From contig CAJSZV010000001.1 of the NCBI GenBank assembly GCA_910574345.1, forward strand, positions 167,127 through 231,126: a stretch of DNA of 64,000 bases, written 5' to 3'. The DNA is from Clostridiaceae bacterium. GTDB lineage: Bacteria; Bacillota; Clostridia; Lachnospirales; Lachnospiraceae. How positions within the stretch are numbered: the first letter of the stretch is position 1; every line of letters begins with the position of its first letter. The notes under the pieces are model-generated. The model did not search any database. It was not told where the DNA came from and saw only the letters and a list, made by a program, of their open reading frames with translations. Shown one piece after another: positions 1-64,000 of this stretch. Both the position numbers and the translations under genes were made by a program.

Positions 1-1
1 C

Positions 2-1123
2 ATTACCGACGCGGAACTTGGAGCGGTTATCGAGGATTTGTTTGTGGATGACGCTGTAGATATGCTGGAGGAACTGCCGGCCAATGTGGTGAAAAGGGTA
101 CTTAAGACTGCCGGGCCGGATACCAGAAAGCTGATCAATCAATTCCTGCAGTATCCGGATAACAGTGCGGGAAGCATTATGACGGCGGAATATGTGGGAC
201 TTAAGAAGCATATGACCGTGGAGGAGGCATTTGCCTATATCCGCTGTCATGGAGTGGATAAGGAGACTATCTATACCTGTTATGTTATGGATGATAAGAG
301 GACCTTGGAGGGCGTGGTGACGGTTAAGGACCTGCTCATGAATCCTTACGATGCCAGGCTCAGGGACATCATGGATCCTTATGTGATCAAAGCCATGACT
401 ACGGATGATCAGGAGATGGTGGCTGAGGCGTTCCACAAATATGATCTCTTAAGTCTTCCTGTGGTGGATCAGGAAGACCGTCTGGTGGGGATTATCACCG
501 TTGACGACGTGGTGGATGTGATTGAGGAGGAAGCCACAGAGGATTTTGAGAAGATGGCCGCCATGGTTCCCAGCGAGAAACCGTATCTGAAGACCAGTAT
601 TTTCATGCTTGCCAAAAACCGGATTGTGTGGCTGCTGATCCTTATGGTGAGCAGTATGATTACAGGAGGGATCCTGGCGCGGTATGAGAATGCTTTTGCC
701 ATGATTCCCCTCCTGGTAACCTTTATTCCCATGCTTACGGACACCGGAGGCAATGCAGGAAGCCAGAGCAGCACCTTGATTATCCGCGGCATGGCCGTGG
801 GGGAGATTGAGCCCAGGGATATCTTAAAGGTCCTGTGGAAGGAGCTGAGAGTAGGCATGATCGTGGGAGCCATATTGGGGCTGGTGAATTATATTCAGCT
901 GATCATACGGTTTCCGGGCAATGAGAAGATCTGTCTTATTGTAGTTTTGAGCCTGTTCATGACGGTGATTCTGGCAAAGACCGTCGGCAGTGTTCTTCCC
1001 ATGGCCGCAAAGGTGCTGAAACTGGATCCGGCTATTATGGCGGCTCCGCTGATCACGACGATTGTGGATGCCTTCAGCCTGGTGATTTATTTCCGGATTG
1101 CTTCCAGGTTCCTTCCCATATAG
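2..1123 (+). CDS. mgtE: Magnesium transporter MgtE, 5'-truncated by window edge
   Basis: This is the C-terminal 373 residues of an MgtE Mg2+ channel; the frame is open to the window edge, so the start lies upstream (family length is about 450). Visible in order are the end of the helical N domain, a tandem CBS pair (about residues 60-180 of the fragment, with a VVDQEDRLVGIITVDD-type CBS motif) and a five-helix membrane domain. The membrane part carries the conserved TDTGGNAGSQSS segment that lines the MgtE pore. In the family the CBS and N domains sense cytoplasmic Mg2+ and gate the pore. It ends 72 bases before gltX, which has its own promoter in the gap. Confidence 0.93.
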   Translation: MTDAELGAVIEDLFVDDAVDMLEELPANVVKRVLKTAGPDTRKLINQFLQYPDNSAGSIMTAEYVGLKKHMTVEEAFAYIRCHGVDKETIYTCYVMDDKRTLEGVVTVKDLLMNPYDARLRDIMDPYVIKAMTTDDQEMVAEAFHKYDLLSLPVVDQEDRLVGIITVDDVVDVIEEEATEDFEKMAAMVPSEKPYLKTSIFMLAKNRIVWLLILMVSSMITGGILARYENAFAMIPLLVTFIPMLTDTGGNAGSQSSTLIIRGMAVGEIEPRDILKVLWKELRVGMIVGAILGLVNYIQLIIRFPGNEKICLIVVLSLFMTVILAKTVGSVLPMAAKVLKLDPAIMAAPLITTIVDAFSLVIYFRIASRFLPI

Positions 1124-1135
1124 TCTTACTCATAC

Positions 1136-1164
1136 TTGCAATTCTCCAATGTTAATAGTATACT
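1136..1164 (+). promoter_or_regulatory. Sigma-A type promoter for gltX
   Basis: TTGCAA (1136-1141) and TATACT (1159-1164) are separated by 17 bases and lie about 30 bases before the gltX ATG. An in-frame methionine at 1136 lies inside this promoter, which argues for the downstream ATG at 1196 as the start of gltX. Confidence 0.65.
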
Positions 1165-1195
1165 TAACACAGCAAAAGAACAGGAGCCAATAATC

Positions 1196-2659
1196 ATGAA
1201 CAATCAGCATAAAGTAAGAACAAGATACGCACCAAGTCCCACAGGAAGAATGCATGTGGGCAATTTAAGAACCGCATTATATGCATATCTGATCGCCAAG
1301 CATGAAGACGGCGATTTCCTTCTCCGCATTGAGGATACGGACCAGGAACGCTTTGTGGAAGGGGCGACGGAGATCATCTACCGCACTTTGGAGAACACGG
1401 GCCTGATTCACGATGAGGGGCCGGATAAGGACGGCGGCGTAGGGCCTTATGTGCAGAGTGAGCGACAGGCATCGGGAATCTATCTGGAATATGCCAGAAA
1501 GCTTATTGAGAAAGGGGAGGCATACTACTGCTTCTGTACCCAGGAGCGGCTGGAGTCTTTAAAGAGAACCGTAAACGGCGAGGAGATCATGACCTATGAC
1601 AAGCATTGCCTTCACTTAAGCAAGGAGGAGATAGAGGCGAATCTGGCTGCAGGTATCCCCTATGTTATCCGCCAGAATAATCCTTCAGAGGGAACCACTA
1701 CCTTTCATGATGACATCTATGGAGATATTACTGTAGACAACTCCGAGTTAGACGACATGGTGCTGATCAAATCCGACGGATATCCCACCTACAATTTTGC
1801 CAATGTGGTGGACGACCATCTTATGGGCATCACCCATGTGGTGCGGGGCAATGAATATTTGTCCTCATCACCAAAGTACAACCGTCTCTACGATGCATTT
1901 GGCTGGGAAGTTCCCGTGTATGTCCACTGCCCGCTGATTACCAATGAGGAGCATAAGAAGCTGAGCAAGAGAAGCGGTCATTCCTCCTATGAGGATCTTA
2001 TGGAGCAGGGCTATGTGTCCGAAGCTGTGGTCAACTATGTGGCTTTGCTGGGATGGTCTCCGGAGGATAACCGTGAGATATTCTCTTTGGATGAGCTGGT
2101 GGAGGCTTTTGACTACCGCCACATGAGCAAATCCCCGGCAGTATTCGATGTGACTAAGTTAAAGTGGATGAACGGCGAATACTTAAAATCCATGGATTTT
2201 GACCGGTTCTATGAGATGGCAGAGCCATATATCAGACAAGTCATCAAAAAGGATCTGGATCTCAAGAAGATTGCCGCTATGGTAAAGACTAGGATTGAAG
2301 TATTCCCTGATATTGCCGGTCATATTGATTTCTTTGAGACCATGCCGGAGTATGATCCCGCCATGTATGTTCACAAGAAGATGAAGACCACCAGGGAGAC
2401 TTCCCTTGAAGTTCTGAAAGAGGTCCTTCCTCTTCTGGAGAGCCAGGAGGATTACTCCAACGATGCTCTCTATGAGACATTGTCCAGGTATGTGGCGGAC
2501 AAGGGAGTAAAGACCGGATATGTGATGTGGCCTGTCCGCACTGCCGTGTCCGGAAAACAGATGACCCCTGCAGGAGCCACGGAGATCATGGAGGTTCTGG
2601 GGAAGGAAGAGTCTCTTAAGAGGATCAGAAAAGGAATGGAGTTGTTAAGCCAGTCATAA
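1196..2659 (+). CDS. gltX: Glutamyl-tRNA synthetase
   Basis: 487-residue class I aminoacyl-tRNA synthetase that charges tRNA-Glu. The HIGH-type motif is in [12 protein letters not shown] (about residues 11-22) and the KMSKS equivalent is KKLSKRSG (about residues 257-264); an anticodon-binding domain fills the C terminus. The ATG at 1196 is chosen because AGGAG lies 10 bases upstream and because the earlier in-frame ATG falls within the promoter. In clostridia without GlnRS the enzyme often also charges tRNA-Gln; nothing in this window tests that. An intrinsic terminator follows. Confidence 0.96.
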
Positions 2660-2665
2660 TACGGG

Positions 2666-2709
2666 ACAGGGACAAAAAGGCGACAGGAGTCTTTTCGTCC
2701 CTGTTTTAT
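2666..2709 (+). terminator. Intrinsic terminator after gltX
   Basis: ACAGGGAC (2666-2673) pairs perfectly with GTCCCTGT (2697-2704). Inner pairing of AAAAAG with CTTTTC extends the stem, and TTTTA follows. Confidence 0.7.
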
Positions 2710-2738
2710 ACATGGATTTGGGAAAGGAGGGTGGCCAG

Positions 2739-3113
2739 GTGTCGAATAAACAGATTAAAATGAAGCCCGGAAAAGGCCAGTCCGGTCTGGGATTTGCAGT
2801 GGGGCTTCTCATGTGTCTGATTGGTCTTGTAATTGTAATTCCGTCTGTGGGAGCATTCGGAATTTTGTGGACCCTGGTGGCTGTGGGAATCACTGTATTT
2901 CACGGAATCAATACCTTTACGGACAAGGGGATTGCCACACACGAGATCATCATAGAGGAGAAGGAAGAAGAGCCGGAAAGGGGCGGGGCTTCCTTTAAGA
3001 AGGAGCTGAATGCAGCTTCCCGCCTTGAGGAGGCAAAGAACCTGTATGAGACAGGGCTTATTACTGCCGAGGAATATGAGGCTAAGAGAAAACAGATATT
3101 GGAGGAACTATAA
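2739..3113 (+). CDS. Small two-helix membrane protein with C-terminal SHOCT domain
   Basis: About 124 residues. Two hydrophobic segments (near residues 15-35 and 38-52) are followed by an acidic linker and a C-terminal SHOCT-type tail (EEAKNLYETGLITAEEYEAKRKQILEEL region, a known short oligomerisation motif of membrane proteins). The GTG at 2739 is preferred because AAAGGAGG sits 8 bases upstream; an ATG at 2712 would place that Shine-Dalgarno inside the gene. It ends 3 bases before the helicase and is probably cotranscribed with it. Specific function unknown. Confidence 0.75.
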   Translation: MSNKQIKMKPGKGQSGLGFAVGLLMCLIGLVIVIPSVGAFGILWTLVAVGITVFHGINTFTDKGIATHEIIIEEKEEEPERGGASFKKELNAASRLEEAKNLYETGLITAEEYEAKRKQILEEL

Positions 3114-3116
3114 TTT

Positions 3117-4988
3117 ATGGCATTTCATCCCTCCCAGGAGGAAGCGATCCGCCATGTAGACGGCCCCATGATGGTTCTTGCAGGTCCGGGTTCCGGCAAG
3201 ACCACGGTAATCACCCACAGGACAAAGTATCTTATCGAAGAGGCCGGCATTGATCCCGGAAAGATTCTGGTCATTACATTCACAAGAGCCGCCGCTAAGG
3301 AGATGGAGGAGAGATTTATAAGACTTATGGAGGGGCGGCCGGCAAGAGTCAGCTTCGGCACTTTTCACTCCGTTTTCTTCACAATTCTTAAATATGCCTA
3401 CCGCTACCAGGCTGCCGACATCGTGCGGGAGGAACAAAGGATACGGTATATCAGGGAAATGATGGAACAGTACGACGTGGAGATCGAGGACGAGCGGGAA
3501 TTTACGGCTTCCATCTTAAGCGAGATCAGTTTTGTGAAAAGCGAGATGGTAAGCCTTGATCATTACTATTCCAAAAACTGTTCCGAGACTGTGTTTAAAA
3601 AGATGTATCAGGGCTATGAGGAGCGGATGAGAAAGGCGGGCCTTCTTGATTTTGATGACATGCTGGTCATGTGTTATGAACTGTTTCGTGAGCGGAAAGA
3701 CATCCTGCAGGCATGGCAGAACAAGTTTTCCTATATACTTATTGACGAGTTTCAGGATATTAACAAAGTCCAGTATGAGATCGTGAAGATGCTGGCGCTG
3801 CCGAATAACAACCTGTTCATCGTAGGAGACGATGACCAGTCCGTGTACCGTTTCCGGGGGGCCAGGCCGGAGATTATGCTGGGATTTACAAAAGACTATC
3901 CCCAGGCCAAGCTTGTGCTTCTGGGAATGAATTACCGCTCTACTGAGGAGATCGTGGAGAAGGCCTGCGCTCTCATCGGCCACAATGAAAAACGATATGA
4001 AAAAAAACTGACTGCCGCCAGGAAAGCCGGCAAACCGGTGGTTACCTCCATGAGCACGGAGCCCCAGGAAGAGACTCTGCGGATTGTGGAGGAGATCAAA
4101 GATTATGTCAAAGCAGGATATGAGCTGGAGGATATAGGGATCCTCTACCGAACCAACTTAAATCCCCGTCTGATGATCGAGAGACTGATGGAGTACAATA
4201 TTCCCTTTACCATGAAAGATTCTCTTCCCAATCTCTATGAGCACTGGATCACTCAAAACGTCCTCGCTTATATTAAGGCGGCCAGAGGGAATCTGAAACG
4301 GAGCAACATTCTGCAGATTTTAAATCGCCCTAACCGCTATATCAGCCGTGATGCCCTTGAGGAAGCAGATGTGTCCTGGAACAAGGTGAAAGCTCAGTAT
4401 CAGGATAAGGGCTGGATGGTGGAGCGCATTGAGCAGTTGGAGTATGATCTTCTGATGATAAGGGATATGCCGCCGGCAGCTGCGGTGAACTATATCAGGA
4501 AGGGCGTGGGATACGACGATTACATCAAAGAATACGCCCGGTTCAGGCGCATGAAGCCGGAAGAACTTCTGGAAGTGCTGGATCAGTTAAAAGAGAGCGC
4601 CGCCGGTTATAAGACCATGGAACAATGGTTTGCTCATATGGAGGAATATAAAAAGCAGCTCCAGCATCAGGCCCGTACCCAGAGGGAAGCAGCCAGGGGA
4701 GTATCCCTTATGACCATGCACAGTTCCAAGGGGCTGGAATTTAAGATTGTCTATATACTGGATGCAAATGAGGGAATCACGCCTCACCAGAAGGCTGTGC
4801 TGGACGCGGATATTGAGGAGGAACGGCGCATGTTCTATGTGGCCATGACCAGGGCCAAAGAGAGGCTTCATGTGTGCTATGTGAGAGAGCGCTACGGCAA
4901 AAAACAGGAGATGTCCCGTTTCATAGAAGAATACCTGGGAAAATCCCCGTCTCAGCCCCTTGGCAGGCAAGGGAGGCCGAACAGATAA
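3117..4988 (+). CDS. UvrD/PcrA-like superfamily 1 DNA helicase
   Basis: 623 residues; shorter than PcrA/UvrD (about 720). SF1A motifs appear in order: Walker A GPGSGKTT (about 23-30), motif Ia ITFTRAAAKEME, Walker B LIDEFQDIN, motif III VGDDDQSVYRFRGA, motif V MTMHSSKGLEF and motif VI RRMFYVAMTRAKERL. These predict a 3'-5' ATP-dependent DNA translocase for repair or replication restart. The shorter length comes from a compact C-terminal region after motif VI. The ATG has GGAGG 12 bases upstream. The stop overlaps the cobA start (TAATG), indicating translational coupling. Confidence 0.9.
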   Translation: MAFHPSQEEAIRHVDGPMMVLAGPGSGKTTVITHRTKYLIEEAGIDPGKILVITFTRAAAKEMEERFIRLMEGRPARVSFGTFHSVFFTILKYAYRYQAADIVREEQRIRYIREMMEQYDVEIEDEREFTASILSEISFVKSEMVSLDHYYSKNCSETVFKKMYQGYEERMRKAGLLDFDDMLVMCYELFRERKDILQAWQNKFSYILIDEFQDINKVQYEIVKMLALPNNNLFIVGDDDQSVYRFRGARPEIMLGFTKDYPQAKLVLLGMNYRSTEEIVEKACALIGHNEKRYEKKLTAARKAGKPVVTSMSTEPQEETLRIVEEIKDYVKAGYELEDIGILYRTNLNPRLMIERLMEYNIPFTMKDSLPNLYEHWITQNVLAYIKAARGNLKRSNILQILNRPNRYISRDALEEADVSWNKVKAQYQDKGWMVERIEQLEYDLLMIRDMPPAAAVNYIRKGVGYDDYIKEYARFRRMKPEELLEVLDQLKESAAGYKTMEQWFAHMEEYKKQLQHQARTQREAARGVSLMTMHSSKGLEFKIVYILDANEGITPHQKAVLDADIEEERRMFYVAMTRAKERLHVCYVRERYGKKQEMSRFIEEYLGKSPSQPLGRQGRPNR

Positions 4989-5533
4989 TGGATAAGCAAA
5001 GAAAGGAACAAAAGGGCTGCATTCACATCTACTGCGGAGACGGAAAAGGGAAAACCACTGCCGCCTTAGGTCTTGCCCTGAGAGCGGCAGGAAGAGGAAA
5101 AAAGGTGATGATCGCCCGCTTTCTGAAAAGCGACGATTCAGGAGAAGTGCCCCTCCTGCAGCAGATCCCAGGCATCCGCCTAAAGCCCTGCAGCAAATGT
5201 TTCGGCTTCTACAGCCAGATGACAGATGAGCAAAAAAAAGAAGCAAAAGTATATTATAAACAGCTGTTTCGCGACACATGGAAGGAAACTGCGGAAGAAG
5301 CATATGACATGGTGATTCTGGATGAGATCCTGGCGGCATGCAGATACGGCTTGGTTCCAGAGGAAGAACTGTTGACAAATCTAGAACAAAAACCCTTTGC
5401 CCTGGAAGTCGTCATAACCGGAAGGGCCCCGTCACAGCGTCTTCTTGAGACGGCGGATTACATATCCGACATCACCAAAAGAAAACACCCCTTTGACCAG
5501 GGATTAAAGGCAAGAGAAGGAATTGAATACTAG
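4988..5533 (+). CDS. cobA: Corrinoid (cob(I)yrinate) adenosyltransferase, CobA/BtuR type
   Basis: 181 residues. It transfers the adenosyl group from ATP to Co(I) corrinoids to make adenosylcobalamin. A P-loop GDGKGKTT lies at about residues 17-24, and the DMVILDEILAA Walker B-like segment and the RAPSQRLLETADYISDI block are typical of the family. The start is the ATG that overlaps the helicase stop by one base. It is an orphan here: no other cobalamin genes are within the window, which fits salvage or assimilation of imported corrinoids. Confidence 0.9.
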   Translation: MDKQRKEQKGCIHIYCGDGKGKTTAALGLALRAAGRGKKVMIARFLKSDDSGEVPLLQQIPGIRLKPCSKCFGFYSQMTDEQKKEAKVYYKQLFRDTWKETAEEAYDMVILDEILAACRYGLVPEEELLTNLEQKPFALEVVITGRAPSQRLLETADYISDITKRKHPFDQGLKAREGIEY

Positions 5534-5660
5534 AGCATGTTTGAATCCTTATGAAAATTCGTAACTATTCAGCAGCTCCCCGGAAAAGTCCTTGCGTTTT
5601 AGACCAAGGTCTGTTACATTGGATACACATTACATTTATGGAAAAGGAAGGATTAAAAAG

Positions 5661-5984
5661 ATGGCAATGGATAATATGGAACCTCAGGAGGAGATGACCG
5701 TTACTTTAACTATGGACGACGGCAGCGAAGTGGAATGCGTGGTCCTTACTATATTTGAAGCAGGAGGAAGAGACTACATCGCGCTTCTTCCCATGGACAG
5801 CGCAGAAGCCGAAGAAGGCGAGGTCTACTTATACCGTTACTACGAGCCGGAAGACGCAGAACCTTACTTGGAGAATATCGAAGACGATGACGAATACGAA
5901 ATCGTAGCCGACGCCTTTGACGAATTATTAGACGCCCAGGAATACGACGAGCTGGTGGGCGAAGACGAATTGGAAGATTTATAA
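5661..5984 (+). CDS. DUF1292 family acidic protein (YrzB-like)
   Basis: 107 residues and strongly acidic. The MTVTLTMDDGSEVECVVLTIF opening and the EGEVYLYRY segment are typical of the DUF1292/YrzB family, which is widespread in Firmicutes and has no firm function. The ATG at 5661 has GGAAGGA upstream; an earlier in-frame start at 5592 would lie in a possible weak promoter (TTGCGT at 5592, TACATT at 5615, 17-base spacing). The C terminus adds an acidic tail (DDDEYE, DELVGEDELEDL) beyond the core domain. Confidence 0.85.
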   Translation: MAMDNMEPQEEMTVTLTMDDGSEVECVVLTIFEAGGRDYIALLPMDSAEAEEGEVYLYRYYEPEDAEPYLENIEDDDEYEIVADAFDELLDAQEYDELVGEDELEDL

Positions 5985-6072
5985 CAGCTGTCAAAAAATT
6001 TTTGTCCGGAGCTGCCAGGGAGCAGACTTCTTGTCACCTCCAAAAACAGCACCCCTTAAAAGGAGACCCAAT

Positions 6073-7842
6073 ATGAAAAAACTTCTTACCTCCATTGCAG
6101 AGGCATTAAAACCCGCTTTTGCAGCCAACGGATACGACGAGTCCTACGCGAAAGTCACTCTCTCCAACCGTCCTGACCTGTGTGAGTACCAGTGCAACGG
6201 AGCCATGGCGGCTGCAAAGGCCTATAAAAAGAAACCGATTGATATTGCCAGCCAGGTGGCGGACCATCTCAGCGGCCATCCCATGTTCACCCGGATCACG
6301 GCGGTGATGCCGGGATTTATCAATATCCGTCTCAGCGAAGAGTACCTTGCCGGTTACATGAATTCCATGGAGAAGGAGCCCAAGTTCGGGCTGGAAGAAA
6401 CGGGAAAAGGAGAGCGGGTGATTGTGGATTACGGCGGAGCCAATGTGGCCAAGCCTCTCCATGTAGGTCATCTGCGTTCCGCTATTATCGGCGAGAGCGT
6501 AAAGCGGCTGGGGCGTTTTTTGGGATACGATATGATCGGGGATGTACATCTGGGCGACTGGGGCCTGCAGATGGGACTGATTATCGAAGAACTGAGGGAC
6601 CGTCAGCCGGATCTTGTCTATTTTGATGAGTCTTATGAAGGCGCTTATCCCGAAGAACCGCCCTTTACCATAGGCGAGCTGGAGGATATCTATCCGGCGG
6701 CAAGCGCCAAGTCCAAGGAAGACGAGACATTTAAGGCCAGGGCTCATGAGGCTACCTTAAAGCTGCAGAGCGGATATAAGCCTTTTAAGGCCATCTGGCA
6801 GCATATTATGAATGTATCTTTGGCGGATCTTAAGAAAAATTACGGCAGCCTGGGAGTGACCTTTGATCTGTGGAAGGGGGAGAGCGACGCACAGTCCTAC
6901 ATTCCTGACCTGATTGAGGATCTGCAGAAGAAGGGGCTGGCCTATGAGAGCCAGGGAGCGCTGGTGGTGGATATCGCTCAGGAGAACGATTCCAAGGAGC
7001 TTCCTCCCTGTATTATCCGCAAGTCCGACGGGGCAGCTCTCTATGCCACCTCCGATCTGGGAACTATTCTTGACAGAGAGAAGAAACTGGCTCCAAACCG
7101 ATATATTTACATTACGGACAAGCGTCAGGAACTTCACTTTATCCAGGTGTTCCGGGTAGCGAAAAAGGCGGGATATGTGAAAGAGGATACTCCCATGATC
7201 CATGTCATGTTCGGAACCATGAACGGAAAAGACGGAAAGCCTTTTAAGACCAGGGACGGCGGCGTCATGCGTCTGGAGAATCTGATAGGGGAGATCAATG
7301 ATGCAGTCTATGAGCGCATCATGGAGAACCGGACAGTATCCGCAGAGGAGGCAAGAAAGACGGCAAAGATCATTGGCCTTGCGGCATTAAAATATGGTGA
7401 TCTGTCCAACCAGGCATCCAAGGATTATGTTTTTGATATGGACCGTTTTATATCCTTTGAAGGCAATACAGGGCCTTACATTCTGTATACCATTGTGAGG
7501 ATCAAGTCTATTTTGTCCAAATATCAGGACATGGGAAAGGAACTGTCTCAGGATTCCGGGATTTTACCGGCTGTATCGGAAGCGGAGAAGAACCTTATGC
7601 TTTTGCTGGCCAGATATAACGAGGTTATGGAGAACAGTTTTGGGGAGATTGCGCCCCATAAGATTTGCCAGTTTATCTATGAATTGTCCGATGGGTTCAA
7701 CAAGTTTTATAACAGTACCATGATTTTGAAGGAAGAGGACGAAAGGCGTCAGAGCAGTTATATCCGGCTGATCACCTTAACAAAAGGTGTTCTGGAGACC
7801 TGTATTGACGTGTTGGGTTTCCAGGCTCCTGAGCGGATGTAG
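6073..7842 (+). CDS. argS: Arginyl-tRNA synthetase
   Basis: 589-residue class I synthetase. An N-terminal Arg-tRNA-synt-N domain recognises the tRNA elbow, the HIGH motif lies in NVAKPLHVGHLRSAIIGE (about residues 130-147), and a C-terminal DALR anticodon-binding domain closes the protein. A canonical KMSKS is not evident, which is normal for many ArgS. The start at 6073 follows AAAAGGAGA; the earlier in-frame methionine at 6031 has no good ribosome site. The downstream SNF2 gene starts 16 bases after the stop. Confidence 0.96.
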   Translation: MKKLLTSIAEALKPAFAANGYDESYAKVTLSNRPDLCEYQCNGAMAAAKAYKKKPIDIASQVADHLSGHPMFTRITAVMPGFINIRLSEEYLAGYMNSMEKEPKFGLEETGKGERVIVDYGGANVAKPLHVGHLRSAIIGESVKRLGRFLGYDMIGDVHLGDWGLQMGLIIEELRDRQPDLVYFDESYEGAYPEEPPFTIGELEDIYPAASAKSKEDETFKARAHEATLKLQSGYKPFKAIWQHIMNVSLADLKKNYGSLGVTFDLWKGESDAQSYIPDLIEDLQKKGLAYESQGALVVDIAQENDSKELPPCIIRKSDGAALYATSDLGTILDREKKLAPNRYIYITDKRQELHFIQVFRVAKKAGYVKEDTPMIHVMFGTMNGKDGKPFKTRDGGVMRLENLIGEINDAVYERIMENRTVSAEEARKTAKIIGLAALKYGDLSNQASKDYVFDMDRFISFEGNTGPYILYTIVRIKSILSKYQDMGKELSQDSGILPAVSEAEKNLMLLLARYNEVMENSFGEIAPHKICQFIYELSDGFNKFYNSTMILKEEDERRQSSYIRLITLTKGVLETCIDVLGFQAPERM

Positions 7843-7858
7843 CACAAGGGGGAAATCA

Positions 7859-10800
7859 ATGGAGATAACCAAGATGCAGACAAGGACATTCTGGAAAGGC
7901 GAAGTTGGAATTGACGGACAGGTGTCAGACCAGGGAAAACTGTATCAGGTAAGATTGGAAGTCAAGGGTAGCTATGTCAACAGCTACTCTTGTTCTTGTT
8001 GTCAGGGAAATTCTTATAAAGGAATATGCCCTCACGGGAAAGCATTGTTTGAACATTATGAGAGGCAGGCGTCAGAGACCTTAAGTCAGCCTGTGTCCAC
8101 ATCCTCCCAGGTGCGGGTCATGATCCGGGAATATACTAACCGGGAGGTGGCCAGAATCTTTAAGGAGACTCAGGAGGAGACCATTCGTTTTGTCCCTGTG
8201 CTTGCCATAAGCCGCTGTGGGGTTCAGGCACAATTCCGCCTGGGAAAGGAACGGCTCTACATGATCAAGGATCTGGCAGCATTTGCAAGAGCCATGGAGC
8301 AGGGGGCTTATGTGGAATACGGAAAGAAACTGGGTTTCCGCCATGGGAAGGAGAGGTTTGAGGAGGAATGCCAGGAACTTTTATCTCTTGTTCTGGAGCT
8401 CATGGGAACATATGAAGAGCATTATGAGCAGTTTCACAAAAGCGTTTATGGGTCTATGTCTCCGGTCAGGGAGTTAAATATCAGCCGGACAAACAGGGAC
8501 CGGTTTTTTGGGATGTTTGCGGCAAAGACTGTGGAGATCCAGGATGCATCAGGGGAAAAGCGTTTAGTTCAGGTCATCGATGACAATCCTGACATACAGG
8601 TCACAGTAAAAAAGGCGGGCAGGAAAGGACTCCTGGTTACCTTGGAGAAAACCATTATAAGTTTCAGCGGGGAAAACCATCTTTATGTGCTGGCAAAAGA
8701 CAAATTATATATCTGCGATGAGGAGTTTACCAGAGACGGAGCCGTATTTTTCAGTCAGATGACCCAAGGGTATGACGCCCCATACCAGGTGACGGTCAGT
8801 GAAAAGGATGTGCCCCTGTTCTACGAGAGAGTGCTGCGCCATCTGGAAAAATATGGGATACTAAGGTCAGAGGGAGTGGAACTGGAGAAGGTAAGGCCCC
8901 TGGAATTGAAAGCGAAGTTTATCCTTAGCAGTCCAAGGCCAGGGGAAGTAATCCTTCATCCCACCTTAAGTTATGGAGATTATTCTTTTCATCCCGTGGA
9001 GGACGAGCATGTGCCCAGAACCATCTGCCGGGATGTGCCAGGGGAATTCCGCGTCAGTCAGGTTCTTACCAAATATTTTAAGTACCGGGATCCGGCGACC
9101 AATGACCTGATGATTCGGGATGATGAGGAAGGAATCTTTCGGCTGCTTAGCGAAGGAATGGATGAGCTTAAGCGTTTGGGGGAAGTGTATGTTTCTCAGG
9201 AGGAAAATCATCTGAAGATCTCAGAGCCGCCCAGGGTATCTGTGGGAGTGAAGGCTTTGGATCAGTGGCTGGAGCTGACTGTTGACGCCGGTGATATGAC
9301 AAGGGAAGAACTGACGGAGGTTCTGAGTGCCTACAGGCTCAGGAAAAGCTATTGCCGCTTAAAAAACGGAGAATTTTTAAAGCTGGAAGACAACGGGCTC
9401 ATGGCTGTGGCGAGGATGGCGGACGGCCTGGCTCTGACCAGGAAAGAACTTTTACAAGGAAGCATCCGTATTCCCAGATACCGTGCCTTGTATCTGGACA
9501 GTCTTTGCCGGGACCAGGAGGATATCCGGTTTACCAGGGATCAGATGTACAAATCCATGATCCGCGGCATGAAATCTGTGGAGGACAGTGATTTTGAAGT
9601 TCCGCCTGCTTTTGACCAGGTGCTGAGAGGATATCAGAAAGTCGGATTTAAGTGGCTGAAAACATTGGATGCATTGGGATTTTGCGGCATTCTGGCGGAC
9701 GACATGGGACTGGGAAAGACCATTCAGATCATCAGTGTGCTGTATGATGAGGCCATGAGGAAAGGGGATGTGTATCCTTCCCTCATTGTGTGTCCGGCTT
9801 CCCTGGTATATAACTGGCAGTGCGAGTTCGAGATGTTCGCGCCGTCTTTGAAGGTTCTGGTGGCAGCGGGGAATCTTCATGAGAGGGAGGAAAAGCTGAG
9901 GGCCATCAGGGATTTTCATGTGGTGATTACTTCTTATGACCTGTTAAAGAGGGATCTGTCCCTCTACGAACCTTATGAATTCCGGTTTCAGGTTATTGAT
10001 GAAGCACAGTATATTAAAAATCCTCTGACACAGACGGCTAAGGCCGTAAAAATGGTCCGTTCCCAGACCAGGTACGCTCTGACAGGAACTCCGGTGGAAA
10101 ACCGTCTCAGCGAGCTTTGGAGTATTTTTGACTACTTAATGCCGGGATTTTTATTTTCTTATACCAGATTTAAGAAACAATACGAATCCCCTGTTGTGAA
10201 GGAGGGGGACAAGGAGGCTTTAGGCCGTCTGAAACTTTTGACAGGCCCCTTTATTCTGAGAAGACTGAAAGGAGATGTGTTAAAGGAACTGCCTGAAAAA
10301 TTGGAGACTGTGGTCTATTCCAGGATGGAGGAAGAACAAAGGAAGCTTTATACAGCCAATGCCTGGCAGTTAAAGGAACATCTTGAGGAGCGCAGCAAAA
10401 TCGAGATTCTTTCGGCTCTCACGAGAATTCGCCAGGTGTGCTGTGATCCGCGGCTGATATATGAGGGATATGGCGGAGGCTGCGCAAAGCTGGAAACTTG
10501 TGTAGATCTTGTCTTATCGGGGGCAGCAGCCGATCACAAGATCCTTTTGTTTTCTCAGTTTACGTCCATGCTGGAACTGATCGGACAGCGCCTTGCCAGG
10601 GAGGGAATCCCTTTTCATATACTGACTGGGGCCACGCCCAAAGAGGAGAGAATCCGCCTGGTCAATGCTTTCCACAAGGACCATGTGCCGGTGTTTCTCA
10701 TTTCTCTAAAGGCGGGAGGAACAGGACTTAATCTGACGGCGGCAGACATGGTGATTCATTACGATCCATGGTGGAATGTGGCGGCACAGAACCAGGCTGC

Positions 10801-10990
10801 GGATCGGGCCCACCGCATAGGCCAGGAAAAGCAGGTGTCGGTGTTCCAGCTTATTACAAAGGATACTATAGAGGAAAATATTTTAAAGCTCCAGCGGTCC
10901 AAGAAGGCTTTGGCGGACCAGGTGGTGACGGAAGGGATGGTGTCCTTAGGGAGTCTCAGCCAGGATCAGATTATGGAGCTGCTGGGATGA
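7859..10990 (+). CDS. SWIM zinc-finger SNF2-family ATPase/helicase
   Basis: 1043 residues. The N terminus has a SWIM-type zinc finger ([20 protein letters not shown], near residues 42-62), then a long middle region typical of bacterial SNF2 proteins. The SNF2 motor follows: Walker A DDMGLGKT (about residue 617), DEAQ box [10 protein letters not shown], and C-terminal helicase motifs ending in [21 protein letters not shown]. It is expected to be a double-stranded DNA translocase that remodels protein-DNA complexes; bacterial roles are poorly defined. No methylase or nuclease gene accompanies it, so it is probably not part of a DISARM-like defence set. The start has GGGGG 6 bases upstream. Confidence 0.9.
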   Translation: [1043 protein letters not shown]

Positions 10991-11021
10991 CCTATATGGA
11001 ATAGTGGAGGATTAGAAGGTT

Positions 11022-11324
11022 ATGGCAATCAAAGAACAAGTAAAAGAACAGGCAAAAAGCAAGGTAAAGGTACCGAAGCAGTATCAGGTTCTGATCTATA
11101 ATGATGATTTTACTCCCATGGATTTTGTGGTGGAAGTTCTGATGGTGGTTTTTGATAAAGAGGAAACGGCGGCGGTTACCTTGATGATGAGCATTCACAA
11201 AGGCAGTTATGCGGTTGCAGGGGTTTATCCTAAGGATATCGCCAGGACGAAAGCGGCGGAGGCAGTCCAGTGGGCCAGGTCTGAAGGGTATCCCCTGAAG
11301 GTGGAGGCAGTGTGCCAGCCTTAG
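11022..11324 (+). CDS. clpS: ATP-dependent Clp protease adaptor ClpS
   Basis: 100 residues. The core YQVLIYNDDFTPMDFVVEVLMVVF and the later HKGSYAVAGVYPKDIA segment are the ClpS fold, with the N-degron pocket and ClpA-binding face. ClpS delivers N-end-rule substrates to ClpAP. The lysine-rich N-terminal arm (KEQVKEQAKSKVKV) corresponds to the flexible extension that enters ClpA. clpA begins 98 bases downstream, so the partner is encoded in the same unit. The pairing is uncommon in Bacilli but seen in Lachnospiraceae. Confidence 0.93.
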   Translation: MAIKEQVKEQAKSKVKVPKQYQVLIYNDDFTPMDFVVEVLMVVFDKEETAAVTLMMSIHKGSYAVAGVYPKDIARTKAAEAVQWARSEGYPLKVEAVCQP

Positions 11325-11422
11325 AACCATAGTTCGCCGCTGATTGGCGGGAGCCATTCAGGCAGTGCTGCATCATATCCCGCAGATATAAAATTTCATA
11401 AGAAGAAGGACAGGGTAGAAGG

Positions 11423-13693
11423 ATGGAATTTACCAAGAATATGCAGAATGTCATGGAACAGGCAGTAAAACTTGCCAGAGAGGAGAGACACCGCTATTTT
11501 ATGCCGGAACACATCATTTACGGAATGACCTTTGACGAGGATTTTTCCAGAGAATATGAGGCGGAAGGCGGAGATGTCCAGGCTCTCAAAAAGGCTCTTT
11601 CCGGTTTTTTGAGGGAACATGCCGGGACCACGGACGGGGACAGTGCCGTGCTGACGAAAGATACGGACAGGGTGCTTCGTATGGCTGAGGGGCAGGCAGA
11701 ATCCAGCGGGCGGGATGCCATAGATATCAGCCACTTTCTGTCGGCCATTCTGCGGCTGGAGGATTGTTACGGGGTCTACTATCTCACTGTCCAGGGCGTG
11801 GATATGGTTGAGGTCATAGGGGAGATGTCCAGGGTAAGCCTTGGGGCGCAGCGGGGCCGCGAGGAGGACTCCGGGCCCGTGTTTGAACAGGACGGGAACA
11901 TAGGGGAGGGACGGGATGCCATGCCGGTGAGAGAAGAGTCAGGGAAGGACCGTCAGGGCAGATCCGGATGGCGTGACTTCGTGGAGGATATGAACGAGAC
12001 CTGCAAGAGTCAGAATCCCCTTATCGGACGCGAGGAGGAGATGGAGAGAACCATCCAGATCCTGTGCCGGAAGGATAAGAACAATGTGCTTCATGTGGGA
12101 GAGCCGGGAGTGGGAAAGACAGCTCTGGCTTACGGACTGGCATTAAGAATCATAAAAGGACAGGTGCCGAAACTTCTTGAGGATTCCAAAATCTATGCCC
12201 TGGATATGGGAAACCTCATTGCAGGAACCCAGTACAGAGGCGATTTTGAAAAACGTTTCAAGGAGATTATGAACGGCCTGTCAAAAGAGAAAAGCCCCAT
12301 CGTCTATCTGGACGAGATCCACAACATTGTGGGAGCCGGAGCTGTGGGAAACGGAAGCCTGGATGCGGCTAATCTGTTAAAACCCTATCTGGCGGCAGGC
12401 AGCATCCGGTTCATGGGGGCCACTACTTATGAGGAATACAAAAAACATTTCTCCACTAACAAAAGCCTGGTGCGCCGTTTTCAGAAGGTGGATATCAAAG
12501 AGCCTTCTAAGGAGGAAGCGGTACAGATATTAAAGGGCCTGAAAACAGGCTATGAGAAATTTCATGGAGTGAAGTATGGAGCCGGAGTGTTGGAACACGC
12601 CGTGGACATCAGCAGCCGCTATATGAACGAGCGGTTTCTGCCGGACAAAGCCATTGACTTGATTGACGAGGCGGGGGCCTGGAGACGTCTCCATCCCTTA
12701 GACCAGAAGCGGCAGACCGTAGGGAAGGCTCTTCTTGACCAGGTGCTTGCCAGAATCTGCAGCATTCCGGAGCAGACCGTGGAGAAAGGGGAACTGGAGC
12801 GGCTGTCTGTCCTGGAGGCCGAATTAAAGAAACAGATATTCGGGCAGGGGGAAGCGGTGGAGCAGGTAAGCAATGCGGTAAAATTCTCCAAGGCTGGACT
12901 GAATGAGGATAACAAACCTATTGCCGCCTTTCTTTTTGTAGGCGCAACAGGCGTGGGAAAGACGGAACTGGCCAGGGCTTTGGCAGCCCAGCTGGGAATT
13001 TCCTTTATGCGGTTTGATATGAGTGAGTATTCGGAGAAACATGCGGTAGCTAAACTCATCGGCGCTCCGGCGGGATATGTGGGATATGAAGAGGGAGGCA
13101 TTCTCACGGAGGAGATCCGCCGGCATCCCCATGGTGTTCTTCTTCTTGACGAGATCGAGAAGGCTCATCCGGATATTTTCAATGTGCTTCTCCAGGTTAT
13201 GGACTATGCTACCTTGACGGACAATCAGGGGCGGAAAGCCGATTTCCGCAATATTATTCTGATTATGACCTCCAACGCAGGTGCCAGCCAGGTAGGAAAA
13301 CCGGGAATCGGGTTCGGCAGCAGCCAGCAGAATACAGATGCCCTTCTTGATGCGGTTAATCGGACGTTCCAGCCGGAGTTCAGAAACCGCTTAAGCCGAA
13401 TTGTGCTCTTTCGCAGCATGGACCAGGATATGGCGGAGAAGATCACGAGGAAAAAGTTAAAAGAGCTTGCGGATAAGCTGTCTCTCAAAAAGGTGAGCCT
13501 GACCATAACTGAGGAAGCTTTCATCCATATCAGGAAAGCGGGGATTACCAGGGAATACGGGGCAAGAGAGATCGACCGGGTCATTGCCGCTGAGGTGAAG
13601 CCCCTTCTTGCCGAACTTCTTCTTTTTGGAAAATTAAAGCGGGGCGGCACCTGCGTTTTAGACCAAAAGGACAAAAAACTGGTAATATATTAA
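11423..13693 (+). CDS. clpA: ATP-dependent Clp protease ATP-binding subunit ClpA
   Basis: 756 residues, the ClpA length, lacking the long ClpB-type coiled-coil middle domain. The order is Clp-N domain, NBD1 with GEPGVGKT and VYLDEIHNI, then NBD2 with GATGVGKTELARALA and LLLDEIEKAHPDI. An IGFGS tripeptide loop lies after NBD2 Walker B, the feature that docks on ClpP. A variable acidic/glycine-rich linker (about residues 145-185) joins the N domain to NBD1. The ClpS gene just upstream supports ClpA rather than ClpC. Confidence 0.93.
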   Translation: MEFTKNMQNVMEQAVKLAREERHRYFMPEHIIYGMTFDEDFSREYEAEGGDVQALKKALSGFLREHAGTTDGDSAVLTKDTDRVLRMAEGQAESSGRDAIDISHFLSAILRLEDCYGVYYLTVQGVDMVEVIGEMSRVSLGAQRGREEDSGPVFEQDGNIGEGRDAMPVREESGKDRQGRSGWRDFVEDMNETCKSQNPLIGREEEMERTIQILCRKDKNNVLHVGEPGVGKTALAYGLALRIIKGQVPKLLEDSKIYALDMGNLIAGTQYRGDFEKRFKEIMNGLSKEKSPIVYLDEIHNIVGAGAVGNGSLDAANLLKPYLAAGSIRFMGATTYEEYKKHFSTNKSLVRRFQKVDIKEPSKEEAVQILKGLKTGYEKFHGVKYGAGVLEHAVDISSRYMNERFLPDKAIDLIDEAGAWRRLHPLDQKRQTVGKALLDQVLARICSIPEQTVEKGELERLSVLEAELKKQIFGQGEAVEQVSNAVKFSKAGLNEDNKPIAAFLFVGATGVGKTELARALAAQLGISFMRFDMSEYSEKHAVAKLIGAPAGYVGYEEGGILTEEIRRHPHGVLLLDEIEKAHPDIFNVLLQVMDYATLTDNQGRKADFRNIILIMTSNAGASQVGKPGIGFGSSQQNTDALLDAVNRTFQPEFRNRLSRIVLFRSMDQDMAEKITRKKLKELADKLSLKKVSLTITEEAFIHIRKAGITREYGAREIDRVIAAEVKPLLAELLLFGKLKRGGTCVLDQKDKKLVIY

Positions 13694-13748
13694 CAAATCT
13701 CACAAAACCACAAGGAAAAAGCTGTGGAAGAAACAGCAAAAAAGTTGT

Positions 13749-13777
13749 TGACAGAAAATCTTTTATCGTTTATACTA
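13749..13777 (+). promoter_or_regulatory. Strong sigma-A promoter for the 5-oxoproline locus
   Basis: A perfect TTGACA (13749-13754) and TATACT (13772-13777) are separated by 17 bases. The transcript would run through a terminator-like hairpin at 13805-13852 before the permease gene. Confidence 0.85.
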
Positions 13778-13804
13778 AGAACCAACTTAATACCAGATAG
13801 GAAG

Positions 13805-13852
13805 ATGCATACAAAGGCGTGTGAGAAACAGTTTTTGTGTGCATTTTTTTAT
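13805..13852 (+). terminator. Leader hairpin with U-run, possible attenuator before the permease
   Basis: ATGCATACAAA (13805-13815) pairs with TTTGTGTGCAT (13834-13844) through one G-U pair, and a run of seven T ends at 13850. It lies between a strong promoter and the first gene. It could be a conditional terminator or the end of a short separate transcript. No antiterminator partner or known riboswitch was recognised. Confidence 0.65.
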
Positions 13853-13918
13853 TTATAAGGAGTTGGGCAAAATCAAAGAAATACAGTGCCGGATTCCAAA
13901 ATAAGGAGGGCAAATACT

Positions 13919-15124
13919 ATGAATGAAAAGAAAAAAAATGGCGGCGCGTTGTTGGGAGCAGCTTTTTTGATGGCGACATCTGCTATTGGACCAGGCTTTC
14001 TGACCCAGACAGCTACATTTACCGGACAATATCAGGCAAGCTTCGGGTTTGTTATCCTGGCTTCCGTTATCCTGGCGGCAATTGCACAGATGAATATCTG
14101 GAGAGTACTGTGCGTCACAGGACTGCGCGGTCAGGACGTAGCCAACAAGCTTCTTCCGGGACTTGGGTATTTTGTATCGTTCATGATCGTTTTGGGCGGC
14201 CTTGTATTTAACATCGGCAATGTAGGCGGAGGAGCATTGGGTCTCAATACCCTGCTTGGCATCCCCACGGCGGCAGGATACATAATCGCCGGAATCATGG
14301 CCATTATCATCTTCCTGTTAAAGAATGCCAAGGCGGCCATGGATACCCTTACCAAGATCCTGGGCGGCGTAATGATTGTAGTAATCTTTGTTATTATCCT
14401 GGTGGTAAAACCGCCTGTAGGCGATGCCATTAAGAACACATTCGTTCCCTCTGCGGGAGTGAACAACTTAGTACCTGCTATTTTGACACTTCTTGGAGGT
14501 ACTGTGGGAGGCTACATTACATTTTCAGGCGCTCACCGCCTCATTGACGCAGGCATTACAGGCGAGAAGAACTTAAAAGAGATCAACAAGAGTTCCGTTA
14601 TGGGCATGTGCATTGCCGCCCTGGTACGTGTATTTTTGTTCCTGGCAATCCTGGGCGTTGTGGTCAAGGGCGTGACTCTCGATTCCGGCAACCCGGCAGC
14701 GGATGCCTTCCGCCAGGGAGCAGGAGAGATCGGATACCGTTTTGCAGGACTTGTGCTTCTGTGCGCGGCCATTACATCCATTATCGGCGCAGCCTATACA
14801 TCCGTATCATTTTTAAAGACTTTCCACAAAGGAATCGAGGCCCATGAGAACCAGGTAATCATCGGTTTCATCGCGGTTTCCACGCTGATTATGCTGATCC
14901 TGGGCAACCCAGCAGTGCTCCTTGTCCTGGCTGGTGCCTTCAACGGACTGATTCTTCCTATTACATTAGGAATCTGTCTCATTGCCTCCCAGAAGAAGAG
15001 CATTATGGGAGACGGCTATAAGCATCCCATGGTACTTTTGATCCTGGGCGCCATCGTGGTGGTGCTGTCAGCTTACCTTGGAGTGACTACCTTTGTGAAG
15101 AACCTTGGAGGGCTGCTGGGTTAA
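13919..15124 (+). CDS. NRAMP-related permease (YcsG-like) of the 5-oxoproline locus
   Basis: 401 residues with about 11 hydrophobic helices and an LeuT/NRAMP-type layout. The TM1 segment reads SAIGPGFLTQTATF, and the DPGN motif that coordinates metal in true NRAMP proteins is absent; TM6 reads TFSGAHRLIDAG, without the MPH-type motif. The neighbours (pxpB, pxpC, pxpA) match the Bacillus ycs/kip locus, where the homologue YcsG sits beside 5-oxoprolinase genes. Import of 5-oxoproline or a related compound is therefore more likely than metal import (inference). The start at 13919 follows AAGGAGGG; an in-frame GTG at 13886 has a weaker site. Confidence 0.82.
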   Translation: MNEKKKNGGALLGAAFLMATSAIGPGFLTQTATFTGQYQASFGFVILASVILAAIAQMNIWRVLCVTGLRGQDVANKLLPGLGYFVSFMIVLGGLVFNIGNVGGGALGLNTLLGIPTAAGYIIAGIMAIIIFLLKNAKAAMDTLTKILGGVMIVVIFVIILVVKPPVGDAIKNTFVPSAGVNNLVPAILTLLGGTVGGYITFSGAHRLIDAGITGEKNLKEINKSSVMGMCIAALVRVFLFLAILGVVVKGVTLDSGNPAADAFRQGAGEIGYRFAGLVLLCAAITSIIGAAYTSVSFLKTFHKGIEAHENQVIIGFIAVSTLIMLILGNPAVLLVLAGAFNGLILPITLGICLIASQKKSIMGDGYKHPMVLLILGAIVVVLSAYLGVTTFVKNLGGLLG

Positions 15125-15133
15125 ACAGGTTTT

Positions 15134-15375
15134 GGGGAGCAGTCGGCAAAAGATCTGCCCAGTGATACTTACATTCCCATTCGGGGACGCTTTCGCTTAG
15201 GTTCGCCATGCGTGCCGAAAAGCCGCCAGTGGCGGGTTTGAGTGCTCCTCAGCAGCGGTACTAAGCTTGCAAAAGACGCAAGCTAAGGACCGCTGCAGGG
15301 GCAACAAGAGCGGAAGCGGTCCCGAATGGGAATAGGGACACCATGGGGCGGACCTCTTGGCATTCCCCCCTGAAC
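15134..15375. repeat. Nested inverted-repeat element between permease and pxpB
   Basis: This 296-base gap has no gene but is full of pairing. A 24-base arm (15174-15197) matches 15309-15332 as an inverted repeat with two mismatches. Inside it are a short CCGCC/GGCGG hairpin (15223-15235) and a longer stem made of CAGCGGT and AGCTTGC (15253-15270) with GCAAGCT and ACCGCTG (15278-15295). Weaker pairing extends outward. It could be a MITE-like insertion or a structured RNA that separates the permease from the enzyme genes. Confidence 0.6.
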
Positions 15376-15420
15376 AGCAATAACTAACGCATTTTATGGA
15401 AAAGAGCAGGAGAGATTATC

Positions 15421-16149
15421 ATGCAGGATATTAAGATTGTGGCGGCAGGGGATTCTTCTATTTTGATTGAATTCGGCAATGAGATCGACCCGGAGATCAA
15501 TGGGAGGATTACCACGATTGTGCAGCTCATGAAGGATCAGCACATTGAAGGAGTGGTGGATATGATTCCGGCCTTCTGTTCCCTGCTGATTAACTATGAC
15601 CCCAGAATTGTGTCCTATGAGAAGATGTATAAGAGGATGAAGGCCTTAGTGAATATTGACTTGAAGGGCGGGGGGAAGAGAACGAAGGTATTTGAGATCC
15701 CTGTGTGTTACGGCGGAGAGTACGGGCCCGATATAGGGACGATTGCAGAGCATGCAGGGCTTACGGAGGATGAAGTTGTGAAGATTCATTCTTCAAGAGA
15801 TTATCTGATCTATATGCTTGGATTTTTGCCGGGGTTCTGTTATCTGGGAGGATTGGATGAGCGGATTCATACCCCCAGGCTTGCCAATCCCAGGGTGAAG
15901 ATCAGCGCGGGCAGCGTGGGAATCGGAGGTTCCCAGACAGGAATCTATCCCCTGGATTCTCCGGGAGGGTGGCAGCTTATGGGCATGACCCCGGTGAAGA
16001 CTTATGACCCGGAAAGGAAAAATCCTATTCTTTTGGAAGCCGGAGATTATATCCGGTTTATTCCTGTGGATGAGGGAGAATATAAAAGGATCAAGGAATT
16101 AGTGGAACGGAACGAATACGAGTGCACCGTTCGCGAAGGAGAGGTGTAA
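15421..16149 (+). CDS. pxpB: 5-oxoprolinase subunit PxpB (KipI/AHS1 family)
   Basis: 242 residues of the allophanate hydrolase subunit 1 (AHS1) fold. Family landmarks are GFLPGFCYLGGLDERIHTPRLANPR and GSVGIGGSQTGIYPLDSPGGWQLMG. With PxpC and PxpA it forms the ATP-dependent 5-oxoprolinase that opens the lactam to glutamate. The stop is 1 base from pxpC, so the two are made together. In urea carboxylase the same AHS1 domain is part of the carboxyltransferase. Confidence 0.92.
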   Translation: MQDIKIVAAGDSSILIEFGNEIDPEINGRITTIVQLMKDQHIEGVVDMIPAFCSLLINYDPRIVSYEKMYKRMKALVNIDLKGGGKRTKVFEIPVCYGGEYGPDIGTIAEHAGLTEDEVVKIHSSRDYLIYMLGFLPGFCYLGGLDERIHTPRLANPRVKISAGSVGIGGSQTGIYPLDSPGGWQLMGMTPVKTYDPERKNPILLEAGDYIRFIPVDEGEYKRIKELVERNEYECTVREGEV

Positions 16150-16150
16150 C

Positions 16151-17164
16151 ATGGGAATTCGAATCTTAAAAGGCGGGATGCTGACTACGGTGCAGGATCT
16201 GGGGCGTACCGGGTATCAAAGCCAGGGATTTGGCGTATCCGGCGTCATGGATGTCCGCTCCTTTCGAATCGCCAATCTTTTGTTAGATAATCCGGAGAAT
16301 GAAGCGGTTCTGGAGTTTACCCTTATCGGCCCTACACTGGAATTTACGGCTACATCTATTATTGCCATTACGGGTGGAGATTTTCAGCCTACCATTAACG
16401 GGGAACCGGCGCCTATGTATACGGCGATTTATATGAAAAAGGGCGATGTGCTGAAGTTCGGCAGCGCCAGGACGGGGAGCCGGGGGTATGTGGCATTTTC
16501 CGGATACCTGGGGATTCCTGTGGTCATGGGAAGCCGGTGTACGAATCTGAAGAGCCGCCAGGGCGGATTTAAGGGGCGGAAACTGGAGGCGGGGGATTAT
16601 ATTAATTTCCGGATTAAGAGGCCTTATCTTCCGTTTTTCCTGTCAAGGACTCTGGATTTGGATGAATTTGACCAGGAAGAGGCTACTCTGCGGGTGGTCA
16701 TGGGGCCTCAGGAGAACCGGTTCAGCAAACAGGGAATCAAGACATTTTTGAACAGTGAATATATTGTTACCAGCGACTTTGACCGGATGGGGTGCCGGTT
16801 GGACGGACCTTTTATCGCGCCTAAGGAGACCTCGGATATTATCTCTGACGGAATCGCTTTCGGCTCCATTCAGGTGCCTTCCCACGGGAAACCCATTATC
16901 CTTTTGGCTGACAGGCAGACCACAGGAGGTTATGCCAAGATCGCTACGGTGGCATCTGTGGATATTCCCAAGCTGGTTCAGAGAAAGACGGATCACAAGA
17001 TACGGTTTCAGGCAATCACGGTGCAGGAGGCCCAGAAGCTGTATCTGGATGAGATAAAGGAATTGGATCGGATGAGGAAGAAAATTCATCAGCCCTGTAA
17101 GGAAGTTCTGGAGTGCCGTCTGGCGGCTAAGAGGCTTACAAGGCTGTTTACCAGTGAGGATTAG
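16151..17164 (+). CDS. pxpC: 5-oxoprolinase subunit PxpC (KipA/AHS2 family)
   Basis: 337 residues of the AHS2 family. It opens with LKGGMLTTVQDLGRTGYQSQGFGVSGVMD and contains IAITGGDFQPTINGEP and the late QTTGGYAKIATV segment, all typical. It pairs with PxpB to form the PxpBC complex. The last codons overlap the region upstream of the biotin carrier gene, whose ribosome site lies just after the stop. Length is normal for the family. Confidence 0.92.
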   Translation: MGIRILKGGMLTTVQDLGRTGYQSQGFGVSGVMDVRSFRIANLLLDNPENEAVLEFTLIGPTLEFTATSIIAITGGDFQPTINGEPAPMYTAIYMKKGDVLKFGSARTGSRGYVAFSGYLGIPVVMGSRCTNLKSRQGGFKGRKLEAGDYINFRIKRPYLPFFLSRTLDLDEFDQEEATLRVVMGPQENRFSKQGIKTFLNSEYIVTSDFDRMGCRLDGPFIAPKETSDIISDGIAFGSIQVPSHGKPIILLADRQTTGGYAKIATVASVDIPKLVQRKTDHKIRFQAITVQEAQKLYLDEIKELDRMRKKIHQPCKEVLECRLAAKRLTRLFTSED

Positions 17165-17186
17165 AGGAAAGAGAGGAGAAATGGAA

Positions 17187-17633
17187 ATGGATTTGGAGAA
17201 GATTGAAGGTTTGGTGAAAATCATTGAGAATTCGTCTCTGAAACAGTTTACTTATAAAGACGGCGATGTGAAGATTACCATGAGCAAGCTGGAGCATCCT
17301 CCCGTAGTGGCGGCAGGAAACGGTTTTGGCCAGCCTTACATGGCAGTGACGGAGAGCAGGGAAAGTGCGGTTCAGGCGCCGGAGGAAGAGGAAAAGCTGT
17401 TTATCACTTCCCCCATTGTGGGAACCTTCTATTCCGCCTCTGCGCCTGATGTGCCTGCCTATGTGAGAGTGGGAGACAGGGTAAAGAGAGGGCAGACCGT
17501 GTGTATCCTGGAGGCCATGAAGCTGATGAATGAGATTCAGTGCGAGTGGGACTGCGAGATTGAAGCCGTGCTGGTGAGCAATGAACAGAAGGTGGAATAC
17601 GGTCAGCCTTTATTCCGCGTAAAGCGTCTCTAG
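17187..17633 (+). CDS. accB: Biotin carboxyl carrier protein
   Basis: 148 residues. A C-terminal biotinyl domain carries ILEAMKLMNE, with the biotin-accepting lysine near residue 112. The N terminus (LEKIEGLVKIIENSSLKQFTYKDGDVKITMSK) is the standard AccB opening, followed by a short charged linker. ATG 17187 has AGGAG 8 bases upstream; an in-frame ATG at 17181 has only 2 bases spacing. No accA/accD carboxyltransferase genes are nearby, so its partner is probably PxpB/PxpC or a distant complex. Confidence 0.9.
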   Translation: MDLEKIEGLVKIIENSSLKQFTYKDGDVKITMSKLEHPPVVAAGNGFGQPYMAVTESRESAVQAPEEEEKLFITSPIVGTFYSASAPDVPAYVRVGDRVKRGQTVCILEAMKLMNEIQCEWDCEIEAVLVSNEQKVEYGQPLFRVKRL

Positions 17634-17652
17634 GAGAGAGGAGGTTCATAAA

Positions 17653-19026
17653 GTGTTCCAGAAAATATTGATTGCCAACCGGGGAGAGATCGCGGTGCGG
17701 ATCATACGTGCCTGCCGGAATATGGGAATCCGCAGTGTGGCTATCTATTCCAAAGAGGATGAGGGAAGTCTTCATGTTCAGCTGGCGGACCAAAGAATTT
17801 GCATCGGCGAGGGTCCGGCAAAGAGCAGCTACCTGAACATGAACAGTATTATCACCGCCGCTCTCAATATCGGCGCGGACGCCATTCATCCGGGTTTTGG
17901 ATTTTTGTCGGAGAACAGTGCATTTGTCCGCAAATGTCAGGAAAACGGGATTGCGTTTATTGGGCCGGAGGCGGATGTGATTGACAAGATGGGCAATAAA
18001 TCCCAGGCCAGAAGGACCATGATGGAGGCAGGAATTCCCGTGGTTCCGGGAAGCAGGGAACCGGTGTATGATGTAGAGGCGGGAAAAAAAGAAGCGGAGA
18101 AGATAGGTTATCCGGTGATGATCAAGGCGTCTTCCGGCGGCGGCGGCAAGGGAATGCGGGTGGCCAGGTCCCATGAGGAGTTCGAGGAGCAGTTTAATCT
18201 GGCTCAGATGGAGTCCGCCAACGCCTTTGGTGATGATACCATGTACCTGGAGCGTTTTGTGGAAAATCCCCGCCATGTGGAGATTCAGATTATGGCTGAC
18301 AGCCAGGGCCATGTGGTGTCATTGGGCGACAGGGACTGCTCGGTTCAGAGAAACCACCAAAAACTCATTGAGGAATCTCCGTCTCCGGCCATTGATTCAA
18401 AAACCAGGGAGGAAATGAATCACTATGCGGTTTTGGCTGCAAAGACTGTGGGATATACCAACGCGGGAACCATTGAGTTTATCGTAAGCCCTGAAGGGCA
18501 GTTCTACTTTATGGAGATGAATACCCGAATCCAGGTGGAACATGGAGTCACGGAGATGGTCACAGGGGCGGACCTGATCATAGAACAAATCCGGGTCGCC
18601 ATGGGAGAGCCCTTGAGCTTTGCACAGGAGGATATGGTCCTCAGAGGCCATGCCATAGAATGCCGGATCAACGCGGAGATACCGGAGATGAACTTTATGC
18701 CCAGTCCCGGCGTGGTGGAGCATATGCATCTTCCCGCAGGCAACGGAGTCCGGGTGGACACGGGACTGTATACCGGGTATAAGATTCCCTCGGAATACGA
18801 TTCCATGATCGCCAAAGTCATCGTCCACGGTCCAACCAGAGAGGCGGCTATTCGAAAGATGATGTCCGCTTTGGACGAAATGCTCATTATGGGAGTGAAG
18901 ACCAATCTGGATTTTCAGTACCAGATTATGCGGCATCCTGTTTTCCGTGAAGGGAAAGCCGATACGGGATTTATTGAGAAACTGATGAAGGTAAGAACCG
19001 GACGTTCTGACCATTCGGAGCCATAG
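17653..19026 (+). CDS. accC: Biotin carboxylase
   Basis: 457 residues. It carboxylates the carrier protein with bicarbonate and ATP. Visible are the opening [21 protein letters not shown]-grasp loop [24 protein letters not shown], the catalytic [15 protein letters not shown] segment and a C-terminal barrel-sandwich domain. The GTG start has GGAGAGAGGAGG about 8 bases upstream. It sits between accB and pxpA in one operon. Confidence 0.95.
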
Positions 19027-19042
19027 GAGGATAAGACAAGTT

Positions 19043-19810
19043 ATGTATCGTGTAGATCTAAACAGTGACTTAGGGGAAAGCTTTGGCCGTTATAACCTGG
19101 GAATGGATGATAAAGTGATTCCGCTGATCTCCTCAGCCAATGTGGCCTGCGGCTACCATGCCTCGGATCCTGTGGTTATGGAAAAGACTGTGGCTCTGGC
19201 AAAGAAGGCGGGAGTCCGAGTGGGAGCTCATCCGGGATTTCCCGATCTCATGGGATTCGGAAGAAGGAATCTGAATGTTACGCCTGGGGAGGCCAAAGCC
19301 TATGTCCTTTACCAGTTGGGGGCCCTTTATGGATTCTGTAAAGCAAGGGGAGTGCAGATGCAGCATGTGAAGCCTCACGGAGCCCTTTACAATATGGCTG
19401 CCAAGGATTATGAGCTGGCCAAGGCGGTCTGCGAGGCGGTAAAGGAGTTTGACCGGGATCTCATTGTCCTGGCTCTGTCCGGCGGCCAGCTGGCGAAAGC
19501 AGCCATGGATATGGGACTTTCTGCGGCCCAAGAAGTATTCGCAGACCGGGCCTATGAGGAAGACGGCACCCTGGTGGACCGGAGAAAAGAGGGTGCCATG
19601 ATAACCGATGAGGACGAGGCCATCCGGCGGGTGGTGCGTATGGTGAAGGAGAAGAAAGTGAGGGCCATTACCGGAAAGGATATCCCCATAGAGGCGGATT
19701 CTGTCTGTGTCCATGGAGACGGAGTGAAGGCTCTGGCTTTTGTGGAGAAGATACGGGAGGCCTTTTTGAAGGAAGGAATTGCAGTGTGTGCTTTGGACGG
19801 AAGAGACTGA
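19043..19810 (+). CDS. pxpA: 5-oxoprolinase subunit PxpA (LamB/YcsF family)
   Basis: 255 residues. It begins [20 protein letters not shown] and has [12 protein letters not shown] and [15 protein letters not shown], hallmarks of the LamB/YcsF barrel. PxpA is the catalytic hydrolase of the PxpABC complex. It follows accC by 16 bases and precedes a strong terminator, so it ends the operon. KipR-type regulators are absent. Confidence 0.93.
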
Positions 19811-19845
19811 TGACAGGGAAGGAAAAATATTTGGATAAAGGGTTT

Positions 19846-19889
19846 GGGCTGCAGGCGGGGATAGTACCCCTTGCAGCCCGAATTTTTTC
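19846..19889 (+). terminator. Intrinsic terminator ending the pxp operon
   Basis: GGGCTGCA (19846-19853) pairs with TGCAGCCC (19872-19879), with inner GGGG/CCCC pairing, then TTTTTT (19883-19888). The remaining bases up to 20163 contain no convincing gene, only the promoter listed next. Confidence 0.9.
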
Positions 19890-20075
19890 TGTCTGTGGGG
19901 GCTGCGTAACAGACGCATAATCACGCAAGTGCAGGTTTTGCGAATATGGGAGTCCGGTTGGATGCTTCTGGAAGCGTTCAACCGCGCAGGCGGAATTATT
20001 TTTATCATAAAAAGGAGCGGCTGCCCAGAGAAAAAGAGACTTTCCATAAGCCGTGACCAGGAAATGAATCTGGCA

Positions 20076-20105
20076 TTGACGGAGGGCATATTTTTGAAGT
20101 ATACT
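20076..20105 (+). promoter_or_regulatory. Sigma-A promoter for the MBL hydrolase gene
   Basis: TTGACG (20076-20081) and TATACT (20100-20105) have an 18-base spacer, about 60 bases before the ATG at 20164. Confidence 0.7.
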
Positions 20106-20163
20106 TTTGCTATCTATTAGAAAAACAGGTAAAAGTACACATAGAATCAGGAGACAGCTTAAC

Positions 20164-21042
20164 ATGTATGAATTAAACCAGGTAGGGAAGAACAGTTATT
20201 ATATACAGAGTCCGGCCAAAATCGGTGTTGTAAGAATAAGTGAGACGGAGGTATGCCTCATCGACAGCGGAAGCGATAAAGACGCGGGGCGGAAGGTGCG
20301 GCAGATTCTGGATCAGAAGGGATGGACCTTAAAGGCCATTTACAATACTCATTCCAATGCAGACCATATCGGCGGCAACCGGTATCTTCAGGCCCAGACG
20401 GGATGCGCCGTCTATGCGCCGGGAATGGAGTGCGATTTTACCAATTCGCCTATTTTGGAACCGGCATTTCTTTACGGAGGGTTTCCTCCTAAGGATCTGC
20501 GCCACAAATTTTTGATGGCCCAGGAAAGCCGGGCCCAGAGACTGACAAAAGAGGCGCTGCCAAAGGGAATGACCATTCTGGCGCTGCCGGGCCATTTTTT
20601 TGATATGGTGGGATACCGGACGGAGGATGATGTGGTATATCTGGCAGACTGCCTGTCCAGCAGGGAGACTTTGGAAAAATATCAGATCGGTTTTATCTAT
20701 GATGTGGATGCCTATCTTAAGACCCTGGAGATGGTAAAGGGGCTGAAAGGCGCCGTGTTTGTGCCGGCCCATGCCGATGCCTCGGAGGACATCGCCGCCC
20801 TTGCCCAGCTGAATATTCAGAAGGTCCATGAGATTGCAGAGAAAATAGAGATAATCTGCAGGGAGCCGGTGATCTTTGAGAGGGTGCTCCAGAAACTGTT
20901 TCAGGATTATGGCCTGGCCATGAATTTTCAGCAGTATGTCTTGGTGGGGAGCACGGTGCGCTCCTATCTTTCCTGGTTAAAGGATAGCGGGCGGTTGGAA
21001 GTGATCTTTGAGGAGGGACAGCTGCTTTGGAAAAGAGTATAA
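20164..21042 (+). CDS. MBL-fold metallohydrolase with HSNADH active-site variant
   Basis: 292 residues. The metallo-beta-lactamase fold is clear from VCLIDSGSDKDAG, NTHSNADHIGGN, GHFFDMVGY and VYLADCL. The metal motif is HSNADH rather than the usual HxHxDH, so the second histidine is asparagine; the DH pair and a later histidine (GHFFD) are kept. The 3' end overlaps the next gene by 16 bases. The ATG at 20164 is preferred over an upstream in-frame TTG at 20107, which lies downstream of the promoter but has no ribosome site. Substrate unknown. Confidence 0.85.
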   Translation: MYELNQVGKNSYYIQSPAKIGVVRISETEVCLIDSGSDKDAGRKVRQILDQKGWTLKAIYNTHSNADHIGGNRYLQAQTGCAVYAPGMECDFTNSPILEPAFLYGGFPPKDLRHKFLMAQESRAQRLTKEALPKGMTILALPGHFFDMVGYRTEDDVVYLADCLSSRETLEKYQIGFIYDVDAYLKTLEMVKGLKGAVFVPAHADASEDIAALAQLNIQKVHEIAEKIEIICREPVIFERVLQKLFQDYGLAMNFQQYVLVGSTVRSYLSWLKDSGRLEVIFEEGQLLWKRV

Positions 21043-21857
21043 AAAAACCGGACGGATTTCGGACAGTTCATTATACAGTTGGGTCAAAACGGATTCCAAA
21101 AGGATTTGACGGCTACAGGATCGCCCACCTGTCAGACCTTCACGGCCAGGCTTACGGCAGGGACAACAAAACACTGGTGAGCAAGATTTGCGGGCTCAAA
21201 CCTGACATGATAGCTATGACAGGTGATATGGCGGATCAGGGGAAAGAATCTATTCAGGGACTGATTCATCTTAGCAGAAGGCTTGGCAGGTTATGTCCGG
21301 TATACTACATTCCCGGCAACCATGAACAGGAGCTTCCTGCAAGGGTATATGCCGGTCTGGCAGGAGAGTTGAGAAAAGCGGGAGTGACGGTTCTTGAGAA
21401 TCAAAAATATACCATTTCCAAAGAAGATGCCTTGCTGAAACTGTACGGCCTGGTCATGCCTCTTCCGTATTATAAGGATCCGAGAAGCAAGGATTATGTG
21501 CGGGGAATCCATTTTTCCAGGGAAAATGCTAGGGAGCTTTTGGGAAATGCGGATCCAGGGTGCTGTAACATCCTGCTGGCCCACAACCCTCTTTATTATC
21601 CGTCTTACAGGGACTGGGGCGCTGATTTGACTTTGTCCGGCCATATCCATGGCGGGATTATCCGGATTCCGGGGCTGGGCGGTGTTCTGTCGCCGGATGT
21701 TACTTTGTTTCCTAAATATGACGGGGGGCATTTTGAGGAAAAGGGGAAGCATCTTATTGTGAGCAGGGGATTGGGGAATCATTTTCTGGTACGGGTGCTT
21801 AACCCGCCGGAGCTTGTGTGCATTACGCTGAGACATCATGATAATGAAAATAGGTGA
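21027..21857 (+). CDS. Metallophosphoesterase (YkuE/calcineurin-like)
   Basis: 276 residues. Motifs in order are HLSDLHG, AMTGDMADQGKES, IPGNHEQE, LLAHNPLYYP and LSGHIHGG, the complete dinuclear metal set of calcineurin-like phosphoesterases. Relatives include membrane-associated lipid or nucleotide phosphatases; here there is no signal peptide. It starts at a TTG that overlaps the MBL gene, with GGAGGG 9 bases upstream, so the two are coupled. Substrate not predictable. Confidence 0.87.
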   Translation: MEKSIKKPDGFRTVHYTVGSKRIPKGFDGYRIAHLSDLHGQAYGRDNKTLVSKICGLKPDMIAMTGDMADQGKESIQGLIHLSRRLGRLCPVYYIPGNHEQELPARVYAGLAGELRKAGVTVLENQKYTISKEDALLKLYGLVMPLPYYKDPRSKDYVRGIHFSRENARELLGNADPGCCNILLAHNPLYYPSYRDWGADLTLSGHIHGGIIRIPGLGGVLSPDVTLFPKYDGGHFEEKGKHLIVSRGLGNHFLVRVLNPPELVCITLRHHDNENR

Positions 21858-21930
21858 TTGCGAAAGTCAAAGTTGATAGAATATTCGCCAAGTTTTTGAG
21901 TTTTGCAAACACCTAATAATTAAAAAGGAA

Positions 21931-21994
21931 GAGAGGATTCCATGAATCACCAGAGGCTTGTAAAAGCCTGAATTCACGAAATTCTCTCTTTTTT
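21931..21994 (+). terminator. Long stem-loop terminator after the phosphoesterase
   Basis: GAGAGGATT (from 21931) pairs with AATTCTCTC (ending 21988), an inner AGGCTT/AAGCCT helix lies at 21953-21968, and a run of six T follows. A second hairpin, GGGGCTA/TAGCCCC (22003-22032), with TTTT lies just beyond. Confidence 0.7.
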
Positions 21995-22062
21995 AGGAAT
22001 CAGGGGCTAAATCGGTATTTTCCAATAGCCCCTTTTATAGTGGCTAAAATCTGTGAAAACAT

Positions 22063-23104
22063 GTGCTTCCTTGTCGGCAACCGGTTCTTCCTGTTGTCTT
22101 TTTTTGTAATGCGCCATTTCTACTCAATCAGGACATTCCTTTTGACATCCTCCTGTGCCTTGCCGTTGCTGCCAAACTCAAATGCAAGACCAGCCTTACG
22201 GATGTCCCCTTTGCAGTGACGGAAGCAGAACTGCTGGCCGAACTGGGTTGGAACATCTGGGATAACGAACGGGATGTGAATGACGGGCTTTTCTCAGAAA
22301 GTGTGATGCGCAAACTCCTTGCGAAATACAAAAGCGAAGAATGGGTTTCTTTCTATAACAGTTATGTAAAGGAACATCTGATGAAAAAACTGGATATCCA
22401 GCCATGTGTCCACATACTGGACTGCACAAAGGTTCTTGTCAACCTGGACAATGACCAACTATTTAAAGACAGAACGCAGGGTAGACACTTACATTCCTGC
22501 CAGGGAGAACATGACAGTCTATCAGGATGCCGTAAAACTGGCCACTGCCAGCGGGAAATGGCACAAGCACCCCAACCCCAAAAGAAAGGACCAGGAAATC
22601 CAGCTGGTGACAGACCTGGGTCCGTTATGGGAAAGCGGCGAGCCGGAAAAGGATGTCCCAATTAATGCTTGTGTTGTGCATGACAAGAAGACAGACAAAT
22701 ATTTTGTATTCATGACAACAGACACCGGCAGGACTGCACGGCAGATCATAAATACCTACGAACCGCGCCCGGAAATCGAAGAAGATTTCCGACAGATGAA
22801 AGATTTCTGGAAGCTGGAAGACTTCAAGAGCACAAAATACAACTATATTACCTACCATATCGTAATGACGCTGGTGGGATATCTTTATTTCCAGATATAT
22901 AAAAATCTGGACGAAGGGAAAAAATATGCAGGGAAATCCCTGCCTGTCGTAGTGAAGAACTACAAAGAGACAAGGCCTAAATCAGTCATTATTTATGTGG
23001 GACAGTATTTTGGCATTTTTCCCTTCCTTGAATTCCTACAGCTCTATGCAGAATGCACTTTAGAAGTACGACGACTTCTTGATCCTATCCTGGCTAAAGT
23101 ATAG
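22063..23104 (+). pseudogene. Decayed IS4-type transposase with internal deletion and frameshift
   Basis: Two reading frames hold parts of one transposase. The first (to about 22455) encodes IPFDILLCLAVAAKLKCKTSLTDVPF through HILDCTKVLVNLDNDQ. The second (from about 22455 to 23104) encodes NYLKTERRVDTYIPAREN through ILAKV, including the IEEDFRQMKDFWKLEDFKSTKY region that holds the catalytic glutamate in IS4-like DDE enzymes. The join lacks the middle of the enzyme, which in relatives includes a catalytic aspartate segment, and shifts frame. No intact inverted ends or target duplication were found. It is an inactive remnant between the phosphoesterase and the trp T-box. Confidence 0.8.
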
Positions 23105-23105
23105 C

Positions 23106-23133
23106 AGGCTTTTGGGGAAATTCCCCAAAGCCT
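23106..23133 (+). terminator. Hairpin at the 3' end of the transposase remnant
   Basis: AGGCTTTTGGGGAA is followed at once by ATTCCCCAAAGCCT, a 13-bp stem with one bulged T. There is no T-run, so it is either a relic of the element end or a weak terminator before the T-box promoter. Confidence 0.5.
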
Positions 23134-23162
23134 AATTAAAGTATCTGGAGGATAAAAACGCC

Positions 23163-23191
23163 TTGACATTTCCCCCAATCTGGTTTATTCT
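23163..23191 (+). promoter_or_regulatory. Sigma-A promoter of the trp T-box/trpB transcript
   Basis: A perfect TTGACA (23163-23168) and TATTCT (23186-23191) have a 17-base spacer, just upstream of the T-box leader. Confidence 0.8.
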
Positions 23192-23204
23192 ATTCACAAC
23201 ACAA

Positions 23205-23488
23205 GTCAATGAAGCACAAACCATTGACCGGGACGAGTACCTGTTTGGAACATGGCCAGAGAGCTGCAGGCGGTGGGATTGCAGTGATGGGAAGATCAGG
23301 GAATGGACCCGTGAGGGCGAGCTGAAACTTTGGGAGTAGGTGAGACGTGGCTGCACGTTACAGCAGAGAGTGTATGTCAGTACACGAGAAGGAGCGCATT
23401 TCCGCAGCGAGTTTGCGGGATGAATTTAGGTGGCACCGCAGAAGATAGAACTTCTGTCCTATAGGTATATGAGGACAGGAGTTTTTTT
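23205..23488 (+). promoter_or_regulatory. Tryptophan T-box riboswitch leader
   Basis: This is a tRNA-sensing leader. Stem I elements are seen in order: GACGAGTAC (AGTA-type motif, about 23232), AGAGAG (23258-23263), distal GGTGGGAT (23272), then GAATGGACC with the specifier codon TGG at 23304-23306. The T-box sequence AGGTGGCACCGC lies at 23428-23439. The terminator pairs AACTTCTGTCCT (23449-23460) with AGGACAGGAG (23472-23481) and ends in seven T. Binding of uncharged tRNA-Trp should favour readthrough into trpB. Confidence 0.93.
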
Positions 23489-23656
23489 GTTTCATAGGAA
23501 ATTGCGTCCTATGAAACAAAAACGCTCCGCTTAAGATGCGCACTACGCGCAAAGGAAGATGGCTGCTGTCGCAGCCGCGCTCCGGCGCGCGAGTCCGGCG
23601 TGCCGGACTCTAAGTTCTTTTGCGGGAAATGGTATTGTGGGAAGCCCCAATACCAT
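23489..23656. repeat. Cluster of three strong hairpins between T-box terminator and trpB
   Basis: GTTTCATAGGA/TCCTATGAAAC (23489-23517), GAGTCCGG/CCGGACTC (23591-23610) and ATGGTATTG/CAATACCAT with GGG/CCC (23629-23656) are perfect or near-perfect stems within 170 bases. They sit after the attenuator and before the trpB ribosome site, so every full-length trpB mRNA contains them. Their role is unknown; an inserted palindromic repeat family is one option. Confidence 0.6.
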
Positions 23657-23732
23657 GCGACGGAAGAATAAAACAAAGAGCAAAACCGTCTGCCGCCCCC
23701 GGTTATTATCAAAAAGGAAAGGAAGAGACGAC

Positions 23733-25103
23733 ATGAACAAAGAGATCCCTTACAAAATCTATCTGGAAGAGCAGGAGATGCCAAAGCAGTGGTACAATGT
23801 ACGGGCGGATATGAAGAAGAAACCGGCCCCCCTTTTAAATCCGGAGACCTTAAAGCCGATTACGTTGGAGGAATTGTCCGGTATTTTCTGTGTAGAACTG
23901 GCCAGGCAGGAGCTGGACGATACCACGCCTTATTTTGATATTCCTGAGGAGATCAGGAATTTCTACAGAATGTACCGTCCGTCGCCTTTGGTGAGGGCCT
24001 ACTGCCTGGAAGAAAAGCTGGGCACGCCGGCTCATATATACTACAAATTCGAGGGCAACAACACATCGGGAAGCCACAAGTTAAATTCTGCTATCGCCCA
24101 GGCATACTACGCCAAGAAGCAGGGGTTAAAGGGCGTGACCACGGAGACCGGAGCAGGGCAGTGGGGAACGGCGCTGTCCATGGCATGTGCTTATCTGGAT
24201 CTGGACTGCCAGGTATACATGGTAAAATGTTCCTATGAGCAGAAGCCTTTCCGCCGGGAAGTCATGAGGACCTACGGTGCCAACGTGACCCCGTCTCCTT
24301 CCATGAATACGGAGGTGGGACGCAGAATCAATGCGGAATTCCCAGGAACAACGGGAAGCCTTGGATGTGCCATTTCCGAGGCCGTAGAAGCGGCTGTGAA
24401 ACAGGAAGGATACCGTTATGTACTCGGTTCCGTGCTGGCTCAGGTCCTTCTTCATCAGTCTGTAATCGGTCTGGAGACCAAGGCGGCCCTTGACAAATAT
24501 GGCATCAAGGCGGATATGATCATCGGGTGCGCAGGGGGCGGTTCCAACTTAGGAGGCCTGATTTCTCCTTTTGCGGGACAGATGATAAAGGGGGAGGCGC
24601 AGTACGAGATCATCGCCGTGGAGCCGGCCTCCTGCCCCAGCCTGACAAGGGGCGTGTATGCCTATGATTTCTGTGATACGGGAAAAGTATGTCCGCTGTC
24701 TAAAATGTATACCCTGGGCAGCAGCTTTATTCCCTCAGCCAGCCATTCAGGCGGCTTAAGGTATCACGGAATGAGTTCCACTGTGTCTGAATTGTATGAT
24801 CAGGGATTTTTGACGGCCAGAAGCGTGGAGCAGACCGAAGTGTTCAAGGCGGCTCAGATGTTTGCCAAGGTGGAAGGCATCCTTCCGGCGCCGGAGAGCA
24901 GCCATGCCATCAGGGTAGCCATCGATGAAGCCTTGAAGTGTAAGGAGACCGGGGAGGCGAAAAATATTGTCTTCGGGCTCACAGGAACCGGGTATTTTGA
25001 TATGGTAGCTTACCAGAAATTCAATGACGGGGAGATGTCGGATTATATTCCTACCGATGAAGAACTGGAGAAATCCTTTGCAAAATTGCCGAAGGTAAAT
25101 TAA
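23733..25103 (+). CDS. trpB: TrpB2-type tryptophan synthase beta chain
   Basis: 456 residues, longer than TrpB1 (about 400) and of the TrpB2 class, with an N-terminal extension (EQEMPKQWYNVRADMKKKPAPLLNPET). The PLP lysine is in NNTSGSHKLNSA; the glycine-rich GCAGGGSNLGG phosphate loop is present. It condenses indole with serine to tryptophan. No trpA is nearby, which fits indole salvage or a stand-alone role. The ATG at 23733 has AAAGGAAGAG upstream; earlier in-frame codons run through the hairpin cluster. The Trp T-box upstream ties expression to tryptophan need. Confidence 0.93.
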   Translation: MNKEIPYKIYLEEQEMPKQWYNVRADMKKKPAPLLNPETLKPITLEELSGIFCVELARQELDDTTPYFDIPEEIRNFYRMYRPSPLVRAYCLEEKLGTPAHIYYKFEGNNTSGSHKLNSAIAQAYYAKKQGLKGVTTETGAGQWGTALSMACAYLDLDCQVYMVKCSYEQKPFRREVMRTYGANVTPSPSMNTEVGRRINAEFPGTTGSLGCAISEAVEAAVKQEGYRYVLGSVLAQVLLHQSVIGLETKAALDKYGIKADMIIGCAGGGSNLGGLISPFAGQMIKGEAQYEIIAVEPASCPSLTRGVYAYDFCDTGKVCPLSKMYTLGSSFIPSASHSGGLRYHGMSSTVSELYDQGFLTARSVEQTEVFKAAQMFAKVEGILPAPESSHAIRVAIDEALKCKETGEAKNIVFGLTGTGYFDMVAYQKFNDGEMSDYIPTDEELEKSFAKLPKVN

Positions 25104-25134
25104 AACGATTTTTGTAAGAAAGAAATTTGACTCC

Positions 25135-25163
25135 TTGCAATTTTCTTCATCCGGGGTTATAAT
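25135..25163 (+). promoter_or_regulatory. Sigma-A promoter within a palindrome, downstream of trpB
   Basis: TTGCAA (25135-25140) and TATAAT (25158-25163) have 17-base spacing. The -10 lies in the left arm of a perfect 14-bp inverted repeat, ATCCGGGGTTATAA (25149-25162) with TTATAACCCCGGAT (25182-25195). Confidence 0.55.
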
Positions 25164-25169
25164 ACCAAT

Positions 25170-25467
25170 GTTTCATCGGTGTTATAACCCCGGATATTGA
25201 TGCAGGTTAAGAAAGCAGATGACTTTCGGATAGGAGGACGCCAAGTAATTTCTATCATTTGACTTAAATTTTATGAAATAGCAGAGTAAGACCCTGGAGT
25301 GTTGGGGCAGGTTTGCGCATTCACTGCGCCGACCGCTGATTTTAGTGCAAAAAAGTCAAAGAGATAGAGAATACGGCGCAAAAGACATTTCTGTAATATA
25401 GCGGATTCCCTGCTTGACAAAAGGGAACAATCTGTGCTGTGTGACTTTACTCTCACAGCACTTTTTT
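25170..25467 (+). ncRNA. Possible non-coding RNA between promoter and terminator
   Basis: No gene fits this 405-base gap, yet it is bounded by a promoter (25135-25163) and a clear terminator: GTGCTGTG (25434-25441), CACAGCAC (25454-25461) and TTTTTT. The inside has alternative pairings, such as TTTGCGC (25311) and GCGCCG (25329) that can each pair with CGGCGCAAA (25373). I could not match it to a known family. It may instead be a leader for the RNA ligase gene, which starts 42 bases after the terminator. Confidence 0.35.
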
Positions 25468-25508
25468 GTGTCTAAGAGTACTTGTTTTTGTAAGGGAGGG
25501 TGTGTGTT

Positions 25509-26309
25509 ATGATGGAGACCATTTATAAATATCCCCGGACCCGCCATCTGGAGGGTTCCAGAAAACAAAAAGGGGATGAAGACTTAAAATATATCCCCTT
25601 TCGGGAGATTAAGGGGAAGTTTCTCGTTCTGGAGGAGAAGATCGACGGCGCCAACTGCGGGATCAGCTTTGACTGTGACGGGCGCATGTATCTTCAGAGC
25701 AGAGGTCATTTTTTAAACGGAGGATATGGAGAGCGGCAGTTTGATTTGTTCAAACAGTGGGCAGGAATGTACCGGGCACAGCTGTGGGAACTTCTTGGGA
25801 GCAGATATGTGATGTACGGCGAGTGGATGTATGCCAAGCATACGGTGTTTTATGATCGTTTGCCTCATTATTTTATGGAGTTTGATATTCTGGATAAGGA
25901 GACAGGGCGGTTCTTTTCTACGGCAAAAAGGAGAGAGATTCTTGCAGGTGCGCCTTTTGTCCATTCGGTTCTGGTGTTGGACAGGGGATATTATGAGAGC
26001 GCAGACGAGATCTCTAAGTGGATCGGACCAAGCCATTTTATATCAGATCAGGCCAGAGAGAACCTGGCGGTGCAGTGTGAAAAGGGCAGAGCGGATCAGG
26101 AGCAGACCATGGCTCAGACCGATTTGTCAGGAATCATGGAAGGAATTTATATCAAGGTGGAAGAGGGGGATTATGTGATTAACCGGTTAAAATATGTAAG
26201 GCCCACGTTTCTGAACGCCATTCTTGATTCGGAAAGTCACTGGATGACCAGGCCATTGGTGGCGAATCAGCTGGCGGGAGGAAGGAGTTTGTATAAAGAA
26301 AGGCAGTGA
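25509..26309 (+). CDS. RNA ligase, T4 Rnl2/DNA-ligase-like nucleotidyltransferase
   Basis: 266 residues. Motif I is LEEKIDGANCG with the AMP-accepting lysine near residue 44; motif III-like MYGEWMYAKHTVFY, motif IV SGIMEGIYIKVE and motif V VINRLKYVR complete the nucleotidyltransferase core. It should seal 5'-phosphate and 3'-OH RNA ends using ATP. GGGAGGG lies about 9 bases before the ATG. The next gene, 7 bases downstream, encodes the end-healing partner, so the pair is a healing and sealing cassette. Confidence 0.85.
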   Translation: MMETIYKYPRTRHLEGSRKQKGDEDLKYIPFREIKGKFLVLEEKIDGANCGISFDCDGRMYLQSRGHFLNGGYGERQFDLFKQWAGMYRAQLWELLGSRYVMYGEWMYAKHTVFYDRLPHYFMEFDILDKETGRFFSTAKRREILAGAPFVHSVLVLDRGYYESADEISKWIGPSHFISDQARENLAVQCEKGRADQEQTMAQTDLSGIMEGIYIKVEEGDYVINRLKYVRPTFLNAILDSESHWMTRPLVANQLAGGRSLYKERQ

Positions 26310-26316
26310 AAGGAAT

Positions 26317-27489
26317 ATGAAAGGAAATGTAGGGACAGGCAGCGGACAAGAGACGGGGATGGGGATTTTGGCGGCGGCAGAGAGAGGAGGATTCTCCTTT
26401 GAAGCCCTGGCCGATGAATACCCGGAACTTGATCTGTTAAGAGGGGTGAAGCAGAATCCCCGCTATCACGGGGAAGGAGACGTGTACTGCCACACGACTA
26501 TGGTCTGCAGGGAACTTGTGAACCTGGAGGAGTGGGAAGGTCTTACGGCAAAGGAGCGAAAACTTCTCTTTGCGGCCGGGGCATTCCATGACATAGGGAA
26601 GCCTTCCTGTACCAGACTGGAGGACGGAACATGGACTTCTCCCCGCCATACCATAGAGGGGGAGAAAATATTTCGGGCTATGGCTTACCGGCAGCAGAAG
26701 CGGTTTGGCCTTACATGGGAAGAGCGGGAGACAGTGGCCAGGCTGATCCGCTGTCACGGGCTTCCTGTGTGGTTTTTAAAAAAGAGAAGGCCGGAGTATG
26801 AGCTTTTGAAAGCGGCAGAGAGCGTTCCCCTGAAGCTCCTCTATCTTCTCTCCAAGGGAGATGTAAGGGGAAGAATGAACTCTGCACCAGAAAAACTGGA
26901 AGAATATGTGGAACTCTTCGGACAGACGGCAAAGGAGCTGGGAATATGGGAAGAGCCCTATCCCTTTGCCAATGACTATACCAGATATAGGTACTATCAC
27001 AGCGATTCTTTGTGGGAAGGCAGTGAACTTTTTGACTCTACGTCCTTTGATGTGTGGATGATGGCAGGGCTGCCTCTGTCCGGGAAAGACACCTGGATTG
27101 AACATCATGGAAAAGGCCTGCCCGTTATCTCTCTGGACGACATCCGGCAGGAATATGGCATATCTCCCAGGAATCATTCAGGCAAGGTGGTGCAGATCGC
27201 CATGGAGAGGGCCAGAGTATTCTTAAGAAAAAAAGAGCCCTTTATCTGGAATGCCACCAACTTGATCGCCGATAACAGGAGAAAATTGTGCAGTCTGTTT
27301 TCCTCCTATGAAGCCAGGGTGCGCCTGATCTATCTGGAGGTTCCCTATGAGGAGATTTTTCATAGGAATCAAAAGCGGGAGAGAAGCCTGCCGGAGCAGG
27401 TACTGGAGCGCATGATTGACGGGATGGAGATGCCTGAGGCGTGGGAAGTCTATGGTTTTGAAAAGGGGGAAGGACGCCATGTATTATAA
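26317..27489 (+). CDS. HD-Pnk end-healing enzyme (HD phosphoesterase plus polynucleotide kinase)
   Basis: 390 residues in two domains. The N-terminal HD domain has H59 and the H91-D92 pair in AAGAFHDIGKPS, with later HT and CHG histidines. The C-terminal kinase has a P-loop GLPLSGKDT (251-259), a SLDDIRQEYG segment and the NATNLIADNRR lid region. This matches the HD-Pnk family described from Runella, where HD removes 2',3'-cyclic or 2'/3'-phosphates and the kinase phosphorylates 5'-OH ends. Coupling to the ligase gene supports RNA repair. The 3' end overlaps the MerR gene by 11 bases. Confidence 0.85.
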   Translation: MKGNVGTGSGQETGMGILAAAERGGFSFEALADEYPELDLLRGVKQNPRYHGEGDVYCHTTMVCRELVNLEEWEGLTAKERKLLFAAGAFHDIGKPSCTRLEDGTWTSPRHTIEGEKIFRAMAYRQQKRFGLTWEERETVARLIRCHGLPVWFLKKRRPEYELLKAAESVPLKLLYLLSKGDVRGRMNSAPEKLEEYVELFGQTAKELGIWEEPYPFANDYTRYRYYHSDSLWEGSELFDSTSFDVWMMAGLPLSGKDTWIEHHGKGLPVISLDDIRQEYGISPRNHSGKVVQIAMERARVFLRKKEPFIWNATNLIADNRRKLCSLFSSYEARVRLIYLEVPYEEIFHRNQKRERSLPEQVLERMIDGMEMPEAWEVYGFEKGEGRHVL

Positions 27490-28312
27490 AATAGGAACAT
27501 TGGCAAAGCGGTTTGGAATTACCACACAGGCACTTCGTTTTTATGAGGCTCAGGGGTTTTTGGCGCCGGACAGGGAACAGATGTCCACAACAAGGAGATA
27601 TCATACCCGTAATTTGAAATGGCTGACCAGTATACGGCGTTATCATGATCTGGGATTCGGAATGGAGGAAATTCAGAAATTGTTTTTCTGTGATGAACCG
27701 GGACAGCTGAGAGATCGAATGGAGGAGAAAGAAAGAGAAGTACTGGCTGAGATAGCAGCTTTAAAGAAACGGCTGAAGGCTTTGCAAAGACAGGAGGCGG
27801 ATTTGGAAAGGATTGAGAGTCTGCTGTATCAATGCGAAATATCTCCCTCTCCCAGACTTTGGATCGTGATTGATCAGATCGGGCAGTATCTGGATGAATC
27901 AAAGAGCACAGAAGCTTTGATACAGAATTGGATGAAGGAACTGGCTTTTGTATACAGTGCTTCCATAATTCCACATGAGGCTGTGATTCAGGACAATAAA
28001 CTGGCAGACAGAAAAAGCGGGTTCTGTATTGAAGAGGATATGGCCGGAAAGCTTTTGCTGGATGACGGAGAAGGAGTAGAAAAAATCTGCTATGAACATT
28101 CCATTCATACAATTACAAAGCTGTCGGCTGAGGGATCGCTTATGAACCATGTTCTCAGCTATGCAAAAGAAAAGGGTCTGGAAATCACAGGCGATGCTGT
28201 CGGGCGGTGCCTGGTGAAAACAGGAGAACACAGCTGCCAGGATGGCCAGATTACCCCTAAAGCAGTATACTATGAATACTGGATTCCCATAAAGGCAGAC
28301 GAAAGGGATTAA
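27479..28312 (+). CDS. MerR-family regulator with GyrI-like effector domain
   Basis: 277 residues. The N-terminal winged helix KIGTLAKRFGITTQALRFYEAQGFLAP and the following GFGMEEIQKLFF helix are MerR; a coiled coil (about residues 75-120) and a C-terminal GyrI-like/BmrR-type ligand domain follow. It should bind an inverted repeat inside a long-spacer promoter and activate when a small molecule binds. Such a promoter with a dyad lies 15 bases past the stop, before the flavoprotein. The ATG overlaps the HD-Pnk end. Confidence 0.88.
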   Translation: MYYKIGTLAKRFGITTQALRFYEAQGFLAPDREQMSTTRRYHTRNLKWLTSIRRYHDLGFGMEEIQKLFFCDEPGQLRDRMEEKEREVLAEIAALKKRLKALQRQEADLERIESLLYQCEISPSPRLWIVIDQIGQYLDESKSTEALIQNWMKELAFVYSASIIPHEAVIQDNKLADRKSGFCIEEDMAGKLLLDDGEGVEKICYEHSIHTITKLSAEGSLMNHVLSYAKEKGLEITGDAVGRCLVKTGEHSCQDGQITPKAVYYEYWIPIKADERD

Positions 28313-28326
28313 ATGGATATTTCCTC

Positions 28327-28357
28327 TTGAATCTAAAGCTGCTTTACATGCTATACT
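28327..28357 (+). promoter_or_regulatory. MerR-type promoter with 19-bp spacer and internal operator
   Basis: TTGAAT (28327-28332) and TATACT (28352-28357) are 19 bases apart, the over-long spacing typical of MerR-activated promoters. The spacer contains a 13-base palindrome, TAAAGC-T-GCTTTA (28334-28346), suited to a MerR dimer. Confidence 0.7.
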
Positions 28358-28438
28358 CAGGCAGAAAGCAAAATTATGTTATTGCTGCTGCAAAGGTTGG
28401 ATGATGATGAGCAGGCGGCAGAAGCAAAGGAGGAAAAG

Positions 28439-30718
28439 ATGGCAAGAAGAAATACGCGGGGGATAGCAGCAGGCATGGCTTTAAGTCTTGTACTGACATC
28501 TGCAGGGTGTGGAAATGGCAGTGTGGCACCTGGCAGCGAACCGGGCAGTGAGACGACTGTTTCTATAGCCGCAGAAGAGACGGGAGACGTCAAAGAATCG
28601 GAATCCCATGAAGCAGGAGTGTCCGGTACATTTGAAGGGTCAGCCCAGGGATTTCAAGGAGAAGTAAGGGTGACGCTGACTCTGGAAAACGGGGTACTGG
28701 TGGCGGCGTCGGCAGAAGGGGAGGAAGAAACTCCGGATATTGGAGGCCGGGCATTAGAGTTAATGCCTCAGGCAATGGTAGCAGCCAATTCCGTTGAGGT
28801 TGATACCATATCAGGAGCTACTTTGACCAGCAATGGTATTTTGGAGGCGGCGGGAGCGGCTCTGGATGATAGCGGAGCTGTTTTAGTCAGACAGGAAGTT
28901 TCCGTAGTCCAAAATATGAAACCAGGTACTTATACAGGTGAAGCATATGGAAAGTGGAAAGAGGGGACCATAGAGGGAGAACGATTCGGTTCACCGGCAG
29001 TGATTCGCCCTACAAAGGTTGAGGTGACTGTAGATGAGACCAGTATTTTGAAGGTGAAAGTGGTAGATTGTTCGGACACACCGGGATTTGTGGAGGCATG
29101 TACGGAGAGAATTCCGGCGGATATCGTAGAACATCAGTCCATTGCCGTAGACGCGGTGACAGGAGCGACTTTGACAAGCCAGGCTATCTTAAACGGCGTG
29201 TCACAGGCGCTGACTGAGGCAGGAGCGGATCTGGCAGGGTTCAGCCGGACCGCTGCAAAATCATCGGAAAAAGAGGAGTATCATGTGCAGCTGGTTATTG
29301 TAGGAGCAGGAGCAGCCGGAACCATGGCGGCTATAGAAGCGATGGAGGCGGGAATTGATACCCTGGTTCTTGAAAAATGCGGGAAACTGGGCGGAACATC
29401 TTCATGTTCCACTGGTTTTGCAGCCATACAGTCAGAACAGCAGAAAGCGGCGGGAACAGATGAATATACGGTGGACAGTGCTTTCCGGGAGCTGATGGAT
29501 TTCTGTAAGTGGCGGGCCAACGCTCCTCTGGTATATAACATATTGTCCCACAGCGGAGACACAGCGGACAAACTGCAGTCCTATTGGCAGCAGACAGACA
29601 ATCCGGGTATTGTAAAGGCCGGTGTGACAGCCCATGATACAGGGAAAGGAATTGATAAGTTTGATGTGCTGTATGAGGGCTTTCTTGTTCCGTCCGGCAT
29701 CAACGTAATGCTGGAGACTACAGCAAAATCCCTCATAATGGATGGAAGCAAAGTAGTCGGCGTGGAGGCCAAAAAGCAGGATGGAACATCTGTAACCGTA
29801 TACGCGGACAATGTACTTATATGTACCGGCGGTTTCGGCGGCAATGATGAGATGTTAAAAGAATACTTCGGCCACAATAATTTTTATTTAAACGGCTTGT
29901 CTTCCAATGTGGGGGATGGAATCAACATGTGTCTGGAAGCAGGAGCGGCTTTGTCTGACGAGCTGGCCCCTCATCTGGCTGAATTCTGCAGCAATAAAAA
30001 TATGGATTTCTATGCCGGCTATATGAAGTTTATGAACCAGGCCGGTTTCCTGGCTCTGGATCCTTCCGGACAGCGTTTTGTGAACGAGGAGTTTTTTGTG
30101 ACCCAGGCATTATCCTACGGTGCGTCAGCCCTCAGAAGAGTGGGATTTGCTTATCTGATTTTTACACAGGATCAGCTGGATGCCATGGTGGAGAAGGGGC
30201 TGTGGGGAGTTCTGTCAGAAGAGACCATTGACAGTCTGAAACTGCGCAGCCGTATCATCGTTCCGTCATATTATACGCTGAATGATGAAATGGAGGCAGC
30301 CCTGGAGGCAGGAGAAGCCTGGAAAGCAGACACTCTGGAAGGTCTGGGAGAGGCTATAGGCTTCACTGATCAGGAGATTTATAAAAAATCCATTGCCGAT
30401 TACAGGCAGGTTCTGGAAACCGGAGAAGATCCGCTGTTTGGAAAACGTAGGGATATGATGCCCGATCTGGATCAGGGTCCTTACTATGCCGTAAAGGTTA
30501 TCTCAGCGATTGACGGTACTTATAACGGAATCCGTGTCAATGAGAATATGCAGGCCTTAAATCAGGAGTATCAGCCCATTGAGGGACTGTATGTGGCAGG
30601 CCAGGACAGCGGCGGTTACTTTAGTTACCCATATTACGAAGGCGTGGGCTGGACTCAAGGGTATGCATGGACTTCAGGGGCAGTTGCGGCAAAACACATA
30701 ATTGAAGAAATGAAATAG
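28439..30718 (+). CDS. Lipoprotein flavin reductase with two FMN-binding domains and a FAD domain
   Basis: 759 residues. A lipoprotein signal ends at LTSAGC (lipid cysteine 24). Two FMN_bind domains follow, each with a covalent-flavin motif DxxSGAT/DxxTGAT (Thr near 128 and 244, the ApbE target). Then comes a FAD-dependent fumarate-reductase-like domain beginning VIVGAGAAGT (about 286-295) and ending in GLYVAGQDSGGYFSYPYY. The arrangement matches secreted extracellular reductases such as urocanate or cinnamate-type enzymes; the fumarate-specific C-terminal pattern is not kept, so the acceptor is unknown. The start has AGGAGG 5 bases upstream. Probably controlled by the MerR gene just before it. 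Confidence 0.87.
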   Translation: MARRNTRGIAAGMALSLVLTSAGCGNGSVAPGSEPGSETTVSIAAEETGDVKESESHEAGVSGTFEGSAQGFQGEVRVTLTLENGVLVAASAEGEEETPDIGGRALELMPQAMVAANSVEVDTISGATLTSNGILEAAGAALDDSGAVLVRQEVSVVQNMKPGTYTGEAYGKWKEGTIEGERFGSPAVIRPTKVEVTVDETSILKVKVVDCSDTPGFVEACTERIPADIVEHQSIAVDAVTGATLTSQAILNGVSQALTEAGADLAGFSRTAAKSSEKEEYHVQLVIVGAGAAGTMAAIEAMEAGIDTLVLEKCGKLGGTSSCSTGFAAIQSEQQKAAGTDEYTVDSAFRELMDFCKWRANAPLVYNILSHSGDTADKLQSYWQQTDNPGIVKAGVTAHDTGKGIDKFDVLYEGFLVPSGINVMLETTAKSLIMDGSKVVGVEAKKQDGTSVTVYADNVLICTGGFGGNDEMLKEYFGHNNFYLNGLSSNVGDGINMCLEAGAALSDELAPHLAEFCSNKNMDFYAGYMKFMNQAGFLALDPSGQRFVNEEFFVTQALSYGASALRRVGFAYLIFTQDQLDAMVEKGLWGVLSEETIDSLKLRSRIIVPSYYTLNDEMEAALEAGEAWKADTLEGLGEAIGFTDQEIYKKSIADYRQVLETGEDPLFGKRRDMMPDLDQGPYYAVKVISAIDGTYNGIRVNENMQALNQEYQPIEGLYVAGQDSGGYFSYPYYEGVGWTQGYAWTSGAVAAKHIIEEMK

Positions 30719-30734
30719 AATTTGACAGACAGAT

Positions 30735-30778
30735 AAGGGGATGTTCTTGGCAGTTAACTAAGAACATCCCCTTCTTTT
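30735..30778. terminator. Bidirectional terminator between convergent genes
   Basis: AAGGGGATGTTCTT (30735-30748) and AAGAACATCCCCTT (30760-30773) form a perfect 14-bp stem with an 11-base loop, followed by TCTTTTC. Confidence 0.85.
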
Positions 30779-30780
30779 CA

Positions 30781-30860
30781 TCCTCGATACCGGTTTAAGC
30801 AGGCATAAATCTCCTGATTATCCCCGATACCGGTTTAGGCAGGCATAAATCTCCTGAATC
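30781..30860. repeat. 40-bp tandem duplication covering the 3' end of the COG3044 gene
   Basis: Positions 30781-30820 and 30821-30860 are near-identical copies at a 40-base period, each with GATACCGGTTTA and AGGCATAAATCTCCTGA. The right copy encodes the last residues (QEIYACLNRYRG) of the minus-strand ATPase; the left copy lies after its stop. The gene end has thus been duplicated once, with the present stop falling at the junction. Confidence 0.9.
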
Positions 30861-32569
30861 CTGGGCTTTGCCAGTCCGCAGGGCACATAGGAGGAACAAA
30901 AAGGTTCCCAGCCTTTTTTCTCAAGGGTATCAGAAAGCCACTGAATGGTCTGCCGGACCGTTCTCTTTCCGTCCATGACCTGTTCCACGCCGCAGCGCAG
31001 GAGATGGGCCAGGGCGTTCATCTGTTCCGAGTCCGCTAACTGTTCCACATACCGCAGGTCAACACTCTCCTTGTCGAGAGAAAAAGAATCTCTGCCGAAG
31101 GTCTTGATCTTCATATGCTCGTGGCGGTTACCCCCGCTTCGGTTCTGATCATTGCCCCGGCCTCTGTAGCCCCGGTCGCCTCCGCTTTGGGATTTTCGTC
31201 TCTGGGAGGGGGTCAGGGCCCGATTAAAGTCAGGTACTTTAAAATCAGGAGCCTGGATTCTGGGGGCAGTGTGGTCCTTGCAGAGAGCTTTTACCTGATG
31301 GGTAATGTCTATGGGGCGGTAGCAGTCCATCTGCAGGATGGTGTCTGCGATATAGAAGAAAGCGCCGGAACTTCCCGCCACCAGAATGGTGGACACACCT
31401 GCTTTCTCATAGAGATCTCTGGCCCGCTCCAAAAACGGGGTAATGGGTTCCTTCTCCCTGCTGATCACCTGCTGCATGAATTCGTCCCGAACCATAAAGT
31501 TGGTGGCGGAAGTATCCTCATCAATGAGGAAAAGCCCGGCGCCTGCCTCGATTCCCTCTATGACTCCGGCAGCCTGGGAAGTACTTCCGCTGGCATCCTC
31601 CGTGGAGAAGCAGCAGGTGTCTTTTTTGTTGGGTAAGTCCTTAATAAACAGGGAAATGTCTACCTGGCGGATGGAGCGCCCGTCTTCAGCTCTCAGTTTC
31701 AGGGCAGTGTCATCTGTAATGACATACTCCCGTCCGTCCCCTGCAATGTGATTGTAGACTCCCATCTGCAAAGCCTCAAGAAGCGTGGACTTGCCGTGGT
31801 AGCCGCCTCCCACAATCAGAGTGATTCCCTGGCGGATGGCCATGCCTTTGATCTCTCCCCTGTGGGGGAGAAGGATGGTCTGTTCCAAGGAGGCAGGGGA
31901 AACAAAGGGCACGCTTTCCTTCATGGGAAGATCAGAAACGCCGCTTTTTCTCGGAAGGATGGAGCCATTGGCCACAAAGGCCGACAGAGCGTGTTCTTTC
32001 AGGTAATTCCGGATAAATTCCTGGTCTTCGGACAGGAAGATGGCCTGTTCCACCTTTTTGCTGTCCAGCTTTTTGCAGAAGAAGCTGTTCTCTACACAGC
32101 GGGGAAGGAATTCGAATAAGATTTTCTCCAGTTCTCCCGCATTGATGGTGCGGCCAAAGGCGGGAAAACCCACATGGAAGCGGGACGTGATCTTCTGACT
32201 GCTGATCTCGCAGGCGCTGCGCTCCAAGACCTCCTGTCCGCATCTGGTGATGGACAAAAGGCCGCTTTTGCCGGAACCCTTTGCCTTGAAGTTATAATCT
32301 TCAAACTGGGAGGAAAATCTTCTGGTCAGATAATCACAGAGGGCAACGCGGGCCGGCTTTTTCTCGTAATAAGCTGCCGGAAAGCCTGCGTCTTTGTGCA
32401 GGATCTCCACGTGAAGGCTGGAGGGAGAAGCAAAAGGATCTCCCTGAACATGATCAATGGAAAGAACAAAGTTTCCGAATTGATAAGTTCCAGCCAGGGA
32501 TTTGTAGGCCGGATAGCTTTTATGGTCAACTGAGCGCAGCAGGGTGCGCAGTTCACTTGATGATTTCAT
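30818..32569 (-). CDS. COG3044 ABC-class predicted ATPase
   Basis: 583 residues of the ABC_ATPase family (PF09818 type), which has no established function and lacks a transporter. The Walker A is GGGYHGKST (mid-protein) and Walker B is GLFLIDEDTSATNFM. The region after the ATPase core has an arginine/glycine-rich linker (GGDRGYRGRGNDQNRSGGN), resembling RNA-binding RGG tails. The start is the ATG giving MKSSSELRT, with AAAGGAACGG upstream; a longer frame to 32626 lacks a ribosome site. It is 65 bases after the GltD-like gene and read in the same direction. Confidence 0.85.
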   Translation of the reverse strand: MKSSSELRTLLRSVDHKSYPAYKSLAGTYQFGNFVLSIDHVQGDPFASPSSLHVEILHKDAGFPAAYYEKKPARVALCDYLTRRFSSQFEDYNFKAKGSGKSGLLSITRCGQEVLERSACEISSQKITSRFHVGFPAFGRTINAGELEKILFEFLPRCVENSFFCKKLDSKKVEQAIFLSEDQEFIRNYLKEHALSAFVANGSILPRKSGVSDLPMKESVPFVSPASLEQTILLPHRGEIKGMAIRQGITLIVGGGYHGKSTLLEALQMGVYNHIAGDGREYVITDDTALKLRAEDGRSIRQVDISLFIKDLPNKKDTCCFSTEDASGSTSQAAGVIEGIEAGAGLFLIDEDTSATNFMVRDEFMQQVISREKEPITPFLERARDLYEKAGVSTILVAGSSGAFFYIADTILQMDCYRPIDITHQVKALCKDHTAPRIQAPDFKVPDFNRALTPSQRRKSQSGGDRGYRGRGNDQNRSGGNRHEHMKIKTFGRDSFSLDKESVDLRYVEQLADSEQMNALAHLLRCGVEQVMDGKRTVRQTIQWLSDTLEKKGWEPFCSSYVPCGLAKPRIQEIYACLNRYRG

Positions 32570-32634
32570 AGGATGATTACCGTTCCTTTCTGCAGGGTCT
32601 TGGCCCCGCAACTGCATTGGCGGCATGAACCGCC

Positions 32635-33870
32635 TTAGTCGTCTTCTTTTGGAAGGCTCTGCATATATTCATGCATGGATTCCGCCACTACCTTGCTGTG
32701 TGCTACGGCTTCCACCACGGTTCTTGCCCCGTTTACCACATCACCGGAGGCGAAGATACCGGGTCTGGTAGTATGGCCTGTCTCATCGGCCACCAGAAGC
32801 CCCCGGCTGTTGGCCTTTAACCCTTCAGTGGTAGTGACGATCCGGTTCTGAGGCCCCTGGCTGATGGATATGATGACGCTGTCCGCAGGATAGAGGGTCT
32901 CGGAATCGGGGACATCAGAAAAACCGCCGTCTTCCTGTTCCGTAATATCTTTGAAGATCACGCCCTCGTCAGTGATCTCTACGGGAGCCTTGTTGTATTC
33001 AAACTGGACGCCCTCCAGCTGTGCATAGCTGAATTCATGGTGGCTGGCCGCCACTTTCTTCGTGAGAGAGAAGCAGGTCAGTTCGCGGACCCCCTTGCGC
33101 ACAGCGGTGCGGGCCACATCCATGGCCGCATTGCCGGCGCCGATAACGATAACCCGCTGCCCTAAATTGTAGCTGTCCGGGTTATTCAAATAGTTGATGC
33201 CGAAGTGGACATGTCCCAGGGTTTCCCCCTTAATATGGAGGGCATTGGGTTTCCACACGCCGGTTCCCACAAAGATGGCCTTGTAGCCGTCGCGGAACAG
33301 ATCATCCACCCCGATGGCTCCGCCGATGTGGACATTGGGGCGGAATTTGATCCCCTTCAGATCCAGATGGCGGTATTTGATATCGTCAAGAACGGATTTG
33401 GGCAGCCGGAATTCCGGGATTCCGTAGCGCAGGACTCCGCCGATTTTGTCCTTGCCCTCAAAAATCGTTACATCGTATCCGTAGCGTGACAGGATGATGG
33501 CGATGGTAATGCCTGCAGGGCCGGAGCCGATGATGGCTACCTTCATCCCGTTGGATGGTTTGGGGCCGCTTGTCATCTTGTTGGCATAGGTGGCGGAAAT
33601 ATAATTTTCAATGGTGGAAAAATGAACCGGAGCCCCTTTTCTTCCCAGGACACAATGGCCTTCGCACTGATTCTCGTGGTTGCACACCAGGCTGCACACC
33701 GTGGTCAGGGGATTGTTCTCAAACAGGATTCTTCCGGCTTCGTCTAATTTGTTGTCTTTTAATAATTTAATAATCTCCGGAATGGGAGTATTGATGGGGC
33801 AGCCCTTCTGACACTGGGGAACCTTGCAGCCAAGGCAGCGGTTTGCCTCATCCATAACATGTAATGCCAT
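32635..33870 (-). CDS. NAD(P)H-dependent oxidoreductase, GltD-like (glutamate synthase small subunit family)
   Basis: 411 residues. N-terminal cysteines CLGCKVPQCQKGCP and CSLVCNHENQCEGHC provide Fe-S ligands of the GltD N domain. The FAD site is IIGSGPAGITIA and the NAD(P)H site VIGAGNAAMDVA. It would oxidise NAD(P)H and pass electrons through Fe-S clusters. No gltB large subunit is beside it; such stand-alone GltD proteins often serve other partners. The start is the ATG (MALHVMDEAN) with AAAGGACG upstream; a longer reading to 33927 lacks a site. The downstream COG3044 gene may be cotranscribed. Confidence 0.85.
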   Translation of the reverse strand: MALHVMDEANRCLGCKVPQCQKGCPINTPIPEIIKLLKDNKLDEAGRILFENNPLTTVCSLVCNHENQCEGHCVLGRKGAPVHFSTIENYISATYANKMTSGPKPSNGMKVAIIGSGPAGITIAIILSRYGYDVTIFEGKDKIGGVLRYGIPEFRLPKSVLDDIKYRHLDLKGIKFRPNVHIGGAIGVDDLFRDGYKAIFVGTGVWKPNALHIKGETLGHVHFGINYLNNPDSYNLGQRVIVIGAGNAAMDVARTAVRKGVRELTCFSLTKKVAASHHEFSYAQLEGVQFEYNKAPVEITDEGVIFKDITEQEDGGFSDVPDSETLYPADSVIISISQGPQNRIVTTTEGLKANSRGLLVADETGHTTRPGIFASGDVVNGARTVVEAVAHSKVVAESMHEYMQSLPKEDD

Positions 33871-34061
33871 ATGATAGATCGTCCTTTCATAAATAAATGA
33901 TTGCAAAATATACACAGGGTATATCAATCTTTAGGTGTCGTATAAATAGTGTAACATAATGAAAGTTGATATTCCATGGGTTTTCTGTATTTTTCGGGGA
34001 ACAAAGAGGGAAGAAAGAGCAAATAATTTTAAGAATTACTCTTAGAATTAAAAAATTTCAC

Positions 34062-34089
34062 TTGATTCTATTTTTTTTTGTGGTATAAT
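34062..34089 (+). promoter_or_regulatory. Promoter of the tRNA-Gly gene
   Basis: TTGATT (34062-34067) and TATAAT (34084-34089) with a 16-base T-rich spacer, 37 bases before the tRNA. Confidence 0.8.
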
Positions 34090-34125
34090 AAGGAAGTGCA
34101 CACAAAGTGTGATATTGATAGACAT

Positions 34126-34196
34126 GCAGGATTAGTACATTGGTAGTATGTCAGCTTCCCAAGCTGAAGAGGCGGGTTCGATTCCCGTATCCTGCT
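34126..34196 (+). tRNA. tRNA-Gly (anticodon CCC)
   Basis: 71 bases. The acceptor arms GCAGGAT and ATCCTGC pair fully, the anticodon stem TCAGC/GCTGA encloses TTCCCAA (anticodon CCC), and the T arm GCGGG-TTCGATT-CCCGT is canonical. The CCA is not encoded. It has its own promoter and terminator and reads GGG codons. Confidence 0.95.
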
Positions 34197-34203
34197 TTTG
34201 GAG

Positions 34204-34226
34204 GTCTCGCTTAGCGGGACTTTTTT
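34204..34226 (+). terminator. Terminator after tRNA-Gly
   Basis: GTCTCGC (34204-34210) pairs with GCGGGAC (34214-34220) around TTA, then six T. Confidence 0.8.
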
Positions 34227-34248
34227 CATTAGAATATAATCAATACCT

Positions 34249-34276
34249 TTCATAAAATGTAAAAGAGTGTTATAAT
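34249..34276 (+). promoter_or_regulatory. Promoter for the 48-residue protein
   Basis: TTCATA (34249-34254) and a perfect TATAAT (34271-34276) with a 16-base spacer, 57 bases before the ATG. Confidence 0.6.
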
Positions 34277-34332
34277 TTAATTGCCAAAAAGAAAACCAAA
34301 AGACAATGTCCCGGAAGGAGGAACAAAAGGAT

Positions 34333-34479
34333 ATGAATATGACAGAAGTTGCCAGACTATTGTTGGGTTTGCGGGCTGCAGGATGGAGTGAAAAGAAGAT
34401 CAATGATTTTATTCTTTTTATCGAAACCGGAGAAGAGCAATATAAACCATATCCGGATAAAAATGAAAAGACGGAATAA
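34333..34479 (+). CDS. Conserved-looking 48-residue small protein
   Basis: The reading MNMTEVARLLLGLRAAGWSE through EEQYKPYPDKNEKTE has AAGGAGG about 10 bases upstream, its own promoter, and a perfect terminator after it, so it is a complete monocistronic gene. The N-terminal two thirds look like two amphipathic helices (MTEVARLLLGLRAAGW, EKKINDFILFIETGEE). I recall similar small proteins in Lachnospiraceae but no assigned function. It has no membrane segment or signal. Confidence 0.7.
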   Translation: MNMTEVARLLLGLRAAGWSEKKINDFILFIETGEEQYKPYPDKNEKTE

Positions 34480-34528
34480 TCTGCCAGAGAAGGAATGAAA
34501 AAATAGAGATAGGATGTGCAATCGTCAG

Positions 34529-34562
34529 AGGCATTAGCGAAACTGTTTGCTAATGCCTTTTT
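34529..34562 (+). terminator. Terminator after the 48-residue protein
   Basis: AGGCATTAGC (34529-34538) and GCTAATGCCT (34549-34558) form a perfect 10-bp stem with a run of five T. Confidence 0.85.
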
Positions 34563-34603
34563 ATCGTTTTCAGGTATGCCGCACAAGTAAAGTATTGAGA
34601 CAC

Positions 34604-34632
34604 TTGCCAATTACCGCAATTTATGTGATAAT
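34604..34632 (+). promoter_or_regulatory. Probable parE promoter
   Basis: TTGCCA (34604-34609) and GATAAT (34627-34632) with 17-base spacing. Transcription would start at or just inside the two-hairpin leader at 34634-34681. Confidence 0.5.
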
Positions 34633-34633
34633 A

Positions 34634-34681
34634 GGTATCGCGCCAAAGCGCGAGCAGGTCACCAACCGAAAGGTTGCTGAC
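34634..34681 (+). ncRNA. Two-hairpin leader element A, upstream of parE
   Basis: CGCGC-CAAA-GCGCG (34640-34653) is followed by AGCAGGTCACC and a second hairpin AACC-GAAA-GGTT (34664-34675) closed by GTCA/TGAC. The same arrangement with compensatory changes occurs at 44362-44410. It sits between the parE promoter and ribosome site. Function unknown. Confidence 0.55.
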
Positions 34682-34723
34682 AAGATTTTCAATTTAACCG
34701 CAGCAGGATATGGAGGATTAATA

Positions 34724-36643
34724 ATGGCAAAGGCACAATATAATGCAGACAGCATCACCGTTCTGGAGGGGCTGGAGGCTGTCAGGAAAAGGCCGGGCAT
34801 GTACATAGGAGGAGTGGGAACCAAGGGACTGAATCATCTGATCTATGAGGTTCTTGACAATTCCGTGGATGAACATCTGGCAGGATACTGCAGCCGGATC
34901 TGGGTCACTTTGGAGGCTGACGGCTCCTGTACCGTAAAAGATAACGGGCGGGGAATTCCCGTGGAGATGCATAAAAAAGGCGTGTCCGCAGAGCGGGTGG
35001 TACTCTCAACCCTCCATGCAGGCGGCAAATTCGACAACGAAGCATATAAGACAAGCGGTGGTCTCCACGGGGTAGGTTCCTCTGTGGTCAACGCCCTGTC
35101 AGAGCATATGGACATAAAAATCTACAAGAACGGCTATATTCACTATGATGCCTACAAGAGAGGAATACCCACAGTGGAGCTCATAGACGGTCTGCTTCCG
35201 ACTAAGGGGAAGACTAAAGAGACAGGAACAGAGATTAATTTTCTTCCCGACGGCGAGATATTTGAGAGAACCCGTTTTAAGGCGGACTGGCTGAAAAGCC
35301 GGATACATGAGACTGCCTACTTAAATCCCGGCCTTACCATTACCTATGCCAACAAGCGGAAAGGGGAGGAGGAGACTCTGGTTTACTCCGAACCTGAGGG
35401 AATCGTGGCTTATGTGAAGGAGGTCAACGCGGGAAAGACGCCTATCCATGACCCGGTGTACTATAAAGGGACAGTGGACAATATTGAAGTGGAAGTGGCC
35501 TTTCAGTTTGTAGATGCATTTGAGGAAAATATCTCCGGTTTCTGCAACAATATCTTTACCCAGGAGGGCGGCACCCACCTGGTGGGATTCAAGACCAAGT
35601 TTACCATGCTGATCAACGGTTATGCCAGGGAGCTTGGCATATTAAAGGAAAAAGATTCCAACTTTACAGGAGCCGATACCAGAAACGGAATGACAGCCAT
35701 TGTTGCAATCAAGCACCCTGACCCTATTTTTGAGGGCCAGACCAAGACAAAGATGGCAAGCGCCGACGCCACCAAGGCGGTATTTACCATAACAGGAGAC
35801 GAACTGCAGAGATTCTTTGACCGGAATTTAGAGACCTTAAAGGGAGTCATCGCCTGCGCCGAGAAATCGGCCAAGATCCGCAAGGCGGAAGAAAAGGCCA
35901 GAACTAACATGCTGACCAAGTCAAAGTTCTCCTTTGACAGCAACGGCAAGCTTGCCAACTGCGAAAGCCGGGAGCCGGAGAAGTGCGAGATCTTTATTGT
36001 GGAGGGGGATTCCGCCGGCGGTTCCGCCAAGACAGCCAGAAACAGAATGTATCAGGCCATTCTTCCCATTCGGGGAAAGATTCTCAATGTGGAGAAGGCT
36101 TCCATGGACAAGGTCCTGGCCAACGCGGAGATCAAGACTATGATCAATGCCTTCGGCTGTGGATTTTCGGAAGGGTACGGCAATGATTTTGATATCAGCA
36201 AGCTGCGCTATCACAAGATTATTCTCATGACCGATGCGGATGTGGACGGAAGCCATATTGACACCCTGCTTTTGACATTTCTCTACCGGTTTATGCCGGA
36301 ACTGATCTATAACGGCCATGTGTACATTGCCATGCCGCCTCTTTTCAAGGTAATTCCCAAACGGGGGGAAGAACAGTATCTGTATGACGAGAAGGAACTG
36401 GAGCGCTACCGGAAGACCCACACCGGGGAATTTACCCTGCAGCGGTATAAGGGCCTGGGAGAGATGGATGCCGGGCAGCTGTGGGAGACTACCCTGGACC
36501 CGGAGAACCGGGTGTTAAAGCGGGTGGAGATCGAGGATGCCCGCATGGCGTCAGAGATTACGGAAATGCTCATGGGAAGCGATGTGCCTCCCAGACGTCA
36601 GTTTATCTATGACCACGCAGACGAGGCGGAGATTGACGCTTAG
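34724..36643 (+). CDS. parE: DNA topoisomerase IV subunit B (ParE; type IIA topoisomerase B subunit)
   Basis: 639 residues. GHKL ATPase motifs include EVLDNSVDE, KDNGRGIPV and GGLHGVGSSVVNALS; the TOPRIM domain has EGDSAGG, PIRGKILNVEKA and MTDADVDGSHI; the C terminus has RYKGLGEMDAGQLWETTLDPE. It provides ATPase and metal-binding function for strand passage. It is called ParE, not GyrB, because the paired A subunit lacks a clear GyrA box and because no replication-origin genes are nearby; gyrase is the alternative. The start follows GGAGG; longer in-frame readings cross the promoter and leader. Confidence 0.82.
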   Translation: MAKAQYNADSITVLEGLEAVRKRPGMYIGGVGTKGLNHLIYEVLDNSVDEHLAGYCSRIWVTLEADGSCTVKDNGRGIPVEMHKKGVSAERVVLSTLHAGGKFDNEAYKTSGGLHGVGSSVVNALSEHMDIKIYKNGYIHYDAYKRGIPTVELIDGLLPTKGKTKETGTEINFLPDGEIFERTRFKADWLKSRIHETAYLNPGLTITYANKRKGEEETLVYSEPEGIVAYVKEVNAGKTPIHDPVYYKGTVDNIEVEVAFQFVDAFEENISGFCNNIFTQEGGTHLVGFKTKFTMLINGYARELGILKEKDSNFTGADTRNGMTAIVAIKHPDPIFEGQTKTKMASADATKAVFTITGDELQRFFDRNLETLKGVIACAEKSAKIRKAEEKARTNMLTKSKFSFDSNGKLANCESREPEKCEIFIVEGDSAGGSAKTARNRMYQAILPIRGKILNVEKASMDKVLANAEIKTMINAFGCGFSEGYGNDFDISKLRYHKIILMTDADVDGSHIDTLLLTFLYRFMPELIYNGHVYIAMPPLFKVIPKRGEEQYLYDEKELERYRKTHTGEFTLQRYKGLGEMDAGQLWETTLDPENRVLKRVEIEDARMASEITEMLMGSDVPPRRQFIYDHADEAEIDA

Positions 36644-36810
36644 GAGGAAGGCAAAATGCGCAGCATTTTTTAGGATGCCTTCCGACGACATGCCGCTGAG
36701 CCGGAGGCGAGGGGGCGCTACAGACGCATGGGAGGAAGGCAAAATGCGCAGCATTTTTTAGGATGCCTTCCGACGACATGCCGCTGAGCTGGAGGCGAGG
36801 GGGCGCTACA
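36643..36810. repeat. 80-bp direct repeat, two copies, between parE and parC
   Basis: Copies at 36643-36722 and 36731-36810 differ at one visible base and are separated by 8 bases. Each contains GGAAGGCA...TGCCTTCC enclosing AAATGC-GCA-GCATTT and a T-run, that is a hairpin resembling a weak terminator, then a GC-rich tail ending GGGGGCGCTACA. The parE stop is at the first base, and the parC ribosome site follows the second copy. Confidence 0.92.
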
Positions 36811-36828
36811 ATTCAGTAGGAGGAAATA

Positions 36829-39063
36829 ATGGCGGAGAAGATTATAACAACCGAATATTCGGAGGAAATGCAGAGGAGCTATGTGAATTATTCCATGAGC
36901 GTTATCACGGCAAGAGCCATTCCCGATGCCAGGGACGGCTTAAAGCCGGTGCAGCGCCGGGTTCTCTATGATATGAGCGAACTCAGGCTGAATCATGACA
37001 AACCCCACAGAAAATCAGCCCGTATCGTAGGAGATACCATGGGTAAATATCATCCCCACGGCGATTCCTCCATCTATGAGACTCTGGTAGTGCTGAGTCA
37101 GGATTTTAAGAAAGGCATGGCCCTGGTGGACGGCCACGGCAACTTCGGTTCCATAGAGGGGGACGGAGCCGCGGCTATGCGCTACACGGAAGCAAGGCTC
37201 CAGAAATTTGCGGAGGAAGTGTATTTAAAAGATCTTGATAAGACTGTGGCTTTCGTGCCCAACTATGACGAGACAGAGAAGGAACCGGAGGTGCTTCCCG
37301 TAAGAGTGCCCAACCTTCTCATCAACGGGGCCGAGGGAATCGCCGTGGGTATGAGCACCAGCATTCCGCCCCACAACCTGGCGGAAGTCATCGATGCCGT
37401 GAAAGCCTATATAAAAAACCGGGACATTACTACAGAAGAACTGATGGGGGTTTTGCCGGGACCGGATTTTCCCACAGGAGGGATTATTGCCAATAAAAAG
37501 GAACTTCCGGGGATCTATGAGACCGGTTTTGGCAAAATCAAACTGCGGGGCCGGATGGAGATTGAACTTGGCAAACGCAGAAGCGACAAGGATAAGCTGG
37601 TGATCACAGAGATTCCCTATACCATGATCGGGGCGGGAATCAACAAGTTTCTTGTGGACGTGGCGGAGCTGGTGGAGTCAAAAAAGCTGACGGACGTGAC
37701 GGATATCTCCAATCAGTCGAACAAAGAGGGAATCCGCATTGTACTGGAACTGAAAAAAGACGCAGATGTAGAAAAGATTAAAAATATTTTATATAAGAAG
37801 ACAAAGCTGGAAGACACCTACGGCGTCAATATGCTGGCCATTGTGAAAGGGCGGCCGGAGACCTTGAGCCTGCGGGGAATCCTTAAGAACTACCTTGATT
37901 TTCAATATGAAAATAACCGCAAGAAGTACCAGGCCCTGTTGGACAAGGAGTTGGAGAAAAAGGAGATAAAAGAAGGACTCATAAAGGCCTGCGACGTCAT
38001 CGACCTGATCATCGCCATCCTGAGGGGGTCTAAGAATCTGAAAGACGCCAAGGCCTGCCTTATGAGAGGTGACACGTCCAATATCCGGTTTAAGAATCCG
38101 GAATTTGAAAAAGACGCCAGGGAACTTGCTTTTACGGAGAAACAGGCTTCTGCCATTCTGGAGATGCGGCTTTACAAACTCATTGGCCTGGAGATCCTTG
38201 CGCTTCAGAAGGAATACAAGGAGACCTTAAAGAAAATCAAAGAGTACACCAAGATCCTGAAAAACAAAGAGACCATGGATCAGGTGATCATAGATGATCT
38301 GGACAGGATCAAGGAAGAATTTGCCTTGGTCCGCAGAACCGACATTGAGGACGGCAAGGAAGCGGTGTATGAGGAGGCGCCTCTGGAAGTCCAGGAGGTT
38401 GTCTTTGTTATGGACCGGTTCGGGTACTGCAAACTTCTTGACAGGACGGTCTATGAGCGGAACCAGGAGACTGTGACAGGAGAGTACCCTTATGTGGTCC
38501 GATGCATGAACACGGATAAAATCTGTATTTTTACGGATACTGGGAATATGCATCAGATCAAGGTGAAGGATATTCCTCTGAACAAACTCCGGGAAAAGGG
38601 TGTTCCCATAGACAACTTAAGCAAATACGACGGCGCCAAGGAGGAGATTCTGCTTCTGGCAAGTCTGGAACAGGTCATGGGGCACAGGCTGGCTTTCGCC
38701 ACGAAAATGGCTCTTATCAAGCTGACGCCGGGGACGGAATTCGTTACCAACAACAGGACCGTGGCAGCTACGAAGCTTCAGGAAGGAGACTGTCTGGTGA
38801 GCGTGCTCCTGGTAAATGAGGAGACAGAGACAGCGATTCAGACAAAAAACGGGTATTTCCTAAGGTTTTCTTTGGAGGAAATCCCGGAGCAGAAGAAGAA
38901 TTCCAGGGGTGTCCGTGGCATTAAGTTAGAAAAAGATGATGAATTGGAATCTTTGTATTTAATTGGAAACAATCCTGTGATACAATATAAGAACAAAGAG
39001 GTTCACTTAAACCGCTTAAAGACAGGGAAAAGAGACGGAAAAGGGAGCAAGGTTCGGATGTAA
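36829..39063 (+). CDS. parC: DNA topoisomerase IV subunit A (ParC; type IIA topoisomerase A subunit)
   Basis: 744 residues, shorter than typical GyrA (800-880). The breakage-reunion domain shows [21 protein letters not shown], the quinolone-region segment [13 protein letters not shown] and the catalytic tyrosine in [12 protein letters not shown] coiled coil and a C-terminal beta-pinwheel follow. The pinwheel lacks the QRRGGKG GyrA box in the first blade, although a later blade has RGVRGIKL, favouring ParC (decatenation) over gyrase. AGGAGG precedes the ATG. deoD follows 33 bases downstream. Confidence 0.82.
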
Positions 39064-39096
39064 CTCTTTATTAAACAAAAGAAAAGGAGAGATGAG

Positions 39097-39816
39097 ATGG
39101 CTGAGAATATGATTCCGACTCCCCATATCGGAGCAGGGGCAGGCGAGATCGCCGAGACAGTTCTTCTGCCGGGAGATCCCTTAAGGGCAAAGTATATTGC
39201 GGATCATTTCCTGACAGATGCAAGGCAGTTTAACAGTACCAGGAATATGCTGGGGTTTACAGGGAAGTATAAAGGAAAAACCGTATCGGTTATGGGGACA
39301 GGTATGGGATGCCCTTCCATAGGAATTTATTCCTATGAGCTGATCCATTTTTACGGATGCAGGAATTTGATCCGCGTGGGGACAGCAGGAGCCTTGAGAC
39401 CGGAAGTGAAAGTCAGGGATCTGGTTTTCGGCATGGGAGCCTGCACCACATCCAACTATGTGCGGCAGTTTCGCCTGCCGGGGGATTATTCCTGTATCTG
39501 CAGCTATGAACTTCTGGCAAAAGCCGTGAAAGGAGCCGAGGAGAGAGGACTTTCCTATCATGTAGGCAACATCTTAAGTTCCGATATGTTCTATAATCCC
39601 GATCTTCCTAATGCGGGAACCGGCTGGGACAGGATGGGAGTGCTGGCAGTCGAGATGGAGGCGGCGGCTCTTTACAGCAACGCGGCTTACGCCGGGGCCA
39701 ATGCATTGTGCATTTTGACAGTTTCCGACTCCATAGTCACAGGTGAGGCGACAACTGCTGAGGAGAGACAGAATACATTTACGGGCATGATGGAGATTGC
39801 TCTGGAACTGGCATAA
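39097..39816 (+). CDS. deoD: Purine nucleoside phosphorylase, DeoD type
   Basis: 239 residues, the normal length. Landmarks are PTPHIGAGAGEIAETVLLPGDPLRAKYIAD, MGTGMGCPSIGIYSYEL, the phosphate-binding RVGTAGALR and the EMEAAALYSNAA / LTVSDSIVTGE nucleoside-binding segments. It splits purine (deoxy)nucleosides with phosphate for salvage. Start follows AAAAGGAGAG. It probably belongs to the parE-parC-deoD-tatD transcript, since no terminator separates them. Confidence 0.95.
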   Translation: MAENMIPTPHIGAGAGEIAETVLLPGDPLRAKYIADHFLTDARQFNSTRNMLGFTGKYKGKTVSVMGTGMGCPSIGIYSYELIHFYGCRNLIRVGTAGALRPEVKVRDLVFGMGACTTSNYVRQFRLPGDYSCICSYELLAKAVKGAEERGLSYHVGNILSSDMFYNPDLPNAGTGWDRMGVLAVEMEAAALYSNAAYAGANALCILTVSDSIVTGEATTAEERQNTFTGMMEIALELA

Positions 39817-39899
39817 GTTTGCCTGATGGAGACTGACGTACAAAGGCCGTTATGGGGACGGCGGCGGGTTTATAACTATTTGAGTAAGGACGGAAGAAC

Positions 39900-40673
39900 A
39901 TGGTAGGGATAATAGATAGTCATGCCCATCTGTGTGGGAGGGAATTGTATCCAAAACTTAAAAAGATTGCCAAAGAGGCTAAGGATACAGGTATCAGGAA
40001 GATTATGATTGTCTGCGGCAGCGTGGAGGAGGCAAGGAGGGCAGTGGCTGCTGCCTGTGAAGATTCCATGTTTGATGTGGCGGCTGGATTTCATCCCAAC
40101 GATGCCCTGAGCGTGTCAAGAAAAGACTGGGATGAACTGTGTGAGCTTCTTCTGAATCCCCATGTGAAAGCCATTGGGGAGATCGGCATGGATTATTTTT
40201 CTTATGAGACTGTGGTTCCAAAAGTACTGCAGAAAGAGCTTTTTATCCGGCAGATGGAACTGGCCAATGAGTTTGGCAAACCGGCCATAATCCATATGCG
40301 CATGGCGGCGGAGGATACCAGGCGGTATATTAAAGGACATCTGAGAGTGCCGGGAATCATGCATGGTTACAGCGGCGGCTATAAGTATATGAAAGACTTC
40401 CTGGATATAGGCATGTATCTTTCTCTTTCCGGCAATATTACTTTTGAGGCGGGAGACGAGAATACCAGGAGGGCAGTGGAGGAGATCCCATTGGACAGGC
40501 TTCTTGTGGAATCCAATGCTCCTTTCCATACTCCGGTTCCGGCAGCAGGAGGCTTAAACGAACCGAAGAATATTACCTATGTGACAGACTGGATCTGCCG
40601 CATCCGGGGAATGGAGCAGGAGGAACTGCTTTTGGCTGTGAAAGAGAATTACGACAGGATATTTGGAAGATGA
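39900..40673 (+). CDS. TatD-family hydrolase with Asp-to-Asn change at the last metal motif
   Basis: 257 residues. The TatD barrel motifs are DSHAHL, GEIGMDYF, IIHMRMAAEDT, MHGYSGG and LLVESNAPFHTP. In TatD DNases the last is usually E-[ST]-D-[AS]-P; here the aspartate is asparagine (ESNAP), and the HCFSG motif is HGYSG. It may be a diverged hydrolase or reduced in activity. An intrinsic terminator follows the gene. Confidence 0.85.
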   Translation: MVGIIDSHAHLCGRELYPKLKKIAKEAKDTGIRKIMIVCGSVEEARRAVAAACEDSMFDVAAGFHPNDALSVSRKDWDELCELLLNPHVKAIGEIGMDYFSYETVVPKVLQKELFIRQMELANEFGKPAIIHMRMAAEDTRRYIKGHLRVPGIMHGYSGGYKYMKDFLDIGMYLSLSGNITFEAGDENTRRAVEEIPLDRLLVESNAPFHTPVPAAGGLNEPKNITYVTDWICRIRGMEQEELLLAVKENYDRIFGR

Positions 40674-40677
40674 GTTA

Positions 40678-40717
40678 TCCCTTGTTTCTCCGGGTACGGG
40701 AGGAACAAGGGGTTTTT
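40678..40717 (+). terminator. Terminator after the TatD-family gene
   Basis: TCCCTTGTTTCTCC (from 40678) pairs with GGAGGAACAAGGG (ending 40712 region) with one mismatch, then five T at 40713-40717. Confidence 0.8.
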
Positions 40718-40882
40718 GTTTGTGAAAAGAGTATAAAATAAGAAATGATTCACAAAAAGTATGCATGAGAAATACAAATGTATTTTTCTTGCGGAAAAAC
40801 AGTTGATTTTTTTGTGATTTTGGTATAGGATATACAGGAATCATTTTGCAGGAGATATTACCTGAGACGAGGAGAAAAGGAT

Positions 40883-41968
40883 ATGGAAAGAAAGTTAAAA
40901 GTAGGTATTCTGGGCGCAACGGGCATGGTTGGACAGAGGTTTATCGCCCTTTTGGAGAATCATCCGTGGTATGAGGTGGTTACAGTGGCGGCAAGCCCGC
41001 GCTCCGCCGGCAAGACGTACGAGGAGGCAGTAGGCGGCAGATGGAAGATGTCCACCCCTATGCCGGAGGCAGTGAAGAACTTGGTTGTGATGAATGTCAA
41101 TGAGGTGGAGAAAGTGGCCTTGGGCGTGGACTTTGTGTTCAGCGCCGTGGATATGAGCAAGGATGAAATCAAGGCCATCGAGGAAGCTTACGCCAGGACG
41201 GAAACACCTGTAGTCTCCAACAACAGCGCCCACAGATGGACTCATGACGTGCCCATGGTGGTGCCGGAGATTAATCCGGATCACTTTAAAGTCATTGAAT
41301 TCCAGAAGAAGCGTCTGGGAACGAAAAAAGGATTTATCGCCGTAAAGCCCAACTGTTCCATCCAGAGTTATGCCCCGGTTCTCACGGCGTGGAAAGAATT
41401 CGAGCCCTACGAGGTGGTGGCAACCACTTATCAGGCCATCTCAGGAGCGGGAAAGACATTTAAGGACTGGCCGGAGATGGTGGAGAATATCATTCCCTAC
41501 ATCGGCGGCGAGGAAGAGAAGAGTGAGCAGGAGCCCCTGCGCCTGTGGGGACAGATCAAAGACGGTGTGATCGTGAAGGCCGAGGAGCCGGTGATTACCT
41601 GCCAGTGCATCCGTGTGCCGGTGCTCAACGGCCATACGGCGGCTGTGTTTGTGAAGTTCAGAAAGAAACCTTCCAGGGAGCAGCTCATTGAGAAGATGGT
41701 TTCCTTTAAGGGACTTCCCCAGGAACTGAATCTTCCCAGCGCTCCGAAGCAGTTTATCCAATATCTTGAGGAGGATAACCGCCCTCAGGTTACCATGGAT
41801 GTGGATTATGAGAAGGGCATGGGAATCTCCGTGGGACGCCTGAGAGAAGACAGCGTGTATGACTATAAATTTGTGGGCCTTTCTCACAATACGGTCCGCG
41901 GCGCAGCAGGCGGTGCTGTGCTGTGCGCGGAACTTCTGACGGCGCAAGGGTATATTGAAGCCAAGTGA
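40883..41968 (+). CDS. asd: Aspartate-semialdehyde dehydrogenase, archaeal/fungal type
   Basis: 361 residues. NADP Rossmann motif GILGATGMVGQRFI at the N terminus; catalytic cysteine in KPNCSIQSY; the ISGAGKTFKDW and RVPVLNGHTAAV segments match the long archaeal-type Asd. It reduces aspartyl phosphate to the semialdehyde for lysine, threonine and methionine synthesis. The ATG has GAGGAGAAAAGG upstream. A weak promoter (TTGATT at 40803 and TAGGAT at 40826) is possible. It is the last core-metabolism gene before the accessory region. Confidence 0.95.
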   Translation: MERKLKVGILGATGMVGQRFIALLENHPWYEVVTVAASPRSAGKTYEEAVGGRWKMSTPMPEAVKNLVVMNVNEVEKVALGVDFVFSAVDMSKDEIKAIEEAYARTETPVVSNNSAHRWTHDVPMVVPEINPDHFKVIEFQKKRLGTKKGFIAVKPNCSIQSYAPVLTAWKEFEPYEVVATTYQAISGAGKTFKDWPEMVENIIPYIGGEEEKSEQEPLRLWGQIKDGVIVKAEEPVITCQCIRVPVLNGHTAAVFVKFRKKPSREQLIEKMVSFKGLPQELNLPSAPKQFIQYLEEDNRPQVTMDVDYEKGMGISVGRLREDSVYDYKFVGLSHNTVRGAAGGAVLCAELLTAQGYIEAK

Positions 41969-42014
41969 TAGGAAAAGGGATGCGTAAAGCCGAAAGGGCT
42001 GCTGCATTGATTTA

Positions 42015-42077
42015 ATATGCTCCCTTCTAGGCAGACAAGTGAAATAACAAAAACTTGTCACTTAGGAGGGAGTATAT
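42015..42077. repeat. Imperfect inverted repeat at the edge of the accessory region
   Basis: ATATGCTCCCT...GACAAGT (42015-42040) pairs with ACTTGTC...AGGGAGTATAT (42053-42077). It ends at a GGAGGGAG site and a short ORF starting at 42081 (about 55 codons) whose first 13 codons seem to be the head of a truncated gene. The gap 41969-42818 also holds an ACACATTTAC/GTAAATGTGT pair (42391-42400, 42524-42533) but no intact gene. Confidence 0.55.
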
Positions 42078-42124
42078 TTTATGTCTGAAAAATCAAGATT
42101 GAGTTCCCAGATTGTCAGGGGTAA

Positions 42125-42355
42125 TCAATCCTTATTTGGCAGCACGGTTGGTATTTCCCTTGCAAGAATATTTCTTAAGCTTATTCTGCTTTCATTCTCC
42201 AGAAAAAATTTGTCTGGAAGATGTTTACGGGTAAATTCCATCAGCTGATCAAAACTCTCAATCAGATTTGTACTGATAATCTCCCGATTTTCGTATCGGT
42301 CTAGATTCAACCTGCGCACAAGTGCGTCTGTCTCATAGGAGGGGCAGACATTCAT
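42125..42355 (-). pseudogene. Fragment of a divergent-AAA (AAA_4/AlbA-type) ATP-binding protein
   Basis: 76 residues. The reading RRLNLDRYENREIISTNLIE and FDQLMEFTRKHLPDKFFLE resembles the middle-to-C-terminal part of Schlafen AlbA_2/AAA_4 proteins, which are normally several hundred residues. Both the DNA-binding start and the C-terminal domain are missing, and the frame ends abruptly after SLRNILAREI. It is a remnant, recognised from memory of the family and not from a search. Confidence 0.6.
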
Positions 42356-42608
42356 GACTTCCTAACAGAAGAATTGCGGCTAGTGTTACAACACATTTAC
42401 ATTTCGTCAAATGACTTGCCTGAATTTCCATCTGCCATGTTGTCGTCGGTCAACGATGCCACCGCATCACCTCCCTTCTCCGCCTTGCAGGCTGAAAATT
42501 CATTCTGCGTCATTTAACTGAAAGTAAATGTGTCAGAACACTGGATTGTATCCTCTTTCTTCAGTGACCATATCCGTTCCATATAGTCTGGCGCTCATTT
42601 GCTTAAAT

Positions 42609-42654
42609 ACAAAAAATCGTATCAAAAAGTGTACTTTTTGATACGATTTTTTGT
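42609..42654. terminator. Perfect 22-bp palindrome, probable bidirectional terminator
   Basis: The arms 42609-42630 and 42633-42654 are exact inverse copies around GT, with A-runs on the left and T-runs on the right (ATCGTATCAAAAAGT core). Such symmetry suits termination from both directions. A partial extra copy, TATCAAAAAGTACA, occurs at 42747-42760. Confidence 0.7.
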
Positions 42655-42818
42655 AGCACAAATTCTTAACTACTTTATCATAATATCGTCATAATTTCAA
42701 TAAACTTTAGGATTTTTCTTGTGGAATTTCACTCCAATTTCTCTGTTATCAAAAAGTACAGGATTTGAAATACTGCTTGAGGGAAATTGCCCGCAGCGAT
42801 GAGTAAAGAGGGGAATTC

Positions 42819-44138
42819 ATGTCCCAAAATAAGATTTGCAAGACCATCCATCAATACAATCAATATCCGGTTCCGGATACTGATATGCAGAAACTGCAGG
42901 AGATCGCAGAGGACTGCCGGACTGTGAGGAATTATGTATATGCCAGATACGGCGGAATCGGAAGCATGTCAAAGCTCTATCCAGGGTATACGGTTCAGAA
43001 TGAGATGACAGAAAGCGGCCTGCGGACGCGCCTGGGCCTGCCGTCGGTCTACTTTTATCTGGCCATATTCGATGCTCTCGGAGATATTAAAGCTCAGTGG
43101 AGCAGGACAAAGGCAAAGGTATTGGAGCTGGTCAATAAAAATGAAGGGTTTTCCCCTGAGGAAAAGCATTACTTAAGATTTCTCCTGAAAGTGAACAATG
43201 CATTTGAGGCCGCGGTAAATCAAAAACCGATGGTGCTCAGGAAGGATATTCAGAAAACCTATGATGAGCTGGCGGGAAAAACCGACACAGAAAAACTTTG
43301 CCGCTATCTGTGCAGGCAGGTAAGAAAATACCATGCGAAGCAGCATACAGATACGGCGGACGGGTTCAGCCTTTCCGAGAAGGCATACCGGTATGAAGAC
43401 CATGGCATCCATATCGCGATAAAGGAAAAACGAAAGCGCATCTTTATACCGCTGACTGACAATAACCAGTACAGAAGGCAGATCTACTTAAAGCTCCTGC
43501 CTGAGAAAAAGAGTATCCAGATAAAAGTGCCGGTAGATGTAAAAGCGCAGAGCCACGAGGATTACACAGGCCAGGCAGGCATAGCCATGGGGCTCCACAC
43601 CATGATAACAACAGACCAGGGCCATTGCTACGGAGAGGAATTAGGAGAGCTCCAGATGGAATACGCACAGTGGATGCGTGCCCAGACCGGAATCTATAAC
43701 AGGAACCGGGAAAACAATCCGGGACGGAAGAAATACAACGCCAAAAAGAGACGGATGCTGGAACAGCTGCACAGTTATATTAACCATGAACTGAACCGCT
43801 TTCTGGAGCAGGAAAAGCCTGGAACCGTCTATATGGTGCGTCTCCCGGCCCCCAGGCAGGGAGGGGTGAACCCTAAGATCAACCACACCATATCCATGTG
43901 GCAGAGAGGTTACATCAGGAAGCGCCTGAGACAGAAGTGTATGGAACAGTCAGTGGAGCTAGTGGAAGTGCTGGGGAAAGACATCAGCAATGTGTGCAGC
44001 AGCTGCGGCGCCATAGGAACAAAGACGGAAGGAATCTTCCGGTGCGGCACATGCGGATATGAGGCGGGAGAGAAGACCAACACAGCCCGGAATGTGAAAC
44101 TGAGGGGTCAGGGAGAGGGAAAGCTGGAGAGGCTTTAA
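42819..44138 (+). CDS. TnpB-family protein with apparently inactive RuvC site (TldR-like candidate)
   Basis: 439 residues with TnpB layout: N-terminal helical/wedge region, split RuvC fold and zinc ribbon with Cys393, Cys396, Cys409 and Cys412 (CSSC, CGTC). All three expected RuvC acids seem replaced: GIDLG-type motif reads GIAMG (Ala256), the E of motif II reads VYMVRL (Val340), and the D before NAARN reads KTNTARN (Lys419). No tnpA accompanies it, and about 430 bases of structured non-coding sequence follow. Nuclease-dead TnpB proteins are known as RNA-guided repressors (TldR). Whether this family works that way is inference. The start has AAAGAGGGG upstream. Confidence 0.8.
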   Translation: MSQNKICKTIHQYNQYPVPDTDMQKLQEIAEDCRTVRNYVYARYGGIGSMSKLYPGYTVQNEMTESGLRTRLGLPSVYFYLAIFDALGDIKAQWSRTKAKVLELVNKNEGFSPEEKHYLRFLLKVNNAFEAAVNQKPMVLRKDIQKTYDELAGKTDTEKLCRYLCRQVRKYHAKQHTDTADGFSLSEKAYRYEDHGIHIAIKEKRKRIFIPLTDNNQYRRQIYLKLLPEKKSIQIKVPVDVKAQSHEDYTGQAGIAMGLHTMITTDQGHCYGEELGELQMEYAQWMRAQTGIYNRNRENNPGRKKYNAKKRRMLEQLHSYINHELNRFLEQEKPGTVYMVRLPAPRQGGVNPKINHTISMWQRGYIRKRLRQKCMEQSVELVEVLGKDISNVCSSCGAIGTKTEGIFRCGTCGYEAGEKTNTARNVKLRGQGEGKLERL

Positions 44139-44482
44139 AGGTTACCGATTCCATACAGTCACAATCAGTAAAGATCATAAGGACAGCCATTTAGATAAAT
44201 ACCGGTGATGAGCCGGGATTTTACCGAAAGGACTAAAGGCAGGTCCATGATAAGGCAGGCAAGACCTGTTATAGAAAAAGAGAGAACGGCATTAGAAGGC
44301 GGAGAGCAGTGCAGACAGCAAACCGCGCATTGGGTATGCCAAGACCCTGTGAACATGTAAGGTCACGCCAAAGCGTGTGCAGGTTACCGGTACAAAAGTA
44401 CCGGCAGCGGAATAAGTGCATGACGTAGCGGGGAGCGAAGTGGGAAAGCCCACATCATCCGATCTGGAATAAACCAGCCAAG
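44139..44482 (+). ncRNA. Structured non-coding region after the TnpB-like gene, candidate guide RNA
   Basis: No credible ORF lies in 44139-44482. Stems seen: CAGGTC/GACCTG (44240-44268), CACGC-CAAA-GCGTG (44364-44377), CCGGTAC-AAAA-GTACCGG (44387-44404) and a last hairpin GTGGG-AAAG-CCCAC (44440-44453). Intact TnpB genes encode their omega RNA at and beyond the 3' end, with the guide after the last scaffold stem; by that analogy the guide would begin near 44454. Alternatively this is the 5' leader of the downstream operon. Confidence 0.5.
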
Positions 44483-44569
44483 ATGAACCAATATGCCCTA
44501 TTTTACTCAGGCAATGAGCCGTGCAGTTTCGGACAGAAGCAGAAAAAATATAGATCTAAAGGTGAAACT

Positions 44570-45943
44570 ATGAAAAAAGCAGACAAACAACAGGCAGAAG
44601 AGGTAGTGACGCTTTTAAAGCGTTCCCACACCCTTATAAAAAAGATGCTGGATGCAAGAAACCGTCCTGCAGCCTTAGAGCTATTGGAACAGTGTCAAAG
44701 CTGTGCCATAAGCCTGGGAGAGAAGATAGAGGCCGTAGAAGGAGAGAATGCATCCACAATCCCACTGTTGGAAAGTTACTGCGAATTAACATATCAGATA
44801 TATGAAAAGGTAAAACAGCCATACCCGGTTAATGGAAATCAAATACATAACGACTTGGCAAAAGAATTAATCAAAATAGGCAGCAGCATCAAACAGGACA
44901 TCCACACACGGACAGAAGCCGTATTCCTGCCATATAAAGCCTCCATGTGGGATTCCTTAGAAAGCATATGGAAGGCAGCCGACGAAGACCCGGAATGTGA
45001 TGCCTATGTAATTCCGATTCCATACTACGACAAAAATCCGGACGGAAGCTTCGGGCAGCTTCACTATGAGGGCAGCCAGTATCCGGATTACGTCCCCATA
45101 ACCAATTATCACGATTACCAGTTTGCCGAGCGCCAGCCGGATATCATATTTATCCACAACCCTTATGATGAATTTAACTACTTAACAAGCGTGCATCCGT
45201 TTTTTTATGCCCGTAACTTAAAACAATTTACAGAAAAATTAGTGTATGTGCCATATTTCGTTTTAGGTGAGCCGGATCTGGATAATCCTGATTCTATAGA
45301 ACAAGTATCCCATTTCTGTACGAATCCGGGAGTCATCTACGCAGACAAAGTCATCGTCCAGTCCGAAAACATGCGCCAGGTATATATCAAGGTCATGACA
45401 AAATTCATGGAGGGACATGGGTTTACAAAAAAAGACTGGGAGGAAAAGATATTAGGTCTTGGATCACCCAAAATGGATAAAGTCCTGAGCACAAAAAAGG
45501 AAGACCAGGAAATACCGGAAGAATGGCTGAAAATCATCCGAAAGCCGGATGGAAGTTTCAGGAAGGTGATCTTATACAATACAGGCCTGACGGCATTTTT
45601 GCAGCACAGCGAACAGTATCTGGATAAGATGAAAGATGTATTCCGAATATTTTGGGAGGAAAGGGAAGAGGTGGCGCTTTTGTGGCGCCCCCATCCGCTC
45701 CTTGCCAATACGGTAAAAACCATGCGACCTGCAATCTTAGAGAGCTATGAGAAATTAGTAGGCGAGTACCAAAAAGCCGGGTGGGGAATTTATGACGATT
45801 CGGCAGATCTTAACCGGGCTATTGCGGTGTGCGATGCCTATTATGGGGATGGAAGCAGCGTGGTGCAGCTGTGTGAAGAGGCGGGGAAGTTGGTGATGAT
45901 ACAGGATGTGGGGGTACTTAACAATCTTAGTGTTAACGAATAA
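44570..45943 (+). CDS. CDP-glycerol glycerophosphotransferase-like protein
   Basis: 457 residues. An N-terminal helical/coiled-coil part (about 1-110) precedes a GT-B-like domain of the TagB/TarF type: VYVPYFVLGEPD, the ALLWRPHPL block and YGDGSSVVQLCEEAGK near the end are typical. Such enzymes transfer glycerol phosphate units to surface polymers. The N-terminal helices replace the usual membrane anchor. The ATG at 44570 has AAAGGTG upstream, while the earlier in-frame ATG at 44483 lacks a site. It is the first gene after the TnpB-like RNA region. Confidence 0.75.
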   Translation: MKKADKQQAEEVVTLLKRSHTLIKKMLDARNRPAALELLEQCQSCAISLGEKIEAVEGENASTIPLLESYCELTYQIYEKVKQPYPVNGNQIHNDLAKELIKIGSSIKQDIHTRTEAVFLPYKASMWDSLESIWKAADEDPECDAYVIPIPYYDKNPDGSFGQLHYEGSQYPDYVPITNYHDYQFAERQPDIIFIHNPYDEFNYLTSVHPFFYARNLKQFTEKLVYVPYFVLGEPDLDNPDSIEQVSHFCTNPGVIYADKVIVQSENMRQVYIKVMTKFMEGHGFTKKDWEEKILGLGSPKMDKVLSTKKEDQEIPEEWLKIIRKPDGSFRKVILYNTGLTAFLQHSEQYLDKMKDVFRIFWEEREEVALLWRPHPLLANTVKTMRPAILESYEKLVGEYQKAGWGIYDDSADLNRAIAVCDAYYGDGSSVVQLCEEAGKLVMIQDVGVLNNLSVNE

Positions 45944-45963
45944 ATACTTGGAGGTATGAAAGG

Positions 45964-46497
45964 ATGGCTGATAAGGAGACAGAAAAAAAGCAGACATCGG
46001 GAAAAAAAGGAACGATAATCATTGCCATAAGCATGTTGCTGATTATTGTGCTTCTTGGGGTTATTGCCTTTTTGCTTTTGAGAGAAGAAAAGACAGAGGA
46101 ACCAAAGAGAAACGTTGTAGTAAATCAAAGCAATGCAGAGGAAATCGCTGGCGAGATGATAAGCCAGGAGTATGTTGCGCCTGGTTATTACAGTGCGTCT
46201 ATGACAACCACCTGGCATTTTGAAACAGGCGATGCAGCTTCCTATGATGCTTATGTTGCGAATGTTGCCGAGAATACCAATGATGTTTATTTTGATATTT
46301 TTTTGGCAGAACAGGAGGATGAACCGATCTATCAGTCGCCGGTTATACCGAGAGGAAGCGAGTTGGATGAGATTATTCTCGATAAATCCTTGGACGCTGG
46401 AACACATGACTGTATTTTGATTTATCACTTGGTAGATGGGGAACAGAAGACAGTAAGCACTCTTCGCGTTGCATTGACGATTATAGTAGAGAATTGA
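45964..46497 (+). CDS. Membrane-anchored extracytoplasmic protein, unknown
   Basis: 177 residues. A short lysine-rich cytoplasmic start is followed by one strong transmembrane helix (about residues 17-40, IIIAISMLLIIVLLGVIAFLLL) and an outer domain of about 135 residues with beta-rich, acidic sequence. The basic residues before the helix predict N-in orientation. It starts 20 bases after the glycerophosphotransferase and comes just before a secreted protein gene, so the three may form a surface unit. No catalytic motif recognised. Confidence 0.7.
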   Translation: MADKETEKKQTSGKKGTIIIAISMLLIIVLLGVIAFLLLREEKTEEPKRNVVVNQSNAEEIAGEMISQEYVAPGYYSASMTTTWHFETGDAASYDAYVANVAENTNDVYFDIFLAEQEDEPIYQSPVIPRGSELDEIILDKSLDAGTHDCILIYHLVDGEQKTVSTLRVALTIIVEN

Positions 46498-46565
46498 TAT
46501 TTCAACGGTAACTGCTGCGCTGCATGGCACAGTTTACAATAAAAAATATGAAAAGGAGAAAAACT

Positions 46566-47648
46566 ATGAGAAAAACAAAGAAAATGATGGCTCTTGCACT
46601 GGCGGCTAGTATGGTGCTGGGCAGTTCTGTTGTAGCTTTTGCGGCTGAGGGTGATGCTACTCCAGGCGGAAGCGGAACGGTTTCTGGTACAGGTGAGGTT
46701 GAAGGACATGTAAACAAGGAAGTACTGAATGTGATTCTGCCTACGGTTCCGTCAGACCAGGCTTCCGCTTTCGCTTATACCATGGATCCAGAGCGTTTGA
46801 TTCAGGGAACGGATGCTGCGAAATATGAGGAGGGAACCGTATTTCCGGCTGCAGATGCTGATACAGGAGTATATTTCCTGACGGACACTAAAACATACTC
46901 GAATGAAAGTAATACCTATCAGGTGGTTAACAAGAGTAGCTGCGATGTAGACCTTACTGTAAAAGTAAAGGCAACCCAGAATTCAGCAAAGGATATTACA
47001 CTTGCATCAAGCAATGGAGTGTCAACCACTGCTCCTGAGCTTTATCTTGGTTTAAAGGTTGGTTCTTCGGAACAGGCAGTATCTGCTACAGAAGCGACAG
47101 TGAATAAAACTCTTGCCGGAAATAAGAATAATTTTGAGATAACCGTTAATACAAAAGATGACGGTACAAAAGAGTATGCCTATAAAGAAAAAGATAGCAC
47201 CTCAGGCTGGAAAGCCATGAACATCAGCCTCACCGGTACAGTCAGCAAGCTTGATATTGCAAGTGATACCACTGCACCGACCGTAGATGTGACCTGGAGC
47301 TGGGCGAAGGCAGCTGATAATGCTACACCGAGTACGGATGTGGTTGAGTTTGTGGATGGGCCGCAGATAGTAGTGAGTACAGCAGGATTGATTAATATAA
47401 CAGGATTAACTGCTGATGCGAATTATAAAATGGTAAAAATTACAGAAGAGAACGGAACTGTAAATAATATAACTGCTGCACCAGTTGATTATATTTCAGA
47501 TAATTGGAGTGAAGCGAACGGCGGCGTTTTAGGGATACAGCTTAGTGCTAAGTGGATGGATTATCTGAAAGGGAAAACAGTAACATTTACTCTTACATTG
47601 TCAGATGATTCCGAGAAGACTACAGAGGTTACATTCCCGGCTTCATAA
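46566..47648 (+). CDS. Secreted surface protein, beta-rich, unknown function
   Basis: 360 residues. A classical signal peptide (KKMMALALAASMVLGSSVVAFA, cleavage near AFA-AE) is followed by a Thr/Ser/Gly-rich, acidic, cysteine-poor extracellular protein with Ig-like strand patterns. No LPXTG or C-terminal membrane anchor is visible, so it may be released or held by polymer or partner contact. The start has AAAGGAGAAAAACT before it. The preceding anchored protein could be its partner (inference from proximity). Confidence 0.75.
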   Translation: MRKTKKMMALALAASMVLGSSVVAFAAEGDATPGGSGTVSGTGEVEGHVNKEVLNVILPTVPSDQASAFAYTMDPERLIQGTDAAKYEEGTVFPAADADTGVYFLTDTKTYSNESNTYQVVNKSSCDVDLTVKVKATQNSAKDITLASSNGVSTTAPELYLGLKVGSSEQAVSATEATVNKTLAGNKNNFEITVNTKDDGTKEYAYKEKDSTSGWKAMNISLTGTVSKLDIASDTTAPTVDVTWSWAKAADNATPSTDVVEFVDGPQIVVSTAGLINITGLTADANYKMVKITEENGTVNNITAAPVDYISDNWSEANGGVLGIQLSAKWMDYLKGKTVTFTLTLSDDSEKTTEVTFPAS

Positions 47649-47737
47649 CTGTAAATAGAATGTTGTAATCTGTATATGTGGAGTAGATTGGCATGTTGAT
47701 ATAGACAAAGCAGTTGATTTACTTAATAGTCAATAAA

Positions 47738-47848
47738 AATTAATGCTGGGGACAAAATCACTTATAACCATAAATTGTGTTGTTTGATTTAGAGTCTGTA
47801 CAACGAATGCAATTTATTTCCTAAGGACTGTGTGCCCCAGCATTAATT
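47738..47848. repeat. Nested inverted repeat before the glycan operon
   Basis: AATTAATGCTGGGG (47738-47751) and CCCCAGCATTAATT (47835-47848) are perfect 14-bp inverse copies 83 bases apart. Inside, ATAAATTG and CAATTTAT pair, as do GTTGT and ACAAC. The right arm lies just before the ribosome site of the first operon gene. Possible roles: leader RNA structure, terminator of the surface gene, or a recombination site. Confidence 0.6.
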
Positions 47849-47903
47849 TATGATTTTGAAGCAGTTTGATTTTTTAACCCATTTTTTGGAGGATAAAAAA
47901 GAT

Positions 47904-48644
47904 ATGGAGTTATTAAAAGATAAAAGGGCGATTATTACAGGAGGAAGAGGGATTGGGTTTGCAATAGCCAGAAAATATTGTGAAGAGGGCGCGAAAGTCA
48001 TTATTACAGGCAGAAATGAAGAAAAACTGCTTCGGGCATGTTCACACATAGGGGAACGCTGCCAGTATATGGTATGGGATGTCAGAGATTTTGAAAATTG
48101 CAGTAATAAGATAGAAGAGGCCTCTGTATTGTTGAATGGGCCGATTGATATTTTGGTGAATAACGCAGGGGTATTGACTCAAAACGATTTTAAGTGGAAT
48201 TATTTAGATTTGACTCCGGAAGAATGGGATTATGTAATGGACACGAACTGTAAGGGAATGTATTTTATGTGCCAAAATATGGCCAAGCACATGATAAAAA
48301 ATAATGTAAAAGGCCACATTGTGAATATTACATCTGAAATGGGGCTTCGTCCGGCTTGTGTTACCTATGGCATTTCAAAATGGGGAACAGTCGGGATGAC
48401 AAAAGGTTTAGGTCTTAAGCTGGCGTCAAAAAATATTGTAGTGAATGGAATTGCGCCGGGAGCCATTACGACAGAAATGATGGGCTGGAAAGAGGGTGAT
48501 TCTGTATATAGGGACAGTCATGCCAACAAAAGGTTTGGATTTCCGGAAGAGATTGCAGAATTAGCGGCATTTTTGGGAAGCAGTAAAGGGGACAATATAA
48601 TTGGAGAAGTTGTTTTAAGTGATGGAGGAAGTTCTTTAAAGTAG
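47904..48644 (+). CDS. Short-chain dehydrogenase/reductase
   Basis: 246 residues, classical SDR. NAD(P) motif ITGGRGIGFAIA, NNAGVL, catalytic SEMGLRPACVTYGISKWG (Ser, Tyr, Lys triad) and the late APGAITTEM segment. The start at 47904 follows TTGGAGGAT; upstream in-frame starts run through the inverted repeat. It is the first gene of the tightly packed cluster, 15 bases before the aminotransferase. Substrate probably a sugar or cyclitol intermediate (inference from context). Confidence 0.9.
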   Translation: MELLKDKRAIITGGRGIGFAIARKYCEEGAKVIITGRNEEKLLRACSHIGERCQYMVWDVRDFENCSNKIEEASVLLNGPIDILVNNAGVLTQNDFKWNYLDLTPEEWDYVMDTNCKGMYFMCQNMAKHMIKNNVKGHIVNITSEMGLRPACVTYGISKWGTVGMTKGLGLKLASKNIVVNGIAPGAITTEMMGWKEGDSVYRDSHANKRFGFPEEIAELAAFLGSSKGDNIIGEVVLSDGGSSLK

Positions 48645-48659
48645 CAGGAGCGCCAAAAG

Positions 48660-49772
48660 ATGAAAAATGAAAAAATATTTGTGACAAAATCTTCGATGCC
48701 TGATTATGAAGAATATATTGAGGCAATTAAGCCTCTGTGGGATACTCACTGGCTGACGAATATGGGGCAGTATCATCAAGAACTGGAGCAAAAATTGAAA
48801 GAATATTTGGGTGTGCGGGAACTGTCCCTGATGGTAAATGGACATATGGCATTGGAATTGACAATTCAGGCCATGGGATTTCCAGAGGGTGCAGAGGTAA
48901 TCACAACACCGTTTACGTTCATTTCTACGACTCATGCTATTGTGCGGAATCGTTTGAAACCTGTATTCTGCGATGTAAAGCCGGAAGATGGGACTATAGA
49001 TGAGACAAAAATTGAAGAATTAATTACAGAACATACCGTGGCTATTGTGCCTGTGCATGTATATGGGAATGTGTGCAACGTAGAAGAGATCCAGAGGATT
49101 GCAGATAAGTATAGTCTGAAGGTGATTTATGATGCGGCACATGCATTTGGCGTGTCTTATAAAGGGAAAAAAATTGGAAATTTTGGTGATGCTTCTATAT
49201 TCAGTTTCCACGCGACAAAAGTATTCAACACCATAGAAGGCGGGGCGGCAGTTTTCTCAGATCATCGGATTTATGAAACATTGTTTAATTTAAAAAATTT
49301 TGGAATCCGGGGGGAAGAGATGGTAACAGAGGTTGGCGCCAATGCAAAGATGAACGAGTTTTGTGCTATCATGGGACTTTGCAATTTGAAACATGTGGAA
49401 GGGGCCATTGCCTGCCGGAAAGACCTGTGTGAAGAATATGACAGACAATTAAGAAATGTACCAGGGATTAAGATGTTTGAGACGAAGCCGGAAGTGGAGC
49501 GAAATTATGGATATTATCCAATCCTTATAGAGAAAGATTATCCTTTGAGCAGGGATGAGTTGTATGAAAAATTAAAAGAACAGGGCATACACACAAGAAA
49601 ATACTTTTATCCTTTAACCTCAGATCAGGCATGTTTTAAAAATAAATATCGAAGTGTGAGTTTAGGCTGTGCACGGGAACTGGCAAAAAAAGTGCTGGTA
49701 CTGCCAGTGTATGACAAGATGGAGGCAAAAACGCTGACATATGTAATAGAATCGATTAGGTCAAATTCTTAA
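48660..49772 (+). CDS. DegT/DnrJ/EryC1/StrS family aminotransferase
   Basis: 370 residues. Fold type I PLP enzyme for nucleotide-sugar or cyclitol amination: TPFTFISTTHAI, YDAAHAFGVSYKG, and the PLP lysine in SFHATKVFNTIEGG are family hallmarks, with FGIRGE and YYPILI following. It would place an amino group on a keto sugar made by a partner oxidoreductase, and two candidate oxidoreductases (SDR, Gfo/Idh) flank it. Confidence 0.92.
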   Translation: MKNEKIFVTKSSMPDYEEYIEAIKPLWDTHWLTNMGQYHQELEQKLKEYLGVRELSLMVNGHMALELTIQAMGFPEGAEVITTPFTFISTTHAIVRNRLKPVFCDVKPEDGTIDETKIEELITEHTVAIVPVHVYGNVCNVEEIQRIADKYSLKVIYDAAHAFGVSYKGKKIGNFGDASIFSFHATKVFNTIEGGAAVFSDHRIYETLFNLKNFGIRGEEMVTEVGANAKMNEFCAIMGLCNLKHVEGAIACRKDLCEEYDRQLRNVPGIKMFETKPEVERNYGYYPILIEKDYPLSRDELYEKLKEQGIHTRKYFYPLTSDQACFKNKYRSVSLGCARELAKKVLVLPVYDKMEAKTLTYVIESIRSNS

Positions 49773-49791
49773 AGTAGGTGATAAAGCTGTG

Positions 49792-50976
49792 ATGAAGGTA
49801 TTGTTGCTTTGCGCAAGTCATAATGATTTGGGGCTGGTGTATGCATTAAGGAAACTGGGGTATGAGATTATTGTTACTGGCAGTATACCTGGGCTTATAG
49901 GGGAAAAATATGCGGATGTTTATATAAAAGCGGATTATTCGAGGAAGGAAACCATATTAGAAATCGCACAAAAAGAAAAGATTGATGCGATTTGCGCTTG
50001 TTGCAATGATTACGGTGTATATACAGCAGCCTATGTTGCGGAAAAATTGGGACTCCTAGGGTATGATTCTTATGAGACAACGCGGATATTGCATAATAAA
50101 GATAAGTTTAAGGAATTTGCGAAAAAGAATCATATCATTTCGCCTTGGACAGAGGCATTTGAAAGTTATGATGCGGCAGTTGATTTTTTGAAAAATGTTC
50201 CGTTTCCGGTTATTGTAAAACCAACGGACGCCAGTGCTGGAAATGGAATAGAAAAAATTGATTCATTTGACAGAGGGGAAAAAGCTCTGCAAGCTGCTTT
50301 TGAAAAGTCAAGAATTGGAAAGATAGTAATAGAGGAATTTATAGAGGGAACACAACACGGATTTTGTACGTTTTTGATTAACCAAAAGGTTGTTGCAGTA
50401 TGTAGTAATAATGAATATTCTTTTATAAATCCATATAGGGTGGAGATAGATACATATCCGGCGGATAATTATGAGAAAGTATCTGCTCAGATAATTGCTC
50501 AAATTGAAAAGATTGCCTCGTTATTACGATTAAAAGATGGGATTTTTCATTTGCAATATATATATAAAGACGGGATCCCTCAAATTATTGAAGTGATGCG
50601 GCGGGTAATCGGAAATATGTATTTTGTTCCGGGTAATCTTTTGACAGGTCTTAATTGGGAATATTGGGAAGCAAGGGCAAGATGCGGGCTGTCATGCGAA
50701 GGATTTCCTCAGTATGTTTATCAGGAAGGTTTTTATGCATATAAGACAATTTTGGGCAGTAAAAACGGAGAAATAGAGTCTATTAATATTCCGTCCAAAT
50801 ATAGGAAATATTTGGTGAGGAAGTGTATTTTAAAGGAAAAAGGGGACAGAATTACGCATTATGAATCGGAACCTGTGGGATTTCTGTTCTTTATGTTTTC
50901 ATCTCAAGAGGAGATGAATCAGATTTTAATTAAAGAATATGATAATGCTATTGTGCGCATAAAAGATAATAGATAG
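49792..50976 (+). CDS. ATP-grasp ligase
   Basis: 394 residues. N-terminal Rossmann-like pre-ATP-grasp part (MKVLLLCASHNDLGLVYALRKLGYE) and ATP-grasp core with PVIVKPTDASAGNGI, IVIEEFIEG and the HLQYIYKDGIPQIIEVMRR metal-binding region. Such proteins link a carboxylate to an amine via acyl phosphate. In a glycan cluster it may attach an amino acid or other acid to an amino sugar. The ATG at 49792 follows AGGTGAT; a GTG lies one codon earlier. Confidence 0.85.
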   Translation: MKVLLLCASHNDLGLVYALRKLGYEIIVTGSIPGLIGEKYADVYIKADYSRKETILEIAQKEKIDAICACCNDYGVYTAAYVAEKLGLLGYDSYETTRILHNKDKFKEFAKKNHIISPWTEAFESYDAAVDFLKNVPFPVIVKPTDASAGNGIEKIDSFDRGEKALQAAFEKSRIGKIVIEEFIEGTQHGFCTFLINQKVVAVCSNNEYSFINPYRVEIDTYPADNYEKVSAQIIAQIEKIASLLRLKDGIFHLQYIYKDGIPQIIEVMRRVIGNMYFVPGNLLTGLNWEYWEARARCGLSCEGFPQYVYQEGFYAYKTILGSKNGEIESINIPSKYRKYLVRKCILKEKGDRITHYESEPVGFLFFMFSSQEEMNQILIKEYDNAIVRIKDNR

Positions 50977-50988
50977 AAGGAATATATT

Positions 50989-52170
50989 ATGAATAAACAT
51001 AATGAAATATGTATTGGAATGGCAGGTGCGGGGCGGGCAACAGAATTACATATGAATGGTTTGAAACGGTATTCAGGAGTTCCATTGTGTTTCAAACATA
51101 TTATTGCAAGAAGGTTTGAGCAAGTTAAGGTGGCGAAAGAAAGGTATGGTTTTGAAAATTCCAGCTTGTGTTTTGATGATTTATTGAGTGATCCGGAAAT
51201 AGATGTGATTGATATATGTACGCCGCCATATGTGCATGAGGAAATGATTATGAAAGCATTAAATGCCGGAAAACATGTTATTTGCGAAAAGCCATTAAGC
51301 GGATATTTTGGGAGTCTGGGTGATGAGGAGCCTATTGGATTGAAGGTTTCTAAAGTGAAAATGTATGACTCAGTACTTCAATCCCTGGAAAGACTGAAGA
51401 AGATCATTGATGCTTCCGACCGAAAGTTCATGTATGCAGAAAATTTTGTATATGCTCCGGCTATCAATAAGGCAGCTGAAGTTATCAGAAAGAAAAAGAG
51501 TAAAATTTTATATGCCAAGGGTGAAGAAAGTTTAAAGGGCTCCAGTTCACCGGTTGCCGGAGAATGGAATAAGACAGGCGGCGGAACGTTTATGAGAACC
51601 GGAGCACATCCGTTAGCGGCAATTTTGTGGCTGAAAAGACAGGAAGCTGATGCCAGGGGGGAAAAGATAGCAGTTAAATCAGTATTTGCAGATATGGGGC
51701 AGATCACGCCGGTTTTAACTCCCTACGAGCACCGGCATATTGCGGCATATCCCCATGATGTGGAAGATTGTGGAACCGTATTGCTTACATTTACAGATGG
51801 AACAAAGGCGACAATTATTGCCACAGACACATTGTTAGGGGGAAGCCGGAATTATGTAGAGTTATATTGCAATGATGCAGTGATTAACTGCAAATTGACA
51901 ATGTCCGATATTATGAGCACTTATTTTTTGGATGAAGACAGGCTGGAGGACGTCTATATTTCGGAAATGCTGCCCTCTAAGATTGGCTGGAATAATCCGT
52001 TTCTTGAAGATGAAATCATACGTGGATATACGGATGAAATGCGTGATTTTATGGATGCGATTTATTATGATAAGAGAGCAAAATCGGAGTTTGATTTGGC
52101 ATATGATACAACGAAAATTATTTATGCGGCGTATAAATCTGCTGAACTGGGTATAGCAGTGGAACCATAG
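50989..52170 (+). CDS. Gfo/Idh/MocA family oxidoreductase
   Basis: 393 residues. The N-terminal NAD(P) fold begins IGMAGAGRATELHMNGL; the catalytic EKP motif is in HVICEKPLSG. A second alpha/beta domain has TGGGTFMRTGAHPLAA with a catalytic-like histidine. These enzymes oxidise ring hydroxyls of sugars or cyclitols. With the DegT enzyme it resembles the NtdC/NtdA and RifL/RifK type of pairings that make 3-amino sugars (kanosamine). It is 9 bases before the DAHP synthase. Confidence 0.88.
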   Translation: MNKHNEICIGMAGAGRATELHMNGLKRYSGVPLCFKHIIARRFEQVKVAKERYGFENSSLCFDDLLSDPEIDVIDICTPPYVHEEMIMKALNAGKHVICEKPLSGYFGSLGDEEPIGLKVSKVKMYDSVLQSLERLKKIIDASDRKFMYAENFVYAPAINKAAEVIRKKKSKILYAKGEESLKGSSSPVAGEWNKTGGGTFMRTGAHPLAAILWLKRQEADARGEKIAVKSVFADMGQITPVLTPYEHRHIAAYPHDVEDCGTVLLTFTDGTKATIIATDTLLGGSRNYVELYCNDAVINCKLTMSDIMSTYFLDEDRLEDVYISEMLPSKIGWNNPFLEDEIIRGYTDEMRDFMDAIYYDKRAKSEFDLAYDTTKIIYAAYKSAELGIAVEP

Positions 52171-52179
52171 GTGATAAGA

Positions 52180-53205
52180 ATGAAATATGTGAGAAAACTC
52201 CCGGATGCAGATGAGATTATACAACAGTATCCTCTTGACAATGTACAGAAAAAGAATAGAAAACAACGGATTGATGAAATAGAAAAAATATTGTCGGGAA
52301 GGTCTGATAAAAAAATAATTTGTATCGGCCCTTGCTCGGCAGACAGGGAAGATGCAGTTGTTGAATATGTGCTAAAACTGGCCAAGATTCAGGAGGAGTT
52401 GAAGGATAAATTTTTTTTAGTGCCTAGAGTATATACAAGTAAGCCAAGAACAAACGGAACAGGATACAAAGGTCTTCTTCACAGGCCAGCCGTATATAGC
52501 GGGCATGATGATATATTTTCCGGTGTGATTGCTATGAGGAAAATGCAGCTTCATGTGATTCAGCAGACAGGTATGTTTTGTGCAGACGAGATGCTGTACC
52601 CGGAGGCGATGTATTATATTTTGGATTTGTTAGCTTATGTGGCAATTGGCGCACGTTCTGTGGAAAATCAGCAGCATCGGTTAACTGCCAGCGGCCTGGA
52701 AATACCTGTAGGAATGAAAAATCCCACCAGCGGAGATCTGGAAGTTTTATTAAATTCAATTATTGGAGCCCAATATCCACAATCTCTTTTATATAGGGGC
52801 TGGGAAGTACAGACGGAAGGAAATCTGTATGCACATGCTATTTTGAGAGGTTATACGGATTTATCAGGGAAGATACACCCTAATTATCACTATGAGGCTT
52901 TATGTGACTTCCACGATCTGTATCAGAAGAAGAATCTGAAAAATATGGCGGTATTGATAGACTGCAGTCACTGTAATTCAAGAAAACATTATGATGAACA
53001 AGAAAGAATTGCAAAGGAAATAACCGTATTATGTAAGGAAAACAAGGATCTGAACAGATTTGTAAAGGGACTTCTTATAGAGAGTTACCTTAAGGATGGA
53101 GCGCAGATGATTGGTGAGAATATATATGGAAAATCCATAACGGATCCTTGTCTGGGGTGGAATAGGACAGAAAGACTATTAAAGGAACTGGCTGATCTGT
53201 GTTAG
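52180..53205 (+). CDS. DAHP synthase (class I, AroF/G/H type) inside the glycan cluster
   Basis: 341 residues. IGPCSADRED, VPRVYTSKPRTNGTGYKGL, AIGARSVENQQHR, VGMKNPTSGDL and IDCSHCNSRKHY correspond to the PEP, metal and E4P binding segments of class I DAHP synthase. Some positions differ from the usual ESQVHRELASG and KNGTDG motifs, so the aldose acceptor may be altered. No other shikimate gene is here, so a special pathway is likely. The ATG at 52180 is preferred over the GTG at 52171. Confidence 0.88.
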   Translation: MKYVRKLPDADEIIQQYPLDNVQKKNRKQRIDEIEKILSGRSDKKIICIGPCSADREDAVVEYVLKLAKIQEELKDKFFLVPRVYTSKPRTNGTGYKGLLHRPAVYSGHDDIFSGVIAMRKMQLHVIQQTGMFCADEMLYPEAMYYILDLLAYVAIGARSVENQQHRLTASGLEIPVGMKNPTSGDLEVLLNSIIGAQYPQSLLYRGWEVQTEGNLYAHAILRGYTDLSGKIHPNYHYEALCDFHDLYQKKNLKNMAVLIDCSHCNSRKHYDEQERIAKEITVLCKENKDLNRFVKGLLIESYLKDGAQMIGENIYGKSITDPCLGWNRTERLLKELADLC

Positions 53206-53242
53206 ATCAGATGACCTGTTGGGAACGTGTAAGGGGTAGAAT

Positions 53243-54457
53243 ATGCGGATTGTACTTGTGAATGCTCATTGGAATAACAGAGGGGATGAAGCGGCATTAT
53301 ATGCATTAATAGAGGGAATCTGGAAGCTTGATTCAAAAATAAGGATAGATATTATTTTTAAGGAAACAAAAACAGTCACTCAGTTTTTATATGAGGGAAG
53401 GATAAGATATATTACGACAAGATTTCGTCCCCAAGAGGATGAAGTAAAATCTGCAATAGCATTTCCCGAAAGCTCTAAAAATGTTGACATGAAAAGGGAA
53501 ATGGAGTTTTTAAGGAATGCTGATATGGTAATATACGCGCCGGGAGGAAGCGTTATAAGTGATAGATTTTGGTGGACAAAACAATTGGAATATTTATTTC
53601 CTGTGGTATACGCACAGAGTTGTGGAATGAAAACCTTTTTTGCTGCTCCGTCTATTGGGCCGTTTACAGAAGAGCATAGATATAGAAATGAAATACTTTG
53701 TAAGGTGAATACAATTTGTCTGCGGGAGAATATAGGAAAGTCAGAATTAATAAGGTCTGTTGGAGAACTTGAACTTTCAAATTGTTTGGTGGGAAATGAT
53801 CTTGCATTTCTTGGCAATGTAAGTATGGAAGAAAACGATGATATTTTTAAGGAAGATAGGAGATTAGTTGAATATTGTAAGAGATATGAAAAAATAGCAG
53901 GTATTACAATAACGGATCTAAACTGGAATGTTGAGTTTGCAAAAGATGAAATACTAAGACAGAGGATAGAGGATTCGTTTAAACAATTTATACATTGGCT
54001 TGAAGAAAAAGGAATAGGTGTGATTCTTATTCCGCAGTTGTTTGGAGAACAAAATGACAAAGATTATTTGATGAAATATGCAAAAGCATGTACCAATGTG
54101 TTTGTTCTCAGCGAGAGATATGATCATTCATTCCAGCAGTATCTGATCTCAAAATGTTATGCGGTTGTTGGACTTAGATATCATTCCAATATCTTTGCCG
54201 CAAAAATGGAAGTGCCAATGATACCCATTATTTATGAACAGAAAATCAGGGGATTTTGTCAGGATTCTGGCATTTATGAATGGGGGATAGAAATAGATCA
54301 ATTATCAGATGAGACTTTAAAAGTAAAGTTTATGGAGTTAGAAAAGGACTATGGATATCGTAAGAAGAAACTGTTTGAGAAAAATAAGGAGTGGTTTGGG
54401 AAATCACAGAGAACAATGGAAGCCTTAAATGAGTTGATGAAACATAGTGAGGGATGA
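53243..54457 (+). CDS. Polysaccharide pyruvyl transferase family protein
   Basis: 404 residues of the WcaK/CsaB type. VNAHWNNRGDEAALYALIEG, ADMVIYAPGGSVISD, SIGPF and the late VVGLRYHSNIFAAKMEVP are hallmarks. Members transfer pyruvate from PEP to sugar hydroxyls, forming acidic ketals on surface glycans. Both this enzyme and the preceding DAHP synthase use PEP. Confidence 0.88.
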   Translation: MRIVLVNAHWNNRGDEAALYALIEGIWKLDSKIRIDIIFKETKTVTQFLYEGRIRYITTRFRPQEDEVKSAIAFPESSKNVDMKREMEFLRNADMVIYAPGGSVISDRFWWTKQLEYLFPVVYAQSCGMKTFFAAPSIGPFTEEHRYRNEILCKVNTICLRENIGKSELIRSVGELELSNCLVGNDLAFLGNVSMEENDDIFKEDRRLVEYCKRYEKIAGITITDLNWNVEFAKDEILRQRIEDSFKQFIHWLEEKGIGVILIPQLFGEQNDKDYLMKYAKACTNVFVLSERYDHSFQQYLISKCYAVVGLRYHSNIFAAKMEVPMIPIIYEQKIRGFCQDSGIYEWGIEIDQLSDETLKVKFMELEKDYGYRKKKLFEKNKEWFGKSQRTMEALNELMKHSEG

Positions 54458-54470
54458 TAGAGGATATAAT

Positions 54471-55973
54471 ATGGATCAGGATTTACAATATGTGCGGTTT
54501 AAAGAATCAAGATTTTACGGTTACTTTCAGAAAATGGTTGAGATGAAAAACAGACTGGAAGAGCAGGGCGTATATTTTCTGTTTGTACAAGTACCTTTGG
54601 AGAAAAATATAAAGAATCTTTCTGAATTTGAAAAGGAGAGACTTTCTGACTGGACTTTTGATTTTAACAATATTAGGGAAGAAGATTATAAGCGTATTTG
54701 CCAGATCTATTCTTGTGAAAGTGAAAAGGATGATGTGATAGATTACTTAAAAAAGGTTTATGATGGTGCCAAGGTTTTTGAAATGAACGGAATAAAATAT
54801 TTGGCGGATTTTAAAAGTGATCTGGTTAATGTAATTAATGGGAAAAGGGTAACTTATTATCAGCCGGAGAAATATGGCAATCATATTTATATGTTTGGGC
54901 AATGTACGGCAAGGGGAACGGGGGTTGAGGATAAAGATACCATAGCCAGTTTTCTGCAAAATGAAGTTAATAAAGCGTTCCCTGATTGTTATCGGGTCGA
55001 AAATATGGCAATTGGATGCGGCTCAGATATTCATGATGATATGGCTCATGCTGAAAAGATAGATTTCAGACAGAATGATATTGTTATATTCTGTACGAAC
55101 CTTGAGATAGTACCTGTGGAACTGTTTGAAAAGAATAAAATCAGCTATTTTGACTGTTCTGAAATATTTAATCGTCCCCATGAAAAAGGGGAATGGTTTA
55201 CGGATATGACCTGCCATACCAATGGGATTGGAAATGAAGCAATTGCGGATTTTATTTTAGAAAAATTATGCTTGTTAAATTGTCTGAATAAAAGCACAGA
55301 GCAGACAAACATTCCGCAGAATATGGCGGAGCCCGACTATACAAAGGTGCCTGAATTTGTAGATTATATAAAAGGTCTTGGTTTAAAAAAGAAAGCGGGA
55401 AATAATGGCTGTATTGTAATGAATGGTAATCCGTTTACATTTGGACATTTGCATTTGATAGAACAGTCGGCAAAGAAAGTGGACAATCTTTATGTATTTG
55501 TGGTGGAGGAAAATAAATCTTTTTTTCCGTTTGATGAGAGATTTCAGCTGATAAAAGAGGGAACAAAAGGCATTTCAAATGTTGAAGTTTTACCCAGTGG
55601 GAAGTTTATTATTTCAGCGCTGACTTTTCCGGGCTATTTTCTAAAGGATGGGAATAAGGAAATAGATGTTGATGTGACATCGGACGTATTGATTTTTGCA
55701 AAATATATTGCGCCGGCTCTTGGAATATCTGTTCGATTTGTAGGGGAGGAGCCTTTTGATTATGTTACGAGAAAATATAATGAAGAAATGAAACAGGTCT
55801 TTCCCCAGTATCATATTTCTTTAGAAATAATTCCGAGAAAGGAAACAAAAGATGGAATGGTAATTAGTGCTTCTTATGTGAGAGGATTGTTACAAAAACG
55901 GGAATTTGAATTAATAAAGGGGATAGTCCCGTTGGTTACTTATGAATATTTGAAGAGGAATTATGATAGATAG
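54471..55973 (+). CDS. CitC-like adenylyltransferase fused to an SGNH-like N-terminal domain
   Basis: 500 residues. The C-terminal 200 residues match citrate lyase ligase-type nucleotidyltransferases: CIVMNGNPFTFGHLHLIEQ (TxGH motif), YVFVVEENKSFFPFDERF and the SASYVRGLL end. The N-terminal 280 residues look like an SGNH/GDSL-type fold (IYMFGQCTARGTGVEDKD; later DMTCHTNGIGNEAIADF with D and H). No citrate lyase genes are present, so it probably adenylylates or activates an acid or phosphate in this pathway. The 3' end overlaps the next gene by 11 bases. Confidence 0.8.
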   Translation: MDQDLQYVRFKESRFYGYFQKMVEMKNRLEEQGVYFLFVQVPLEKNIKNLSEFEKERLSDWTFDFNNIREEDYKRICQIYSCESEKDDVIDYLKKVYDGAKVFEMNGIKYLADFKSDLVNVINGKRVTYYQPEKYGNHIYMFGQCTARGTGVEDKDTIASFLQNEVNKAFPDCYRVENMAIGCGSDIHDDMAHAEKIDFRQNDIVIFCTNLEIVPVELFEKNKISYFDCSEIFNRPHEKGEWFTDMTCHTNGIGNEAIADFILEKLCLLNCLNKSTEQTNIPQNMAEPDYTKVPEFVDYIKGLGLKKKAGNNGCIVMNGNPFTFGHLHLIEQSAKKVDNLYVFVVEENKSFFPFDERFQLIKEGTKGISNVEVLPSGKFIISALTFPGYFLKDGNKEIDVDVTSDVLIFAKYIAPALGISVRFVGEEPFDYVTRKYNEEMKQVFPQYHISLEIIPRKETKDGMVISASYVRGLLQKREFELIKGIVPLVTYEYLKRNYDR

Positions 55974-57051
55974 ACTAGAAAAATCTAAGTGTTGCGGGTG
56001 CGGAGCATGTGTGTCGGCGTGTCCGACAGATGCAGTTGTTATGAAAGAGGACAGGGAGGGGTATCTATATCCAAGAGTGGATGCAGAGGTGTGTGTTCAG
56101 TGTCAGATCTGTGAAAAGGTATGCCCGGCGGTGAAGAGAAGGTCAAAGAGGGATTCGCTTCTTAAGGCTTATGCCTGCTATTACCAGGAGGAAGGGATAC
56201 GTGCCAGGAGTACATCTGGCGGTATATTTTCGGCAATAGCAGAGTATTTGCTGGAAGAAAAAAAGGGAAAGGTATATGGAGTTTGTTTCAATGACAATTT
56301 TATGACAGAATACAGCAGCGCTGACAACAAAAATGAATTGGGGAAATTTCGGGGTTCCAAATATAGTCAATGTTCAGGGAATAATGTTTATCAGGATGTA
56401 AAAAAGGAACTTGCAAGGAGCAGAACCGTTCTTTTCTCTGGATTGCCTTGTCAGATTGAGGGATTGCGTTCTTATTTGGGAAGGGATTATGAGTCATTAT
56501 ACCTCCTTGATATGGTATGTTTTGGTATTGGGTCGCCGGGATTATGGAGAAGTTACAGAACAGAATTTCATCCTCATGCAGAGGAGATTTGTTTTAAGGA
56601 TAAATCCGAGGGCTGGAAGAATTGGAAAGTTTTTATAAGAGAAAATGGAGAGGATCACTATTATTCAAGATATGACAATTTGTACATGAAGAGTTACCTG
56701 GAAAGGATAAATTTGAGGCCGTCATGTTATGAATGTCAGTTTAAGGGGTTACAAAGAAATAGTGATTTCACGATTGCGGATTGCTGGGGAATGGGTGAAA
56801 AGAGTATTTTAAATGATAATAAGGGACTGTCAGCGTTATTGCTTCATACAGACAAGGCGGCAGATCTGTTTGAACAGATTAAGAATAAACTTCTTTTTGA
56901 AGAATATGATCCGGAACTGTTAATGGCGGGAAACTGGGCGGTATATAGGAATGCTGAAAAAAGCATAGAGAGAGAAAAGTTTTTTGAGCAAATATATCAG
57001 GGGGATTTTAAAGAAAATTACAGAAGGTTAATGGGAAGTATGAAAGAATGA
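55963..57051 (+). CDS. Coenzyme F420 hydrogenase/dehydrogenase beta-type Fe-S protein
   Basis: 362 residues. Two 4Fe-4S motifs at the N terminus (CCGCGACVSACP and CVQCQICEKVCP) precede an FrhB-like domain with STSGGIFSAIAEYLL, FSGLPCQIEGLRSYLG and SCYECQFKGLQRNSDFTIADCWG. In glycan clusters, members commonly accompany pyruvyl transferases and may reduce or remodel sugars; the exact reaction is unproved. It overlaps both neighbours by a few bases. Confidence 0.88.
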   Translation: MIDRLEKSKCCGCGACVSACPTDAVVMKEDREGYLYPRVDAEVCVQCQICEKVCPAVKRRSKRDSLLKAYACYYQEEGIRARSTSGGIFSAIAEYLLEEKKGKVYGVCFNDNFMTEYSSADNKNELGKFRGSKYSQCSGNNVYQDVKKELARSRTVLFSGLPCQIEGLRSYLGRDYESLYLLDMVCFGIGSPGLWRSYRTEFHPHAEEICFKDKSEGWKNWKVFIRENGEDHYYSRYDNLYMKSYLERINLRPSCYECQFKGLQRNSDFTIADCWGMGEKSILNDNKGLSALLLHTDKAADLFEQIKNKLLFEEYDPELLMAGNWAVYRNAEKSIEREKFFEQIYQGDFKENYRRLMGSMKE

Positions 57052-57941
57052 AAATATCAGAGATGTTTTGGGCTTTACTGATTGGTATTATTGTGTATTT
57101 ATGGATTGCCTGGCATATTCAAAAGAAGAGGAATCGTCTTGTACGGCTGAAGAAAAGTGCGGATATGGTTAATCTCGGAAGTACTTACGCCTACTATGAC
57201 TTTGAATATAGGAACTTGGGCATAGAAGGTTATAATCTGGCTAATATTCCACAGTATTTTGATGTGGATAGCATATTATTAAAAAAGTATGGAAAGAGAT
57301 TAAAAGCTGGTACAAAAGTTCTTTTTTGTGTTCCGGATTTCGTATTTGCGGCTAATAAAACAAATATGAAAAGAAAAGTGTATTATGAGGCATTGTATCC
57401 TTGGGAAATAGATAAGTATGATATTTGTTTTTTTATAAGACTTTTATGGAAGGCGGCAGCGGAGCCTATTACGCATTTCTATCAGAAGGAAGAGAAGAAA
57501 TGGGAGGGGCATATTGCATCTGTTGAAGAAAAAGAACACCATTTAGAAAAAAGAATTTATGACTGGGAGCATAATTTGGGAATCCCAAGTGTTAAAAGTG
57601 GTGAGATGACGGAGCAATTATATAAGAATATAACTGAAAATGAAGAGTTGTTAATGGAAATGATTTTGTGTTGTGAAAATAAGGGGCTGGAGCCTGTTCT
57701 TGTGGTTCCTCCGGTATCTGGTATGATGAAAAAGGCTGTCAGCATGCAATGCTTAAAGGTCTATTTATATGATCCTTTAAACCGGGTTAAGGAACATACG
57801 GGTGTGAAGGTATTGGACTATATGAATAGCGATGAATTTGATGATCTGGGATTATATTTGAATTCTGACTGTATGAATGAAAATGGGAGAGGGTTGTTTA
57901 TGAAGAGGTTGGTGGGGGATTTAATGAAAAAGGGCGAATAA
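57048..57941 (+). CDS. Membrane-anchored DltD/SGNH-like protein
   Basis: 297 residues. One N-terminal transmembrane helix (about residues 5-24), then NLGSTYAYYDFEYRNLGIEGYNLA, which resembles the nucleophile region of SGNH/DltD-like proteins, and a closing SDCMNENGRGLFMKRL where a DxxH motif would usually stand (here DxxN). It may act outside the membrane in polymer O-acylation or de-acylation, possibly inactive. It overlaps the Fe-S gene by 4 bases. Confidence 0.65.
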   Translation: MKISEMFWALLIGIIVYLWIAWHIQKKRNRLVRLKKSADMVNLGSTYAYYDFEYRNLGIEGYNLANIPQYFDVDSILLKKYGKRLKAGTKVLFCVPDFVFAANKTNMKRKVYYEALYPWEIDKYDICFFIRLLWKAAAEPITHFYQKEEKKWEGHIASVEEKEHHLEKRIYDWEHNLGIPSVKSGEMTEQLYKNITENEELLMEMILCCENKGLEPVLVVPPVSGMMKKAVSMQCLKVYLYDPLNRVKEHTGVKVLDYMNSDEFDDLGLYLNSDCMNENGRGLFMKRLVGDLMKKGE

Positions 57942-58005
57942 AGATGCTTATGGAGCAAAACTCTGAAAACAGATATGCAGTTTATTGTGAAGGGAAGAAT
58001 ATTAT

Positions 58006-59208
58006 ATGTCTCATGTTGTCAATACAGATACAATGGGAAGAAAAGAAAACATACACTTTATTGGCGGGGCTATTGTGGATGAATATTTATGGACAACTGC
58101 CTTGGAGTGGAATGGATATTATAAGATAAATGTCAGGACAGGATATACGGAATTTTTGGGTTTATTTGACTATGCGGATAGTTTAGCAGATAAGTTATTT
58201 AGCCGGGTTTTAGTACATAATAAGTTTGTTTTTTTTGTTCCATGGTTTTTTAATTATTTGGTGAGAGTAGATACAGAAACCTTAGATATCAGATACTGGA
58301 TGCTTCCGGAAAATATTACCCGTGAAATAGCAAAATTTAGAGCCGCATATATATACAACGGAAGGATCGTTATGTTTCCACATGTTGGAGATGATATCTG
58401 TATTTTTGATATTGAAAAAGGAGAATTCAAGTGCTGCAGAAACTGGATAAAAGAGTTGGATAAATATAAACTGAAAAATAAAGAAGATAAATTTCTTCAG
58501 GGATGTCAGATCGGGGAAATTGCCTATGTTGCAAATTCGTCTGATGGTTTTATAATGAAATACAATTTGCATAATGACACTTATGAAATAATATTATTTC
58601 CTGAAAGTGAAAAAGCGATTTTTGATGTTGAAAAGTTTGATGACAATTATCTGTTGATATTAACCGCTGTGGGGAATGTATGGAAATATAATATTATTAC
58701 ACATAACAGAGAATTAATATACCAATATCATGGAAGAACAAAAAATCCATATGGACATGTGATTGCAGAACAAAATTGTTTTTATTTAATTCCTGCAAAG
58801 GAGTCCAATATAAAATTTTTTGATGGAAAAAAGGAAATCGTTGTGCCGTATCCAGATGATTGGAAGTTACACTATATCAATGTAAATATAGAAACTGTTT
58901 TTAACGGATATTTGAGAAACAAAAATGAAATTTTACTTTATCCATGCCTGGGAAATAAATTACTAAAAATAAAACCGGGACAAAGAACAGCATTAGGCCT
59001 GGATATTCATGAGAACATTGAGGACAGAGCAGAGGGAGTGAGAAAACGGATCCTATCTTCTGGAATGTGCACGGAGTTGCTATACGAACCTAAAAGTAAT
59101 CTTGACTTGTATTTAAGTATTGTCAATGGAAAGGGAGAGAAGGCAGAGACTACAAAACATCCAAAAATAATAGGTCTGGAAATCTGGGATAAAATGAAAG
59201 GATTTTAA
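58006..59208 (+). CDS. Predicted beta-propeller protein, unknown
   Basis: 400 residues with repeating strand-turn blocks such as YYKINVRTG, LVRVDTETLDIRYW, DICIFDIEKGEFK, IMKYNLHNDTYEI and VWKYNIITHNREL, about every 45-50 residues, giving some six blades. No signal peptide or membrane helix. Kelch/WD-like surface-recognition or scaffold role possible; no catalytic residues recognised. A competing frame at 57944 overlaps its start and is rejected. Confidence 0.7.
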   Translation: MSHVVNTDTMGRKENIHFIGGAIVDEYLWTTALEWNGYYKINVRTGYTEFLGLFDYADSLADKLFSRVLVHNKFVFFVPWFFNYLVRVDTETLDIRYWMLPENITREIAKFRAAYIYNGRIVMFPHVGDDICIFDIEKGEFKCCRNWIKELDKYKLKNKEDKFLQGCQIGEIAYVANSSDGFIMKYNLHNDTYEIILFPESEKAIFDVEKFDDNYLLILTAVGNVWKYNIITHNRELIYQYHGRTKNPYGHVIAEQNCFYLIPAKESNIKFFDGKKEIVVPYPDDWKLHYINVNIETVFNGYLRNKNEILLYPCLGNKLLKIKPGQRTALGLDIHENIEDRAEGVRKRILSSGMCTELLYEPKSNLDLYLSIVNGKGEKAETTKHPKIIGLEIWDKMKGF

Positions 59209-59214
59209 AAACTT

Positions 59215-60363
59215 ATGAAAATTGCCATATATGGAGCAGGAAACTGTGGAGAGTATATAATAAGAGAAATAAAGGAAGCAAAAAAATCCAACATTGAGGC
59301 AATGTTGTTTATTGATAATAATCCTATATATAAGGATAAAGATAAATATGGTATACCGATTGTAGATTTAGAAGGCTTTATAAAATGCTACTGTAAGACG
59401 GTAGAGGCTGTTTTGATCGCAGTATCAGATGAATTGGTGGCGCAGGAACTGGCGGTTTCTCTGTTGAATAAGGATTATAAAAATATTTATTTAATACCCG
59501 AGGCGTTGTGGACTGGAAAGCTTCCGGTATTAAATTCTAATGGCGGATTGGCTGTATATATAAAGCATATAAGTGATATGAAACCTGTTTTACCTTATGT
59601 TGAATATCATGTTTCTGATTTTTGTAATTTAAAGTGCAGAAGATGCGGCCATTTTTCTAATCTTGTAACGGAGAAAAAGTTTCCGGATATTATTGAATTT
59701 GAGAATACACTGAAAGGGCTGCAACAGAAATTTAGAAATGTCAAATCGTTTCGGTTAATGGGGGGAGAACCCTTTGTAAATCCTGACCTGGGACTGTTTA
59801 TTTACAAGGTAAGAGAGTTTTTTCCATATGCCGATATAAGGGTGGTTTCAAATGGATTAATAATACCTCAGGCAGGACAAGAAACTGTAGAGGCGATAAG
59901 AAAATGCGGTGTAATCATAGATATCTCTCAATATCCGCCTACAAGAGATATGATCGAAAAGATTCTTCAATTTTCATGGGATAACAATTTGAAAATCCAG
60001 ATTGAAGAAAAAATAACAAGATTTTTTATATCAATGGGAGCTAATATTTCTGAAAATTATGAAGAGATTTACTCAAAGTGTATGAGTAGAAAATGTCATT
60101 TTCTTCGAGGTGAGAATTTGTATGCTTGTCCTGGTGTAATATTGCTGTTTGAAAATAAAGAATTTTTAGAAATAGATGTCAACAAAAACGATGTAATCTA
60201 TAACTCGTTTAATTTGATATCTGGAAATGAAGATGGCTGGGATATAATGAAAGCATTTTTATCGCCTTTTACCTTTTGTAAACATTGTACAGATATGGAG
60301 TGGCATAATTGGGAGCCTTCAAAGGGGAAAGTGGACAGAAAGGATTGGATTATAAATAATTAG
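59215..60363 (+). CDS. Radical SAM protein with N-terminal Rossmann module
   Basis: 382 residues. The first about 105 residues form a small Rossmann module (IAIYGAGNCGEYII, MLFIDNNPIY). The radical SAM domain follows with the cluster motif CNLKCRRC (near residue 140) and the glycine-rich RLMGGEPFVNPDLG. Extra C-terminal cysteines (CMSRKCHF, CPG, CKHC) suggest an auxiliary SPASM-like cluster. Probably modifies a sugar or peptide component; substrate unknown. Confidence 0.85.
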   Translation: MKIAIYGAGNCGEYIIREIKEAKKSNIEAMLFIDNNPIYKDKDKYGIPIVDLEGFIKCYCKTVEAVLIAVSDELVAQELAVSLLNKDYKNIYLIPEALWTGKLPVLNSNGGLAVYIKHISDMKPVLPYVEYHVSDFCNLKCRRCGHFSNLVTEKKFPDIIEFENTLKGLQQKFRNVKSFRLMGGEPFVNPDLGLFIYKVREFFPYADIRVVSNGLIIPQAGQETVEAIRKCGVIIDISQYPPTRDMIEKILQFSWDNNLKIQIEEKITRFFISMGANISENYEEIYSKCMSRKCHFLRGENLYACPGVILLFENKEFLEIDVNKNDVIYNSFNLISGNEDGWDIMKAFLSPFTFCKHCTDMEWHNWEPSKGKVDRKDWIINN

Positions 60364-60405
60364 ACAAAGCAAATAAATTTTCATCAGTTATAGCAGGAGG
60401 ATTAA

Positions 60406-61347
60406 ATGATCAGCTTAAATGAAATATACCAAAAATACGAAAAAATTATTGTTTGGGGTGCCGGAGGTTCTTTTAAGAACAGTTTTTCCGGCGGTATGAG
60501 AATTGACTATATTATAGATTCTGATGAAACAAAATGGGGGAAGAAAATAGGGGATGGAATAAGAATTGAACCGCCGCAAAAGTTATTGTCAGAAAAACCT
60601 GAAAAAACAGTTGTTATAATTTGCTCTGTTTATTGGAAAGAAATTATGAAAGAAATAAGTAATTCTTTTGATATTTTCTTACCATGTATGATCGAGCCTA
60701 ATCCGTTTCAAAAAGACACAATATATAAGAGGGGTTTTTCTTTATTTGCTGAAGATGCAATCGTTAAAGGGATTTCTGACAGATATCATATAAACATTAA
60801 CCATTATATCGATATTGGAGCAAATCATCCTTATGGCGGAAATGCCAGTTTTTTATTTTACTTAAATGGTGCAACCGGGTGTTTAGTGGAACCAAATAAG
60901 CAGCATATTGAATTACTGAAAAAATTCAGGCCTAATGATAAGGTTATAAATAAAGGGGTATCCAACAAGGAAAATGACGGTAAAAAATCGACTTATTATA
61001 TGGTTAAAGATATAGATACAATAAATACTTTTTCAGAAGTGGCTGTAAAAAGATATAGAGACAAGGGATTACAAATAGAAGAAAAGTCATTGGAAATGAT
61101 TTCTTTGGATTCTCTTATAGAGGATTATGGGAAAAAGATAAATTATATAAGCATAGATGTTGAGGGTTTGGAATTTGAAATACTTAAGGATTTTGACTTT
61201 AAGAGATATGATATTGAAATATTCAATATCGAAAAAAGTGATGTGAGATGTAAAAACTTATTATTAAGTAGTGGATATGAAAAGGCCGGAGAAACTCCCA
61301 GTAACTGGATTTTTGTAAAAGAAGGATTTATCCATGAAGAATACTGA
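60406..61347 (+). CDS. FkbM family methyltransferase with N-terminal Rossmann module
   Basis: 313 residues. The first about 100 residues repeat the small module (IIVWGAGGSFKNSF, YIIDSDETKWG). The methyltransferase half has the SAM site YIDIGANHPYGGNASFLFYL, LVEPNKQHIELL, and ISIDVEGLEFEILKDF, typical of FkbM O-methyltransferases that act on sugars. An AGGAGG site precedes the ATG. Confidence 0.85.
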   Translation: MISLNEIYQKYEKIIVWGAGGSFKNSFSGGMRIDYIIDSDETKWGKKIGDGIRIEPPQKLLSEKPEKTVVIICSVYWKEIMKEISNSFDIFLPCMIEPNPFQKDTIYKRGFSLFAEDAIVKGISDRYHININHYIDIGANHPYGGNASFLFYLNGATGCLVEPNKQHIELLKKFRPNDKVINKGVSNKENDGKKSTYYMVKDIDTINTFSEVAVKRYRDKGLQIEEKSLEMISLDSLIEDYGKKINYISIDVEGLEFEILKDFDFKRYDIEIFNIEKSDVRCKNLLLSSGYEKAGETPSNWIFVKEGFIHEEY

Positions 61348-61399
61348 AATTCGGAATAAAAGGGGAAGATAATACAGTTGAGAGAGTTGGGAGAATAAT

Positions 61400-61444
61400 A
61401 TGATAAAAAAGATTATTAAATTTTGGGAGTTTAATTTTATATGA
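61400..61444 (+). CDS. Possible 14-residue upstream peptide coupled to the glycosyltransferase
   Basis: MIKKIIKFWEFNFI, with GGGAG before its ATG, ends at a TGA that overlaps the next ATG (ATGA). Could be a coupling peptide or chance. Confidence 0.25.
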   Translation: MIKKIIKFWEFNFI

Positions 61445-62760
61445 ATAAAGAAGTTACAAAAAATATAGAAATCAGTATTCTGATGATGACCTATAACCAG
61501 GAGCAATTTGTGGAAAAAGCCCTGGATAGTGTCCTGATGCAAAAGATAAGCGTTCCTTATGAAATCCTTATTATAGATGATGCCTCCACGGACAAGACGC
61601 CTGAAATATTAAGAATGTATAAAAAGAAATATCCCCAAAAAATTTCGTTATATTTAAAAAAAGTCAATAGCTATCATCCAACCCAAAATGGTTACTTTCT
61701 GCTATCAAGAGCAAAGGGGAGGTTTTATGGAGTAATCGAAGGGGACGATTACTGGACTGATGATTTAAAGATTCAAAAGCAATATGAGTTTTTAATTTCT
61801 CATCCACAATATTCAGCCTGTATGACGGACCTGATTGTGGTGGATGAGAATGACAATAAATTGGATTTCCAGGTTTTTGAAAAAAAGAGGAATCAGGTTT
61901 ACACTCTGGAAGACTTTAAAAACTTGAAAGAACCAGGTATGACAGTTGCGTTTTTTGCCAGAAACTATTTTACAAAAAGAGATTACTCGATTGTTTTTGA
62001 AGCAGATAGGATTATGGGAGATATTACAATATACATGCTATGTCTCTTAAAAGGAGATATTTATCAGATCGATGAGGTGATGGCTGCTTATCGATATGTG
62101 TGCGTGAAGGGGAAAAATAATTTTAATTCTATACAAAAAGGTAATACTTACAGAGATTATAAGCAGATAAGGTATTGGATCCGACTTGAAAATTTTATGA
62201 GAAAGTATGATGAAAAATTTAGTTTTTTACCGATGCCTGATGTAATCAAGGGATTTTCTCTTCAATATCCTGCAAAACTTGGAATTCGTTTAATGATGTT
62301 GTCCGAGAACCGAAGAAAATATATACCTATTTATTTAGCATATAAGTATTTGGAAGACAGTAATTATGTGCTTGAAGATAAAGAAAACGGAAACAGCTAT
62401 AAAAAAAGAAACTGGAGAACATTTATAAAGGAACAGAATCCGATTGTTCTTTTTGGTGCGGGAGCAGTGGCAGAAGAGTATTTGAACAAATATGGATGGA
62501 AAGAGAATATTACATTTTTAGTTGATAACGACAAAGAAAAGCAAAATACATCATTTAAGGGTTATTTAATAAAAGCTCCAGATGAGATTTTGAAATATAA
62601 GGACAAAATAAAAATTTTGATTACAAATAGAGAGCACGAAAAGGATATAGAGAGTCAACTTTTGAGCATGGGAATAAGAGAATATTATTGTTATTGCACA
62701 ATGCAGGGAAGAAGAATAAGAAATATCATATCAAGTAAAATTGTACAGAAGTGCAGGTAG
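61441..62760 (+). CDS. Family 2 glycosyltransferase with C-terminal Rossmann module
   Basis: 439 residues. GT-A fold: ISILMMTYNQEQFVEKALDSVL, IIDDASTDKTPEIL, and the DXD-like EGDDYWTDDLK metal site. After the helical middle part, a C-terminal module (about 330-430) reads IVLFGAGAVAEEYL and ITFLVDNDKEKQ, the same small fold seen in neighbouring genes. It transfers a sugar onto the surface polymer. The next gene's ribosome site lies 20 bases past the stop. Confidence 0.88.
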   Translation: MNKEVTKNIEISILMMTYNQEQFVEKALDSVLMQKISVPYEILIIDDASTDKTPEILRMYKKKYPQKISLYLKKVNSYHPTQNGYFLLSRAKGRFYGVIEGDDYWTDDLKIQKQYEFLISHPQYSACMTDLIVVDENDNKLDFQVFEKKRNQVYTLEDFKNLKEPGMTVAFFARNYFTKRDYSIVFEADRIMGDITIYMLCLLKGDIYQIDEVMAAYRYVCVKGKNNFNSIQKGNTYRDYKQIRYWIRLENFMRKYDEKFSFLPMPDVIKGFSLQYPAKLGIRLMMLSENRRKYIPIYLAYKYLEDSNYVLEDKENGNSYKKRNWRTFIKEQNPIVLFGAGAVAEEYLNKYGWKENITFLVDNDKEKQNTSFKGYLIKAPDEILKYKDKIKILITNREHEKDIESQLLSMGIREYYCYCTMQGRRIRNIISSKIVQKCR

Positions 62761-62797
62761 GAAAAAATATTCGACACTTTTTGGAAGGAGAAGAGAG

Positions 62798-63958
62798 ATG
62801 GTAAAGAGATCAATAGATTATATACTTAAAAGGATAAAAGATACAGATAAAGCAGTGATAGTGGGAGCCGGAAAAAGAGGGCATGAATTATTGGAATGTT
62901 TAGAGGAATGGCATGTTAATGCCATTGTATATTTTCTTGATAATAATGAAGCTCTTATGGGACATGATATACATAATATTAGAATAATCAAACCTTGTAA
63001 AATAGATGGATGTATTTATATTATAGCTGTTGATTCCATGGATTCTAGAAAAGAATTTTTTGACCAACTGCAGAAGCTTGGGGTTGAAAAAAGGGATATT
63101 ATAATATATTACGCATTTAGAGACTATGAATATTTAAGTAATTTGGATGAAAAATACTATGAAGATGAATTGCAGGAAATGTATTGGGAACGGTTTGGTA
63201 AAAGGATAGATTGGAAGAACCCAGTGACATATAATGAAAAAATTAATTGGGAAAAATTGAATATTAAAGACGAAAGAAGAACAAGACTGGCAGATAAATA
63301 TTTGGTCAGGGATTGGATTAAAGAGAAAATTGGTGAAAGATACCTTACAAAATTATATGGTGTTTGGGATAATGCAGATGAGATTGATTTTGAAAGTTTA
63401 CCAAATTCTTTTGTATTAAAAGTAAATAATGGAAGTGTGCGAAATATTATTGTAAAAGACAAGGAGAAGATTGATAAATCAGAGATATGCAGTCAATTAA
63501 ATCAATGGAAAGACTGTAATTTTGCTTATGGAAATCTAGAACTACATTATAAAGATATTATTCCTAAAATTATATGTGAAGAGTATTTGGAAGGTGTAGC
63601 TGATAATGTGTATGATTATAATATATTTTGTTTTCATGGAAAACCAAAATATATATGGTGTATAAAGGGGAGTCATAAACCGGATTGTCGAGCTTCTTTT
63701 TATGATACGAATTGGGAAGTACAACCATTTAGTTATGGATATCCGAGGGATCCGGTAATAGCGGAAAGACCAAAACAACTAGATGAAATGTTAAGGCTTA
63801 GTGAGATTTTATGTGAAGAATTTCTTCATGTACGTGTCGATTGGTATAATTTACCGGATGGGAGAATTATATTTGGTGAAATGACATTTTCAACATGGGC
63901 TGGTTTTGAACCATGGGAGCCAGAAGAATATGATACTTATTTTGGAAATCTGATTTAA
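62798..63958 (+). CDS. TupA-like ATP-grasp protein with N-terminal Rossmann module
   Basis: 386 residues. The first about 105 residues are the small module (AVIVGAGKRGHELL, YFLDNNEALMG). The remainder matches TupA-like ATP-grasp proteins found in exopolysaccharide loci: TYNEKINWEKLN, LADKYLVRDWIKEKIGERYL, FVLKVNNGSVRNIIVKDK and VDWYNLPDGRIIFGEMTF. It is expected to couple ATP to an amide-type bond on a glycan. The start follows GGAAGGAGAAGAG. 42 bases of AT-rich sequence end the window without another gene. Confidence 0.83.
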   Translation: MVKRSIDYILKRIKDTDKAVIVGAGKRGHELLECLEEWHVNAIVYFLDNNEALMGHDIHNIRIIKPCKIDGCIYIIAVDSMDSRKEFFDQLQKLGVEKRDIIIYYAFRDYEYLSNLDEKYYEDELQEMYWERFGKRIDWKNPVTYNEKINWEKLNIKDERRTRLADKYLVRDWIKEKIGERYLTKLYGVWDNADEIDFESLPNSFVLKVNNGSVRNIIVKDKEKIDKSEICSQLNQWKDCNFAYGNLELHYKDIIPKIICEEYLEGVADNVYDYNIFCFHGKPKYIWCIKGSHKPDCRASFYDTNWEVQPFSYGYPRDPVIAERPKQLDEMLRLSEILCEEFLHVRVDWYNLPDGRIIFGEMTFSTWAGFEPWEPEEYDTYFGNLI

Positions 63959-64000
63959 GTGATTTGGAATTATAGTTAAAGAGTAAAAAGGTATTGAGGA

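Follow-up and report, generated by a model that had tools for sequence, protein, structure and literature searches.

Nuclease-dead TnpB proteins and a covarying leader RNA at the head of surface-glycan clusters in Clostridia

Long polysaccharide operons can be controlled from their leaders by processive antitermination, as with LoaP and EAR. Among exapted TnpB proteins, the closest described systems are the csrA-associated TldRs of Oscillibacter and Flavonifractor, which were shown to be guided to fliC ORFs, with hin reported as the recombinase at their loci (PMC13418256). A 6-nt seed is enough for a published TldR (PMC13418256). Here we describe a TnpB family whose members lack the nuclease triad and most of which stand at the head of glycan-type gene clusters. 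The window, that is, the whole stretch of DNA analysed, is 64,000 nucleotides long and comes from a member of the Lachnospiraceae.

A TnpB-family protein without its catalytic acids

An intact ORF on the forward strand (42819..44138) encodes a protein of 439 amino acids that homology and predicted structure mark as a nuclease-dead member of the TnpB family. Sequence matches through the C-terminal half place it in the TnpB/Cas12f superfamily, and the predicted structure concurs for the RuvC and zinc part; the N-terminal half of the structure model is of low confidence, too poor to be named by structure. The preliminary description, made from the letters alone, had seen a full-length TnpB-like protein with all three RuvC acids replaced and with the zinc ribbon and fold kept, and this stands. 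The D-E-D triad of the active nuclease is absent. By alignment, Ala256 (codon at 43584..43586, forward strand) lies opposite the RuvC-I Asp of an intact TnpB, at a position where the family has Ala, Ser, Asn or His; Val340 (43836..43838) and Lys419 (44073..44075), both forward, lie opposite residues 324 (E) and 401 (D) of AsCas12f1, so that the RuvC-II Glu and the RuvC-III Asp are gone as well, as the family alignment also shows. The zinc-ribbon cysteines 393, 396, 409 and 412 (43995..44054, forward) are unchanged across 14 homologues.

The losses extend to the whole family: none of the 28 members in the alignment, from which seven broken or cut copies were excluded, retains any of the three acids. 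In the two closest pairs of dead TnpB genes, dN/dS is ~0.14 and ~0.08, and by this comparison the coding sequences are under purifying selection. The earlier suggestion that the protein is maintained for a non-nuclease job is supported, and so is the earlier view that it is of a distinct sequence type, as a separate sequence family. It had also been said to lack a transposase partner; the transposase type searched, Y1 (PF01797), was not found anywhere in the assembly.

The genome of the window carries a paralogue (63-64% identity) on a different contig. In a search of the same taxonomic family, 14 of 299 genomes matched at E <=0.001: nine of these, including the genome of the window, matched at E <1e-100, and the other five gave weak partial matches. 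Matches were found in 10 of 392 genomes of an order-wide sample at E <=1e-10 (three of the 10 being more remote TnpBs) and in 4 of 391 genomes of a class-wide sample at 1e-15. Two records of the genome collection gave matches as well. Phages and plasmids yielded remote TnpB matches only. Two members (L115 and L116) come from contigs classed as viral. Upstream of L115 is a resolvase-type recombinase, and by eye L116 has an ORF in which a LicD-like and a capsid-like part look fused, which may be a chimera. Some copies are broken or shortened (L012, G283d, G686c and G662).

The closest relatives found with an intact triad, as read from the translation, are L168 and L169, two copies of one element from another family of the same class. 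The element, which we take to be IStron-like, is repeated (~2.4 kb, 81% identity, two genera), and its TnpBs, in genomes G1052 and G896, match nearly full length (E of 3.4e-79 and 2.1e-74). It ends at the corresponding place 3' of the gene. No transposase gene was noticed by eye in the two ORF lists. In a tree, the main clade of 24 members has support of 98/91, and the intact L168 and L169 group with the remote members L055, L056, L057 and L116 (92/79, not starred). The triad may thus have been lost once or twice in the family; the tree is compatible with either.

A second, remote family of triad-less TnpBs (family B) comprises 16 ORFs. The Glu is missing in 16 of 16, the RuvC-III Asp in 15 of the 15 rows that cover the position, and the first Asp, whose column lies outside the alignment, is also missing by eye. 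Family B was found in 8 of 397 genomes at E <=1e-40; its members include L048, L051 and L130-L145 (G550, G136, G263, G242 and others). Polysaccharide-type genes, named by eye, lie downstream in all four loci inspected, and 18-26-nt inverted repeats lie upstream in three of the four; one of these, L059, has a Pfam-confirmed tyrosine recombinase between the repeat arms. The covariance model of the window RNA, described below, found no RNA match at family B loci; short conserved blocks occur 3' of family B genes.

A covarying RNA and the cluster that follows it

Comparison, covariance and folding point to a conserved structured RNA on the forward strand at 44172..44502 (~330 nt; the 5' boundary is approximate and the covariance core is 44284-44505). 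It is common to the regions 3' of the homologues, with the exception of L007, where a full-length dead TnpB precedes glycan-type genes and the RNA is absent. A covariance model of the core, built from 13 loci, matched 13 of 13 protein-bearing genomes searched; seven of these had supplied loci for the model, and six (G283, G060, G467, G571, G514 and G557) had contributed nothing. In the family sample, 17 of 397 genomes matched. Fitting of the alignment to the model biases the pairing statistics in its favour: standard base pairs fill 97.1% of cells as against 78.3% in shuffles (0 of 500 shuffles were as high), two-sided changes number 58 and fall in 12 of the 16 pairs of the core, and slid controls were 28-49% paired. 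The folding z of the window RNA is -4.3. Rfam gave no gathering-level match near the RNA and nothing credible within 44100-44600. The intact element copy L169 resembles the model in the same place, as a weak match (17.7 bits; E of 9e-4 in 579 nt and of 0.13 in 78 kb), and L168 has no score against it. Going by its position and by this one weak match, the RNA probably descends from the scaffold of a TnpB guide RNA.

Conservation of the RNA ends at about CCTTATTT, where the leader of the first operon gene starts. That gene (44570..45943, forward) starts 68 nt after the RNA and encodes a glycerophosphotransferase-like enzyme (PF04464, below its cut-off). The rest of the same-strand cluster (45964..63958) continues to the end of the window. 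The whole cluster spans at least 19 kb, with 17 same-strand ORFs (>=100 amino acids) over the 19.4 kb 3' of the RNA. Besides the glycerophosphotransferase-like enzyme, its cargo includes membrane and secreted proteins, a short-chain dehydrogenase, a DegT sugar aminotransferase and others; the dehydrogenase and the aminotransferase were identified by Pfam and the others by eye. Glycan-type genes, many of them named by eye, lie downstream at most homologue loci, each with its own RNA except L007, and four neighbour clusters (glycerophosphotransferase-like enzyme, membrane protein, secreted protein and recombinase) occur in six loci each. The preliminary description had placed the gene beside a surface-glycan locus. 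The tie to glycan loci holds, but the gene is not merely adjacent: gene and RNA form the head of the cluster, in the order inverted-repeat promoter segment, dead TnpB, RNA and glycan cluster. Neither the RNA nor the upstream repeats figured in the preliminary description. No terminator-like site was found on the coding strand between the dead TnpB gene and the operon, and simple attenuation is therefore unsupported.

At two loci (L010 and G686a), csrA and flagellin lie upstream, instead of the position at a glycan head; the csrA of G686a was identified by motif only. A scan of 35 loci for csrA and flagellin hallmarks found them at these two and none near the window locus. The order recombinase, csrA, flagellin, dead TnpB and RNA was recorded under L030 (G057) and under L104 and L106 (G686). 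In the remnant G686c, whose neighbours are those of the L010 site, csrA and flagellin are lost and the RNA is kept. Elsewhere in the window (36639-36814), two tandem GA-cis RNAs lie just 5' of a topoisomerase/gyrase A-like gene, named by eye.

A motif, AGTATATRTATCTTATT, lies 40-92 nt 3' of the RNA in five loci (<=2 mismatches) and also after the L007 gene; the loci in which it stands shortly 3' of RNA or gene are L005, L006, L009, L091, L092 and L027. As a conserved guide target it was rejected: by eye, it agrees poorly with the RNA end beyond ~7 nt.

That protein and RNA can function separately is best supported by the arrangement in genome G283. Three RNA copies there head glycan-type clusters; 22-26-nt inverted repeats precede each copy, and adjacent tnpB was not found. 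A fourth RNA has a decayed tnpB as its neighbour, and the sole intact dead tnpB found lies elsewhere, without RNA. By script, a tnpB ORF or fragment lies upstream in 29 of the 35 RNA loci. Of the other six, L004 has the gene (hidden by an antisense ORF), G557b has a gene end at the contig edge, G666 is at a contig end, and three are the G283 copies without tnpB. Several genomes have 2-4 copies. The protein probably acts in trans, and the RNA from its place in the operon leader.

The upstream repeats and promoter segment

The left arm of an inverted repeat (42630..42643, forward strand) matches the right arm (42747..42760, reverse strand) exactly at 14 of 14 positions, within imperfect 22-nt arms (42622-42643 and 42747-42768, 86%). 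The 103-nt segment between the arms (42644..42746) is presumed to be invertible: homologous segments lie at other loci, and the one in G283c is flipped. The segments of G283a and G283c are mutually inverted (score of 1.5 direct and 71.0 as reverse complement). The window segment scores 1.5 direct and 16.5 as reverse complement against G283c, 26.0 direct and -2.5 reverse against L006, and 9.5 versus 8.5, with no clear orientation, against G283a. The G283b segment also looks flipped, less clearly than that of G283c.

A conserved promoter-like site faces away from the gene in L002, L006, L019 and G283a and towards the RNA in the flipped G283c. Its counterpart in the window is a sigma-70-like site, TTGAAA-17-TAAAGT with TG (42672..42700, reverse strand; 9 of 12), directed away from the gene. 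Since the window segment is oriented as in L002, L006, L019 and G283a, it is probably in the OFF orientation. This reading is weakened by a competing promoter-like site of equal score found by the promoter scan, TTAACT-18-CATAAT (42666..42695, forward strand), which is directed towards the gene. Promoter-like sites in the region number 5, with 3.1 expected. Hallmarks of an invertible promoter are thus present, namely repeats around a promoter-like segment and, between loci, both orientations.

The short type of repeat, with arms of 14-28 nt that lie 101-117 nt apart, stands directly upstream in 8 of the 35 RNA loci, including the window, and its inner segments are homologous among loci. Another 11 of the 35 have a tyrosine recombinase gene between the arms; it is read forward at eight of these loci and backward at three (L022, G686b and G710), and the L022 recombinase ORF, as called, overruns one repeat arm. 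Three recombinases of this cluster were checked with Pfam and all three match PF00589; two of the three belong to the 11 loci. Another three loci (L011, G571 and G633) have other repeat pairs, and in the remaining 13, some of which are at contig ends, an inverted repeat is absent or marginal. An adjacent site-specific recombinase is usual for an invertible promoter and is not required. By script, an ORF of the recombinase cluster is present in 14 of the 35 loci, and none lies within 8 kb upstream of the window gene.

Guides, alternative explanations and known systems

If the RNA carries a guide, it would lie at the RNA end (44502..44521, forward strand), which is also the operon leader. A start codon with a ribosome site lies <=60 nt 3' of the RNA in 11 of the 34 loci with a placeable RNA end (36 were examined); at these loci a would-be guide extends into the leader that precedes the first operon gene. 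Exact 14-mer guides had no convincing target in the locus sequences, and with <=2 mismatches the matches there were scattered, none being common between loci or at an evident promoter. Against their whole own genome, two guides gave nothing convincing: one and six other matches at 2 mismatches, with 1 and 0 for reversed-pattern controls, and three of the six are copies of one repeat. These guide tests would miss a target with a 6-nt seed. The tail of L002 matches at 17 of 20 positions the presumed transcription start of three sRNA-like repeat copies in the same genome, a weak match because, by our estimate, a 20-mer allowed 3 mismatches would have ~0.33 matches by chance. Three promoter-linked repeats of genome G000 (L118, L119 and L120, at C5:128361, C9:117808 and C9:148125) begin with ACGTAAGCAATGAGCAGTGC, a sequence similar to the tails that follow the RNA in the window and in L002; one of them is weakly like Clostridiales-1 RNA, below its cut-off.

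Our main reading, to which we give a probability of about one half, is that an exapted dead TnpB and a former guide-RNA scaffold form a regulatory ribonucleoprotein of phase-variable surface operons, with the RNA in cis at the leader. A small invertible promoter, as comparison between loci suggests, would turn the locus on or off, and in the ON state a single transcript would span dead TnpB, RNA and glycan genes. The protein would bind this RNA in the leader of its own operon or of others in the same cell, and would thereby control transcription as it enters the long glycan operon. In the likeliest form of this reading, the RNA would serve in cis as a loading site that keeps the ribonucleoprotein at the leader, either to control elongation or to pair back with its own DNA. 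From the RNA to regulation, each step is one that we infer. For this reading count the RNA's presence in all 13 protein-bearing genomes, its covariation, the G283 arrangement, the inverted repeats with segments in both orientations, the long same-strand cluster and the similar surroundings of family B in the four loci inspected. Against it count L010, G686a and the remnant G686c, which head no glycan operon and where trans guidance fits better, as well as L007 without RNA, the 13 loci without clear repeats, the lack of a recognised recombinase near the window locus, the missing terminator-like site and the oppositely directed promoter-like site of equal score. A broader version, which we hold tentatively, is a two-part switch: each glycan operon would combine its invertible promoter with a leader RNA derived from TnpB, and a single dead TnpB, common to all of them, would read these RNAs in trans, pairing each to its own operon DNA or silencing sister operons. 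RNA-dependent control would then be layered on promoter inversion, and TnpBs of different lineages would have been recruited for it on two or more occasions.

It is also possible, if somewhat doubtful, that the protein is a classical TldR that acts in trans, with a short guide (seed of ~6 nt) that silences other surface loci, so that the ON operon would shut its competitors in mutual exclusion. The presence of 2-4 copies in several genomes fits this, as do the corresponding end of the element in the nearest intact relatives and, weakly, the match of the L002 tail, and L010 and G686a, with a recombinase upstream, resemble the csrA-linked TldRs guided to fliC ORFs (PMC13418256). When 20 guides were compared with sister loci, two fell below 5% of shuffles, where one was expected (G557a, 2 of 300 shuffles; G686d, 5 of 300), but both are purine-rich, and the other 18 showed no excess. 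Thirteen guides from five genomes did no better than 34 of 200 shuffles against flagellin loci, the csrA-flagellin loci included; the tails vary freely among loci, and in 11 of 34 a start codon lies near. The TldR idea raised in the preliminary description is partly supported, by the link of two relatives to csrA and flagellin, but no convincing guide target was found in the own genome or at sister or flagellin loci. We consider it improbable that the ribonucleoprotein governs inversion itself, via the recombinase or the inverted repeats, and not operon transcription: at least 19 of the 35 RNA loci have an inverted-repeat element directly upstream, which in 11 encloses a tyrosine recombinase gene, but own-locus guides gave just 1 match to the upstream region over 33 loci (<=2 mismatches of 14), and invertible promoters elsewhere are not known to need such a partner. 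Least probable of all is a functionless, decaying transposon remnant that hitchhikes with glycan loci. TnpB ancestry and the broken or shortened copies are what such a remnant would leave, but the low dN/dS, the loss of the triad with fold and zinc site kept, the covarying RNA, the missing Y1 transposase and the recurring operon context all speak against it.

If the main reading is correct, RNA-dependent control by exapted TnpB would extend from flagellin to the glycan coat, on top of promoter inversion. One protein with several leader RNAs per genome is a setting in which to ask whether TnpB-derived RNA works in cis, and the family provides a naturally occurring collection of nuclease-dead effectors whose RNAs covary.

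Several known systems share parts of this arrangement. The element-borne TnpBs of G1052 and G896 are alike in their nearly full-length match and in the RNA-like sequence in the same place in L169, and unlike in their intact triad, in belonging to a repeated element and in the absent model score of L168. The type V CRISPR effectors Cas12f1 and Cas12m2 differ in that the RNA of the window family is part of an operon leader; the repeat families listed for 41900-50000 include no CRISPR-like array. LoaP and EAR likewise join a structured leader to a long surface operon, with a different class of protein. We did not find a glycan-locus dead TnpB family in the literature searched, in which subscription papers are thinly covered. 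TldRs are alike in the lost RuvC acids, a guide-RNA-like RNA just downstream, several loci per genome, an invertible promoter and recombinase by the locus, surface structures as cargo and, for L010 and G686a, the link to csrA and flagellin (PMC13418256). Here, in contrast, the cargo is a glycan cluster, a tyrosine recombinase (11 of 35 loci) takes the place of hin, the RNA can also head an operon with no tnpB found beside it, and a guide target was not found; the proteins were compared by description. Because inverton-linked csrA-flagellin TldRs have already been published, we rate the glycan-locus dead TnpB as a variant of TldR-type exaptation and not as categorically new.

What the first reader, a model, noticed from the sequence alone, without database searches (positions are those of the whole stretch)
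42819..44138. TnpB-like protein with all three RuvC acids replaced and no transposase partner
Zinc ribbon and fold landmarks are kept, but GIAMG, VYMVRL and KTNTARN replace the usual D, E and D positions (Ala256, Val340, Lys419). Full length, a ribosome site and no frameshift argue that the protein is maintained for a non-nuclease job. Nuclease-dead TnpB repressors (TldR) are known, yet this one is of a distinct sequence type and lies beside a surface-glycan locus, an attractive target for RNA-guided expression control.
Basis: partly seen in the sequence, partly recalled or inferred. Interest (0 to 1): 0.9.

Follow-up and report, generated by a model that had tools for sequence, protein, structure and literature searches.

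The report
RNA-guided silencer of surface-glycan operons
A bacterium, probably a gut species, carries a DNA-scissors protein that has lost its blades, paired with what looks like its own guide RNA at the head of a cell-surface sugar operon, where it probably switches rival surface-sugar operons off instead of cutting DNA.

Summary
The ORF at 42819-44138 has a TnpB/Cas12f fold with an intact zinc ribbon, and all three RuvC acids are replaced. The loss is clade-wide: 0 of 122 close and 0 of 38 diverse sequences keep any of them.

New here:
(1) A covarying structured RNA follows the gene in 37 of 38 loci and ends in a helix plus a short guide-like sequence.
(2) The unit heads surface-glycan operons, behind an invertible-promoter-like segment (15 of 38) or within four genes of a tyrosine recombinase (15 of 37).
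(3) In 27 genomes, 24 of 24 matches to a 22-nt site related to the guide lie in one glycan gene family (14) or in front of glycan or surface genes (10).
(4) Guides fit the leader site of their own genome better than permuted guides (p 0.001-0.006, post hoc). The same test on the gene sites failed (p 0.4-0.5).

Best reading: a TldR-like RNA-guided repressor, possibly giving phase-variable exclusion between surface glycans. RNA binding, TAM, repression and self-sparing are inferred. The window's own genome shows no leader site.

The parts
42620..42643 (.). left recombination-type site of a putative invertible promoter (inner part of a perfect 23-bp inverted repeat, 42608-42655)
   Evidence: the repeat finder I2/I3; inverted-repeat scans
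42644..42746 (.). putative invertible segment, about 103 nt; in this assembly the promoter points away from the dTnpB gene (OFF)
   Evidence: sequence inspection (the promoter regex did not flag the window copy)
42672..42700 (-). sigma-A-like promoter inside the segment (-35 TTGAAA at 42700-42695, 17-nt spacer, -10 TAAAGT at 42677-42672); some relatives carry TTGATT-17-TAGAAT
   Evidence: sequence by eye; consensus recalled
42747..42768 (.). right recombination-type site (TATCAAAAAGTACAGGATTTGA)
   Evidence: the repeat finder D3/I3
42819..44138 (+). nuclease-dead TnpB-like protein, 439 aa (A256, V340, K419; zinc ribbon C393-C396-C409-C412)
44164..44492 (+). guide-RNA-type scaffold; 5' end uncertain; ATTGG at 44329-44333 can pair with CCAAT at 44488-44492
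   Evidence: conservation, covariation (window copy included), folding z -3.59 for 44139-44520
44493..44508 (+). putative guide ATGCCCTATTTTACTC (start and length inferred)
   Evidence: sites
44570..45943 (+). c1: glycan-transferase-like gene (Glyphos_transf similarity below cut-off, 15.1 against 22.1 bits), first gene after the RNA; has a degenerate version of the site at its YVPYF codons (45245-45259)
   Evidence: start chosen by homology
45964..46497 (+). c4: protein with one membrane-anchor-like stretch, recurrent neighbour (function by inspection)
46524..47648 (+). c3: secreted-type surface protein, recurrent neighbour (function by inspection)
47850..63958 (+). further genes of the surface-glycan run: SDR, DegT aminotransferase, ATP-grasp, GFO/IDH/MocA, DAHP-synthase family, polysaccharide pyruvyl transferase, cytidylyltransferase-like, FkbM methyltransferase, GT2 and others

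Best explanation
The protein is an RNA-guided DNA-binding repressor derived from TnpB. When the invertible promoter is ON, one transcript carries the dTnpB gene, the scaffold-guide RNA and the first glycan genes. dTnpB binds the RNA. The guide, which begins just after the CCAAT helix, directs it to sites of the form AGTATAT-ATAYCTTATTWTATA that lie in leaders or promoters of other surface-glycan operons and/or inside c1-type glycan genes. Having no RuvC acids it does not cut, but blocks transcription there. The guide gene itself has scaffold letters (GACCA) where most sites have AGTAT, the presumed TAM, so the locus would not bind its own guide gene. The effect would be phase-variable exclusion: the switched-on glycan silences rivals. 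SHOWN by computation: dead RuvC across the clade, TnpB/Cas12f fold, covarying RNA, inverted repeats around a promoter, and the positions and genome-specific fit of the leader sites. INFERRED: RNA binding, guide limits, TAM, inversion, repression, trans action, exclusion.
Against: Guide variants do not fit c1 sites of their own genome better than permuted ones (p 0.40-0.49). The c1 site shows no excess codon conservation (best rank 147 of 303 windows). Nearby best matches of guide-length words barely exceed shuffles (mean z 0.40 at best). With one mismatch the guide word has no more genome hits than its reverse (62 against 66). Guide-leader matches are 10-14 of 16 letters. RNAalifold also pairs the first guide letters (ATGCC) with scaffold GGCAT, which would compete with guiding. 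The window's own genome has no leader site within 3 mismatches (none in the window); its exact site is in the c1 gene on contig C7, matched by the window guide in 11 of 14 letters, no better than the second copy's c1. Six loci (L004, L031, L066, L072, L069, L196) carry a site in their own leader, which sits ill with simple self-sparing. The 22-nt pattern came from sites already seen and contains the presumed TAM; its reversed control gave 11 hits in the same 27 genomes, and 136 relatives without substantial dTnpB gave 33 hits, one of them (G006) before a glycan operon. No expression or binding data.
Confidence: 0.6

Rival explanations
1. Shared descent without guiding: the RNA gene sits in a conserved leader element of glycan operons, so its 3' end resembles leaders elsewhere by ancestry or gene conversion; it works in cis as a structured leader and dTnpB is only its RNA-binding partner.
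For: In many loci the RNA ends a few tens of nt before the first glycan gene; leader elements occupy a similar place in loci without dTnpB; ancestry alone could give the within-genome fit.
Against: The 5' halves differ (AGTAT in 17 of 24 sites, though the search pattern held these letters, and in 5 of 6 exact non-guide hits of the shorter word; GACCA or similar in guide genes); a pairing helix closes the scaffold directly before the guide, as in TnpB and Cas12f RNAs (recalled); RNA and dTnpB are separated in G362.
Confidence: 0.2
2. Positive control: dTnpB with its RNA acts on the nascent transcript or at leader sites to aid read-through or initiation of the long glycan operon, like polysaccharide antiterminators or dCas12f-sigma systems (both recalled).
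For: dTnpB and RNA sit at the 5' end of long gene runs; some leaders carry a site downstream of the RNA.
Against: No sigma or NusG-type partner was seen among the 16 neighbour clusters, judged by reading their printed starts; two sites (L264, L266) seem to overlap a TTGACA-type promoter, which suits blocking better (by eye).
Confidence: 0.1
3. Accessory of the recombinase: the complex steers inversion or exchange at the loxP-like sites rather than transcription.
For: Tyrosine recombinase within four genes in 15 of 37 loci, inverted sites in 15 of 38.
Against: Sites matching the guide lie in leaders and c1 genes, not at the recombination-type sites (by inspection).
Confidence: 0.05
4. Decaying transposon remnant without function.
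For: Some copies are broken (L039, L084, L080).
Against: Mostly open full-length frames, invariant zinc ribbon and covarying RNA across distant copies.
Confidence: 0.03

Closest known systems
TldR, TnpB-like nuclease-dead repressor (Wiegand 2024, Nature: recalled, and seen only as a reference in PMC13418256; text not held)
   Same: RuvC acids lost, fold kept, guide RNA encoded just downstream, gene beside the alternative version of what it regulates
   Different: Known TldRs serve flagellin and oppF-type genes (recalled); this clade sits with surface-glycan operons. Scaffolds and protein distance were not compared here
csrA-associated TldR of Oscillibacter and Flavonifractor (PMC13418256; passages and Discussion read)
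   Same: Gut commensals; about 120-bp promoter inversion upstream; guides that target open reading frames; several loci per genome with predicted cross-targeting
   Different: hin, csrA and fliC there; here a tyrosine recombinase or recombinase-type sites and glycan genes. Relatedness of the two clades was not tested
TnpB / Cas12f nucleases (PDB 8h1j, 8exa, 9nzs, 8dzj)
   Same: Whole-chain fold, zinc ribbon, RNA encoded beside the gene (recalled for TnpB)
   Different: Catalytic acids absent; no transposase and no CRISPR array seen
Phase-variable capsule loci of Bacteroides with invertible promoters and trans inhibitors (recalled; only listings seen)
   Same: Invertible promoters before surface-polysaccharide operons, and suspected mutual exclusion
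   Different: Those use protein inhibitors (recalled); here an RNA-guided protein is proposed

Membership tests
TldR (nuclease-dead TnpB repressor) | TnpB fold with lost RuvC acids | tested here: met
TldR (nuclease-dead TnpB repressor) | no TnpA transposase partner | tested here: met
   window neighbours by Pfam; neighbour clusters of 37 loci by inspection; four of the recurrent recombinases match Phage_integrase. No TnpA profile was run on the other loci
TldR (nuclease-dead TnpB repressor) | guide RNA encoded downstream with scaffold and 3' guide | tested here: met
   conserved covarying RNA and lineage-specific 3' end; RNA binding not shown
TldR (nuclease-dead TnpB repressor) | guide matches a genomic target next to a TAM | tested here: inconclusive
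   24 of 24 sites in c1 genes or before glycan or surface genes, 17 of 24 with AGTAT in front (pattern-biased); genome-specific fit for leaders, none for c1
TldR (nuclease-dead TnpB repressor) | represses its target | not testable with these tools
   no expression data
IS200/IS605 or IS607 TnpB nuclease | intact D/E/D | tested here: not met
   NCBIfam guided_TnpB 39.2 bits against a cut-off of 100
Cas12f CRISPR effector | CRISPR array beside the gene | tested here: not met
   only short two-copy direct repeats in 42000-46600; the rest of the window was not scanned for arrays
IStron | group I intron joined to the element | tested here: not met
   no such Rfam hit in the window at gathering threshold
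invertible promoter (inverton) | promoter between inverted recombination sites, seen in both orientations | tested here: inconclusive
   inverted sites in 15 of 38 loci; the promoter type faces the gene in some genomes and away in others; both orientations of one strain were not seen

The most novel reading that the evidence does not exclude
A clade of RNA-guided repressors of Lachnospiraceae and relatives enforces exclusion between surface-glycan operons: a phase-variable promoter fires one locus, whose dTnpB-guide complex silences many rival glycan operons through a shared TAM-plus-target site in their leaders and in c1 genes, and spares its own guide gene because the scaffold replaces the TAM. 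Divergent members carry other guides (L268, L037) that read like another conserved c1 motif (HNPYD), so retargeting within one gene family may have happened.
Probability: 0.45. Interest if true: 0.92.

Novelty: new variant of a known kind. Interest (0 to 1): 0.82.

Why it matters
RNA-guided repressors are known from few natural settings (recalled). Here a whole clade, with 1727 homologues at E up to 0.001 in one search (how many are dead was checked only for the 120 listed), would control cell-surface sugars of gut-type bacteria, which shape contact with phages and the host. It would link DNA inversion to RNA-guided silencing and explain how one glycan is chosen among several. It would also give compact natural CRISPRi-like proteins with an unusual AT-rich target.

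Tried and rejected
c1 genes as the sole target: the c1 site is the best non-self match of the guide profile in 13 of 33 loci (one a tie), but the permutation test, the codon test and the local scan did not support it; a codon-shuffled match test was mixed (Stouffer z 4.7 for 41 c1 genes of dTnpB genomes, 1.4 for 12 of dTnpB-negative ones).

Guide lying after CCTTATT: no target found nearby. Known RNA family: none at gathering threshold; RT-17 only at E 0.29. Phage or plasmid origin: only distant matches (20.8-27.1% identity) in phage and plasmid records; two IMG/VR contigs carry relatives. Second guide type against c1 HNPYD codons: 13 of 16 (G009) and 12 of 16 (G010), but unrelated stretches scored as high, and G417, G675 and L268 showed no such c1 hit in the stretches held.

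Rows dropped: L003 from the context count (no ORF called). From the covariation set: L080, L036, L081, L073 (script anchors missing), L024 and L067 (too long); L033 and the second-guide loci were not in it. G023 (a 50-residue match at E 9e-4, without c1) was not counted as a dTnpB genome. In one search one leader element per genome was used: the second element of G352 (same 16 letters), the C42 element of G362 and copies in dTnpB loci's own leaders were left out; G385's element came from a later profile scan. Of the 33 site hits in genomes without substantial dTnpB, 24 were looked at as loci.

Full report

HOW COMMON. 1727 protein clusters match. In whole genomes the gene is patchy: 10 of 145 relatives (one a 50-residue fragment), 26 of 397 of the family draw and 13 of 392 of the order draw (in both, several are only weak, fragmentary or ordinary TnpB hits). 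One genome holds seven matches, fragments included (G009). The window's genome has a second copy, 64% identical.

THE RNA. Right after the gene lies a conserved stretch of about 350-400 nt. The scaffold is present in 37 of 38 loci; L069 lacks it. Its core folds into helices with many compensatory changes: 39 pairs, 90.9% of cells paired against 78.5% (sd 0.7, maximum 80.4%) in 300 column shuffles, 19 pairs with at least two Watson-Crick types, 27 loci; such shuffles do not keep relatedness. The window copy folds better than all 100 shuffles (z -3.59). A helix of ATTGG with CCAAT stands directly before the variable 3' end. It changes on both sides in divergent loci (judged by eye; the script found no anchor in seven of 34 rows and another best helix in several, and L035 and L076 seem not to pair). 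This resembles how TnpB and Cas12f RNAs end before their guide (recalled). RNAalifold also pairs the first letters after it (ATGCC) with scaffold GGCAT, which speaks for a scaffold role of those letters or for competing folds. No Rfam family fits. Divergent loci (L161, L162, L163/L164, L037/L038/L082, L268) have other 3' ends.

THE SETTING. In 37 loci with called genes, 26 have a c1 gene within six genes; 21 of the 28 c1 genes there are the first or second ORF after dTnpB. Others have a c4-c3 pair of surface proteins, TagD-like cytidylyltransferases, epimerases or aminotransferases (names partly by inspection). In the window the gene run goes on to 63958. Upstream are two designs: a segment with a sigma-A-like promoter between inverted sites (15 of 38 loci, 0.94 expected from other stretches; L027 in addition by eye), or a tyrosine recombinase within four genes (15 of 37), often with one palindrome before the gene. 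The promoter faces the gene in some genomes and away in others; in the window it faces away.

THE TARGETS. The guide consensus ATATRCCTTATTTTA, with one mismatch allowed, gives 62 hits in 19 genomes, no more than its reversed control (66). But its 13 exact hits are 7 guide genes, 5 c1 genes (codons for LVYIPYF) and 1 non-coding site. Searching the extended site AGTATATATACCTTATTTTATA with three mismatches gave 24 hits in 27 genomes with dTnpB (25 clear, 2 with fragments): 14 in c1 genes and 10 in stretches before glycan or surface genes. I fetched larger regions around seven of the ten and around the G006 site; all eight show surface-glycan or surface-protein genes after the site, at 42-198 nt, except G362:C42 where the stretch behind the site is broken and the first long ORF starts 742 nt on (gene names by inspection). 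The reversed control gave 11 hits in the same genomes. The 136 other relatives gave 33 hits; of 24 looked at, one (TagD-like, G006) and weakly a second (a GT2 gene) sat before glycan genes. 17 of the 24 sites have AGTAT in front, but the pattern held these letters; of the six exact non-guide hits of the shorter word, five have AGTAT and one AGTTT. Guide genes have GACCA or similar there: this looks like a TAM that the guide gene lacks.

STATISTICS BOTH WAYS. For leaders, guides fit the element of their own genome better than permuted guides (11.75 of 16 against 11.37, p 0.001; elements permuted among genomes p 0.005-0.006; 16 guides, 8 genomes). I chose these elements after seeing the pattern, and common ancestry could add to the signal. 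For c1 sites the same kind of test fails (p 0.40-0.49), codon conservation is not raised, and the local scan is nearly flat. dTnpB and c1 occur together: 9 of 9 substantial dTnpB genomes among 145 relatives, against 24 of 145 overall; 16 of 16, seven of them already in that set; and 9 of 9 (G689 only weakly, G421 and G445 with dTnpB fragments only). In the window's own genome no leader site appears within three mismatches, none in the window. The c1 gene on contig C7, beside which no dTnpB was found, has the exact 22-nt site, matched in 11 of 14 letters by the window guide and 12 of 14 by the second copy's; own c1 genes match 9 and 10 of 14, and the window guide matches the second copy's c1 in 11 of 14.

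A SPLIT PAIR. Genome G362 has a dTnpB gene without RNA (L069) and, elsewhere, an inverted-repeat promoter followed by the RNA without the gene, with an exact site behind it. This fits a complex that works in trans, or decay.

LITERATURE. Five searches gave one relevant paper, PMC13418256 (passages and Discussion read). It describes csrA-linked TldRs with hin genes and about 120-bp promoter inversions and guides to flagellin genes. No glycan-linked TldR appeared in these listings; the 2024 Nature paper was not held, and bioRxiv is not covered.

VERDICT. A real, conserved, nuclease-dead TnpB clade with its own guide-type RNA, tied to probably phase-variable surface-glycan operons. RNA-guided repression of rival glycan loci is the best-supported reading; its direction, TAM and trans action need experiments.

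Noticed in passing
window 36639-36814: Two tandem GA-cis RNAs (Rfam RF02987) just before a topoisomerase-like gene (gene name by inspection).
   Followed up: no
L268, L037, L038, L082, L163, L164: A second guide type (AATYCKTATGATAA-like) in divergent members; L268's reads like codons of the c1 motif HNPYDN.
   Followed up: partly
L004, L031, L066, L072, L069, L196: A target-like site in the locus's own leader downstream of dTnpB or the RNA; unexplained under simple self-sparing.
   Followed up: partly
L068, L074, L079, L076, L081 and others, upstream of dTnpB: A single palindrome of the TCGCAGA-N-TCTGCGA type before dTnpB, found by pattern in 12 of 38 loci, perhaps a recombination site.
   Followed up: partly
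c1 gene codons 406-417 (around YDDSADLNRA): Strongest excess codon conservation in c1 across dTnpB genomes; cause unknown.
   Followed up: no
window 44517-44586, L023, L032: After the guide three loci share GCAATGAGC-GT-C letters; weak RT-17 RNA similarity in the window (E 0.29).
   Followed up: no
G000:C7, upstream of c1 (L121): The c1 locus without dTnpB has the same promoter type as the invertible segments, and repeats of GGTCAAAAGG / TTTTGACC (by eye).
   Followed up: no
L039, L084: Broken dTnpB copies in genomes that hold intact ones.
   Followed up: no
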